From an uncultured Eubacteriales bacterium (lineage in GTDB: Bacteria; Bacillota; Clostridia; Oscillospirales; Acutalibacteraceae): 39,396 nucleotides of DNA. Position numbers and translations under genes: made by a program. This document shows positions 1 to 39,396 of the stretch, one piece after another (position 1 is the first letter of the stretch; every line of letters begins with the position of its first letter). Under the pieces are notes generated by a model that ran no database searches, was not told where the DNA came from, and saw only the letters and a program-made list of their open reading frames with translations. The stretch is from NCBI GenBank assembly GCA_900314355.1, contig OMUY01000069.1, positions 1 to 39,396 of the forward strand, written 5' to 3'.

Positions 1-2597
1 ACGGCTGGGCGACGAGCGCCAGCGGCAGTAAGGTTTATAACGATAAGCAGAGTGTTAAAAACCTGTCCTCGACTGCAGGTGCAACAGTTAATTTGTACGC
101 CAAGTGGACGGACGCAAGTGTCACGCTTCCCACGCCAACGCGAACTGGTTACACACTGAAGGGCTGGTATACGGCTGCAAGCAGCGGAACGAAGATCGGA
201 GACGGCGGCTCGAAGTATACGCCGTCCGCAAACGTGACGCTCTATGCACAGTGGACGCCCATCACCTACAGCGTGAAATTTAACGGTAACGGCTCGACTT
301 CGGGATCTATGAGCAATCAGTCGCACACCTATGATACCGCCAAGACTTTGACCGCCAACGCCTTTAAGCGGGCGTTTACGGTAACGTACAATTATAATGG
401 CAACGGCAAGGCGAATACAACAGCGACGGCGAACGCAACCTTCAGCGGTTGGGCGACGAGCGCAAGCGGGGCAAAGGTCTACAGCGACAAACAGAGCGTA
501 AAGAATCTGACTTCGACTGCAGGTGCGACCGTTAATCTCTATGCCAAATGGACCGATGCGAGCGTTACGCTTCCCACGCCGACAAGAACCGGTTATACGT
601 TTTCAGGGTGGTACACCTCTGCGAGCGGTGGTACAAAAATCGGTGCAGGCGGCGCAGGTTATACGCCGAGTAAGAATATAACCTTGTATGCGCAGTGGAG
701 CCCGATCACCTACACCATCAAGTTTGTCGGTAACGGTTCCACCTCCGGCTCGATGGCAAATATGACTATGACTTATGACGCAGCCAAGAATCTGACCGAT
801 AACGCATTCAAGCGTACCGGTTATTCGTTTACTAGCTGGAACACCAAAGCTGATGGCGGCGGAACAAAGTACACGAATAAGCAGTCTGTTAAGAACTTGA
901 CTACGATAAACGGCGCGACAATCACTTTGTATGCTCAGTGGACGCCCGATTCGTATACCATTAAATTTAACGGCAACGGCTCTACTTCCGGAACAATGTC
1001 AGACTTAAAAATGACCTACGATGTGGCTAAGGATTTAACGGCAAATGCGTATAAGCGAACCGGATATACCTTTAAGAATTGGAATACAAAGACGGATGGA
1101 ACCGGCACTTCTTACGCAGACAAACAGTCCGTCAAGAACCTCTCCGTTTCAAGTGGAACGACGATCACATTGTATGCACAATGGACACCGATTTCCTATT
1201 CCATTAAATTCAACGGTAATGGTGCGACTTCCGGCACAATGGCAAATCTCGCTATGACTTACGATGTCACCAAGAACCTGATGGAAAATGCGTTTAAGAA
1301 AACGGGTTATGTTTTCAGCGGGTGGGCGACGACGGCAACCGGAAAGGCGACGTATTCCGATAAGCAATCGGTGAAGAATCTCACGACCACGAACGGAGCG
1401 ACGATTAACCTTTACGCCGTTTGGACTCCCATCACCTATACGGTCAAATTCAACGGCAATAACAGCACATCGGGTACGATGTCGAACCTGTCCATGACCT
1501 ATGATACCGCAAAAACGCTGACTGCTAACGCTTTCAAACGCACCGGATACACATTCGGCGGCTGGAATACAGCGGCAAACGGGTCCGGGACAAAGTACAC
1601 GGATAAGCAGAGTGTCAAGAACCTTACAACAACACAGGGTGCGACCGTCAATCTTTATGCGCAGTGGACGTCGATTTCGTACTCTGTGAAGTTCAACGGC
1701 AATGGATCGACTTCGGGCAGTATGAGCAATCAGAGCTTTGTTTATGACAAGGCACAGAATCTTACAGCTAACGCATTCAAGAGAGAGTTTACCATCACCT
1801 ACAACTATAACTACACCGGAAAAACAAATACGACCGAGAAAGCAGCGGCAACCTTCAACGGATGGGCTACGAGTGCGGGCGGATCAGTTGCTTATACTGA
1901 CAAGCAGTCTGTAAAGAACCTGTCCTCCACGAGCGGCGCAGTAGTCAACGTCTATGCAAAGTGGACGAATAAGGCGATCACACTTCCCACACCGACTCGG
2001 ACCGGATATGTGTTTGACGGTTGGTACACGACGGCGACGGGCGGCACTAAGATCGGCGGAGGCGGCAGCTCCTATACGACAGATAAGGATATTACCGTTT
2101 ACGCACACTGGACGCCGATCACTTACACGATCAAGTTTGACGGAAATAAGGCGACGAGCGGGACAATGTCTTCTATGTCCATGACCTATGACGTAGCGAA
2201 AAACTTGACCGTCAATGCGTATGCAAGAACGGGATATACCTTTACAGGCTGGAATACCGCCGCCGATGGCAAAGGTACGGCGTACAGTGACAAGCAGAGC
2301 GTGAAAAACCTGACTGCAACGGATAAGGCGACGATCACTCTGTATGCGCAGTGGAAACCGATTTCGTATACAATTCGGTTTAATTCCAACGGCGGTACAG
2401 GAACAATGTCCGATTTGGCAATGACCTATGATGTCGCCAAGAACCTGACGGCAAACGCCTTTGTGAAAAATGGTGCGGAGTTCATCAAGTGGAATACCAA
2501 AGCAGACGGGATGGGTACGGATTATTCCGATAAGCAGGTTGTGAAGAATCTCACGACCGAAAACGGCAAAGTCATCACCCTGTATGCACAATGGAAG
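1..2597 (+). repeat. Tandem InlB B-repeat array with a higher-order unit
   Basis: About 12 diverged B-repeats of roughly 65-80 residues in the protein. Two classes alternate: units with G-W-[NA]-T and D-K-Q-S-V-K-N-L, and shorter units with G-W-Y-T and T-K-I-G. A compound unit recurs at about 1-260, 290-700 and 1680-2115: a segment containing Y-N-Y-N, then a Y-A-K-W repeat, then the L-P-T-P-T-R-T-G-Y unit. DNA copies differ mostly at third codon positions. Confidence 0.8.
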
Positions 2598-3530
2598 AAC
2601 ACACGCGAGCTGTCTTTGGAAGCGATCACACCCAACGCAGCTTACAGAGAATCGACCGACGTTATCACATCCTTTAACCTTGTCAACAAGGGTGAGGGAG
2701 CTTGTCTGCCGACCGGTAATGTAAGCGTTGTATTCAAGGTGTATAAGGATTCCACGGTTATCAAGACGGTCACACAGACAAACGTGATCGTTCCCGGAAA
2801 TGAAAAGAACCTGTTGTTCTTCAAGTGGACGGTGCCGTCAAATCTCGGCAGCAGTAAGATCTATGTATCTGCGGAGATCGTTGAAAACGGCGCAAGCTAC
2901 GGCTTAGTCAAGAACAGTTATACAACCTGCAAATATGACGTGTACTCCACACCGGATACGCAGTACGAAGCGTCCGCGCCGGATGGATTCGTTGTGCCCG
3001 AAGTCCCGACTGCAAAATCCGATACCGCAAAGTGGAGCGTTTGGACGTATGAAAATAACGCCTTTAAGAAGCTCAATTACGGTATGACGATTTCTGATGC
3101 CGCTGCGACAATCACGCCCGATGAAAGCGCGAACGCGGAACAGAAGAACGGCGGCTGGGTAATGAAGTCCGGCTACGGTTATGGAATCTCGCAAAACAAC
3201 GGAATCAAGACCCTCTCCGGTTATACGGCTGCGCCCGCTGCCGCATATACCAATGTGCAGTATGCGTTGGCATTATTCCCTGAATTCGGTTATGCGAATA
3301 CTGCGGATAAATGCCGCACTCTGGAACTTGTTTCCGGCAAGTGGATCTTCAGAGAAAACAGCGATTACGGCAGGCTGCACTTTACACCCTTGTGGTTCCC
3401 GGACGGTCCGTATACGGCAACGGTGCTTCAGAGCGACTGTTGGACGCCCGCGGGTATGATTTCTCGTATGAGCAACACAAATACAATCACAATCTCCGGT
3501 TCTGCCTATGACGATTGGTTCATCGGTTGA
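1..3530 (+). CDS. InlB B-repeat surface protein, 5'-truncated by the window edge
   Basis: The reading frame is open from base 3, so the true start lies upstream of the window; the ATG-like codon near 93 is internal. The visible part is about 1175 residues. Residues up to about position 2597 of the DNA are tandem Listeria-Bacteroides type (InlB B-repeat) units, each ending in a Y-A-[QKVH]-W motif and most containing D-K-Q-S-V-K-N-L; I count 12 such endings. The last 310 residues are a non-repetitive domain with aromatic-rich segments that ends in DDWFIG. No LPXTG or C-terminal membrane anchor is present, so the protein is either secreted or held by domains outside the window. B-repeats are usually extracellular spacers or adhesins in Firmicutes; that role is inferred. 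Transcription probably ends at the hairpin just after the stop codon. Confidence 0.88.
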   Translation, partial: GWATSASGSKVYNDKQSVKNLSSTAGATVNLYAKWTDASVTLPTPTRTGYTLKGWYTAASSGTKIGDGGSKYTPSANVTLYAQWTPITYSVKFNGNGSTSGSMSNQSHTYDTAKTLTANAFKRAFTVTYNYNGNGKANTTATANATFSGWATSASGAKVYSDKQSVKNLTSTAGATVNLYAKWTDASVTLPTPTRTGYTFSGWYTSASGGTKIGAGGAGYTPSKNITLYAQWSPITYTIKFVGNGSTSGSMANMTMTYDAAKNLTDNAFKRTGYSFTSWNTKADGGGTKYTNKQSVKNLTTINGATITLYAQWTPDSYTIKFNGNGSTSGTMSDLKMTYDVAKDLTANAYKRTGYTFKNWNTKTDGTGTSYADKQSVKNLSVSSGTTITLYAQWTPISYSIKFNGNGATSGTMANLAMTYDVTKNLMENAFKKTGYVFSGWATTATGKATYSDKQSVKNLTTTNGATINLYAVWTPITYTVKFNGNNSTSGTMSNLSMTYDTAKTLTANAFKRTGYTFGGWNTAANGSGTKYTDKQSVKNLTTTQGATVNLYAQWTSISYSVKFNGNGSTSGSMSNQSFVYDKAQNLTANAFKREFTITYNYNYTGKTNTTEKAAATFNGWATSAGGSVAYTDKQSVKNLSSTSGAVVNVYAKWTNKAITLPTPTRTGYVFDGWYTTATGGTKIGGGGSSYTTDKDITVYAHWTPITYTIKFDGNKATSGTMSSMSMTYDVAKNLTVNAYARTGYTFTGWNTAADGKGTAYSDKQSVKNLTATDKATITLYAQWKPISYTIRFNSNGGTGTMSDLAMTYDVAKNLTANAFVKNGAEFIKWNTKADGMGTDYSDKQVVKNLTTENGKVITLYAQWKNTRELSLEAITPNAAYRESTDVITSFNLVNKGEGACLPTGNVSVVFKVYKDSTVIKTVTQTNVIVPGNEKNLLFFKWTVPSNLGSSKIYVSAEIVENGASYGLVKNSYTTCKYDVYSTPDTQYEASAPDGFVVPEVPTAKSDTAKWSVWTYENNAFKKLNYGMTISDAAATITPDESANAEQKNGGWVMKSGYGYGISQNNGIKTLSGYTAAPAAAYTNVQYALALFPEFGYANTADKCRTLELVSGKWIFRENSDYGRLHFTPLWFPDGPYTATVLQSDCWTPAGMISRMSNTNTITISGSAYDDWFIG

Positions 3531-3545
3531 TATCGTTGATATTCG

Positions 3546-3573
3546 GGGCTGCTTCGATAGAGGCAGCCCTTTT
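3546..3573 (+). terminator. Rho-independent terminator after the B-repeat gene
   Basis: A 10-bp stem (3546-3555 with 3560-3569, one G-T pair), tetraloop GATA and four T follow the stop codon at 3530 by 15 bases. It lies just upstream of the SD of the next gene. Confidence 0.8.
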
Positions 3574-3591
3574 CATGAAAGGAAAGAATGT

Positions 3592-4146
3592 ATGAAAAAG
3601 ATAATCAAAAGAATTCTCCCGGCGCTTCTCTGCGCCTGTGTCCTTTGCGGCGGTGCTGTTACGGCATTCGCCTCGGAATATGACGATCCTGTTCAGTCGT
3701 ACTCGGTTTCAACGATTCCCGAACTGCATCCCGGTGAACAGTTTCAGATGGTTGTGCAGGTTTATCCCGAGGATGCGCCTTGTACGATTCGATATGAAAT
3801 TGAGGATGAGTCCATTGCCACGATTGATGATAACGGTCTTATTACCGCGCACCGTGAAGGTTATACCGCGATGTGGATATATATCGACTATGCAACGGGC
3901 AGTTATGGCAGCGGGAACGGCATTATGGTGAAAGCCACCGAAGAAACGACCGGCAATACGACAGACAACACAACTGAAACACAGGAATATCCGGAGAATA
4001 ACTTCGGTGCTGCAGATGGTTTTCGCTGCAAGCGTTGCGGCTGGTATGAAGCGAATAAAGATCATCCCGTTGCACTTGTGCGCTGCATCTTTTGGATGAT
4101 CCATACCATTACGCACATGGTGCAGCAGATCAACGCTCTTACCTAA
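3592..4146 (+). CDS. Secreted protein with bacterial Ig-like (Big_2-type) domain
   Basis: A 184-residue protein. I place the start at ATG 3592, which has a GAAAGGAA SD and begins a clear signal peptide (MKKIIKR, hydrophobic core, cleavage near AFA-S at residue 27). The frame is open further upstream, but that extension would run through the terminator hairpin and bury the signal peptide. Residues about 30-120 look like a Big_2 Ig-like fold, with the typical I-A-T-I-D-D-N-G-L-I-T-A core. A Thr/Asn-rich linker follows. The last 50 residues hold a C-K-R-C pair and a short amphipathic or hydrophobic helix. It is probably extracytoplasmic and surface-associated, co-located with the B-repeat protein. 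The exact function is unknown. Confidence 0.8.
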   Translation: MKKIIKRILPALLCACVLCGGAVTAFASEYDDPVQSYSVSTIPELHPGEQFQMVVQVYPEDAPCTIRYEIEDESIATIDDNGLITAHREGYTAMWIYIDYATGSYGSGNGIMVKATEETTGNTTDNTTETQEYPENNFGAADGFRCKRCGWYEANKDHPVALVRCIFWMIHTITHMVQQINALT

Positions 4147-4173
4147 ATCTTAACGTTTGGAGGATAAAAAATC

Positions 4174-4488
4174 ATGACGGTAACCTACAGCACGAAAATG
4201 GCAACGCGGTTTGGTATCAATACCGCTTTGGTTGCAGCGTATCTGTATAAGGAAACGCAGACAAACGGCAAAGAGGCTCATGAGCGACTTTGGGTGCGCT
4301 GTTCCCGTAAAAAGCTGACTGCGGTATTTCCCTTTATGGGTGAAAAGGCTGTTGCAAACGCGCTCAAACGGCTGACGGTCTATGGACTGCTTTTGAAATA
4401 TGAGTATAACGACAGCCGCTTCGACCGTACACTCAGTTTCTCTTTTACTGACTATGGAAAAGCTATGATGGAGGAAAAAGATGGTTGA
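4174..4488 (+). CDS. Small element protein, probable winged-helix fold
   Basis: A 104-residue protein starting at ATG 4174 with SD TGGAGGA seven bases or so upstream. The pattern of helices (ALVAAYLYKE, KAVANALKRLTVYGLL) followed by a beta pair (LKYEYND, RTLSFSFT) resembles a winged helix-turn-helix with a sentence-like G-E-K-A-V-A-N-A-L-K-R-L recognition region. This suggests DNA binding, perhaps regulation or replication of the element. No family is recognised with certainty. Its 3' end overlaps the next ORF by 8 bases, so the two are translationally coupled. Confidence 0.65.
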   Translation: MTVTYSTKMATRFGINTALVAAYLYKETQTNGKEAHERLWVRCSRKKLTAVFPFMGEKAVANALKRLTVYGLLLKYEYNDSRFDRTLSFSFTDYGKAMMEEKDG

Positions 4489-5425
4489 GTATGAAAAAAG
4501 ACCAATGATTGCCGAAGAAGATAAATATACCTTCCGGCAGAGCACGCAAATCTCTGGTCAGTGCGGATTGATTGGACATCTGAGAGGAGATATGGGATCA
4601 AGCGGAAACGAGTTTCACACCACATGGTGGGATTATCGGCAGGATATGCGAACCGATGAGTTTGCGCATGCCCTTGATGATGTAATCAATTCTCTGCGAG
4701 AGCAGGGCGATATTCTCGAAAACCGTGCGGCTCTTTCAAGGTATGCTTATGAAACACCGCAGAGCAAAATGAACACCGATAGGAACTTTTACGGTGTTCG
4801 GGTGGATACGGAAAAATATGCTTTCCTGCTAAGACTTTGCCCTGACAAAGGCGACTATAACCTGTATTGCTACTGTTACCGTCGTGATTGGCTGGACGAT
4901 CACATTCGCAGAGCCGCAAAGGGAATCAGATTTGTTGATACTCACTACAAGGAGAAATTCCGCATTCCGGACGGTGATAAGATCCGGATAACCTACCGGG
5001 ACGGTGAATGGGTTGACAGAACATGCCGATATATCGACGACTATCACGCTGAAATCGGAGATAACATCTTTCACATCTGTGAATTCGCAGAACGAATGGA
5101 GGCAAGCGAAGCAAAAACAATTCCGCTGCGCTCGTCGCTTCCTGATAGGTGCTATGTTTTTGTGCCGTCCGCAAACGAGATCGGAACTGTAAAAAAAGGT
5201 GAATCCGGATATTACAAGACCGGAATTTCCTTTGCTTCACCGGAAGAGGGAAAGGCGCTTGTGGAACAGTATAACGCCAAGCACGGTGTAAGCAAAGCAC
5301 AGGCGGCAGCCATGTCCGCCGGGTCTATGTTCGGATGGGAAACGCCTGCTGCTGATACGAAAAATTATGATGCGGGCGGGGTACCTGTTAAGTCGAAGCA
5401 CAGAGACAGGGGTGACGCACGATGA
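4481..5425 (+). CDS. Conserved mobile-element protein of unknown function
   Basis: A 314-residue soluble protein that overlaps the preceding gene and has its SD (GGAGGAAAA) inside it. The N-terminal half carries a G-x-L-R-G-D-M-G segment of the kind found in proteins carried by Firmicutes conjugative elements. The middle (residues about 110-200) has a Cys/Tyr-rich block (LYCYCYRRDWLDDH) and a beta-rich region. The C-terminus contains a conserved-looking G-V-S-K-A-Q-A-A-A-M-x-A-G-S-M-F-G-W segment followed by a charged tail. No catalytic motif is visible. The stop overlaps the next start as ATGA. It may belong to one of the large-polyvalent-protein-associated families, but I cannot name it. 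Confidence 0.7.
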   Translation: MVEYEKRPMIAEEDKYTFRQSTQISGQCGLIGHLRGDMGSSGNEFHTTWWDYRQDMRTDEFAHALDDVINSLREQGDILENRAALSRYAYETPQSKMNTDRNFYGVRVDTEKYAFLLRLCPDKGDYNLYCYCYRRDWLDDHIRRAAKGIRFVDTHYKEKFRIPDGDKIRITYRDGEWVDRTCRYIDDYHAEIGDNIFHICEFAERMEASEAKTIPLRSSLPDRCYVFVPSANEIGTVKKGESGYYKTGISFASPEEGKALVEQYNAKHGVSKAQAAAMSAGSMFGWETPAADTKNYDAGGVPVKSKHRDRGDAR

Positions 5426-5550
5426 GCAACTATTGTGTTTGCTGTGGCGAGGAAATCCCGGAGGGCAGAATGGTGTGTCCGATCTGTGCGCACAAAGCCG
5501 AATCGGAAGAAACCAGTCAGGGAAAGGACGATAAGGAGAACAAGGATTGA
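5422..5550 (+). CDS. 42-residue zinc-ribbon protein
   Basis: A very short gene starting at the ATG of an ATGA overlap with the upstream gene. The 42-residue product holds two Cys pairs, C-V-C-C (residues 5-8) and C-P-I-C (19-22), separated by a G-E-E-I-P-E-G-R-M turn. This is the standard zinc-ribbon hairpin seen in many small phage and ICE proteins. A highly charged tail follows. The overlap, Cys spacing and operon position support a real gene. It probably binds zinc and perhaps nucleic acid or a protein partner; nothing shows which. Confidence 0.68.
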   Translation: MSNYCVCCGEEIPEGRMVCPICAHKAESEETSQGKDDKENKD

Positions 5551-5552
5551 GA

Positions 5553-6239
5553 ATGCGAAGAATTATTATGATTCTTCCGCTTGTTTTCCTTCTGTCTGCC
5601 TGTTCACTGAAGAAGCAACCGATTCCCCTGCATATAATCGTATCAACCTCGGATATATCAAACACCGAGATTGCGTTGAGCAAAGAAACGAGCGAACCTG
5701 ATACAGAGATCCCCGATGTACAGGAAGAAACAACAACACAGGCAGATTTGAAACCAACAGAAACCGAACCTGAGATTGAAACAACGAAGGCTCCGCAGAC
5801 GACAGAAATTGTTGAAACGGAGCCTCCGCTTTCTTACGGTACCGCAGGAAGGCTGGATATTCCGTCTGTCGGAATCGGCGTTGCGCTGAATTATGCTCCC
5901 CTTGAGGAAGGAAACGCGCAAGCGGTCGTTGACAGAGAAGACAGCGCGGCATACTTTTTGTGGCACGACTGCAAGGACGTCATCGCGGATCACAACTATC
6001 AAAGCTTTCAGGTGCTTCCGAAGGTGCAGGCGGGTGACATCGCCGTTGTATCTACTGAGGATGGCTATGCAGATGAATATGTCTGCGTCAGAGTTTGCCA
6101 TGACGGTTTTAACACCGGGAATGACCTCTTAGATGAGAACAGAACGTCAATTGAATACAGTGATAACAGCCGATTTGTTATGTACACCTGCAATCAGGAT
6201 TGGCAGCATATTACCATTGTCTTTTGGGAAAAAGCGTAA
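5553..6239 (+). CDS. Lipoprotein with a sortase-like domain
   Basis: A 228-residue protein. ATG 5553 is preferred (AAGGA six bases upstream); a TTG at 5547 in the same frame is possible. The N-terminus is a lipoprotein signal with lipobox L-S-A-C (Cys17), so it should be tethered outside the membrane. Residues 28-95 are a Thr/Glu/Pro-rich linker. Residues 97-228 match the sortase pattern: G-R-L-D-I-P-S-V-G-I, a putative catalytic His147 in A-D-H-N-Y-Q-S-F, G-D-I-A, and Cys213 in V-M-Y-T-C near the C-terminus. The Arg that normally follows the Cys is not present; the tail reads N-Q-D-W-Q-H-I-T-I. Activity is therefore uncertain. No LPXTG substrate is encoded in this window. Confidence 0.75.
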   Translation: MRRIIMILPLVFLLSACSLKKQPIPLHIIVSTSDISNTEIALSKETSEPDTEIPDVQEETTTQADLKPTETEPEIETTKAPQTTEIVETEPPLSYGTAGRLDIPSVGIGVALNYAPLEEGNAQAVVDREDSAAYFLWHDCKDVIADHNYQSFQVLPKVQAGDIAVVSTEDGYADEYVCVRVCHDGFNTGNDLLDENRTSIEYSDNSRFVMYTCNQDWQHITIVFWEKA

Positions 6240-6251
6240 AAAAGGATCATT

Positions 6252-6276
6252 GCCGCAGAAGAAAACTGCGGCTGTT
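6252..6276 (+). terminator. Hairpin after the sortase-like gene
   Basis: A perfect 7-bp stem (GCCGCAG 6252-6258, CTGCGGC 6266-6272) lies 12 bases after the stop. The T tract is poor (TGTT), so termination would be weak. It is followed by CGGCTGTTACATAT, a motif also found after two later hairpins. Confidence 0.4.
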
Positions 6277-6281
6277 ACATA

Positions 6282-6310
6282 TTGCGAAATGGCGTTCTTT
6301 ATGTTATACT
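6282..6310 (+). promoter_or_regulatory. Sigma-A-type promoter
   Basis: TTGCGA (6282-6287), 17-base spacer, TATACT (6305-6310). It sits 30 bases upstream of the gene at 6342 and just after a hairpin, so it probably drives the genes from 6342 to 7711. Confidence 0.7.
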
Positions 6311-6341
6311 GCTTTAAGAAAAAACGAATGGGTTGATTGCA

Positions 6342-6518
6342 ATGGAGCAGGCAGAATGGGAGAAGCTGTCCTACGATGAAAAGAACAGACAGCTTTTTCT
6401 TCAGCAGAAAGAATTGCTGGAAACATTTTTAGCGCGTCACGTTATATCTCAGCAGCAATATGATAAAAGTCTCGGGGATCTTACGGCGAAGATGACGACA
6501 TCAAGTGGGGATGTATAA
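6342..6518 (+). CDS. Small conserved mobile-element protein
   Basis: A 58-residue, highly charged, helical protein. ATG 6342 is used; TTG 6333 in frame is an alternative, and neither has a strong SD. The composition and the segment K-N-R-Q-L-F-L-Q-Q-K-E-L-L-E-T-F-L followed by Q-Q-Q-Y-D-K-S-L-G-D-L are typical of a small protein family common in clostridial conjugative elements. Its function is unknown. The stop and the next start share a base (TAATG), giving tight coupling to the secreted protein downstream. Confidence 0.6.
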   Translation: MEQAEWEKLSYDEKNRQLFLQQKELLETFLARHVISQQQYDKSLGDLTAKMTTSSGDV

Positions 6519-7711
6519 TGAAGAAACGAACAACATTGTTAGTTGCAATTTTTGCGGCTGTCGCAATTCTTTTTCAACCTTGTGTTCATGTTGCCGCAGC
6601 CGGCGTCTCTCATCAAAACGCAACGGTAGAAACTCTGTCGGACGACGTTAAGGACGATGAAATTGATTATGCAGCAATTAAACAAATACTTGAGAAAATA
6701 ATAGAAGCTTTTAAAAATGTACTTGATAATCTGAGACGGTTCTTTATGATAATGCCGGAACAGACTTCTGTAGTTGAGGATTTTAATTACGGCGGTTATA
6801 GTGTAACGCGAGTGATTCCTGCGGTCGAGAGCTTGGAATGTTGGTATCCGTACTTTGATGCAAATAACGGAGTTTTCATCGCGGAGATATTCAATAAATC
6901 CGGGCGAACTCTCAGCTCGGAATCCACATTACACTATAGAAGTTATGATATGGACGGTATGCTTCTTAACAGCGGGACTGTTATGTTGAGTGGGAATGTA
7001 ACGTCGGATATTCTCCCAAATGAATGCTGTGATATTTCAATCGCTATCACCGATAAAACAACAAAAATCGAATTTTATAGCGCACATCTTGTATTCGCCT
7101 CGCCGGAGATACCAACGATTGAAACAAACCTGCCTTTTAGTGACGGCGGCATAGAATTGAAATTTCTTTCTGTAGAGGATGATTCCTGCATATTAACTGT
7201 ACATAACAGCACGTCGCAAGCGGCAGACGGAATGACCGTATTGCGTTATCAGTGCTATGACGCAGAGGATAAACTGTTGGCAGAATCGGTTTTATTCTTA
7301 AAAAATGATCTTGCGCCGTTTACAACGGTAAACCTTCGTTTTGAACTCGAAGCGGGCACGAGCAAAATCATTTTCACAAGTATTGACCCGATACTGAAAG
7401 ATGCGCCGATCAGACCCGGCAGTGCGCCGAAAACCAATCTTCCGTATGAAATGAACGGGATAAAAATAAAATCTGTTTCATTCACCGAAAACAAGGCAAA
7501 TGTAACAGTTGCAAATTATACGCACAAGTCAATCTCCGCTTTATCATATATTGAATATACTTGCTACGATGCTTACGGAAAAATCATAAAATCCGGAGAA
7601 CTGTTTCTCACTGATATGGATGAGAACGAAAAAGCGACATTGACTTTGCAAATACCGAGCTACACAAGGGAGCTTCGTTTCGGAAATGCTCATATATTTG
7701 GGAACGGTTAA
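6518..7711 (+). CDS. Secreted protein with three tandem beta-sandwich-like repeats
   Basis: A 397-residue protein with a signal peptide (KKR then a hydrophobic core, cleavage near AAA-G at residue 29). An acidic linker and short amphipathic helix (about 45-75) lead to three repeats of roughly 95 residues at about 85-195, 205-295 and 305-395. Each repeat has the plan: beta strands, an N-x-[ST]-x-x-x-[IL]-x-x-x-x-x-L-x-Y-x-x-Y-D line, a small extended strand ending in V-M-L or L-F-L, and a closing strand before an [IL]-x-F segment. This looks like FxLYD/DUF5780-type immunoglobulin-like folds. It is probably secreted or surface exposed. The DNA is visibly more AT-rich than the conjugation genes, suggesting cargo. 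Confidence 0.72.
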   Translation: MKKRTTLLVAIFAAVAILFQPCVHVAAAGVSHQNATVETLSDDVKDDEIDYAAIKQILEKIIEAFKNVLDNLRRFFMIMPEQTSVVEDFNYGGYSVTRVIPAVESLECWYPYFDANNGVFIAEIFNKSGRTLSSESTLHYRSYDMDGMLLNSGTVMLSGNVTSDILPNECCDISIAITDKTTKIEFYSAHLVFASPEIPTIETNLPFSDGGIELKFLSVEDDSCILTVHNSTSQAADGMTVLRYQCYDAEDKLLAESVLFLKNDLAPFTTVNLRFELEAGTSKIIFTSIDPILKDAPIRPGSAPKTNLPYEMNGIKIKSVSFTENKANVTVANYTHKSISALSYIEYTCYDAYGKIIKSGELFLTDMDENEKATLTLQIPSYTRELRFGNAHIFGNG

Positions 7712-7767
7712 TTAAAAATGTGTTTCTTTGCACATCATAATGAGAATTGGACTTCTTAATTTGACTG

Positions 7768-7783
7768 ATAAATCGGGATTTAT
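7768..7783 (+). repeat. Palindromic 16-mer, upstream copy of a direct repeat
   Basis: ATAAATCGGGATTTAT has 7-base arms around GG. The first 14 bases recur exactly at 8409-8422, so the two copies flank the gene at 7798-8412. Confidence 0.6.
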
Positions 7784-7797
7784 AGGAGAGTAATAGT

Positions 7798-8412
7798 ATG
7801 CTCACAGCAAAATACTATGAAAAGAATAACGGATATAAATATGTTCTGGACACTTTGAAAGAGCAGCTTGGAGAAGAAACGACTGTATCCATTGTTGATG
7901 AAGCTGTAAAAAAATGTAATGCGCTTTGCAGGAAGTATGCCGGCTTGCCTAAAAAGGAGAAAGTCCACACAGACAAGATGATTTTCCCTCGTGCTGCACT
8001 GTATAGGCAGATGATACAGCATATTCCAAGTGAACAGGCGATTGATTTACTAATGGAAGCAATTCGCATTGGAGTAGAGCCGGATATGAAGCGTTTGCGC
8101 CGCCTGACAAAGCCGACTTTTATGCGTTCTTTGTTTCTCAAGGCATTTTACAAGATGCTCTCTGTTTCTTTTAACGAAGAAGCCGGATTTAAAACAAAGT
8201 TCTATGAAACCGATAACAAGCGATTGCGTGTAGATGTGCTTCAATGCCCTTATGATAAATATTGTACACTCCTGGGCTGCAAGGAGTTGACGTCAACTTT
8301 CTGTTACAGTGATGATTGCATTTACGGCAACTTGACCGGCATTGAATATCAACGAAATGTCACAATTGGCAGAGGAGCAGATAAGTGTGATTTTGATTTT
8401 AGAAAAGCATAA
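7798..8412 (+). CDS. L-2-amino-thiazoline-4-carboxylic acid hydrolase-family protein
   Basis: A 204-residue protein starting at ATG 7798 after SD TAGGAGAG. The C-terminal third carries the family signature: C-P-Y-D-K-Y-C, L-G-C-K-E-L, F-C-Y-S-D-D, then G-I-E-Y-Q-R and a final G-R-G-A-D-K-C-D-F-D-F. The founding enzyme opens the thiazoline ring in L-cysteine synthesis by Pseudomonas, but most Firmicutes members have no proven substrate, and the conserved Cys/Asp set may mark a different hydrolase or metal-binding role. The gene stands alone, is AT-rich, and is bracketed by 14-bp direct repeats and by downstream hairpins, which suggests a cargo insertion. Family assignment is confident; activity is not. 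Confidence 0.75.
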   Translation: MLTAKYYEKNNGYKYVLDTLKEQLGEETTVSIVDEAVKKCNALCRKYAGLPKKEKVHTDKMIFPRAALYRQMIQHIPSEQAIDLLMEAIRIGVEPDMKRLRRLTKPTFMRSLFLKAFYKMLSVSFNEEAGFKTKFYETDNKRLRVDVLQCPYDKYCTLLGCKELTSTFCYSDDCIYGNLTGIEYQRNVTIGRGADKCDFDFRKA

Positions 8413-8422
8413 ATCGGGATTT
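8409..8422 (+). repeat. Downstream copy of the 14-bp direct repeat
   Basis: ATAAATCGGGATTT, identical to 7768-7781. It overlaps the stop codon of the hydrolase-like gene. Confidence 0.55.
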
Positions 8423-8528
8423 TTATTATGGATCACCGCAATGACAGCAATAGCACTTACAAACATAGTGAATGACAAATTCCTGTTTGTTTGTTCTACC
8501 AATAGAAACAATATAATATGATGTATAA

Positions 8529-8565
8529 GACAGTGCTTCCTCCCTTCGCGCTGTCTTTTCTTTTT
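8529..8565 (+). terminator. Intrinsic terminator hairpin 1
   Basis: GACAGTGC (8529-8536) pairs with GCGCTGTC (8548-8555), one G-T pair, followed by TTTTCTTTTT. Confidence 0.6.
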
Positions 8566-8566
8566 C

Positions 8567-8600
8567 AGCCGCAGGTTTTTGGATTTTTCCTGCGGCTTTT
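8567..8600 (+). terminator. Intrinsic terminator hairpin 2
   Basis: A perfect 9-bp stem, AGCCGCAGG (8567-8575) with CCTGCGGCT (8589-8597), and a T run to 8600. The tail continues as ACATATCCG, as after the hairpin at 20938-20970. Confidence 0.65.
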
Positions 8601-8640
8601 ACATATCCGTACATAAAAATAAGAAAGTGAGGTGAACCTT

Positions 8641-9195
8641 ATGACTGATCGACAGCATATTATCTGGACAAGCGACGTTGATTATGAAGATTGGCGTGGT
8701 GAAATGGAAGCCGAATATCCCGAACTGACCGAAGATGAACGAATACAGCGTATGTATGAGATCAACGGGGACTATTTGGACGACGAACGCATGAATCTCA
8801 ATGTGCAGCTCAGAGAACCTATCCTCGTGATCGCCGACCTCGGCTTGTGGTATGGCAGACGAATGGGCTACAAGGAGATACCAAGCGGCAACATCCGGGA
8901 TTGCCTTTACTCAGACTGTGATCACAACACTTGGTATCTTGATAAGCGGGGAGATTTTCGATGCGATGCCATCCATCACGACGGCACCAACTATTATCTT
9001 TACCGTGCGTACAAAGAAGGGGTGTCCGAGTCGGCGAAAGAAACGCTGCGAAATAAACTGTATCGCGGTGTTGCGACAAGACAGGACGTCACCCGTATTA
9101 CACGCAGAATCGGCGACGATATCGCAAGGGTTTACGGATGGGATATTCCGTCGCTGCCGAGGCAGAAAGAGAGGTCAAGAGAATATGCCAGATAA
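8641..9195 (+). CDS. Conserved mobile-element protein of unknown function
   Basis: A 184-residue soluble protein. ATG 8641 is chosen because AGTGAGGTG precedes it at good spacing; the in-frame GTG at 8632 is part of that SD. The N-terminus is acidic (S-D-V-D-Y-E-D-W). A middle block I-L-V-I-A-D-L-G-L-W-Y-G-R-R resembles a conserved stretch in ICE hypotheticals, followed by H-D-G-T-N-Y-Y-L-Y-R. The C-terminus is basic. No catalytic motif is recognised. It overlaps the next gene by 11 bases and precedes the giant helicase gene, with which it is probably co-transcribed. Confidence 0.7.
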   Translation: MTDRQHIIWTSDVDYEDWRGEMEAEYPELTEDERIQRMYEINGDYLDDERMNLNVQLREPILVIADLGLWYGRRMGYKEIPSGNIRDCLYSDCDHNTWYLDKRGDFRCDAIHHDGTNYYLYRAYKEGVSESAKETLRNKLYRGVATRQDVTRITRRIGDDIARVYGWDIPSLPRQKERSREYAR

Positions 9196-9439
9196 CAAAG
9201 AGCAGAAAAAGGAGAGGAAAAAGCCTATGGCAAAACAGGTTTCCGCGAGAGCGAAGAAATTGAAACTGGTTGACAAGGTCATTTCCGCAGGGCTGACGTC
9301 AGAGGAAAAGATCATCGCTATGACACCTGCGGAGATGGTACAGCTTCCCGACATTACCACCGAGGAGCTGCGGCTTTTGTGCGAGATGCAGGATAGTGTT
9401 AAAACAGGCATGTTTTTCTCTTATCTCTGTTCTCAGTGA
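9185..9439 (+). CDS. Small charged mobile-element protein
   Basis: An 84-residue protein. The start at ATG 9185 has GAGAGGTCAAGA upstream and overlaps the previous stop; ATG 9227-9229 is a possible internal alternative. The first 35 residues are very basic (Lys-rich), followed by a helical part with T-S-E-E-K-I-I-A-M-T-P-A-E-M and I-T-T-E-E-L-R-L-L. It may be a small nucleic-acid-binding accessory protein, but no family is recognised. It ends 11 bases before the giant gene. Confidence 0.6.
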   Translation: MPDNKEQKKERKKPMAKQVSARAKKLKLVDKVISAGLTSEEKIIAMTPAEMVQLPDITTEELRLLCEMQDSVKTGMFFSYLCSQ

Positions 9440-9450
9440 GGTGAGAATCA

Positions 9451-12400
9451 ATGCCGAGCAAACTGCAAATCACAAGCACCGGACTGCAGCAGGAGAAAAT
9501 CGAAGCCGCAAAAACGGATGAGAACTGGATGGCGTTCTTGCGTACTGCGGCAAATAACTACAAGTATTCATTCAACGATCAAATGCTTATCTATGCGCAG
9601 AAACCGAATGCGACAGCCTGCGCGGAGATTGGTTTCTGGAACGACCGTATGAACCGCTGGGTCAATAAGGGCGCAAAGGGTATCGCGCTGATCGACACAG
9701 GCGGAACGCAGCCAAAACTGCGCTATGTTTTCGACGTCAGCGATACGAACAGCCGATACGGTTATGAAATCAGATTATGGCAAGCAGAGGAGCGTTTTCA
9801 GCCGGATATTGTTACCGCGTTGGAGGACAGCTTCGGTGAGCTTGCCGACAAATCCGATTTCCGGCAGGCACTGGTGTCTGTCACAAAGAATCTTGTCGAG
9901 GATAACAAGCAGGATTATTTATCCCTGTTATCTGAACGGGAAAACGTCGGGTATCTGGAGGGAATGGACGCAAACGGATTAGACGCGATCTTCTCCGCCG
10001 CGCTGCAGCGTTCCGTGCAATATATGATGATGGCGCGCTGCGGAATCGAATCGAAGGAATACTTTTACGATGAACATTTCCATCCGATCTTTTTCTTCAA
10101 CACGACCGATACGATTGACGTCATCGGAACCGCTGTCAGCGATATTGCTGAAATGGGACTGCGAGAGATCGAAAGCACCGTCAGAAATCTGCAAATTGCG
10201 GAGAGAAAATCCAATCGCACATTTGCAAGAACGGAAGAAAACCGTTATGATGAAGCTGTAATTAAAACAAACACCGAAAGGAGCAATGAAAATGGAACTG
10301 ACGTACACGAAGCAGGGCGACTATTTGATCCCGAACTTGACATTGCCGCAGAGGGAGTACCCGACGCTGGGCAAATACGGGATGCTGCGGAAGACATTCC
10401 TCAGGCAGAACCGCAAGGCGGTGTTCACCATGATGCAAACGCAGGACACGCTGTGGGAGCATCTGAGCGAGGTGGACAAGTCGGCGAACGAGATGATGGA
10501 ATCTCTGACGGTGCAGATGGCGAAGGAACAGGGCGTGACCGAGGAGCTGAAAGCGGCGGATCAGATGCAGTGGGTGGGGATGATGAACAACATCCGGAAC
10601 GCAGCGGAGGAGATCGTGTTGAAAGAACTCGTCTACAGTTAAGCGGACATGACTTTAACGCTCCGAGCGCCATTCCGTATTACAGCGAAGCCCACGAAAA
10701 ATCGGAACTGCTCAGAAGCTGCCTTGCGTTAAAAGATCACAGATTAGAAATTGCCACGTTTTTTGCGGAAAACACAGACCGCAGAGAGCGTGGCGATTTT
10801 GTTAAGAGCTATTTTGATAACACCTATGTAGAGCACATTCTTGACAGCGGACAGCGTGTCGGCTACAGGGCGTGGGAAGATGTATTGAATCTTTGGCGCG
10901 GCGCATATCTGACCCGTGAAAAGGAAGTGTTTATGCACTGGTGGCAGGTCGCAGACGATATTTACGGGCAGATCCTGATGGAACAATGGTTGACTCCGAG
11001 CGAGCGGCCGATGCTCAGCATAGAGAGCCGAACCGCTCTTTTCGGTGAAGCGACGCTTGTACCGGAACAGCCCTTTGCGATCCCGCAGGCAGCGATTGAC
11101 TATGTGCTTTGCGGCGGCAGTCATGTGAGCGATGGAAAAATGCGTATTTACACGCAATTCCTGAATCAGGAAGGAACAGATAAAAATGTTGCGTTCTTGA
11201 AAAATGAATATGGAACCGGAGGGCGTTCCGACGCTGTTCCCGGCACGGATTTATGGGAGGAGCATGACGGCAAAGGGCTTTCAATCAGAACGCTTCACGA
11301 TGACAGACCGAATTCCGTAAAGGTATTGATTCCGTGGAATAAGGTCGCAAAGCGTATTGACGAGCTGATTAGAGTGGACCGATACCTAAATCGAGCAGAA
11401 AAGGATAGATACCCCATTTTTGTCCGTGAACAGGAAGCAAGGGAAAAAAGAAGTGGGATTGTCAGAGAATTTAATGATATTATTCGTGATTTCAATGATT
11501 TTGAAACACAAATAGGAAATTCAGAGTCAAGATTGAACTTCTTCACGCTTAGTCAGTATTCAGATCGTTTCTACTTTGGAGAAAAGGTTCTCAAGGGATA
11601 TGGACAAAATCCGGATGTTTTTGTGTTGCCCGCTATGCGAGAAGCAATGCAGAAGATCATATCGGAAAACACGCATCTGACCGAACGCTGTGAGTCGGTA
11701 TTGGCATCTCTGAACAGCGACATTGCAAGACCATTTGAACCGACCTATGACGAGCTGAACCCACCGCCCGAACCGGAGAAACAGTTGGTCCTTTCTTTGG
11801 GCGATACTGTATATATCGGTTCGCAGGAATATGAGCTGCTGTCCTACGGGGACGAAACCGTTGAATTGTTTGATCCGTCGTTCCCGCTGATGCACAAGGA
11901 ATTCTCGCGCGAAGAATTTGACGCAAGGGTCAAAGAGAATCCGATGAATGATAAATATCTCCGCATTGTTGATGCAGAGCCGGAGCAAACACAAACCGAC
12001 TCGCCGAAAGACGATCACATCTACCTTGACAATGACCGAGAGGTTGTCACCTGGATCTACTATAACCCGGACGCGGATGCCGGCGGTCAGCTCGTTGCCA
12101 ACTCTATGGATTACGATACCTTCCGTGAGTTTTATACCGAATACAGCGATAATATGCAGGCATTTATTGACGGTATCAACGAAGCTGCCGATCAATGGCT
12201 CGGCGACATCAACACGTATGACTATAATTTATACAGAGCAGACTACGACGCCGAGCCGCAGTATGTGGATATGACGCCGGAGAACGCGGCGAAGATCGCA
12301 GCGGATATTGAGAACTACCGCTATGCGCAGGAGCAGGCAAAGCCGAAAACGCTTTTTGATGAATACAATGCCATTAAGGAACAGAATTCCGACAGCCTTG

Positions 12401-15400
12401 TGCTGTTTCAGGTCGGTGATTTCTTTGAAGCCTACGGAGCAGATGCTCGGAGAATGGCTTCCGAACTTGATCTTATTCTGACTTCGCGTTTAATGCCGGA
12501 CGGTGAGCGCATCCCTATGTGCGGCGTCCCGAAGCATATTCTCGGCACCTATACCGATATGCTGCTGGATCGCGGTATCGATATTGTTGTTTCTTCCTTT
12601 GAGGATGGTGTGCGCAATACCGTTCCCATTGTTTCAACAAACAAAGAAGATCCGGTTCAGTCGCACCCGGTCGGCGCGATTGAATACCTTGCCAATGACG
12701 GGCAAGTACGGGAGCGCATTGAGTACACAAGTGAGTATCAATTTAAGAAAGACGTACAAGAAGAAAACAGTTTCGGTGTTCCGATGGTGTTGGTGTTCTA
12801 TGAGGATAAGGAAGGTCACACGATTGATAAGAGCTTCCTTGCGGCTCTTGACCCGCCGCCGCAGGGTATCAGAACCGAACTTTCTCCCACGCTGATTGTC
12901 GAGGGAGAACAGAAGGTTTTGACTGCCGTGCAGGAGTATTACGGCGACGCATTCCCCGATGAAAACTTCACGATTGAAGAGGAACGGGATAAAAGCAGAA
13001 TTGCCCTTGCCTACACGACAACAGGTGACGGAGAGCATGACATACAAGTCAATCTTGATCTTGTTGATAAGCGCATTGAGTATCTTGTAGATAACGAAGA
13101 AATCCATGCGGAGGAGTTTGTTTCCTATGACGGGATCGTTGAATATCTTGGTAATACGAGCTTTGAGGCTTTGATCGGTGAAGCGGAATCTGCTTTTGCA
13201 GAACGCAATGCTCCCGAGCTTTTACCGCCGCAGTCGCTTCGTCCGCTGAAAGAAGCGCCGCACGTTCTCTACCCGGAGATTGCGTCAAATTACAGAACGA
13301 ATTATCGTATTGACAATGATAATATCGGCGTCGGGACTCCGCTTGAACGGTTCCACCATAATATTCAGGCAATCCAATTGTTGAAGAAACTGGAAGATGA
13401 ACATCGGCTTGCGGATACTAACGAACAGCGCATCCTTGCCGATTACGTCGGCTGGGGCGGGTTGTCGGAGTTCTTTAAAGAAGAGAATCCGCACTATTTG
13501 GAACTCAAGGTCGCACTGACCGAAGAAGAATATGCTGCGGCACGGGAATCCTCTCTGACAGCATTTTACACGCCTCCCGTAGTTATCAGGGCAATGTATC
13601 AGGCGTTTGAGAATATGGGCTTCCGAAGCGGCAATATTCTGGAACCGTCGTGCGGCATCGGCAACTTTATGGGACTTCTGCCTGATTCGATGCAGAATTC
13701 ACAGATGTACGGTGTAGAGCTTGACCCGATTACGGGCAGAATAGCGCAGCAGTTGTATCAGAAAAACAGCATAGCCGTGCAGGGCTTTGAAACAACCAAT
13801 GTGCCGGACAGCTTTTTTGACGCCGCTGTGGGCAACGTCCCCTTCGGACAGATCAAGGTCAACGACCCGCGATATAACAAGCACAATTTCTTCATTCACG
13901 ACTATTTCTTTGCGCGAACGCTTGATAAAGTCAGACCGGGCGGCGTGATTGCCTTTATCACTTCATCCGGCACGATGGACAAAGAAAATCCAAAAGTGCG
14001 TAAATATATCGCGCAGCGGGCGGATTTGCTCGGCGCGATCCGTTTGCCAAATACGACCTTCAAAGCTGCGGCAGGTACGGAGGTAACCGCCGATATTCTG
14101 TTTTTGCAGAAGCGTGACCGCCTGATTGACATTGAGCCTGAGTGGGTACACCTCGGAAAAGACGAGAACGGGATCGCAATAAACCAATACTTCATCGACA
14201 ATCCCGAAATGATTATGGGCGAGATGCAGATGGTCAGCGGTCCTTACGGTCCGACGCCGACCTGCGTGTCTTATGAGGATCAGCCGCTAAACGATTTGCT
14301 GGCGGCAGCGATCCAAAACATTCACGGTGAGGTTACGGAAATTGAGTTCGCCGATGTTGACAATGCGGAAGAAGACCGTTCCATTCCCGCAGATCCCGAA
14401 GTCAGAAATTTCAGTTACACGATTGTTGACGGAGAAATCTACTATCGGGAAAACAGCCGTATGAATCCGGTGGAGGTATCAGACACCGCGAAAAACCGGA
14501 TCAAAGGACTGATCGGCATACGGGAGAGCGTTCGCAGGCTGATTGACTTGCAAACCGAAGATTACCCGGATGTCGAAATACGTTTGGAACAAGAAAAGCT
14601 CAATACTTTGTACGATGATTTCAGCAAAAAGTATGGGCTGATCAATTCCCGCGGCAATAACACGGCGTTCTCGTCCGACAGTTCCTATTGTCTGTTGGCG
14701 TCGCTTGAGGTGCTGGACGATGACGGAAATTTTGTCCGCAAAGCAGATATGTTCTCAAAGCGTACCATTAAGCAAAAGGTCATTGTGCAATCTGTTGACA
14801 CTGCTGCCGAAGCACTTGCCTTGTCACTTGCCGAAAAGGCAATCGTAGATATGGAGTATATGACGCAGCTTACTGGCAAACCGGAAGAAGAACTGTATAC
14901 AGAGCTGCGCGGCGTGATTTTCCTGAATCCATTGCACACACACGAGAATGACGGACAGGCAAAATATCTGCCTGCAGATGAATATCTTTCCGGCAACGTC
15001 AGAGAAAAGCTTGCGTTGGCGAAGCGAACGGCGGAATTGTACCCTGACGACTATGCCCCGAATGTGGAGGCTCTGACGGCGGTTCAGCCGAAAGACCTGT
15101 CCGCGTCGGAAATATCCGTGCGTCTCGGCGCAACATGGCTTCCGCCTGAGATCGTCGAACAGTTTATGTTCGAGCTTCTGCAAACGCCCCGGTATATGAC
15201 TTGGAATATCCACGTTCACTTTTCCAAGTATACCGGCGAATGGCAGGTGGAAGGTAAATCCAATGACAAGCGCAATGTTCGTGCATCGAACACCTACGGC
15301 ACCGACAGGATCAACGCTTATCGAATTATCGAAGAAACGCTGAATCTAAAGGATGTGCGGATTTTTGACTACCCGGAGGACGCGGAGGGTAAAAAGCATC

Positions 15401-18078
15401 CCGTTCTCAATAAAAAAGAAACCGCTATCGCACAGGGGAAACAAGAGCTGATCAAGGAAGCGTTTCAGGAGTGGATCTGGAAGGACCCGCAGAGAAGAGA
15501 TAGGCTCTGCCGGATGTATAACGACAGGTTCAATTCCGTCAGACCGAGAACCTATGACGGCTCTCATCTGAACTTTGTCGGGATGAACCCTGAAATTACG
15601 CTACGTAAGCACCAGCTTGATGGCGTTGCTCACGCGATCTACGGTGGGAATGAGCTGTTGGCGCATGAGGTCGGCGCGGGTAAAACCTTCACAATGGTGG
15701 CTATCGCGCAGGAAAGCAAACGACTCGGTTTGTGCCAAAAATCGTTGTTTGTTGTTCCCAACCATCTGATTTCACAATGGGCGACGGAATATTTGCAGCT
15801 TTACCCTGCGGCGAATATCCTTGTGGCGACGAAAAAAGACTTTGAAACGAAAAACCGCAAGAAGTTCTGCGCCCGTATCGCCACCGGCGACTATGACGCG
15901 ATCATCATCGGGCATAGCCAGTTTGAGAAAATTCCGATGTCCATCGAGCGTCAGCAGAGAATTCTACAACAGCAGCTTGATGAGATTATGTCCGGCATCA
16001 TCGAAATGAAGCAGAACAGAGGCGACAGGTTTTCCGTTAAGCAGTTGGAGCAGCAGAAAAAGAGCGTGGAGCTCAAGCTGCAAAAGCTGAACGATACCTC
16101 TCGAAAAGACGACCTTGTGACCTTTGAGGAGCTTGGCGTTGACAGGCTCTTTGTGGATGAAGCGCACTATTACAAAAATCTTGCTGCGTTTACGAAAATG
16201 CGCAACGTCGGCGGCATATCACAAACGGAAGCGATGAAATCAAGTGATCTGTATATGAAGTGCAGGTATCTTGATGAGCTGACAGGAGGTAAAGGTGTTG
16301 TATTCGCCACCGGTACACCGATTTCAAATAGCATGGTCGAAATGTATACCATGCAAAAATATCTGCAATACGGGACGCTCAACCAAAATGAACTATTGCA
16401 CTTTGATAGCTGGGCTTCCACCTTCGGTCAGACCGTGACGGCAATCGAGCTTTCCCCCGAAGGATCGGGCTACCGTGCAAAAACAAGGTTTGCCAAGTTC
16501 TTCAATCTGCCGGAGCTTATGACGATGTTCCGCGAAGTCGCGGATATTCAGACGGCGGATATGCTGCATCTGCCTGTGCCTAAAGCCAATTTTCACAATG
16601 TGGTTTTGAAACCCTCCGAACAACAGAAAGAAATGGTCGCGTCGCTCGGCGAGCGGGCAGAACGGGTGCGCAGCAAGATGGTTTCCTCCGAGGAGGACAA
16701 TATGCTGCTCATTACCAATGATGGGCGTAAACTGGCGCTCGATCAGCGGCTTATGAATGAGATGTTGCCGGACAGTGAAACCGGCAAGGTCGCTGCTTGC
16801 GCAAAGAACGTGTTTGAGATTTGGCAGAAGACAATGCCCGCAGCCTCCACGCAAATGGTGTTCTGTGATCTGTCTACGCCCCATGGGGATGGAAATTTCA
16901 ATGTATACGATGATTTGAAAAAGAAGCTTGTCGCTATGGGTGTTCCGGAAGATCAGATCGCATATATTCACGACGCAAATACGGAAGTGCAAAAGAAGGA
17001 GCTCTTCGGCAAGGTCAGAAACGGCATCGTGCGTGTACTCTTGGGCTCAACCTTTAAGATGGGTGCCGGAACCAATGTGCAGAAGCGGTTGATCGCGCTG
17101 CATCACCTTGATACCCCGTGGCGACCGGCAGACCTTGCCCAGCGCAACGGGCGCATTATCCGACAGGGCAACGACAATCCGGAGGTTGAGATCTTTACCT
17201 ATGTTACGGAAAACACCTTCGACAGCTATCTGTATCAGTTGGTGGAAAACAAGCAAAAATTCATCGGTCAGATCATGACAAGCAAATCGCCTGTGCGTTC
17301 AGCGGAAGACGTTGATGAGCAGGCGCTTTCTTATGCCGAAATCAAAATGCTTGCCACCGGCAATCCGTATATCAAGGAGAAGATGGATCTGGATATTGAA
17401 GTTTCAAAACTCAAGCTGTTGAAAGCAAACCACCTGAGTCAGAAGTATTCATTGGAGGACAAAATTCTCAAAGAATTCCCAATGCGTATTTCTTCCTTGG
17501 AGCAAAGGATCGTTGGTGTCAAAGCAGATATTGCCCGCGCTCAAGCGCAAACACATCCAAATGCAGACGGCTTTTCTCCGATGGAGATCAAAGGTACTGT
17601 TTATACGGACAAGAAAGCTGCAGGTACAGAACTGTTGGCGGTCTGCAAGTCCATGACGACGCCCGATCCGATCCCCCTCGGCAACTATCGCGGCTTTGAG
17701 TTGTCTTTGCTGTTTGACAGTATGTCCCGGCAGTATGTTATTACGATGAAGCATGAGTGTACGCACAACGTACCTCTCGGTACTGATATTTTCGGTAACA
17801 TTCAGCGCCTTGATAACGCCATTACCGGGCTGCCGGACAAGCTGAAAGCAGCCGAGGAGCAACTGACCGAAACAAAGAAACAGTTGGAAACAGCAAAAAT
17901 GGATGTGGAGCTGCCGTTCCCACACGAGGAAGAATTGACAAAAAAGTCAGCCCGTCTTGCAGAGCTGGATTCAATGCTGAGCCTTGATAAGCCGGAGAAT
18001 GAGATCGTGGACGGTGAACGGGACGGCGATACACCGGAAAAGCCCGATAGGGTAAGAGAAACCCCGCAGAGCCGATGA
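9451..18078 (+). CDS. Giant polyvalent protein: ArdC-like, MutS-I-like, N6 adenine methylase and SF2 helicase domains
   Basis: A 2875-residue protein starting after SD GTGAGGTGAGA. Residues about 20-75 resemble the ArdC-type N-terminal module (M-L-I-Y-A-Q-x-P-x-A-T, K-G-A-K-G-I). About 285-400 is a Gly/Asp/Glu/Arg-rich linker that overlaps tnpV in another frame. Residues 968-1052 resemble MutS domain I (F-Q-V-G-D-F-F-E-A-Y-G). The methylase has L-E-P-S-C-G-I-G-N-F (1397-1406) and G-N-V-P-F (1461-1465), an [ND]PPF variant. The helicase has G-A-G-K-T (2075-2079), D-E-A-H (2236-2239), T-G-T-P and Q-R-N-G-R-I-I-R-Q-G (2564-2573). The last 200 residues are coiled coil. Such LtrC-like proteins are hallmarks of these ICEs; they probably modify or remodel transferred DNA and counter restriction. 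Confidence 0.9.
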   Translation: MPSKLQITSTGLQQEKIEAAKTDENWMAFLRTAANNYKYSFNDQMLIYAQKPNATACAEIGFWNDRMNRWVNKGAKGIALIDTGGTQPKLRYVFDVSDTNSRYGYEIRLWQAEERFQPDIVTALEDSFGELADKSDFRQALVSVTKNLVEDNKQDYLSLLSERENVGYLEGMDANGLDAIFSAALQRSVQYMMMARCGIESKEYFYDEHFHPIFFFNTTDTIDVIGTAVSDIAEMGLREIESTVRNLQIAERKSNRTFARTEENRYDEAVIKTNTERSNENGTDVHEAGRLFDPELDIAAEGVPDAGQIRDAAEDIPQAEPQGGVHHDANAGHAVGASERGGQVGERDDGISDGADGEGTGRDRGAESGGSDAVGGDDEQHPERSGGDRVERTRLQLSGHDFNAPSAIPYYSEAHEKSELLRSCLALKDHRLEIATFFAENTDRRERGDFVKSYFDNTYVEHILDSGQRVGYRAWEDVLNLWRGAYLTREKEVFMHWWQVADDIYGQILMEQWLTPSERPMLSIESRTALFGEATLVPEQPFAIPQAAIDYVLCGGSHVSDGKMRIYTQFLNQEGTDKNVAFLKNEYGTGGRSDAVPGTDLWEEHDGKGLSIRTLHDDRPNSVKVLIPWNKVAKRIDELIRVDRYLNRAEKDRYPIFVREQEAREKRSGIVREFNDIIRDFNDFETQIGNSESRLNFFTLSQYSDRFYFGEKVLKGYGQNPDVFVLPAMREAMQKIISENTHLTERCESVLASLNSDIARPFEPTYDELNPPPEPEKQLVLSLGDTVYIGSQEYELLSYGDETVELFDPSFPLMHKEFSREEFDARVKENPMNDKYLRIVDAEPEQTQTDSPKDDHIYLDNDREVVTWIYYNPDADAGGQLVANSMDYDTFREFYTEYSDNMQAFIDGINEAADQWLGDINTYDYNLYRADYDAEPQYVDMTPENAAKIAADIENYRYAQEQAKPKTLFDEYNAIKEQNSDSLVLFQVGDFFEAYGADARRMASELDLILTSRLMPDGERIPMCGVPKHILGTYTDMLLDRGIDIVVSSFEDGVRNTVPIVSTNKEDPVQSHPVGAIEYLANDGQVRERIEYTSEYQFKKDVQEENSFGVPMVLVFYEDKEGHTIDKSFLAALDPPPQGIRTELSPTLIVEGEQKVLTAVQEYYGDAFPDENFTIEEERDKSRIALAYTTTGDGEHDIQVNLDLVDKRIEYLVDNEEIHAEEFVSYDGIVEYLGNTSFEALIGEAESAFAERNAPELLPPQSLRPLKEAPHVLYPEIASNYRTNYRIDNDNIGVGTPLERFHHNIQAIQLLKKLEDEHRLADTNEQRILADYVGWGGLSEFFKEENPHYLELKVALTEEEYAAARESSLTAFYTPPVVIRAMYQAFENMGFRSGNILEPSCGIGNFMGLLPDSMQNSQMYGVELDPITGRIAQQLYQKNSIAVQGFETTNVPDSFFDAAVGNVPFGQIKVNDPRYNKHNFFIHDYFFARTLDKVRPGGVIAFITSSGTMDKENPKVRKYIAQRADLLGAIRLPNTTFKAAAGTEVTADILFLQKRDRLIDIEPEWVHLGKDENGIAINQYFIDNPEMIMGEMQMVSGPYGPTPTCVSYEDQPLNDLLAAAIQNIHGEVTEIEFADVDNAEEDRSIPADPEVRNFSYTIVDGEIYYRENSRMNPVEVSDTAKNRIKGLIGIRESVRRLIDLQTEDYPDVEIRLEQEKLNTLYDDFSKKYGLINSRGNNTAFSSDSSYCLLASLEVLDDDGNFVRKADMFSKRTIKQKVIVQSVDTAAEALALSLAEKAIVDMEYMTQLTGKPEEELYTELRGVIFLNPLHTHENDGQAKYLPADEYLSGNVREKLALAKRTAELYPDDYAPNVEALTAVQPKDLSASEISVRLGATWLPPEIVEQFMFELLQTPRYMTWNIHVHFSKYTGEWQVEGKSNDKRNVRASNTYGTDRINAYRIIEETLNLKDVRIFDYPEDAEGKKHPVLNKKETAIAQGKQELIKEAFQEWIWKDPQRRDRLCRMYNDRFNSVRPRTYDGSHLNFVGMNPEITLRKHQLDGVAHAIYGGNELLAHEVGAGKTFTMVAIAQESKRLGLCQKSLFVVPNHLISQWATEYLQLYPAANILVATKKDFETKNRKKFCARIATGDYDAIIIGHSQFEKIPMSIERQQRILQQQLDEIMSGIIEMKQNRGDRFSVKQLEQQKKSVELKLQKLNDTSRKDDLVTFEELGVDRLFVDEAHYYKNLAAFTKMRNVGGISQTEAMKSSDLYMKCRYLDELTGGKGVVFATGTPISNSMVEMYTMQKYLQYGTLNQNELLHFDSWASTFGQTVTAIELSPEGSGYRAKTRFAKFFNLPELMTMFREVADIQTADMLHLPVPKANFHNVVLKPSEQQKEMVASLGERAERVRSKMVSSEEDNMLLITNDGRKLALDQRLMNEMLPDSETGKVAACAKNVFEIWQKTMPAASTQMVFCDLSTPHGDGNFNVYDDLKKKLVAMGVPEDQIAYIHDANTEVQKKELFGKVRNGIVRVLLGSTFKMGAGTNVQKRLIALHHLDTPWRPADLAQRNGRIIRQGNDNPEVEIFTYVTENTFDSYLYQLVENKQKFIGQIMTSKSPVRSAEDVDEQALSYAEIKMLATGNPYIKEKMDLDIEVSKLKLLKANHLSQKYSLEDKILKEFPMRISSLEQRIVGVKADIARAQAQTHPNADGFSPMEIKGTVYTDKKAAGTELLAVCKSMTTPDPIPLGNYRGFELSLLFDSMSRQYVITMKHECTHNVPLGTDIFGNIQRLDNAITGLPDKLKAAEEQLTETKKQLETAKMDVELPFPHEEELTKKSARLAELDSMLSLDKPENEIVDGERDGDTPEKPDRVRETPQSR
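10292..10642 (+). CDS. tnpV: TnpV-family protein nested out of frame in the giant gene
   Basis: A 116-residue ORF in the +1 frame relative to the giant gene, with its own strong SD (GAAAGGAG at 10276-10283) eight bases before ATG 10292; ATG 10286 is too close to that SD. The product carries the whole TnpV pattern: G-D-Y-L-I-P-N-L-T-L-P, a G-K-Y-G-M-L-R-K segment, G-V-T-E-E-L-K-A-A-D-Q-M-Q-W-V and a closing M-N-N-I-R-N-A-A-E-E-I-V-L-K-E-L-V-Y. TnpV was named from the Tn4451 family of clostridial transposons; its role is not settled. The giant frame stays open across it, so the same DNA appears to encode two proteins. The local sequence is more G+C-rich than its flanks. Confidence 0.78.
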   Translation: MELTYTKQGDYLIPNLTLPQREYPTLGKYGMLRKTFLRQNRKAVFTMMQTQDTLWEHLSEVDKSANEMMESLTVQMAKEQGVTEELKAADQMQWVGMMNNIRNAAEEIVLKELVYS

Positions 18079-18089
18079 ACTCTGCGGGG
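18062..18089 (+). repeat. Perfect hairpin with the giant gene's stop codon in the loop
   Basis: CCCCGCAGAG (18062-18071) pairs with CTCTGCGGGG (18080-18089). The 8-base loop contains the TGA stop at 18076-18078. No T tract follows, so it is not a standard terminator. It may affect release, mRNA stability or translation of the next gene, whose start lies 12 bases on. Confidence 0.65.
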
Positions 18090-18100
18090 CGGAAAGCGAG

Positions 18101-18514
18101 GTGAGTCAAATTGCAGTAAGGATCACACCGGATCAATCCCAAATTGCAGTAAGGATCACACCGGATCAATCCAAAAAGATCAATGCACTTGTAAGAAAGT
18201 GCTGTGCCAACTGCGTTCGCGGGAATTGTCTCCTTCTCGACGACGGGGACGAACACCCTTGCCCGCAGCTTATTTCTTGCAGTAGGATCATGTGTAATTA
18301 CCTCCAGGATGTCGTTTTGCCGATTGATTTTGATCTGTATAGTGAGATCTGCGGCGGAAAAACGAAACGTTGTAAGTTATGCGGTCGGGCGTTTATCATG
18401 AAGTCTCGAAATCAGCGCTATTGCAGAGATTGCGCGGAAAGGCAGCGGTTGGAACATGCAGCGCTGCGGCAACAAAAGTATAAGGCGAAAAACAAAAAAG
18501 GTAACGCCTATTAA
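18101..18514 (+). CDS. Cysteine-rich VLP-domain protein
   Basis: A 137-residue protein starting at GTG 18101. It matches the Cys-rich VLP family common in clostridial ICEs: K-K-I-N-A-L-V-R-K-C-C, G-N-C-L-L-L-D-D-G, then V-V-L-P-I-D, and a C-terminal zinc-ribbon-like set C-K-L-C-G-R-A-F, Y-C-R-D-C. The tail is basic. At least ten Cys residues suggest zinc binding, possibly with DNA. The N-terminus contains an in-frame 11-residue duplication (Q-I-A-V-R-I-T-P-D-Q-S twice) from a 33-bp tandem repeat. It follows the giant gene directly and is probably co-expressed. The end of the gene lies inside the left arm of a large inverted repeat. Confidence 0.8.
   Translation: MSQIAVRITPDQSQIAVRITPDQSKKINALVRKCCANCVRGNCLLLDDGDEHPCPQLISCSRIMCNYLQDVVLPIDFDLYSEICGGKTKRCKLCGRAFIMKSRNQRYCRDCAERQRLEHAALRQQKYKAKNKKGNAY
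18107..18172 (+). repeat. 33-bp perfect tandem duplication
   Basis: Bases 18107-18139 are repeated exactly at 18140-18172. Because 33 is a multiple of three the frame is kept and 11 residues are duplicated. The exact identity implies a recent event or assembly error. Confidence 0.85.
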
Positions 18515-18649
18515 CTCTGAAAACCCTTGATTTCACTGGACTTTTTGAGCCGATTTCAGCCATCCCCATAAAAGTATATTCCGAAACAATTTTTTTCGCT
18601 GAAATCGGCTCTATATCAAGGTTTTCTCGGTTTTGAAAAGCGTTACCTT
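18498..18649. repeat. 152-bp imperfect inverted repeat (MITE-like or long bidirectional terminator)
   Basis: Outer arms AAGGTAACGC (18498-18507) and GCGTTACCTT (18640-18649), a middle pair GAAAACCCTTGAT / ATCAAGGTTTTC, and inner arms GAGCCGATTTCAGC (18547-18560) and GCTGAAATCGGCTC (18598-18611). The loop, 18561-18597, holds a T7 run. The left arm has about 11 extra bases. It spans the end of the Cys-rich gene and sits between convergent genes. Confidence 0.7.
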
Positions 18650-18699
18650 ACAGATTGCCGCACCGGAATCTGAAATTGTCATATACCGTAATGGATGAC

Positions 18700-19008
18700 T
18701 CATTTGTTGGCTATATGAGCTTTTTCTAATAGCTCTCGGAGCTCATTTAAGCCATGTACATCTTTGATAACATCTATAAATGCCCTTGCTGACGTCGGCG
18801 GAATCAGGGTAATCCCGGCGTAAGCTATGCCCTTTGCAGGTGTGTCAAGCGTATGCCAATATAAATCTATATGATTAAAATTTGATACTATATCCTCTAT
18901 ATAGTCATCATTGACTGAAATGCAGTTGTATTTGTGAGGCTCGTATTTGTCATATCTCTCTCCGGGTTTTGGTGTTTCCTGCATGATTCCAAATTCGTGC
19001 TTTGGCAT
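18700..19008 (-). CDS. Conserved hypothetical protein
   Basis: A 102-residue minus-strand protein with an SD (GAATGAGGTG) just before its ATG. The N-terminus (M-P-K-H-E-F-G-I-M, then P-x-P-G-E-R-Y-D-K-Y-E-P) and the W-H-T-L-D-T-P-A-K-G segment look like a small conserved Firmicutes family that I remember only as hypothetical. There is no signal peptide, membrane helix or catalytic motif. It stands alone with a plausible promoter upstream, in an accessory patch, and converges on the Cys-rich VLP gene across the large inverted repeat. Confidence 0.7.
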   Translation of the reverse strand: MPKHEFGIMQETPKPGERYDKYEPHKYNCISVNDDYIEDIVSNFNHIDLYWHTLDTPAKGIAYAGITLIPPTSARAFIDVIKDVHGLNELRELLEKAHIANK

Positions 19009-19058
19009 GGCACCTCATTCTTCCCTTCCTTAAATTCCGATTTGCAATTGATCTTAAG

Positions 19059-19087
19059 AATATGATTTTTTGTTTTATGTCTCGCAA
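19059..19087 (-). promoter_or_regulatory. Possible promoter for the minus-strand hypothetical gene
   Basis: On the minus strand TTGCGA (19082-19087) and CATATT (19059-19064) are separated by 17 bases. The -10 match is moderate. Confidence 0.45.
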
Positions 19088-19103
19088 CTGAGCCGTATGA
19101 AAG

Positions 19104-19370
19104 TCAGTCTTCACGGGAGATGAGTGCCTCTTTTTCCTGTCTTGTCATTCGTTTAATGTGGAATTCTCTGCTCATAGCCTCGTGCTTAGTCTCATAGCTT
19201 TCATAGTATAAAAGCTCTACCGGGCACCGTGTCCTTGTATATTTGGAACCGCTCCCCGAATTGTGCGCTTTCAGTCGCTTTTCAAGGTCGTTTGTCCACC
19301 CGCAGTAAAAGCTTCCGTCTGCGCATTTCAGGATATATGTATAGTTGTGGGTTTGCTCTTTTTCTTCCAT
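19104..19370 (-). CDS. GIY-YIG nuclease-superfamily protein (UPF0213/YhbQ-like)
   Basis: An 88-residue protein consisting of one GIY-YIG domain: N-Y-T-Y-I-L-K-C-A-D-G-S-F-Y-C-G-W-T-N-D, L-E-K-R-L-K-A-H-N-S-G, K-Y-T-R-T-R-C-P-V-E-L and E-A-M-S-R-E. The catalytic-type Tyr, Arg and Glu positions of the small stand-alone subfamily are present. These proteins are single-domain and usually chromosomal; they may act on branched or damaged DNA, but no role is established. The SD is modest (GGTGAA). It is upstream of, and parallel to, the hypothetical at 18700-19008, separated by 95 bases that contain a possible promoter. Confidence 0.82.
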   Translation of the reverse strand: MEEKEQTHNYTYILKCADGSFYCGWTNDLEKRLKAHNSGSGSKYTRTRCPVELLYYESYETKHEAMSREFHIKRMTRQEKEALISRED

Positions 19371-19408
19371 TGAATTTCACCGAGGCTCCAGACTGTTGTA
19401 TTCAATAA

Positions 19409-19530
19409 GGGGCATCGCCCCGTCATTCAAGCTCGACCGGGGCGATAGCCCCAATTCAGTGGGGGATTGTAACCCCCACTGAATTAAAGCGGTGTCACCC
19501 GCCGCCTATAGAGGCGGGGGACATCTCGTC
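19409..19530. repeat. Cluster of GC-rich inverted repeats
   Basis: At least four hairpins: GGGGCATCGCCCC (19409-19421), GGGGCGATAGCCCC (19439-19452), a perfect 13-bp stem (19453-19465 with 19473-19485), and CCGCCTATAGAGGCGG around 19502-19518. ATCGCCCCG (19414-19422) can alternatively pair with CGGGGCGAT (19438-19446). The cluster fills the gap between the broken acetyltransferase and the GIY-YIG gene. Confidence 0.7.
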
Positions 19531-19534
19531 GAGG

Positions 19535-20203
19535 TTATTTCTTCATTTTATCTCTGACTGAGAGCGGTATTTCATTTTTTATGTATGTCTCCCATACGTT
19601 CATACGGTCGTTTTCATCGATTTCTCTGATCACTTTAGCCGGGACACCGCCGACAACAGAGTTTGCAGGTACGTCCTTTGTAACGACCGCGCCGGCGGCG
19701 ACAATACTGTTTTCCCCTATGGTAACACCGCCGCATATCGTTGCGCTCGAACAGATTCAACAGTTCTTTTTGATGGTTATGGGCTTTGAGTATTCCAGAT
19801 CATGAAATCCATCGGGATACTCCTGCGGAAGCCTTTCCTCCGGCAAGAACGGATGAGAAGGCGTTGCAAGTGTGACATTTGCTCCGATCCACACACCATC
19901 TTCAAGGATAATGGGAGATACATCCAAAAAGGTACAGTTGTAGTTTATAAAGCAGCCCCGTCCAACCTTGATGTTAACGCCGTACTCACAATAAAAAGGC
20001 GCGAGTACAAAGAAATCTTTTCCTTGTGAAGAGGGAATGAGCTTCGTCAAGGCGCGCATCTTTATGGGGAGCATCCACATCGGGATTCGATTAAAGCGGT
20101 CACATCTCACAAGACCTAAAGCATGCTGCTTTGAGATGTCCTTTGATGACGCGTTATACAAAAGTCCGTTTGTCATTCTTTCCCAATCGTTCAGTTTGCT
20201 CAT
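19535..20203 (-). pseudogene. Hexapeptide sugar O-acetyltransferase broken by an in-frame TGA
   Basis: The frame encodes a 222-codon maltose/galactoside O-acetyltransferase-like protein. The N-terminal domain and left-handed beta-helix repeats are present (I-I-L-E-D-G-V-W-I-G-A-N-V, then T-P-S-H-P-F with the likely catalytic His). A TGA at 19757-19759 interrupts it at codon 149, and the same frame then continues as [22 protein letters not shown] and [10 protein letters not shown] to a TAA at 19535. Family members have Trp at this point (N-C-W-I), so a TGG-to-TGA change is the simplest cause. A good promoter and SD remain, suggesting recent decay, readthrough, or a sequencing error. Confidence 0.8.
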
Positions 20204-20248
20204 GCAGATTCACCTTTGATCCTTTAACTTCGCATTGTCTTTTACTTG

Positions 20249-20277
20249 ATTATACACCAAACCCGAAAATATATCAA
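20249..20277 (-). promoter_or_regulatory. Promoter for the acetyltransferase
   Basis: On the minus strand TTGATA (20272-20277), a 17-base spacer and consensus TATAAT (20249-20254). It is divergent from the promoter at 20286. Confidence 0.75.
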
Positions 20278-20285
20278 TCGCACAT

Positions 20286-20314
20286 TTGCCATTTATATAT
20301 CTTCCGGATATACT
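20286..20314 (+). promoter_or_regulatory. Promoter for the metallophosphoesterase
   Basis: TTGCCA (20286-20291), a 17-base spacer and TATACT (20309-20314), 30 bases before the start codon. Only 8 bases separate it from the opposing promoter's -35. Confidence 0.75.
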
Positions 20315-20344
20315 TTACTCAGAAACTGCGAGGAGATGAAAACC

Positions 20345-20881
20345 ATGTTCTACTTTACCGCCGATACACATTTCGGGCATGAGAACTGTATTAAGATGTG
20401 TGATCGTCCGTTTGAGACGATAGAAGAAATGAATGAAACGATCATTGAGAACTGGAACAGTCGCATAAAGAATACCGATACTGTTTGTATCGTCGGAGAT
20501 ATGTTTTTCTGCTGTAAGGAACCGGAACCGATTCTGAAGCGGCTGCACGGAAAGAAGCGGCTGATCGTCGGGAATCATGACAGCTCCTGGATGAGTAAGT
20601 GCGATTACGAAAAGTATTTTGTATCCGTTGACGATTTTCTTCAAATTTCCGACGGTAAGCATTCACTGACACTCTGCCATTATCCGATGCTTACATGGAA
20701 GCACTGGAGCAGATCATATATGATCCACGGGCATATCCATGCGAATACGGATATGGACTTTTGGCACTGTATCAAGGCACGGGATAATGTGCTGAATGCC
20801 GGTGTTGATGTCAATGGTTTCACTCCGGTGACTTTTGACGAGCTGGTGGAAAACAACAGAAAATTCAAGGAGGCGCATTGA
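20345..20881 (+). CDS. Calcineurin-like metallophosphoesterase (COG4186-like)
   Basis: A 178-residue protein. ATG 20345 is chosen since GAGGAG is correctly spaced and the metal motif begins at once; ATG 20336 is too close to the SD. Motifs: D-T-H-F-G-H (D7, H9, H12), G-D (D52), G-N-H-D (N77, H78), C-H-Y-P (H112) and H-G-H-I-H (H128, H130). These are the complete dimetal ligands of the family. Related small stand-alone enzymes hydrolyse phosphomonoesters or phosphodiesters, but no substrate is known here. It has its own promoter and a terminator downstream, so it is probably a single-gene unit. Confidence 0.85.
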   Translation: MFYFTADTHFGHENCIKMCDRPFETIEEMNETIIENWNSRIKNTDTVCIVGDMFFCCKEPEPILKRLHGKKRLIVGNHDSSWMSKCDYEKYFVSVDDFLQISDGKHSLTLCHYPMLTWKHWSRSYMIHGHIHANTDMDFWHCIKARDNVLNAGVDVNGFTPVTFDELVENNRKFKEAH

Positions 20882-20937
20882 TATGGGGATGACTGTGTTT
20901 ATAGACACCTACTGCTGAAAAATATAATACTATCTTC

Positions 20938-20970
20938 GCCGATTGGTTCAAATGAATCAGTCGGCTTTTT
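20938..20970 (+). terminator. Rho-independent terminator
   Basis: A 12-bp stem (20938-20949 with 20954-20965, two G-T pairs), loop AAAT and five T. It ends the metallophosphoesterase unit, or attenuates transcription from a TATAAT box at 20923-20928. A further 6-bp hairpin, ATCCGC/GCGGAT, lies at 20975-20996 before the next SD. Confidence 0.7.
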
Positions 20971-21023
20971 ACATATCCGCTTACGGTTCGGCGGATCAAT
21001 TCTAAGGAAAGGAAGTGAAAACT

Positions 21024-21359
21024 ATGACGTTGGAAGAATGGAATACGAAGCTTTACGAAAAACTGTATGCCGAGCATCAGGAGTTTGTCAAAGATCTGCA
21101 GGTACACGATTCGTTCTATTGTATTGAGCTTGCCTATGAGCTGGTGAGCCGAGAAGATCTGCTGATGCACGTCGAGATGAACAACCTAACGCCGGAGCAG
21201 TGTAAGGCTTTGCTCAGAGAGAAGAAGCCTATGGACAAGCTGTTTGAGGCGTGGGAGAAACACGAGGGACGCCACATGGAGGAAATCGGTGAATGCGTAG
21301 AGAGCGTTGCCAACAAACTGATTCGTCAGCATAAGCGCAGCAGAGAAGCTGAGAGGTGA
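21024..21359 (+). CDS. DUF3848-type mobile-element protein
   Basis: A 111-residue acidic helical protein starting at ATG 21024 (SD AAGGAAAGGAAG). The pattern L-Y-E-K-L-Y-A-E, A-Y-E-L-V-S-R-E-D-L-L-M and a following K-A-L-L-x-x-K-K-P-M-D-K-L-F-E-A-W agrees with the DUF3848 family of Firmicutes conjugative elements. Its function is unknown. It opens a run of closely spaced element genes through 23765 (the next start is 5 bases away), which implies one operon leading into the mobilisation genes. Confidence 0.7.
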   Translation: MTLEEWNTKLYEKLYAEHQEFVKDLQVHDSFYCIELAYELVSREDLLMHVEMNNLTPEQCKALLREKKPMDKLFEAWEKHEGRHMEEIGECVESVANKLIRQHKRSREAER

Positions 21360-21363
21360 GCTG

Positions 21364-22335
21364 ATGGTAACAGGATATATTCCTCCCGATCTCGTTGCAA
21401 AGGCGAAGGAAATGGATCTCCTGACTTATCTGCAATCCTTTGAACCAAATGAGCTTGTTCGGATCTCCGACCACGAATATTGCACCCGAACACACGACAG
21501 CCTGAAAATTTCCAATGGCAAATGGATGTGGTGGAGTCGCGGCGTCGGTGGTAAAAACGCAGTCGATTATCTTGTAACCGTAGCAGAAAAAACTTTTTAT
21601 GAAGCGGTAAAAACGATCCTGGACTATTCCGGTCAAAGCCGACCGCCTAACAAAATATCCCAACCGGAACACAAAGAAAAGCATCTTGTTTTGCCGAAAG
21701 CGTCGCCGAATAACAAGGCAGCAATAAATTATCTTCTGCGCCGTGGAATCGCAGAGAATATTATTGACGACTGTATGAAAGACGGAAGTATTTATGAAAG
21801 TCTGCCTTATCACAATGTTGTGTTTGTCGGCTTCGATGAAAATCGGAATCCAAAATACGCCGGGCTTCGCGGGACCGTCAATTCAGAATATAAAGGTGAC
21901 GCATACGGCAGCGACAAACAATATTCTTTTCGGCTGGTTAATCCTGATGCAGATACCGTCCACGTTTTTGAAGGAGCAATAGATTTGCTTTCTTATGCGA
22001 CGCTGCTGCAGATGCAGGGAAAGAACTATAAAGACAGCACACTTCTGACGCTTGCGGGTGTGTACAATGCGAAGCAGTACCTCAATATCAAAGAGGTTCC
22101 TGTCGCGCTTGCTCATTTTTTGAAAGAGAATCCGCAAATAAAAACAATCAGTCTGCATCTTGATAACGATACTGCGGGAAGAAACGCGACGAAATCTTTG
22201 ATCCATTTGCTTTCGGGTTCATACAGAGTTGAGGCGCGACCGCCTCCGGGTGTAAAGGACGTGAACGACTATTTGTGTTCTAAACTGCGCTTACCGATTA
22301 CAAAATCTAAAAGCGAAAGGAGCATAGCCCGATGA
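21364..22335 (+). CDS. DUF3991/Toprim primase-like protein
   Basis: A 323-residue protein with SD GAGAGGTGAG. Residues about 30-70 form a primase zinc-domain-like fold without the Cys set (L-K-I-S-N-G-K-W-M-W-W-S). The middle (about 115-195) fits DUF3991. The Toprim part has V-F-E-G-A-I-D-L-L (Glu203) and L-H-L-D-N-D-T-A-G (Asp267, Asp269), the acidic metal-binding set. These proteins in ICEs and plasmids are thought to prime or process transferred single-stranded DNA; that is family knowledge. The product ends with a basic tail and overlaps the next gene by four bases (ATGA). Confidence 0.82.
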   Translation: MVTGYIPPDLVAKAKEMDLLTYLQSFEPNELVRISDHEYCTRTHDSLKISNGKWMWWSRGVGGKNAVDYLVTVAEKTFYEAVKTILDYSGQSRPPNKISQPEHKEKHLVLPKASPNNKAAINYLLRRGIAENIIDDCMKDGSIYESLPYHNVVFVGFDENRNPKYAGLRGTVNSEYKGDAYGSDKQYSFRLVNPDADTVHVFEGAIDLLSYATLLQMQGKNYKDSTLLTLAGVYNAKQYLNIKEVPVALAHFLKENPQIKTISLHLDNDTAGRNATKSLIHLLSGSYRVEARPPPGVKDVNDYLCSKLRLPITKSKSERSIAR

Positions 22336-22886
22336 AATACAGTGTAAAAATAATTGAAACCTTGGAGAAAACGGTAGAGGTTGAAGCCGATAATCCCACC
22401 GAAGCGGAGCAGATTGCGGAGGATGAATGGCACAACGGAGAGCATATTCTTGACGCCGATAACTTTATCGGAATGAGATGTGAAGCACGATTATCAGAAA
22501 ATGAACCGTATATCGATGTCGTGATTTTGGAGCCGGACAAGCCTGCGCAGACAGAAGCAGTAGAAGCTACGATGACCGCATTTGAAGATGTGGTCGGCGG
22601 ACCGATCAACTTTTTGGAATCTTCCGATCACAAAACTGCGTTTATTATTCCGCAGAATGAAAAGCACAGAAAACCAAACCGTGCAATTTATAAAGATAAA
22701 AATGAAGTACTCAGACTTCTGCGCGGTACGGTTTTTATCTGCGGGTATAAAGATAAAAGACCGTGCAGTTTGACAAAGGAACAAATCAAAAAGTTTTCTG
22801 CGCAGTACCGTTATCCGGAAAAGTTTTTTGAGGTACACGGAAAAATTTACGCGCAAAAAATAAAACCAAATGAACAGGAACGCTGA
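22332..22886 (+). CDS. DpnD/PcfM-like plus DUF3846 protein, copy 1
   Basis: A 184-residue protein, translationally coupled to the Toprim gene by an ATGA overlap, with SD GAAAGGAG inside that gene. Residues 1-45 are the DpnD/PcfM-like beta-alpha domain (K-Y-S-V-K-I-I-E-T-L, then V-E-V-E-A-D-N-P-T-E-A-E-Q-I-A). Residues about 58-175 resemble DUF3846 (V-V-I-L-E-P-D-K-P-A, L-L-R-G-T-V-F-I-C-G). The function of these domains is not established; they are typical of the processing region of Firmicutes conjugative elements. The next gene has the same two-domain plan. Confidence 0.72.
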   Translation: MKYSVKIIETLEKTVEVEADNPTEAEQIAEDEWHNGEHILDADNFIGMRCEARLSENEPYIDVVILEPDKPAQTEAVEATMTAFEDVVGGPINFLESSDHKTAFIIPQNEKHRKPNRAIYKDKNEVLRLLRGTVFICGYKDKRPCSLTKEQIKKFSAQYRYPEKFFEVHGKIYAQKIKPNEQER

Positions 22887-22904
22887 ATGTAGGAGGTGAA
22901 AAAA

Positions 22905-23465
22905 GTGAGATACGAAGTAACAATAAAAGAAGTGTCAACAAAAAAAGTTGAAGTTGATGCACAGTCTCCGGAGGAAGCAGAGGATAAAGTCTCTGAAGAT
23001 TTTTATGATGGGCAGTATCCGTTTGATGCTGGCGCAGAGGTAGACATTGATTTTGTGGTTCAGGAAAAACGTCCGGAAAAAATTAAAGTCGTTTTGCTTG
23101 AACCCGGCAAGCTCGCAAGAGTTGCCGAAATCGGAACAAAGCTTGAAGATTTACAGGCGGTTGTCGATGGAATGATCGAACCCGCCTATTATTTTTCCGA
23201 ACCCGTTTGTCTCGTGGTCAATGACGAAGGAAAAATAAACGGCATGCCTCTTAATCGAGGCGTCAGAGATGAGAACGGAAAGCTGATCGACATTATTGCC
23301 GGTACCGCTTTTATCTGCGACTGTTCCGGTGAAAACTTCGGCAGCTTGAACGACAAACAACTTAAAAGATATACCGATCAGTTTAAGTATCCCGAGCATT
23401 TTTTCAGAATCAACAGTGAAATTCAGGGCGTGAAATACAACCCTGATCGCTCAAAAGAAAGATAA
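22905..23465 (+). CDS. DpnD/PcfM-like plus DUF3846 protein, copy 2
   Basis: A 186-residue paralogue of the preceding protein. GTG 22905 is chosen because AGGAGG at 22891-22896 is eight bases away; an upstream in-frame GTG at 22896 lies in the SD itself. It has the same N-terminal motif (R-Y-E-V-T-I-K-E-V, then Q-S-P-E-E-A-E-D-K-V) and C-terminal domain (V-V-L-L-E-P-G-K-L-A, I-A-G-T-A-F-I-C-D). The two have diverged widely, so the duplication is old. Confidence 0.72.
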   Translation: MRYEVTIKEVSTKKVEVDAQSPEEAEDKVSEDFYDGQYPFDAGAEVDIDFVVQEKRPEKIKVVLLEPGKLARVAEIGTKLEDLQAVVDGMIEPAYYFSEPVCLVVNDEGKINGMPLNRGVRDENGKLIDIIAGTAFICDCSGENFGSLNDKQLKRYTDQFKYPEHFFRINSEIQGVKYNPDRSKER

Positions 23466-23489
23466 ATATTTGATGAAAGGATGATGAAA

Positions 23490-23765
23490 ATGAAATTGTT
23501 TGAAGTAACGATTGCAGTATCCGATGAAAAAACGTTTACCGTTGCTGCGGAAAATGAAAAGGAAGCGCGTGAAAAAACCGCTCGGATTTATGGAGATACC
23601 GATCTGCTTGACTTCTATCCGGAGGATCTCGTTCCGAGAATCGAGGACGTATGCGAAGTAGAGGATCTCGACGAAGATGACCTTTGCGACATGGATTGTG
23701 AGCATTGTTCCTCCGCTTCGCAGGAGGACAATATCTTTTTTCGGATCGTACAGAAAAAGGACTGA
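23490..23765 (+). CDS. DpnD/PcfM-like protein, copy 3, with a Cys/Asp-rich tail
   Basis: A 91-residue protein. ATG 23490 fits the SD GAAAGG better than ATG 23481 or 23484, which nearly touch it. Its first 45 residues repeat the N-terminal domain of the two preceding genes (K-L-F-E-V-T-I-A-V, then E-N-E-K-E-A-R-E-K). DUF3846 is missing; instead there is an acidic stretch with D-L-C-D-M-D-C-E-H-C, a possible metal-binding element. It is the last gene before the candidate oriT. Confidence 0.65.
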   Translation: MKLFEVTIAVSDEKTFTVAAENEKEAREKTARIYGDTDLLDFYPEDLVPRIEDVCEVEDLDEDDLCDMDCEHCSSASQEDNIFFRIVQKKD

Positions 23766-23873
23766 TCTATGGGAGAAGTCCGCGGTATCGTCTTAGCAAG
23801 CATCGCCTTTGCTTGTGCACGGCAGCTTGTTAGGGACTTCCGCCCCTAATACCCCGGGAAAGAAGGTGACGAT
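23766..23873. other. Candidate oriT upstream of mobC and relaxase
   Basis: A 108-bp gap between processing genes and mobC carries nested inverted repeats: GAAGTCC (23774-23780) with GGACTTC (23834-23840), and CAAGCA (23797-23802) with TGCTTG (23810-23815). GC-rich CTTCCGCCCC and TACCCCGGG follow. MOBP oriT sites are normally just upstream of mobC/relaxase and have such repeats. A 26-codon ORF at 23769-23849 with no SD is probably chance. Confidence 0.5.
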
Positions 23874-24188
23874 ATGCGTAAACGACAGCATCGTGTAGAA
23901 GTGTATCTGTCCGATAAAGAATATGATATGCTTACAAAAAATGTAGAGAAAACCGGTCTCTCTCGTGAAGCATATCTGCGTAGTTTGATTGCAAATACCG
24001 TTCCGAAAGAGCTCCCGCCGATGCAGTTTTTTGACGTGCTGAGAGAGTTAAGACAGCTTAACGTCAACATGAATCAGATCGCATTGAAGGCGCATACGCT
24101 TAATTTGATCGACGCTCCGTATTATGAAAAGTGCCATAAGGAGTTGCAGTCAGTCGTCGGAGAAATCAAAAGGGAGATATACAAATAA
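23874..24188 (+). CDS. mobC: MobC-like relaxosome accessory protein
   Basis: A 104-residue basic protein with SD AGAAGGTGA. The N-terminus is ribbon-helix-helix-like (H-R-V-E-V-Y-L-S-D-K-E-Y, then G-L-S-R-E-A-Y-L-R). The C-terminal half contains the MobC motif L-R-E-L-R-Q-L-N-V-N-M-N-Q-I-A. In related elements MobC binds oriT and helps the relaxase open the DNA. It lies right after the candidate oriT, and its stop shares a base with the relaxase start (TAATG). Confidence 0.85.
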   Translation: MRKRQHRVEVYLSDKEYDMLTKNVEKTGLSREAYLRSLIANTVPKELPPMQFFDVLRELRQLNVNMNQIALKAHTLNLIDAPYYEKCHKELQSVVGEIKREIYK

Positions 24189-25609
24189 TGGCGGTCACTT
24201 CTCTTTGGCGCGTGAAAGGTTACGTCGGAAAAGTGATTCTCTATGCAATGAATGAAAATAAAACGAGAGAAAAAGAAATCATTGCAACGGGTAATGATGA
24301 TACAACTCCTGAGTCTGCGTTGAATGATCTTATCAGTTATACTTCGCGGGATGAAGCAACGAACCTGAAGCAATATGTGACGGCAATCAACTGTGAACCG
24401 GAAACCGTTAGAGAAGAAATGATGGCAACGAAAAGATTTTTTGAAAAGACAGACGGCACGGTTGCTTATCACGGTTATCAATCTTTTGCCGAGGGTGAAG
24501 TCACACCGGAGGTCGCGCATAAAATCGGTGTGGCTCTTGCAAAAGAACTGTGGGGAGAAAAATATGAAGTGCTCGTAACCACACACCTTGATAAAGATTC
24601 TCATCTTCATAACCACTTTGTTCTTAACACCGTCTCGTTTGTAGACGGTGTTAAGTTTCATCGGACGAAAAGAGACTATCAAAAAATGAGAGAAGTCAGC
24701 GACCGTCTTTGTCGGGAATACAGTTTATCCGTCATTGAGCATCCGAAAGGACACGGGAAAAATTATGCGGAGTGGCGCGCGGAAAAGAACGGAGAGTACA
24801 CAAAGAACGGAATTATAAAACGCGACATTGACGAATGTATTGCCGTTGCAATGAACGAAAAACAATTTTACCGAGAGATGATGTCGCGCGGTTACACTTT
24901 TAATTTCGACAGAAAGTACGCGACGATTTTTCATCCTAACTTCCCAAAGGCTCGCAGAATGAAAACGCTCGGTGAAGAATATACGCCCGAAGCAATTAAA
25001 GAAAGATTGCACGGACGGTGGCAGCCGAGGCAGTTTGTTTTTCCGGAGCAGGATGATCCCGAAAAACTTTTCTTTGACGGTGACAGAAACAACAACGATG
25101 TTTTCAGAGATTGGCAGACGGTGTACGTTCATTTTGTATTCGGCATTACCGTTATTCGTGAAAGACCGGATGAAAACAGAGAGCTGATGCGCTTACTCGG
25201 AGATGAGATCATAAAGTTCGACAAACGCGTCGAGGAACAAAATTTGCTGCTCGATCACAATTTAAGAACGGACGCCGACGTTGAGGATTTCAAAAAAGAA
25301 GCGTCGGAAGAAATGGAGTACCTTTCCGAAGCACGTCAGAAAATGCGCAACGAATTAAAATGCGCCGTTCGCGCAAATGCTCTTCCGAGACAAAATGAAA
25401 TCAAAGCGGATATTAAACAGTTGACCGGTCGAATCGGGCAGCTGCGAAAGCAAGTAAAAATCTGCGACCGGATTCTCACACAGGAACCAAAGGTCGAAAA
25501 AGATCTTCACGTTGTAAAAGACTACGCGGAAAAAATGAAAAGGAAGGAGGTGGAACGTCATGAGCACATCGGGAGACGCAGCAGAACAAGTCGTCAGGAT
25601 GTCACTTGA
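24188..25609 (+). CDS. MOBP-family relaxase
   Basis: A 473-residue relaxase/mobilisation nuclease. The N-terminal domain has the MOBP three-His motif, T-H-L-D-K-D-S-H-L-H-N-H (H139, H141, H143), and an earlier Y-T region near residue 51 (D-L-I-S-Y-T), which contains the likely nicking Tyr. Residues about 155-180 (V-D-G-V-K-F-H-R, Y-Q-K-M-R-E-V-S-D-R-L) are also typical. The C-terminal third is coiled coil. It should nick at oriT, bind the 5' end and enter the recipient with the strand via VirD4. It is coupled to MobC upstream and overlaps the next gene by 50 bases. Confidence 0.9.
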   Translation: MAVTSLWRVKGYVGKVILYAMNENKTREKEIIATGNDDTTPESALNDLISYTSRDEATNLKQYVTAINCEPETVREEMMATKRFFEKTDGTVAYHGYQSFAEGEVTPEVAHKIGVALAKELWGEKYEVLVTTHLDKDSHLHNHFVLNTVSFVDGVKFHRTKRDYQKMREVSDRLCREYSLSVIEHPKGHGKNYAEWRAEKNGEYTKNGIIKRDIDECIAVAMNEKQFYREMMSRGYTFNFDRKYATIFHPNFPKARRMKTLGEEYTPEAIKERLHGRWQPRQFVFPEQDDPEKLFFDGDRNNNDVFRDWQTVYVHFVFGITVIRERPDENRELMRLLGDEIIKFDKRVEEQNLLLDHNLRTDADVEDFKKEASEEMEYLSEARQKMRNELKCAVRANALPRQNEIKADIKQLTGRIGQLRKQVKICDRILTQEPKVEKDLHVVKDYAEKMKRKEVERHEHIGRRSRTSRQDVT

Positions 25610-26306
25610 AGGAGTGGAAACCGTTGCAAAAATTTCAGGGAAAGGCGCTATGGAAATTGCAAAGCTTTTGCTTGCCGAGGCGCGCAAACCGCAAAAGACG
25701 AAAGGTAAAGCATCCCTTATGAAGATGCTGAATCAGAAAAAGCCAATCAAGGTTTTTGAGATTGATGATAAGTCCTTGAAAACTTTTTGTCAGGAAGCGA
25801 AGAAATACGGCGTTATGTATCACATCATTAAAGACAAAACGAAGAACGACGGCAAGTGCGATATTATGGTCAGAGCGGAGGACGCGTCAAAGGTCAACCG
25901 TATCTTTGAACGCTTCAATCTCGGTATTGATACGAAGGCGGAGGTCAGAGCGACAGCCGAGAGATCGATCAAAAAAGGCAAACAGCCGCCGGAAAGAGCA
26001 ACGCCGAAGCGCAGCGCGGAGGATCGGTTTATCGAGGAGCTGTTCAAAAAACCGCAGAAGGAAAAGACGGAAAACGACAACCCTTCTGTGGCGAGGACGG
26101 AAAAATCCCGTCTGTCCGAGCCTACCTCAAAGACGTCAAAAAACCGATCCCGATCACGGGTTACCCCTGAGAAAAGACCGTCTGTGCGTAAACAGTTAGA
26201 TGAATACAAGCGGCAAAAGAAACAACAGACCAAAACCGGAGCGCCGACACAGACGCAATCCAAATCAAAGAAAAAAACGAAAGGAAGCAGAAGTAATGGC
26301 AGATAA
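25560..26306 (+). CDS. DUF3801 / PcfB-like protein
   Basis: A 248-residue basic protein starting at ATG 25560 with a consensus AAGGAGG SD inside the relaxase 3' end. Residues about 20-130 correspond to DUF3801 (M-E-I-A-K-L-L, then F-x-I-D-D-K-S-L-K-T-F and Y-G-V-M-Y). The rest is Lys/Arg/Ser-rich and disordered, ending in K-R-P-S-V-R-K-Q-L-D-E-Y-K-R-Q-K. PcfB of pCF10 is a relaxosome-coupling factor that contacts the VirD4-type PcfC; by analogy this protein may link relaxase to VirD4. The tail is duplicated in the next gene. Confidence 0.82.
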   Translation: MSTSGDAAEQVVRMSLEGVETVAKISGKGAMEIAKLLLAEARKPQKTKGKASLMKMLNQKKPIKVFEIDDKSLKTFCQEAKKYGVMYHIIKDKTKNDGKCDIMVRAEDASKVNRIFERFNLGIDTKAEVRATAERSIKKGKQPPERATPKRSAEDRFIEELFKKPQKEKTENDNPSVARTEKSRLSEPTSKTSKNRSRSRVTPEKRPSVRKQLDEYKRQKKQQTKTGAPTQTQSKSKKKTKGSRSNGR

Positions 26307-26598
26307 TATCAATCATACTCCCAACCCTGAAGCCGGCGTTTCAACAATACAGAATGAAAACAAAGTCTCGGGAGAGAGAAAGCGACAGGGAGCTGATGTG
26401 GGTAAAAACTCTAAAGACGCAGGTGTGAGAACCGGTCGCAATGGCGCAGGCAATTCGCCGTCCAATAAAAAATCAGTTCGTTCGCAATTAGAGAAATACA
26501 AGCATCAAAAAGCCTTGCAGACGAAAGTGAACGCGCTGACTGCGACACGATCCCAACAGAATAAATCGAAAGGAAGTAGAAATGATGGCAGAGCTTGA
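26296..26598 (+). CDS. Short basic protein derived from the DUF3801 tail
   Basis: A 100-residue protein starting at ATG 26296 (SD AAAGGAAG). Its C-terminal 45 residues (S-V-R-S-Q-L-E-K-Y-K-H-Q-K, ending K-G-S-R-N-D-G-R) are clearly similar to the end of the DUF3801 protein (S-V-R-K-Q-L-D-E-Y-K-R-Q-K, K-G-S-R-S-N-G-R), and the DNA after both is alike (AAAGGAAG...ATGGCAG). The first half is polar and disordered. The likely origin is tandem duplication with loss of the DUF3801 core. It may retain the tail's binding role or be a remnant. Confidence 0.55.
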   Translation: MADNINHTPNPEAGVSTIQNENKVSGERKRQGADVGKNSKDAGVRTGRNGAGNSPSNKKSVRSQLEKYKHQKALQTKVNALTATRSQQNKSKGSRNDGRA

Positions 26599-27439
26599 TG
26601 AACTCTTTGGCGGAGAGGAAAACACCGCCGATGCCGCTGTTTCCTCGAAAGAGGATTGGCAGATCAAACGTGCGCAGAACAGAACGCAGGCATATGAGAT
26701 GCTGGAGGCTGCGACAACAGAAATCAGCAATCCTGAAATTTATGCACAGTACCTTGACGTGCAGAGCAGATTTGACCGGTACTCGGTAAGCAACGCCCTT
26801 CTGATTTCGTATCAGCTTCCGGAAGCAACAAGACTTGCCGATTCAAAATACTGGCAAAAGCACGGCGCATTTATCCAAAAGGGAGAACGCGCGATCACGA
26901 TTCTTGAACCGGGAAAGAACTTTACCCGACAGAACGGAGAAAAGGGAATGTTCTACGAAGTAAAAAAGGTTTTCGACATTTCGCAGACCACGGCGGATCA
27001 GAGCAGAGCGGCAAGAAAGCCCGCAGATGAAAAGCTGCTTATTAAAGCACTGATGCGGACGTCACCTGTTGAAATGAAAATCAGCAATCAGCTTCAGCCC
27101 GACGTCAACGCGCTTTACTCTCCGCAGGAGAAAACCATCTTTGTCCGTCAGGGCATGACCGGCGCGGAGATTTTCAGAGCACTGGCGCAGGAGATCACCA
27201 AAGCGAGATCGGATCAGGGCGGCAACCTGTCTGAAAACAGCTTTGCTACTGCCTCGGTCGCATATATGATCTGTAAAAGGAGCGGAATTGAACCTCCGGC
27301 TGTGCCGACAAGTACACCCTTTAAGGAAATGGATGCAAAAGACGTTCGCGCGGTTCTGAAAGGTATTCGTGAAGAGGCAAACAATATGAGCGCCGTAATG
27401 GAGAAAACGCTGCATCCCAAAAGCCGTGAGGACAGGTAA
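26582..27439 (+). CDS. ArdC-like single-strand-binding / antirestriction protein
   Basis: A 285-residue protein with SD AAAGGAAG and two adjacent ATGs (26582, 26585). Residues about 55-120 carry the ArdC N-terminal signature: S-V-x-N-A-L-L-I-S-Y-Q-L-P, Y-W-Q-K-H-G-A-F-I-Q-K-G-E-R-A-I-T-I-L. The later part (R-A-L-A-Q-E-I-T-K) sits where ArdC proteases carry H-E-x-x-H, but lacks those His residues, so it is unlikely to be an active metalloprotease. ArdC proteins protect entering single-stranded DNA. It overlaps the previous gene by 17 bases and ends the mobilisation block. Confidence 0.78.
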   Translation: MMAELDELFGGEENTADAAVSSKEDWQIKRAQNRTQAYEMLEAATTEISNPEIYAQYLDVQSRFDRYSVSNALLISYQLPEATRLADSKYWQKHGAFIQKGERAITILEPGKNFTRQNGEKGMFYEVKKVFDISQTTADQSRAARKPADEKLLIKALMRTSPVEMKISNQLQPDVNALYSPQEKTIFVRQGMTGAEIFRALAQEITKARSDQGGNLSENSFATASVAYMICKRSGIEPPAVPTSTPFKEMDAKDVRAVLKGIREEANNMSAVMEKTLHPKSREDR

Positions 27440-27445
27440 ACCGTT

Positions 27446-27637
27446 ATGAGAAGTGATAAACGCGTGATTGCCGTTGATGAGTTTCAACACAATCTTCTTG
27501 TCAACGGCATGAATGAGTTTCGTAACGAGCTGCTTGCGGAGGATAAACCTACGGAGGATGTAGATCGGCTGCTTCTGATGATTATCGACGCGCCGACGAT
27601 GAGAGAAAAACGGAGAATTGATCGTGAATCAAGATAA
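27446..27637 (+). CDS. Small mobile-element protein
   Basis: A 63-residue protein starting 6 bases after the ArdC-like gene, with GAGGACAGG as SD. It is acidic to neutral and helical (V-N-G-M-N-E-F-R-N-E-L-L, V-D-R-L-L-L-M-I-I-D-A-P). I recognise no family or function, though the spacing and overlap-free coupling suggest it belongs to the same operon. Confidence 0.6.
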   Translation: MRSDKRVIAVDEFQHNLLVNGMNEFRNELLAEDKPTEDVDRLLLMIIDAPTMREKRRIDRESR

Positions 27638-27662
27638 TTTGAGTAACAAATAAAAAAATAGG

Positions 27663-27691
27663 TTGATTTTATCCTACAAACAGTGTATACT
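27663..27691 (+). promoter_or_regulatory. Promoter of the Phd-Doc pair
   Basis: TTGATT (27663-27668), a 17-base spacer and TATACT (27686-27691), 19 bases before the antitoxin start. Phd-type antitoxins usually bind such sites to autoregulate; no clear operator palindrome is visible. Confidence 0.75.
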
Positions 27692-27710
27692 ATTATCGAG
27701 GTGAGACATC

Positions 27711-27962
27711 ATGACGGTTAATACAAATACACTGGTCGGTATGGCAGAAGCCAATCAGAATTTTTCAAAGGTCGTGCGCGTGGTTGATGAAGCCGGCATG
27801 GCGGTCATTCTGAAAAACAACAAGCCGAGATATATCGTCGTCGGGTTTGATGAGTATGACGAGATCAAGACTGCTATGGAGGCAAGAAAAACGCAGATCG
27901 ACACATTGACCGATACTGTGATTGATGAAAATATGGATGCGCTGCTGGAGTTGGCAAAATGA
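27711..27962 (+). CDS. Phd/YefM-family antitoxin
   Basis: An 83-residue protein with SD CGAGGTGA. It has the Phd/YefM N-terminal fold: V-G-M-A-E-A-N-Q-N-F-S-K-V-V-R-V-V-D-E, then V-I-L-K-N-N-K-P-R-Y-I-V-V and F-D-E-Y-D-E-I. The C-terminus is the expected flexible toxin-binding arm. It should bind its own promoter and neutralise Doc. The stop overlaps the toxin start (ATGA), the usual coupling for this system. Confidence 0.88.
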   Translation: MTVNTNTLVGMAEANQNFSKVVRVVDEAGMAVILKNNKPRYIVVGFDEYDEIKTAMEARKTQIDTLTDTVIDENMDALLELAK

Positions 27963-28336
27963 TACTGTTGACAAAAGAAGAGATTATCCGTATTCACACA
28001 AGACTTATCGACCGCACAGGCGGTTCACACGGTCTTCGAGATGAGGGCTTGCTTGAATCTGCGATATACAGCGCCGAGAGCAGCTTTGAGGATTACGAGC
28101 TATATTCTACTGCTGAAGAAAAAGCTGCAAGACTCTGTTACAGCCTGACAAACGATCATGCGTTTGTTGACGGGAATAAACGCATCGGTGTTATGGTCAT
28201 GCTTTTGACGTTGCGGCTTAACGGAGTGTCGTTGTCATATACCCAGCAGGAGCTGATCGAGCTTGGACTGAGTGTGGCAAAAAATGAATCACAGTATGAT
28301 GACATTCTGTCGTGGATAAATCAACACAAAGACTAA
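27959..28336 (+). CDS. doc: Doc/Fic-family toxin
   Basis: A 125-residue Doc-like Fic protein. The key motif is H-A-F-V-D-G-N-K-R (H67 to R75), fitting the Fic consensus H-x-F-x-[DN]-[AG]-N-K-R, and the N-terminus has the Doc-type L-T-K-E-E-I-I-R-I-H and G-G-S-H-G-L-R-D-E-G-L-L-E-S-A. Doc of phage P1 phosphorylates EF-Tu and stops translation; Phd blocks it. Here the pair lies between mobilisation and mating-channel genes, where it probably stabilises the element in the host. The genes are followed by a terminator. Confidence 0.88.
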   Translation: MILLTKEEIIRIHTRLIDRTGGSHGLRDEGLLESAIYSAESSFEDYELYSTAEEKAARLCYSLTNDHAFVDGNKRIGVMVMLLTLRLNGVSLSYTQQELIELGLSVAKNESQYDDILSWINQHKD

Positions 28337-28350
28337 ATTATCTATTATTA

Positions 28351-28379
28351 AGGAAGTCTCAAAACGAGGCTTCCTTTTT
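28351..28379 (+). terminator. Rho-independent terminator after doc
   Basis: A 10-bp stem (28351-28360 with 28366-28375, one G-T pair), loop AAAAC and a run of T. It separates the toxin-antitoxin unit from the VirD4 operon. Confidence 0.78.
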
Positions 28380-28402
28380 CTGTATAGGAAGGTGAATGAC
28401 AT

Positions 28403-30262
28403 GTGAAACGAAATAAATTCAGTAAATCAAATCTGATCCTGTATGCAGCCGGTCTGATACCCGTTGTTTGGATCGCGCTTCTTGCCGCGCCGTTCCTTGG
28501 CGGCGGACTGAAGGTGCTGTTTCTTGAATTTCCCGAAGCAATCGCCAAACCGTTTCATATAACACTTTGCGAGGACAGCCTGAAAACTGTCCTCCTTTTT
28601 GTATTGGCGTATGCGATGGGAATCGGCATCTATATCGCCACCGCAAAGAATTACCGTCGCGGAGAAGAACACGGTTCCGCGCAGTGGGGCGATGTGGATA
28701 CAATACAAAAACGCTATGAGGATAAGAGTGAAACGGAAAACAAGCTGCTGACTCAGCATACCGCCATAGGGCTTGACGGCAGAAAACACAGACGAAATCT
28801 GAACGTGCTGGTCTGCGGCGGTTCCGGATCGGGCAAGACGCGGTTCTATGCAAAGCCGAATATCATGCAGGCAAACACTTCATTCGTGATCCTTGACCCG
28901 AAAGGTGAAATTCTGAGAGATACCGGCAATCTGCTCAAGGAAAAAGGGTATGTAGTCAAGGTCATTGATCTTATCAATATGGAAAAGTCCAACTGCTACA
29001 ATCCCTTTATGTATCTGCGAAACGATAATGACATTCAGCGCCTTGTTACAAACCTGTTTAAGAATACAACGCCGAAAGGCTCTCAGACGCAGGACCCGTT
29101 TTGGGATAACGCCGCAATGATGCTTCTCTTGGCGTTGATCTTTTTCCTGCACTATGAAGCTCCGCCCGAGGAACAAAACTTTTCGATGGTGCTTGACCTG
29201 ATTCGCGCCGGAGCTGTGGAGGATGATGAAGAAAGCGGAAGCGGCGGTACGATAACAACGCCGCTGGATATGCTGTTTGATTCATTGGAGGAAAAAGATC
29301 CGGATCATATCGCCCTGAAATATTACCGCGCATATCACTCCGGTTCCAACAAAACGCTGAAATCCATTCAGATCACTCTGTTGGCGAGATTGGAAAAGTT
29401 CAATCTTTCGTCTCTGTCCGAGATCACACAGATGGACGAAATGGAGCTTGATACCATCGGTGAACGCAAGACGGCGGTTTTCGGCGTTATCCCGGATAAC
29501 GACAGCAGCTTTAACTTTATCATCGGTATGCTTTACACGCAGCTCTTTCAGCAGCTTTATCAGCAGGCGGATTTCAAATACGGCGGCAGACTCCCGGTTC
29601 ACGTCCATTTCGTGATGGATGAATTTGCGAACGTCGCGCTCCCCGATGAATTTGATAAGCTGCTCTCTACAATGAGAAGCCGTGAAATATCCGTCAGCAT
29701 TATCATTCAGAATATGGCGCAGCTAAAGGCGTTGTTTGAAAAGCAATGGGAGAGCATCGTCGGCAACTGCGATGAGTTTTTGTATCTGGGCGGCAATGAG
29801 CAGAGCACGCACGAATATGTGTCGAAACTCTTAGGCAAGGAAACCATTGATACAAACACCTACGGAAAATCGCAGGGCAGAAACGGCAACTACTCTACCA
29901 ATTATCAGAACTCCGGGCGAGAGCTGCTGATGCCGGATGAGGTTCGTATGCTTGATAACAAGTACGCCTTGCTTTTCATCCGAGGCGAAAGACCTGTGAA
30001 AGATCTGAAATATGACATCCTCAAGCATCCGAATGTAAGGCTCTCAACAGACGGCGGCGCAGACGCATTTAAACACGGGTTCCAAGATCACTCCGTTGCA
30101 ACAGTCAGTTACGAAAAGAATCTTACGGATGAACAGCCGGTTGACGAAGTAGAACAGTCAGCCTCCCAATACGAAATCTACTCAAATGAAGAAATAGAAA
30201 AATTATTGGAAGAATTGGAGGAAAATTCAAATGAAGAAGAATCAGAAGGAATTGTCGGTTAA
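28403..30262 (+). CDS. virD4: VirD4/TraG-type coupling protein
   Basis: A 619-residue type IV coupling protein. GTG 28403 is the start (SD AGGAAGGTG; the ATG at 28401 is out of frame). Two membrane helices occupy residues about 10-35 and 55-77. Walker A is G-G-S-G-S-G-K-T (139-146) and Walker B V-M-D-E (about 404-407). The C-terminus is acidic (Glu/Asn-rich). It should dock the relaxosome, with help from DUF3801/PcfB, and use ATP to deliver the relaxase-DNA complex to the VirB4 channel. Length and motifs are normal for the family. The Maff2 gene begins within its last 32 bases. Confidence 0.92.
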   Translation: MKRNKFSKSNLILYAAGLIPVVWIALLAAPFLGGGLKVLFLEFPEAIAKPFHITLCEDSLKTVLLFVLAYAMGIGIYIATAKNYRRGEEHGSAQWGDVDTIQKRYEDKSETENKLLTQHTAIGLDGRKHRRNLNVLVCGGSGSGKTRFYAKPNIMQANTSFVILDPKGEILRDTGNLLKEKGYVVKVIDLINMEKSNCYNPFMYLRNDNDIQRLVTNLFKNTTPKGSQTQDPFWDNAAMMLLLALIFFLHYEAPPEEQNFSMVLDLIRAGAVEDDEESGSGGTITTPLDMLFDSLEEKDPDHIALKYYRAYHSGSNKTLKSIQITLLARLEKFNLSSLSEITQMDEMELDTIGERKTAVFGVIPDNDSSFNFIIGMLYTQLFQQLYQQADFKYGGRLPVHVHFVMDEFANVALPDEFDKLLSTMRSREISVSIIIQNMAQLKALFEKQWESIVGNCDEFLYLGGNEQSTHEYVSKLLGKETIDTNTYGKSQGRNGNYSTNYQNSGRELLMPDEVRMLDNKYALLFIRGERPVKDLKYDILKHPNVRLSTDGGADAFKHGFQDHSVATVSYEKNLTDEQPVDEVEQSASQYEIYSNEEIEKLLEELEENSNEEESEGIVG

Positions 30263-30587
30263 AACCGGCAAGCTGTCCATGTCGGGCAAGACCCGTAAAG
30301 GGTTTAAGGTCTATGCAAGCATTATCCTTGCCATCGGTATTCTGACCACGTTTGCGGTGACGGCGTTTGCGGCGGATGATCCTGTTGCGGTGGTCAACAA
30401 TCTCTCCACCTTTATCTTCGGTCTGATCCGCGCGGTCGGTCTGATCCTGCTCGGCTTCGGTATCGTGCAGGTGGGTCTGTCCCTTAAGTCCCACGACCCC
30501 TCTCAGCGCGCGAACGGTTTCCTGACCGTGGCGGGCGGTATTGTTATCACCTTTGCAAAAGAAATCCTCAACCTGATTGTCGGCTGA
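30231..30587 (+). CDS. Maff2-family mobile-element membrane protein
   Basis: A 118-residue protein starting within the end of the VirD4 gene (SD GGAGGAAAA). After a basic N-terminus come two hydrophobic segments (I-I-L-A-I-G-I-L-T-T-F-A-V-T-A-F-A and F-G-L-I-R-A-V-G-L-I-L-L-G-F-G-I-V), a G-x-x-L-K-S-H-D-P-S-Q-R-A-N-G-F loop and a third, G-G-I-V-I-T-F-A-K-E-I-L-N-L. The loop is characteristic of Maff2 proteins, which by size and position may be VirB2-pilin-like channel parts; that is inference. Codon use is biased to G/C at third positions, unlike the small gene at 31518, which suggests high expression. Confidence 0.82.
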   Translation: MKKNQKELSVKTGKLSMSGKTRKGFKVYASIILAIGILTTFAVTAFAADDPVAVVNNLSTFIFGLIRAVGLILLGFGIVQVGLSLKSHDPSQRANGFLTVAGGIVITFAKEILNLIVG

Positions 30588-30601
30588 TGATAACCGAAAA
30601 G

Positions 30602-30627
30602 GCGGGACGGCGGCAGCGTCGTCCCGC
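30602..30627 (+). repeat. Intercistronic hairpin between Maff2 and VirB6-like genes
   Basis: GCGGGACG (30602-30609) pairs with CGTCCCGC (30620-30627). No T run follows, so it may stabilise the maff2 mRNA or mark a processing site rather than terminate. Confidence 0.5.
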
Positions 30628-30658
30628 TGTTCCAAAACAGAAGGAAGGAGGATAACCT

Positions 30659-31495
30659 ATGTCGGATAACTGGGTTGTTCAAAATCTGCAAAAGGCGCTG
30701 GAAACTTGGAACGGAAAACTCAGCGAGATATGGCTGCTTATTACACAGTCGCCGGCAGAATTCAAGGGCGGACAAATATGGACCGTCATAACCAATATTC
30801 ACGGTGCATTGCAGGCTATCGGCTACTCGCTGCTTGTGCTGTTTTTTGTTGTGGGAGTTATGAAAACCTGCGGCAGCTTTGCCGAGATCAAGCGCCCCGA
30901 AGTGTCGATCAAAATGTTTATTCGCTTTGTGCTCGCAAAGGTGTCCATTACCTACGGCTTGGAGCTGATGATGGCGCTGTTTCAGATCGTGCAGGGCATT
31001 ATTTCCAAAATTATGGCGACGTCGGGACTTGCCTCAACGAACGAGATGGTCTTGCCGCAGTCGATTATTGACGCCATAGAGGACTGCGGCTTTTGGGAAA
31101 GTGTTCCGCTATGGGCGGTCACGCTCATCGGCAGTCTTTTCATAACCGTTCTGTCCTTTGTGATGATCATGACGGTGTACGGCAGATTCTTTAAGTTGTA
31201 TCTATATACAGCAATCGCGCCTGTTCCGCTGTCATCGTTTGCGGGAGAACCGTCCTCACAGATCGGAAAGAGCTTTATTAAATCTTATGCCGCCGTATGT
31301 CTGGAGGGCGCAATTATCGTGCTCGGCTGTATCATTTTCAGCATTTTCGCAACATCCCCACCGGTTGTGAACAGCGACGCCGCAGCGGTCAATCAGGTCT
31401 GGAGTTATGTCGGAGAGCTGATATTTAATATGATTGTGTTGGTTGGTACCGTAAAAATGTCTGACCGTGTGGTCAAAGAAATGATGGGGCTTTAA
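30659..31495 (+). CDS. VirB6/TrbL-like conjugation membrane protein
   Basis: A 278-residue integral membrane protein with SD AAGGAGG. An extracytoplasmic N-terminal helix precedes hydrophobic segments near 50-70, 90-115, 150-175 and 215-235, and a last helix near 250-270. The block T-V-Y-G-R-F-F-K-L-Y-L-Y-T-A-I-A-P-V-P-L-S-S-F-A is the typical signature of this ICE family. By position between Maff2 and PrgI/VirB4 it is the VirB6-like polytopic channel subunit. It is followed by a short gene of unknown role. Confidence 0.82.
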   Translation: MSDNWVVQNLQKALETWNGKLSEIWLLITQSPAEFKGGQIWTVITNIHGALQAIGYSLLVLFFVVGVMKTCGSFAEIKRPEVSIKMFIRFVLAKVSITYGLELMMALFQIVQGIISKIMATSGLASTNEMVLPQSIIDAIEDCGFWESVPLWAVTLIGSLFITVLSFVMIMTVYGRFFKLYLYTAIAPVPLSSFAGEPSSQIGKSFIKSYAAVCLEGAIIVLGCIIFSIFATSPPVVNSDAAAVNQVWSYVGELIFNMIVLVGTVKMSDRVVKEMMGL

Positions 31496-31517
31496 GTTAA
31501 AAAGATTGGAGGAAAAA

Positions 31518-31880
31518 ATGTATATTCAATTCGCTTATGCTGTCTTTCATGCAAAAGGGCAAGCATTTGAAATTGTGCTTCCTTGTAAAATTGACGAGGA
31601 AATAAAGGATATAAATTTAAGGCTTGTGGACTTTATGGATTCGCAAACAGAAGATTGTGTGTTTGATGTTGAGGTTTCCATTTATGTCTGCGATGCAGAA
31701 CTTGCAGAGGTTAGTGATTGGCAGACAATCAAAGAGAGAATGCAGAAAAATTACCGTTTTCTTTCGGAATATTGCTGCTTAATTGACAAAGGAACCTTCA
31801 AAGTCACATGGTCGCCTAAACAGGAAGAGTTCATCGACCATGAATGTATGGATGCGGAGGGTGATGACTTGTGGAAATAA
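31518..31880 (+). CDS. Unrecognised small cytoplasmic protein within the mating operon
   Basis: A 120-residue acidic protein starting at ATG 31518 with SD TTGGAGGAA; a TTG at 31506 in frame lies before that SD. It has no signal or membrane segment. The sequence begins with beta-rich F-A-Y-A-V-F-H-A-K-G and has several Cys (C27, C51, C62, C89-C90, C113 approximately). I recognise no family. Its codon use is more A/T-rich than neighbours and it separates virB6 from prgI, which are usually nearly adjacent. It overlaps PrgI by 10 bases, so it is well integrated into the operon. Confidence 0.65.
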   Translation: MYIQFAYAVFHAKGQAFEIVLPCKIDEEIKDINLRLVDFMDSQTEDCVFDVEVSIYVCDAELAEVSDWQTIKERMQKNYRFLSEYCCLIDKGTFKVTWSPKQEEFIDHECMDAEGDDLWK

Positions 31881-32248
31881 AGATTAACCGTGAAATCCGA
31901 AATTACAGTGAAGCGGTTTATTTTGGGCTGAATCTCCGGCAGTTCATCTTTTCGATACTTGCCTGCGGTGTTGCCGTGGGCTTGTATTTTTTACTGAAAC
32001 CGTTCTTCGGTATTGAGACGCTTTCGTGGGTGTGCATTCTCGGCGCTCTTCCGTTTGCAGCCATCGGTTTTTTCAAGTACCACGGTATGACTGCGGAGAA
32101 GGCGCTGATCGCGTATCTGAAATCGGAAGTGTTGACGCCGAAGCAGTTAAAATTCAAATCATCAAACTATTATGATCTTATGACAGCAGAAAGGAGCAAT
32201 GAGCATGTTCGATCTCATCGGCACAATAAAAAAGAAAAGCGGCATTGA
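31871..32248 (+). CDS. PrgI-family protein (VirB3-like)
   Basis: A 125-residue protein starting at GTG 31871 inside the previous gene (SD GGAGGGTGA). It has the PrgI hallmarks: E-I-K-I-N-R-E-I-R-N-Y at the N-terminus, L-N-L-R-Q-F-I-F-S, two membrane helices (about 27-45 and 53-70), then F-K-Y-H-G-M-T-A-E-K. PrgI proteins are small inner channel parts that partner VirB4. Its 3' end overlaps the VirB4 gene by 44 bases, confirming coupling. Confidence 0.85.
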   Translation: MEIKINREIRNYSEAVYFGLNLRQFIFSILACGVAVGLYFLLKPFFGIETLSWVCILGALPFAAIGFFKYHGMTAEKALIAYLKSEVLTPKQLKFKSSNYYDLMTAERSNEHVRSHRHNKKEKRH

Positions 32249-34541
32249 CGGCGATATGCTGACCGTGCCGCAGTCTGTACAGAGTGTGCTGCAAATCAAG
32301 GCGGTTTATGACGACGGAATCTTCCTTGTCGGGCACGAGCTTTACAGCAAAATGTTTCAGTTTACGGACATCAATTACGCCGTATCAAGCCGAAAGGACA
32401 AAGAGGATGAATTTCTGAAATACAGTGAGATTCTCAATTCACTGGAAAACGGTGTGTCAAGCCAGATTACCATTGTCAACCGCAGGATCAAAAACAATGA
32501 GCTTCAGGACATCATTATGCCCGATCAAGAGGACGACGGCAACAATGAATACCGGCGCGAAATCAACGGGATGCTTATGAAGCTCGCAAACAGCGCAAAT
32601 GCTATCGTACAGGATAAATATATCACCGTAACCATCCAAAAGAAAACGCTTGAGGACGCAAGAAAGCATTTTCTCCGCGTGGGAACCGATCTCACGGCGC
32701 ATTTTCAGAGGCTCGGTTCCAAGATAACGGATTTAGATCTGACCGAGCGCCTGCGTGTGATTCATGATTTCTGCCGTCCCGGAGAAGAAGCGGATTACCA
32801 CTTCGATCTGCGGGACACGATGCGAAAGGGACAGGATTTCCGCGACTATATTTCTCCCGACGGTTATGAGTTCAAATCGGACTATTTCAAGATCGGCGGT
32901 AAGTTTGCCCGCGTACTGTTCATCCGGGATTATCCCTCCTTTGTTAAGGATTCCGTGATTTGGGAGCTGACGGACAGCAACCGGAATATGATCTTCAACT
33001 ATGACATTATTCCCGTATCTACGGAGGAGGCGCAGAAGTTCGGCGAACGGCAGGCTCTCGGAATAGAAACTAATATAGCCAATTATCAGCGTAAACAGAA
33101 TTCCAACAACAATTACACTTCCATTATTCCGTATGATATGGAGCAGCAGCGAAAAGAAATCAGAGAGTTTCTTGATGATATTACTTCCCGCGATCAGAAG
33201 ATGTTCAAGTGTGTAATGACGTTCATGCACACCGCCGATTCTAAGGAGCAGCTTGATGCTGATACCGATGCGATCACTGCTACCGGCAGAAAGCATATGT
33301 GCCAAATCGGTGTGCTCAAATTTCAGCAGATGGACGGATTCAACGCAACGCTCCCCTTGGGAATAAACAAGATTCAGGCAAGGCGCACCCTTACAACGGA
33401 AAGCCTTGCTGTTTTTATGCCTTTCAAGGTACAGGAGATTCAGCATAAAAACGGCATCTTTCAGGGCGTGAACGTCATTTCAAAAAATCTCATCTTCGTC
33501 AACCGAAAGGAGCTGCTCAACGGCAATTGCTTTATTCTCGGTGTGTCCGGTTCCGGTAAATCCTTCACGGCAAAGGAAGAGCTTGTGAACCTCCTGCTGA
33601 CCCGTGACGCCGACGTCATTATCATTGACCCCGAACGCGAATACAAGCCGCTTGTGGACGCATTGGGCGGACAGGTGATCCAGTTGTCCGCAACGTCAAA
33701 AAATCATATCAATGCGCTGGACATCAACAAAGACTACGCGGACGGCGCGAATCCCATTCCGTCCAAGACGGAATTTGTTCTTTCGATCTTTGAGCAGATC
33801 GCGGGTAAGGATAACGTAGGCGCGTTTGAAAAGTCCATTATCGACCGCTGCCTGACTACCATCTATTCCCCGTATATCAAGAAAAAGTACAAGGGCAAAC
33901 CTCCCACGCTCATAGACCTTGTGGAAAATCTCAAAGTGCAGCCGGAGCCGGAGGCGCAGGAGCTGGCAGTTCAGATTGAACTTTTTACCACCGGTTCGCA
34001 CAATACTTTTGCCCAGCAGACCAACGTGAATATCAAGAATCGGTTTGTCTGCTTTGATATTCTTGATCTCGGCTCGCAGTTGATGCCCATCGGTATGTTG
34101 ACGGTCCTTGACAGTATTCTCAACCGTATCACCGCCAACCGCGCATCGGGGAAAGAAACGTATATCTTCATCGACGAAATTTACCTGTTGTTCCAGCATG
34201 AGTATTCGGCAAATTTCCTGTTTACGCTGTGGAAACGAATCAGAAAGTATAACGGCTTCTGCACCGGAATCACGCAGAACGTAGACGATCTGCTTCAGAG
34301 CCATACTGCGAGAACGATGCTCGCCAACAGTGAATTTATTATTATGCTCAATCAGGGTTCGACCGACCGTGAGGAGCTTGCAAAGCTCTTGCAGATTTCG
34401 GACGATCAGATGAAGCACATCACCAATGTGGACAGCGGGCACGGACTGATTAAGGTCGGCTCCGATCTTGTACCGTTTGAACGAAAATTCCCGAAAGACA
34501 CAAGGCTGTATAAACTCATGACGACAAAAATCGGTGAATAA
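32205..34541 (+). CDS. virB4: VirB4-family conjugation ATPase
   Basis: A 778-residue ATPase. ATG 32205 is best placed for SD AAAGGAG; ATG 32199 would be only two bases from it. Walker A is G-V-S-G-S-G-K-S (446-453) and Walker B F-I-D-E (about 655-658). The N-terminal domain (Y-S-K-M-F-Q-F-T-D-I-N-Y) matches the ICE VirB4 family. VirB4 powers assembly of the channel and substrate transfer at the inner side of the membrane. Length and motifs are normal, and a terminator follows. Confidence 0.92.
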   Translation: MFDLIGTIKKKSGIDGDMLTVPQSVQSVLQIKAVYDDGIFLVGHELYSKMFQFTDINYAVSSRKDKEDEFLKYSEILNSLENGVSSQITIVNRRIKNNELQDIIMPDQEDDGNNEYRREINGMLMKLANSANAIVQDKYITVTIQKKTLEDARKHFLRVGTDLTAHFQRLGSKITDLDLTERLRVIHDFCRPGEEADYHFDLRDTMRKGQDFRDYISPDGYEFKSDYFKIGGKFARVLFIRDYPSFVKDSVIWELTDSNRNMIFNYDIIPVSTEEAQKFGERQALGIETNIANYQRKQNSNNNYTSIIPYDMEQQRKEIREFLDDITSRDQKMFKCVMTFMHTADSKEQLDADTDAITATGRKHMCQIGVLKFQQMDGFNATLPLGINKIQARRTLTTESLAVFMPFKVQEIQHKNGIFQGVNVISKNLIFVNRKELLNGNCFILGVSGSGKSFTAKEELVNLLLTRDADVIIIDPEREYKPLVDALGGQVIQLSATSKNHINALDINKDYADGANPIPSKTEFVLSIFEQIAGKDNVGAFEKSIIDRCLTTIYSPYIKKKYKGKPPTLIDLVENLKVQPEPEAQELAVQIELFTTGSHNTFAQQTNVNIKNRFVCFDILDLGSQLMPIGMLTVLDSILNRITANRASGKETYIFIDEIYLLFQHEYSANFLFTLWKRIRKYNGFCTGITQNVDDLLQSHTARTMLANSEFIIMLNQGSTDREELAKLLQISDDQMKHITNVDSGHGLIKVGSDLVPFERKFPKDTRLYKLMTTKIGE

Positions 34542-34550
34542 CGGGATTCT

Positions 34551-34587
34551 AAAGCTCAGCGGTCATGTATCGTTGGGCTTTATTTTT
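34551..34587 (+). terminator. Rho-independent terminator after virB4
   Basis: An 11-bp stem (34551-34561 with 34571-34581, two G-T pairs) and a TATTTTT tail. It would reduce transcription into the M23 peptidase gene. Confidence 0.7.
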
Positions 34588-34609
34588 GTTATGGGGGGGG
34601 TGAAAACCT

Positions 34610-36802
34610 GTGGATAAAAAACCGAAAACGAAAGAGGTTGTACGGACTGTCAAAGAACACGCTGCGTCGTCGGCAAAGGAAAAGGCGGCGCAGGTCGGTG
34701 TAAAGACGAAAGAAGCAGTTGCCGGCAAGGTTGAAGATCAATTTAAGCCGCAGCAGAATAAGAAAGGCGAACAGTCTGCTGAAAGCTACGCTTCCGATCA
34801 GGTTACGGAAAAGGCAGAACAGCTTGCCGACGAATCCGTACACCTAACTGGCAAGGCTGTCAAATCGACCGTTTACACAGTCCGGGAAAAGAGAAAAGAA
34901 AAGAAAAACGCCGAGGCGGAAGAAACACCGGAAGCTGACTTGTCCGATCCTTCCGAAAACACTTCTGCGACAGATGATAATCCGAAACCATCCGAAAACA
35001 AACCAAAGGAATCATCAAAGACAAATGAACCGCCGCCAAGAACAAGTGAGTCCACGGAGGTGGGATCTGCGTCATCGAAGAATAACCCCCAAAGCAGCGA
35101 ACCGAAAAAAGGTGTAGAACACACCTCTGACGTTCAGAAACCATCAGAAACAAAAGCGTCCTCGGATAAGAAAAAGCCGAGCCGAACTGATGCTGTAGAT
35201 CATTCTGCTGCCGGAGCACCATCCGAGACAACGGAGATGAAAGTTCCCGATACGCCGCAAGCCAATGGGCAGAAGCCACCTGCACAGTCCGGGCAGAAAA
35301 CCATTTGCTCCAAGACACCGGAACAGGCGGCTATTAAGGAACGCACCCTCGCCAAGCCAAAAAACGCTTTTGGTTCAGACGTGCCGGAGCGGGAGACAAA
35401 GCCTCGGACAAGGCAAAAATCCTTGCCGAAACAGCGGGGACAACAGACGATAAAACATGCAGGTGCAAGGGCAAATGAAATCCGCACGGCTTCAGCAGCT
35501 TCTCATAAGGTAAAGGAAGTTCAGCACGGCACTGCACAGACAATAAAGACGGCGGACAAAGCCGTTAAAAATGCGGAAAGAACCGCCAAGGCAACAAAAA
35601 AAGCCGCTGAAACAACGGCAAAAGCAGCAAAGCGTTCCGAGGAAGCCGCAAGACGTACCGCAAAAGCCGCGATTCAGGCGACGAAGGTTGCCGTAAAAGC
35701 CGCGGTTGAAGGCATCAAAGCCGCTATTGCTGCGGGTAAAGAGCTGATTGCAGCCATCGGCGCAGGCGGTCCCGTTGTGCTTGTGATTATAATCGTGATT
35801 TGCTTAATTTCGGCTATCGGCGGCACTTGCTTCGGGATATTCCTTTCCAATGATAAGACGACCGGTACACAAATCACAATGACCGAAGCGATCATACAGC
35901 TTACCTCCGAGCACTATAACCAACTGACGAATACAAAATCGAATTACACCTACGATATGATGGAGGTTGACAGCGCTTCGGGCGGGATCTCTATTGATTG
36001 GCGGGACGTGCTTGCTGTGTATGCCGTCAAAACTACCACCTCCACAGAGAACGCGTATGAGGTAGTTACAATGGACGATGTGAAAATGGATCTGCTCCGG
36101 CAAGTGATCGACGATATGAATCAGATCTCCTATGCGGTGGAGCAGCGGCAGGTAACAGAAACCGTAACGGAAAAGGATTCCAACGGGAATACCGTGACCA
36201 CAACGAAAACGGTAACCAAAAATATTTTGAAGGTAACGGTTACAAGGCTGACAGCAGAGCAGATTATTAAGCAGTATCACTTTAACGAGGAGCAGAAAAA
36301 ACAGCTTAATGAGTTGATGGGCTCTGATTACGATGACTTATGGACAGAACTGATCGGAACTGCCGGCGCAACCGGCGATGTGCTGATGTCCGAAAGCACC
36401 TATATCCCGACCGATATTTTCGCGTGGCCTCTCCAGCAAAATGGGAGTATTTCATCTCCGTTCGGGTATCGTACAGATCCGATCTCCGGGGAACACAAGC
36501 TGCACGGCGGCACAGATATTGCAGCACCGACCGGGACGCCGATCCTCGCTTCGGCAGACGGTGTGGTGATCGCAGCGACCTGGCATAACTCTTACGGCTA
36601 TTATGTTAAGATTCAGCACAACGATACGTTTGCGACGCTCTATGGGCATTGTTCCGCGCTTCACGTCACAGCAGGGCAGCAAGTAAAGCAAGGACAAATC
36701 ATAGCCGACGTCGGGCAGACCGGCTACGCGACAGGTCCGCACGTCCATTTTGAAGTGTATGTCAACGGTACCCGCGTAAACGCGATGCAATACTTTAGAT
36801 GA
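34610..36802 (+). CDS. Membrane-anchored M23 peptidase of the mating channel (CD1108-like)
   Basis: A 730-residue protein starting at GTG 34610 after a G-rich SD (G8 at 34593-34600, then TGA). Residues 1-380 are Lys/Glu/Ser/Pro-rich, with Ala/Lys heptad-like repeats near 300-375. One membrane helix spans about 387-411. The extracytoplasmic part ends in an M23/LytM domain: S-P-F-G-Y-R near residue 617, H-G-G-T-D (H632, D636) and H-V-H-F-E (H711, H713), the full zinc-ligand and catalytic set. It should cut peptidoglycan to let the channel through, as VirB1-like hydrolases do. The long cytoplasmic N-terminus is unusual and may bind other channel parts. Confidence 0.87.
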   Translation: MDKKPKTKEVVRTVKEHAASSAKEKAAQVGVKTKEAVAGKVEDQFKPQQNKKGEQSAESYASDQVTEKAEQLADESVHLTGKAVKSTVYTVREKRKEKKNAEAEETPEADLSDPSENTSATDDNPKPSENKPKESSKTNEPPPRTSESTEVGSASSKNNPQSSEPKKGVEHTSDVQKPSETKASSDKKKPSRTDAVDHSAAGAPSETTEMKVPDTPQANGQKPPAQSGQKTICSKTPEQAAIKERTLAKPKNAFGSDVPERETKPRTRQKSLPKQRGQQTIKHAGARANEIRTASAASHKVKEVQHGTAQTIKTADKAVKNAERTAKATKKAAETTAKAAKRSEEAARRTAKAAIQATKVAVKAAVEGIKAAIAAGKELIAAIGAGGPVVLVIIIVICLISAIGGTCFGIFLSNDKTTGTQITMTEAIIQLTSEHYNQLTNTKSNYTYDMMEVDSASGGISIDWRDVLAVYAVKTTTSTENAYEVVTMDDVKMDLLRQVIDDMNQISYAVEQRQVTETVTEKDSNGNTVTTTKTVTKNILKVTVTRLTAEQIIKQYHFNEEQKKQLNELMGSDYDDLWTELIGTAGATGDVLMSESTYIPTDIFAWPLQQNGSISSPFGYRTDPISGEHKLHGGTDIAAPTGTPILASADGVVIAATWHNSYGYYVKIQHNDTFATLYGHCSALHVTAGQQVKQGQIIADVGQTGYATGPHVHFEVYVNGTRVNAMQYFR

Positions 36803-36807
36803 AAAAC

Positions 36808-36850
36808 GACCGGGATTTGCAGTCTTTGTGCAAGTCTCGGTCAATTTTTT
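36808..36850 (+). terminator. Strong rho-independent terminator after the M23 gene
   Basis: A 14-bp stem (36808-36821 with 36829-36842, two G-T pairs) followed by AATTTTTT. It closes the mating operon. A 10-bp palindrome TGTATATACA lies further on, before the recombinase. Confidence 0.82.
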
Positions 36851-36942
36851 GCAAATGAGCGATTATCCGCAATTCCGTTTTCGGATTTTAAGACGAGGTG
36901 TTAAACTCAATGTATATACATAAAATTTCGGAGGTTTTTTAT

Positions 36943-37797
36943 ATGGAAAGAATTTTAACAGCGGAAGTCATTGCTGCGTTTAACCATCATCTTGTTGAAG
37001 AAGAAAGAAGTCAGGCTACGATTGAAAAATACAATCGTGACATAAAGAGGCTTGTGGTATTTTTAAATGGCGGAGCGGTCACAAAGGAAACTATGATCGA
37101 ATACAAGCAGCATCTTTTGGAGCAGGGCTACGCAGAACGCAGCGTGAACTCTATGCTTGCGGCGGTCAACAGTATGTTTGAGTTCCTTGAGTGGTATGAG
37201 TGCAGGGTGAAAGCAATCAAGCTCGCGCCGGAGATCTATCGCCCCGAGGAAAAGGAGCTAACACAGAAAGAATACGAGCGCCTTGTGAATACTGCGATGG
37301 AGCAGGGCAAGGAAAAACTTGCCGTCATCCTGCAAACGATCTGCGGAACGGGTATCCGTATTAGTGAGCTGCAATTTGTTACCGTGGAAGCCGTTAAACG
37401 AGGGGAAGCGAAAGTCCACTGCAAAGGAAAGTCGAGGAAGGTTTTTATCGTTGACGAATTGAAGAAACTGCTTTTGGGCTATATCAAAAAACACCACATT
37501 AAATCCGGTACGATCTTTCTTTCAAAGAACGGAACTCCTATGAATCGGACAACCGTTTGGAGAGAAATGAAAAGCCTTTGCAAAGCTGCAAAAGTCAATC
37601 CGTCAAAGGTGTTTCCGCACAATCTCAGGCATTTGTTCGCAAGGGTCTTCTACAAATTAGAAAAGGATATCGCCAAGCTGGCAGATATCCTCGGTCACAG
37701 CAGTATCAACACTACTCGTATCTATATCATTTCGACCGGTCGGGAACACAAACAGAAGATGGAAAGGATGGGACTTGTACGGCCAATGCGAGTGTAA
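36943..37797 (+). CDS. XerC/D-like tyrosine recombinase next to an invertible segment
   Basis: A 284-residue tyrosine recombinase. ATG 36943 has SD CGGAGG eight bases upstream; the longer frame from 36898 lies before that SD. The N-terminal SAM-like core-binding domain is residues 1-95. Catalytic residues are present: R139 (G-T-G-I-R-I-S-E-L), K163 (C-K-G-K-S-R), H226 and R229 (H-N-L-R-H), H252 (G-H-S-S-I) and Tyr261 (T-R-I-Y). It lacks the extra N-terminal arm-binding domain of Tn916-type Int, so it is more like inversion or dimer-resolution enzymes. The last base of its stop codon is the first base of a 22-bp inverted repeat. It probably inverts that segment. Confidence 0.88.
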   Translation: MERILTAEVIAAFNHHLVEEERSQATIEKYNRDIKRLVVFLNGGAVTKETMIEYKQHLLEQGYAERSVNSMLAAVNSMFEFLEWYECRVKAIKLAPEIYRPEEKELTQKEYERLVNTAMEQGKEKLAVILQTICGTGIRISELQFVTVEAVKRGEAKVHCKGKSRKVFIVDELKKLLLGYIKKHHIKSGTIFLSKNGTPMNRTTVWREMKSLCKAAKVNPSKVFPHNLRHLFARVFYKLEKDIAKLADILGHSSINTTRIYIISTGREHKQKMERMGLVRPMRV

Positions 37798-37818
37798 ACT
37801 TAATTTCTGTTATGTTGC
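37797..37818 (+). repeat. Left 22-bp inverted repeat
   Basis: It begins AACTTAATTTCTG and ends TTGC. Its reverse complement is identical to 38044-38065. It overlaps the recombinase stop codon by one base. Confidence 0.95.
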
Positions 37819-37860
37819 AGTTTTCGTGGGAAATCTACAGAAACCCTTTTTAACTTTTAT

Positions 37861-37889
37861 AATATACCATACTTTTCTTTTTCTTGCAA
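37861..37889 (-). promoter_or_regulatory. Minus-strand promoter inside the invertible segment
   Basis: On the minus strand TTGCAA (37884-37889), a 17-base A/G-rich spacer and TATATT (37861-37866). Transcription would run left, antisense into the recombinase 3' end. Confidence 0.68.
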
Positions 37890-37962
37890 TCCTTTTTCAA
37901 AGAAAATCTGAAAGAAAACTGAAAAATTCTATTGAAACAATAAACCATTGTACGGCGTAACA

Positions 37963-38003
37963 GAGGCTTGAAAACGAAGGGATTTCATTTTCAGCCTCTT
38001 TTT
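37963..38003 (+). terminator. Rightward terminator inside the invertible segment
   Basis: GAGGCTTGAAAACGAA (37963-37978) pairs with 37984-37998 (one bulge, one mismatch), loop around GGGA, then five T. It would stop readthrough from the recombinase in this orientation. Confidence 0.7.
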
Positions 38004-38043
38004 CAAAACTTGATGGCTATATGTACCACTATGCGTATTTTTC

Positions 38044-38065
38044 GCAACATAACAGAAATTAAGTT
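38044..38065 (-). repeat. Right 22-bp inverted repeat
   Basis: It begins GCAACATAAC and ends AAGTT; exact reverse complement of 37797-37818. It ends 33 bases before the FHA start codon. Confidence 0.95.
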
Positions 38066-38098
38066 GTATTAAAAAAATGAAGGAAGTGGAGGTAGATT

Positions 38099-39226
38099 AT
38101 GACAAAATACAAAGTCAAGGTTAAAGATAACCACCTCCTCGTTATAGCAAAAATATCAAAAGATTCCGAGATAAACACATCAGAAATTGATTATTTGTCG
38201 AAAACATTTATTAGAGGGATACTAAAACCTGAAAAGAAGAACAGCAGAAAAATCAATTTTACAGGTCCTGTTTCCGTAAGTTTGCGCTCTCATCTTTCAA
38301 AGCCGATGGCTCGGTTTGAGTTTTTCCTTATCGTTACGCAGATTCTTGATGTTCCGAAACGAATTAAAAGAAAAAATCTATTTGTCAACAAAGTTGTTTA
38401 TGATTTAAATCATATTTTTATCAATGAAACGACGAAGGAATTGCAGTTTATCTATCTGCCGTTGTCTACGGTTAATTCAGGAACTGATATGCTGGAATTC
38501 CTGCGGGATTTTACTTACCAAGTGTCCCCTGCAGCAGAGAGAGATAACGACTATCTTTCGCGCTTTCTTTTCTTTTTGAATGGAATGCAGAAATATGATG
38601 TAGATCGAATAGAAAACTACATCAAAAAAGAAGACAGAGCGGCATTTGATACAATCAGAAAACAAGATGTTAGCAATAGCGGTTACATGACGGATAAACC
38701 CAAAGATTTCTACGACCATTACGAAAAAAAGAAGCAAGTAGAAAGTGATGATGAAGCAACCGGGTTGTTAGAAGATGAAGACACGGGGTTGTTAGAAGAC
38801 GAGGATACCGATTTATTAGAAGATGAAAACACCGGATTGTTGGAGGATGAAGCCACAGGCTTATTGGTTGATGAAAATGAAACGGCGCTGATTGATGACA
38901 ATGGAACCGGTTTGTTAGATGAAACGCAAGTACATTATCCATCTTTACACAGAGTGTTGACAGATGAAAATATTGTAATTAACAAACCGGTGTTTCGGAT
39001 TGGAAAAGAAAAAAGCTATGTTGATTACTTTGTTTCAAACAACAATGCGGTCAGTCGAAGCCATGCTGATATTATTACAAGAGGCCCCAGATTTTTTATT
39101 ATTGATTTGAATTCAAAAAACAGAACCTATGTCAATGATCAACCGATACCGATTCATTTTGAAATTGAGATATTTAATAATGACAGAATTAAACTGGCAA
39201 ATGAGGAATTCATTTTCTTTGTCTGA
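38099..39226 (+). CDS. FHA-domain protein with T-x-L-L repeats (DUF6382-like N-terminus)
   Basis: A 375-residue cytoplasmic protein with SD AGTGGAGG. Residues 1-190 resemble the DUF6382 domain that precedes FHA in Firmicutes signalling proteins. Residues 218-275 are an acidic tract with seven repeats of the type E-[DAN]-T-G-L-L, the sixth and seventh being degenerate. Residues about 297-375 are an FHA domain: R-I-G-K (300-303), S-R-S-H (319-322) and N-x-x-x-T-x-V-N (near 337-346). FHA domains bind phosphothreonine. The adjacent gene is a PP2C phosphatase, so this is probably part of a Ser/Thr kinase-phosphatase pathway. It follows the invertible segment directly. Confidence 0.82.
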   Translation: MTKYKVKVKDNHLLVIAKISKDSEINTSEIDYLSKTFIRGILKPEKKNSRKINFTGPVSVSLRSHLSKPMARFEFFLIVTQILDVPKRIKRKNLFVNKVVYDLNHIFINETTKELQFIYLPLSTVNSGTDMLEFLRDFTYQVSPAAERDNDYLSRFLFFLNGMQKYDVDRIENYIKKEDRAAFDTIRKQDVSNSGYMTDKPKDFYDHYEKKKQVESDDEATGLLEDEDTGLLEDEDTDLLEDENTGLLEDEATGLLVDENETALIDDNGTGLLDETQVHYPSLHRVLTDENIVINKPVFRIGKEKSYVDYFVSNNNAVSRSHADIITRGPRFFIIDLNSKNRTYVNDQPIPIHFEIEIFNNDRIKLANEEFIFFV

Positions 39227-39257
39227 TAATTCAAACCGATAAGTAGGAGAGTTAACT

Positions 39258-39396
39258 ATGCGATTTGTTGCAACCGGTGATACGGACATTGGAATAACAA
39301 AGTCTACAAATCAGGACAGTATCTTGATTAAGCATGCATCGTTTGATGAGGGCGAAGTCTTATTGGCTATCGTATGTGACGGAATGGGCGGTTTGT
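39258..39396 (+). CDS. PP2C-family Ser/Thr phosphatase, 3'-truncated by the window edge
   Basis: The first 46 residues are visible, from ATG 39258 with SD AGGAGAG. They show PP2C motifs: T-D-I-G, S-T-N-Q-D-S, and V-C-D-G-M-G-G, with the metal-binding Asp residues. The enzyme would remove phosphate from Ser/Thr and oppose a Hanks-type kinase, likely encoded further on. It is 31 bases after the FHA gene and clearly in the same operon. Confidence 0.85.
   Translation, partial: MRFVATGDTDIGITKSTNQDSILIKHASFDEGEVLLAIVCDGMGGL

Follow-up and report, generated by a model that had tools for sequence, protein, structure and literature searches.

A probable recombinase-linked promoter switch ahead of an FHA/PP2C signalling operon in an uncultured clostridial bacterium

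Main finding

A stretch of 269 bp in the genome of an uncultured Eubacteriales bacterium most probably works as a phase-variation switch, in which a tyrosine recombinase would invert a short DNA segment and so toggle an FHA protein, a PP2C phosphatase and probably a kinase. From the sequence and its comparison with relatives, we give this reading a probability of about 0.87. The DNA analysed (hereafter, the window) is 39,396 nucleotides long and corresponds to contig 92 of a 106-contig, 2.2 Mb genome that is 86% complete. At its right end, the transfer operon of an ICE is followed by a terminator, the recombinase gene, 225 bp flanked by repeats, the FHA gene and the start of the PP2C gene. These features are as follows:

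32199-34541, plus strand: VirB4-like ATPase of the CD1110 family (962.9 bits against a cut-off of 325), a neighbour gene
34610-36802, plus strand: M23 peptidase (Peptidase_M23, 1.8e-34), last gene of the ICE transfer operon, outside the switch
36808-36842, plus strand: intrinsic terminator with a 14-pair stem and a T tail, closing the ICE transfer operon before the recombinase
36943-37797, plus strand: tyrosine recombinase, presumed invertase (Phage_integrase 2.8e-28, Phage_int_SAM_1 1.8e-10)
37797-37818, plus strand: putative left recombination site, repeat arm 1, in the same place after the recombinase as in relatives
37819-38043, no strand: putative invertible segment of 225 bp, enclosed by perfect repeats
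37861-37889, minus strand: predicted promoter TTGCAA-17-TATATT, directed away from FHA (OFF), its -10 element 42 nt from the left repeat
37962-38004, plus strand: predicted intrinsic terminator facing FHA in the captured state, a hairpin (37962-37999) followed by TTTTT
38044-38065, minus strand: putative right recombination site, repeat arm 2, complementary to arm 1
38099-39226, plus strand: DUF6382-like/FHA protein (FHA 2.1e-13; DUF6382 6.8e-4, under its cut-off)
39258-39396, plus strand: PP2C phosphatase gene, identified by its likeness to the PP2C of a related locus (L151) and truncated by the contig end after 46 codons

An earlier note, made from the letters of the sequence, had proposed an invertible promoter, linked to a tyrosine recombinase and captured in its OFF state before the FHA/PP2C genes. 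The repeats of the recombinase family, the position of the promoter and the reversed alignments between relatives support that proposal.

The recombinase and its repeats

The open frame of the recombinase begins at 36898, and its start is probably the ATG at 36943, behind a GGAGG motif. The gene is complete and ends at the left repeat, as the earlier note had read it: the frame is intact and the stop codon (37795-37797) has one base in common with the repeat. Residues R154, K178, H241, R244, H267 and Y276, which we take to be the catalytic set, are invariant in an alignment of 21 recombinases that includes the one in the window. The protein matches 10 NCBIfam families and stays under the curated cut-off in all of them.

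The two arms are complementary at 22 of 22 positions and enclose 225 nt. The perfect repeats described before thus hold up, and they exceed what chance produced: 100 first-order Markov copies of the window contained no perfect inverted repeat longer than 15 nt (span up to 700 nt). Similar repeats accompany the relatives of the recombinase; a scan of named genomes confirmed at least 582 loci, of which we studied the best 80. In 61 of these 80, an inverted repeat of 15 nt or longer starts no more than 400 nt past the point where the recombinase match ends (within 150 nt in 60 of the 61), and none of 574 random places had a comparable repeat. L168, one of the 61, has a repeat that clearly differs in kind. 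For 13 of the 19 relatives lacking a repeat the contig ends within 420 nt, and for L125 and L135 within 550 nt. The remaining ones, L106, L108, L131 (13 nt) and L176, have no qualifying repeat, and a contig end within about 550 nt is not the explanation.

The named loci and the family set together gave 79 distinct segments (82 minus 3 duplicates), whose arms follow the site ACATAAT-N4-ATTATGT. It is exact in 46 of the 79 arms and has at most two mismatches in 66, among which is the window arm, agreeing at 12 of 14 positions; 12 arms differ from the consensus at more than 4 of the 14. Inner lengths fall between 195 and 260 nt in 59 of the 79 segments, within a full range of 155-431. Extra sites occur in a few loci, L042 having an additional right site, L058 three sites and L163 doubled ones, and could permit more than two states.

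Contigs C8 and C2 of the same genome contain relatives of the DNA around the recombinase end and left repeat, as do further genomes of the taxonomic family, where the DNA search gave matches in 26 of 150 genomes (own genome counted), a few of them weak or to other parts of the query. In an order-level sample the recombinase occurs, at E-values up to 1e-70, in at least 109 of 394 genomes, and the named relatives are mostly titled Clostridia, Ruminococcaceae, Oscillospiraceae or Lachnospiraceae. The region 37600-38300 had no match in plasmid or phage collections, and a scan of viral contigs with the recombinase confirmed no relative.

A predicted promoter and terminator inside the segment

The minus strand between the repeats carries TTGCAA-17-TATATT, with the -35 at 37889-37884 and the -10 at 37866-37861. 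This promoter-like site, which the earlier note had singled out, is a modest match (9 of 12 positions) in the position typical of the family. That position emerged from a first pass, in which any promoter was scored on both strands of the 79 segments, and the -10 elements clustered about 30-50 nt from the repeat with a spacing of 17 nt. When promoters spaced by 17 nt, with a -10 25-52 nt from the repeat and at least 6 bits, are counted, 66 of the 79 segments have one (window included). Shuffled segments reach this in 11% of cases, and two alternative positions give 15% and 6%. The enrichment is a little inflated, since the position was picked from the very segments in which it was then counted. 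By direction, 19 of the 79 segments are called ON (promoter toward the target), 47 OFF (away) and 13 unclear, and the window is called OFF by 8.8 against -0.4 bits. An inverton is marked by an intact site-specific recombinase nearby, inverted repeats around a short segment and an orientation-dependent promoter in it; the window contains the first two, and sequence and comparison point to the third. A plus-strand site, TCTACA-18-TATAAT (37834-37863, 10 of 12 positions), faces FHA in the captured state with the terminator in between; the earlier note had overlooked it.

That rightward intrinsic terminator, also part of the earlier description, was recovered by folding. Its hairpin (37962-37999) has -15.8 kcal/mol and a z of -2.4, with 5 of 200 shuffles equalling it; a terminator scan set to loops of 3-8 does not list it. 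Relatives often have a hairpin at a similar place in the segment, and by a simple hairpin score 43 of the 79 segments have one facing away from the side of the promoter and 38 have one running in the direction of the promoter, the ON/OFF labels of this comparison coming from the first-pass promoter scoring. Because both directions are about equally frequent, the family hairpin may be bidirectional. The idea that flipping turns the terminator away thus applies to the window copy and less clearly to the family.

Evidence for inversion

One argument for inversion comes from comparing segments with each other, a test free of the choice of promoter position. Pairs of segments with the same call align forward (27 of 27) and pairs with opposite calls align reversed (16 of 16), in a set that omits the 13 unclear segments and alignments shorter than 60 nt and whose pairs are not independent. 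In one such pair, L054 and L113, the reversed alignment covers the 240 inner bases completely at 77%, and the recombinase lies on the same side in both. Homologous segments are therefore reversed relative to the recombinase, and inversion has occurred during the history of the family, in which both orientations are seen across loci. Sister copies in the genome of the window also differ, that on C2 being ON and that on C8 OFF.

The ends of contigs offer a second line of evidence. Among the matches listed, 13 of 73 have a contig end no more than 400 nt past the recombinase and 3 of 72 have one equally close before it (p 0.015; partial matches G000:C8, G335:C13, G267:C68, G419:C15 and G265:C36 omitted). 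Among the best 80 relatives, a sample that partly overlaps the former, contigs end within 420 nt after it in 13 of 80 and before it in 1 of 80 (p 0.001). Contig breaks just after the recombinase fit mixed orientations within populations.

The window segment has one orientation alone in its assembled genome, and the opposite one was not found there. It could therefore be that the sites work while the segment is locked in this bacterium, for instance by a silent recombinase, leaving a relic switch with FHA driven from elsewhere or never expressed. Some relatives have decayed: in L051 the recombinase gene is split between frames, and L053, where no repeats were seen, retains part of the gene. We nevertheless consider a locked segment unlikely, since the recombinase frame of the window is complete, with its presumed catalytic residues kept, and its repeats are perfect, which decay would erode. 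A working switch, in which the recombinase of the window presumably inverts the segment next to it, remains our preferred reading.

The FHA/PP2C cargo and the targets of related switches

As the earlier note stated, an FHA/PP2C operon starts 33 nt past the right repeat, with the ATG of FHA at 38099. The FHA gene is full-length, and the PP2C piece is 63% identical over 46 aa to the PP2C of L151; being very short (46 codons), it had no match in Pfam. The linker of the FHA protein contains repeated threonine motifs of the TGLLEDE type, which are possible phosphorylation sites. L151, from a Ruminococcus MAG of goat caecum, has a related recombinase and 30-nt repeats, followed by trypsin-FHA, PP2C and Ser/Thr kinase genes. 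Its segment is OFF by fixed-position scoring, and its strands are nearly alike in first-pass scoring. Because L151 has the same switch before FHA, PP2C and Ser/Thr kinase genes, a kinase probably lies beyond the contig end in our genome.

A kinase after the PP2C of the window is also likely because the order FHA-PP2C-kinase recurs in loci that have no switch. Operons of this type (L090, L092, L095, L099, L241-L246, L248-L250 and L252) have the gene order of L151 and resemble the window as far as its order is visible. The three genes stand in a row in 10 of the 12 loci fetched from the order (L241-L252), the exceptions being L247, with its nearest FHA match 4 kb away, and L251, with further PP2C copies in between. 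No perfect inverted repeat of 16 nt or longer, at arm distances of 100-600 nt, was found in L241-L252 or in the fetched stretches of L090, L092, L095 and L099. The PP2C and kinase of this module type elsewhere in the same genome (C47) form a second operon and are not the continuation of the window. When the 26 PP2C matches of at least 195 bits in the order-level sample (C47 included) were compared by eye with the recombinase matches, none shared a contig among the matches listed, so the combination of switch and PP2C is rare.

In many related bacteria a flip switch of this type stands before other genes, which often encode surface proteins; a signalling cargo is unusual. In 53 of 61 loci, an open frame of 70 aa or more runs rightward from a start no more than 900 nt past the right repeat, and FHA occurs in 2 of 60 downstream proteins (window plus 53 named loci), those of the window and L151. 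The downstream genes include dockerin, cohesin, leucine-rich, collagen, SpaA pilin and camelysin-like proteins, together with SPFH, GGDEF, EAL, peptide synthetase and TetR proteins. An SPFH protein is a recurrent first target (L040, L043, L047, L102, L134, L137 and L156; for L047 by its sequence end alone), mostly with zinc ribbons, and in L040 it is followed by a TIR/TPR/L7-L12 protein. In L051 (G133:C3), whose recombinase frame is broken, the segment precedes a peptide synthetase at least 2908 aa long and is ON, as if locked in that state.

The genome of the window holds four more recombinases of the family, on C2 (L037), C8 (L036), C35 (L224) and C93 (L039). The ON copy on C2 precedes a surface protein of at least 2359 aa, the OFF copy on C8 precedes dockerin proteins, and that on C35 precedes genes that include EAL and SpaA proteins; no repeats were found after the C93 gene.

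Defence models had no match to the FHA protein of the window; to the L151 operon they gave generic kinase/protease matches and one weak PP2C match. A link with type VII secretion was dropped as the main explanation: EssC lies near FHA-PP2C-STK genes in L090 and L092 and in 0 of 12 loci in L241-L252, and the EssC genes of our genome, on C3 and C57, are unconnected to the window. In L090, L092 and L100, which have no switch, FHA stands with PP2C and/or a kinase near EssC, YukD or WXG100 genes.

The ICE neighbourhood

The transfer operon upstream comprises a relaxase (24188; Relaxase match 3.1e-37), a VirD4 of the CD1115 type (28403; 523.5 bits against a cut-off of 250), VirB4 (32199) and the M23 peptidase (34610), which presumably belong to a CTn4/Tn1549-like ICE. 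The earlier note had the switch carried with this ICE, a claim that the comparison does not establish. The operon is closed by its own terminator (36808-36842; -24.1 kcal/mol, z -5.4 by folding against shuffles), and GC content drops from 47.2% (1-36800) to 44.2% in the recombinase and 36.4% from FHA onwards. GC is a weak discriminator of the ICE boundary, since nine other contig stretches of the same genome span 38-48%. The recombinase is absent from eight loci with a related M23 gene (L212-L219), some of them shortened by contig ends and with VirB4 beside M23 in L213 and L217 only, and also from the longer stretches L220-L223. The contig stops at 39396, ahead of any ICE boundary.

Two further genes of the window were recorded. 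A protein of 2875 aa (9451-18078), upstream of the relaxase, has MutS_I, Eco57I-type methylase and SNF2 helicase matches, and helicase and methylase matches in the defence models as well. A surface protein at the left end (3-3530) has nine matches to Listeria-Bacteroides repeats.

Tyrosine recombinases act as ICE integrases, and a transfer operon lies directly upstream, so repeats and recombinase could conceivably serve the integration or excision of a mobile element, the promoter being incidental. We regard this as very improbable, as the sites are inverted rather than direct, and the family shows a common inner length (195-260 nt in 59 of 79), a positioned promoter and unrelated downstream genes. 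Least probable of all is an ordinary fixed promoter/terminator region whose repeats bind a protein as a dyad. In its favour, a single arm already forms a dyad (ACATAAT-N4-ATTATGT) in most relatives; against it, homologous segments are found both ways round with respect to the recombinase, and contigs break at the segment.

Relation to known switches

In Clostridioides difficile, RecV acts on several distant sites. Published accounts of the RecV flagellar switch, CwpV, CmrRST and pdcB/pdcC likewise describe inversion or phase variation upstream of an operon, and the CmrRST and c-di-GMP phosphodiesterase switches also control signalling. Unlike RecV, the window has a site pair adjoining its own recombinase, and its target is FHA/PP2C phospho-signalling. 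In Bacteroidales, Mpi inverts promoters whose type and repeats differ from those of the window. Promoter inversion is thus shared with that group, whereas the phylum differs. Invertible promoters of antibiotic-resistance genes in Bacteroidales are described in PMC8748976, in which ICEs are named 4 times.

A closer parallel is found in a read-mapping survey of 2025, according to whose main text 32 of the 33 members of inverton group 139 come from Clostridia (PMC11892184). Nearly all of these invertons have a tyrosine-type recombinase close by, invertase group 35, with which the group is significantly associated, and their reads change orientation between culture passages (PMC11892184). By the two sets of coordinates printed there, the arms measure 26 and 14 nt and the inner segments 205 and 227 nt, which resembles the family of the window. 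The linkage is defined within 5 kb, whereas the recombinase of the window overlaps the left repeat by one base. The family is likely that of group 139 and invertase 35, as judged by host class, recombinase type and lengths rather than by repeat motif. The words FHA, forkhead, kinase and phosphatase do not occur in the main text of that survey, and no FHA/PP2C operon under an invertible promoter was found in the literature at the level of titles and abstract openings, with subscription journals thinly covered.

The earlier note knew of no described switch of this composition. This is borne out for the cargo, which we did not find in print within that scope; the class itself has been described, and L151 is a second case of the composition. 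The switch class is known, and the phospho-threonine signalling cargo is the new part.

A model for the switch and its meaning

Judging from the family, the recombinase encoded just upstream would bind both inverted sites and invert the segment between them. In the captured state, the predicted promoter would face back into the recombinase gene and the terminator would guard FHA. With the promoter reversed and a terminator before FHA, the FHA-PP2C operon is therefore expected to be OFF at present, apart from any transcription from other promoters. Once inverted, the segment would have the end of its -10 element 97 nt ahead of the ATG of FHA, and its promoter would transcribe FHA, PP2C and, probably, the Ser/Thr kinase beyond the contig end. 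From their domains, the FHA protein would bind threonines phosphorylated by the kinase, perhaps those of its own linker, and PP2C would antagonise the kinase. Sub-populations would thus differ heritably in possessing the signalling unit, and the output of the switch would be heritable heterogeneity in phospho-signalling.

A broader idea, which we put forward as speculative, is that recombinase, sites, promoter and terminator form a portable cassette, near or in an ICE, which makes the kinase-phosphatase-FHA pathway heritably bistable and may spread with it from species to species, and that antisense RNA made from this promoter in the OFF state tunes switching. Such RNA against the recombinase, if true, would give switching rates that depend on the state.

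For the family as a whole, one fixed position across 79 segments, matching the reversed alignments, illustrates how the state of a promoter switch can be called from assembled genomes alone. A single recombinase family evidently precedes targets of very different kinds, including genes of reversible protein phosphorylation, and Ser/Thr signalling in gut Clostridia would become a candidate for bet-hedging.
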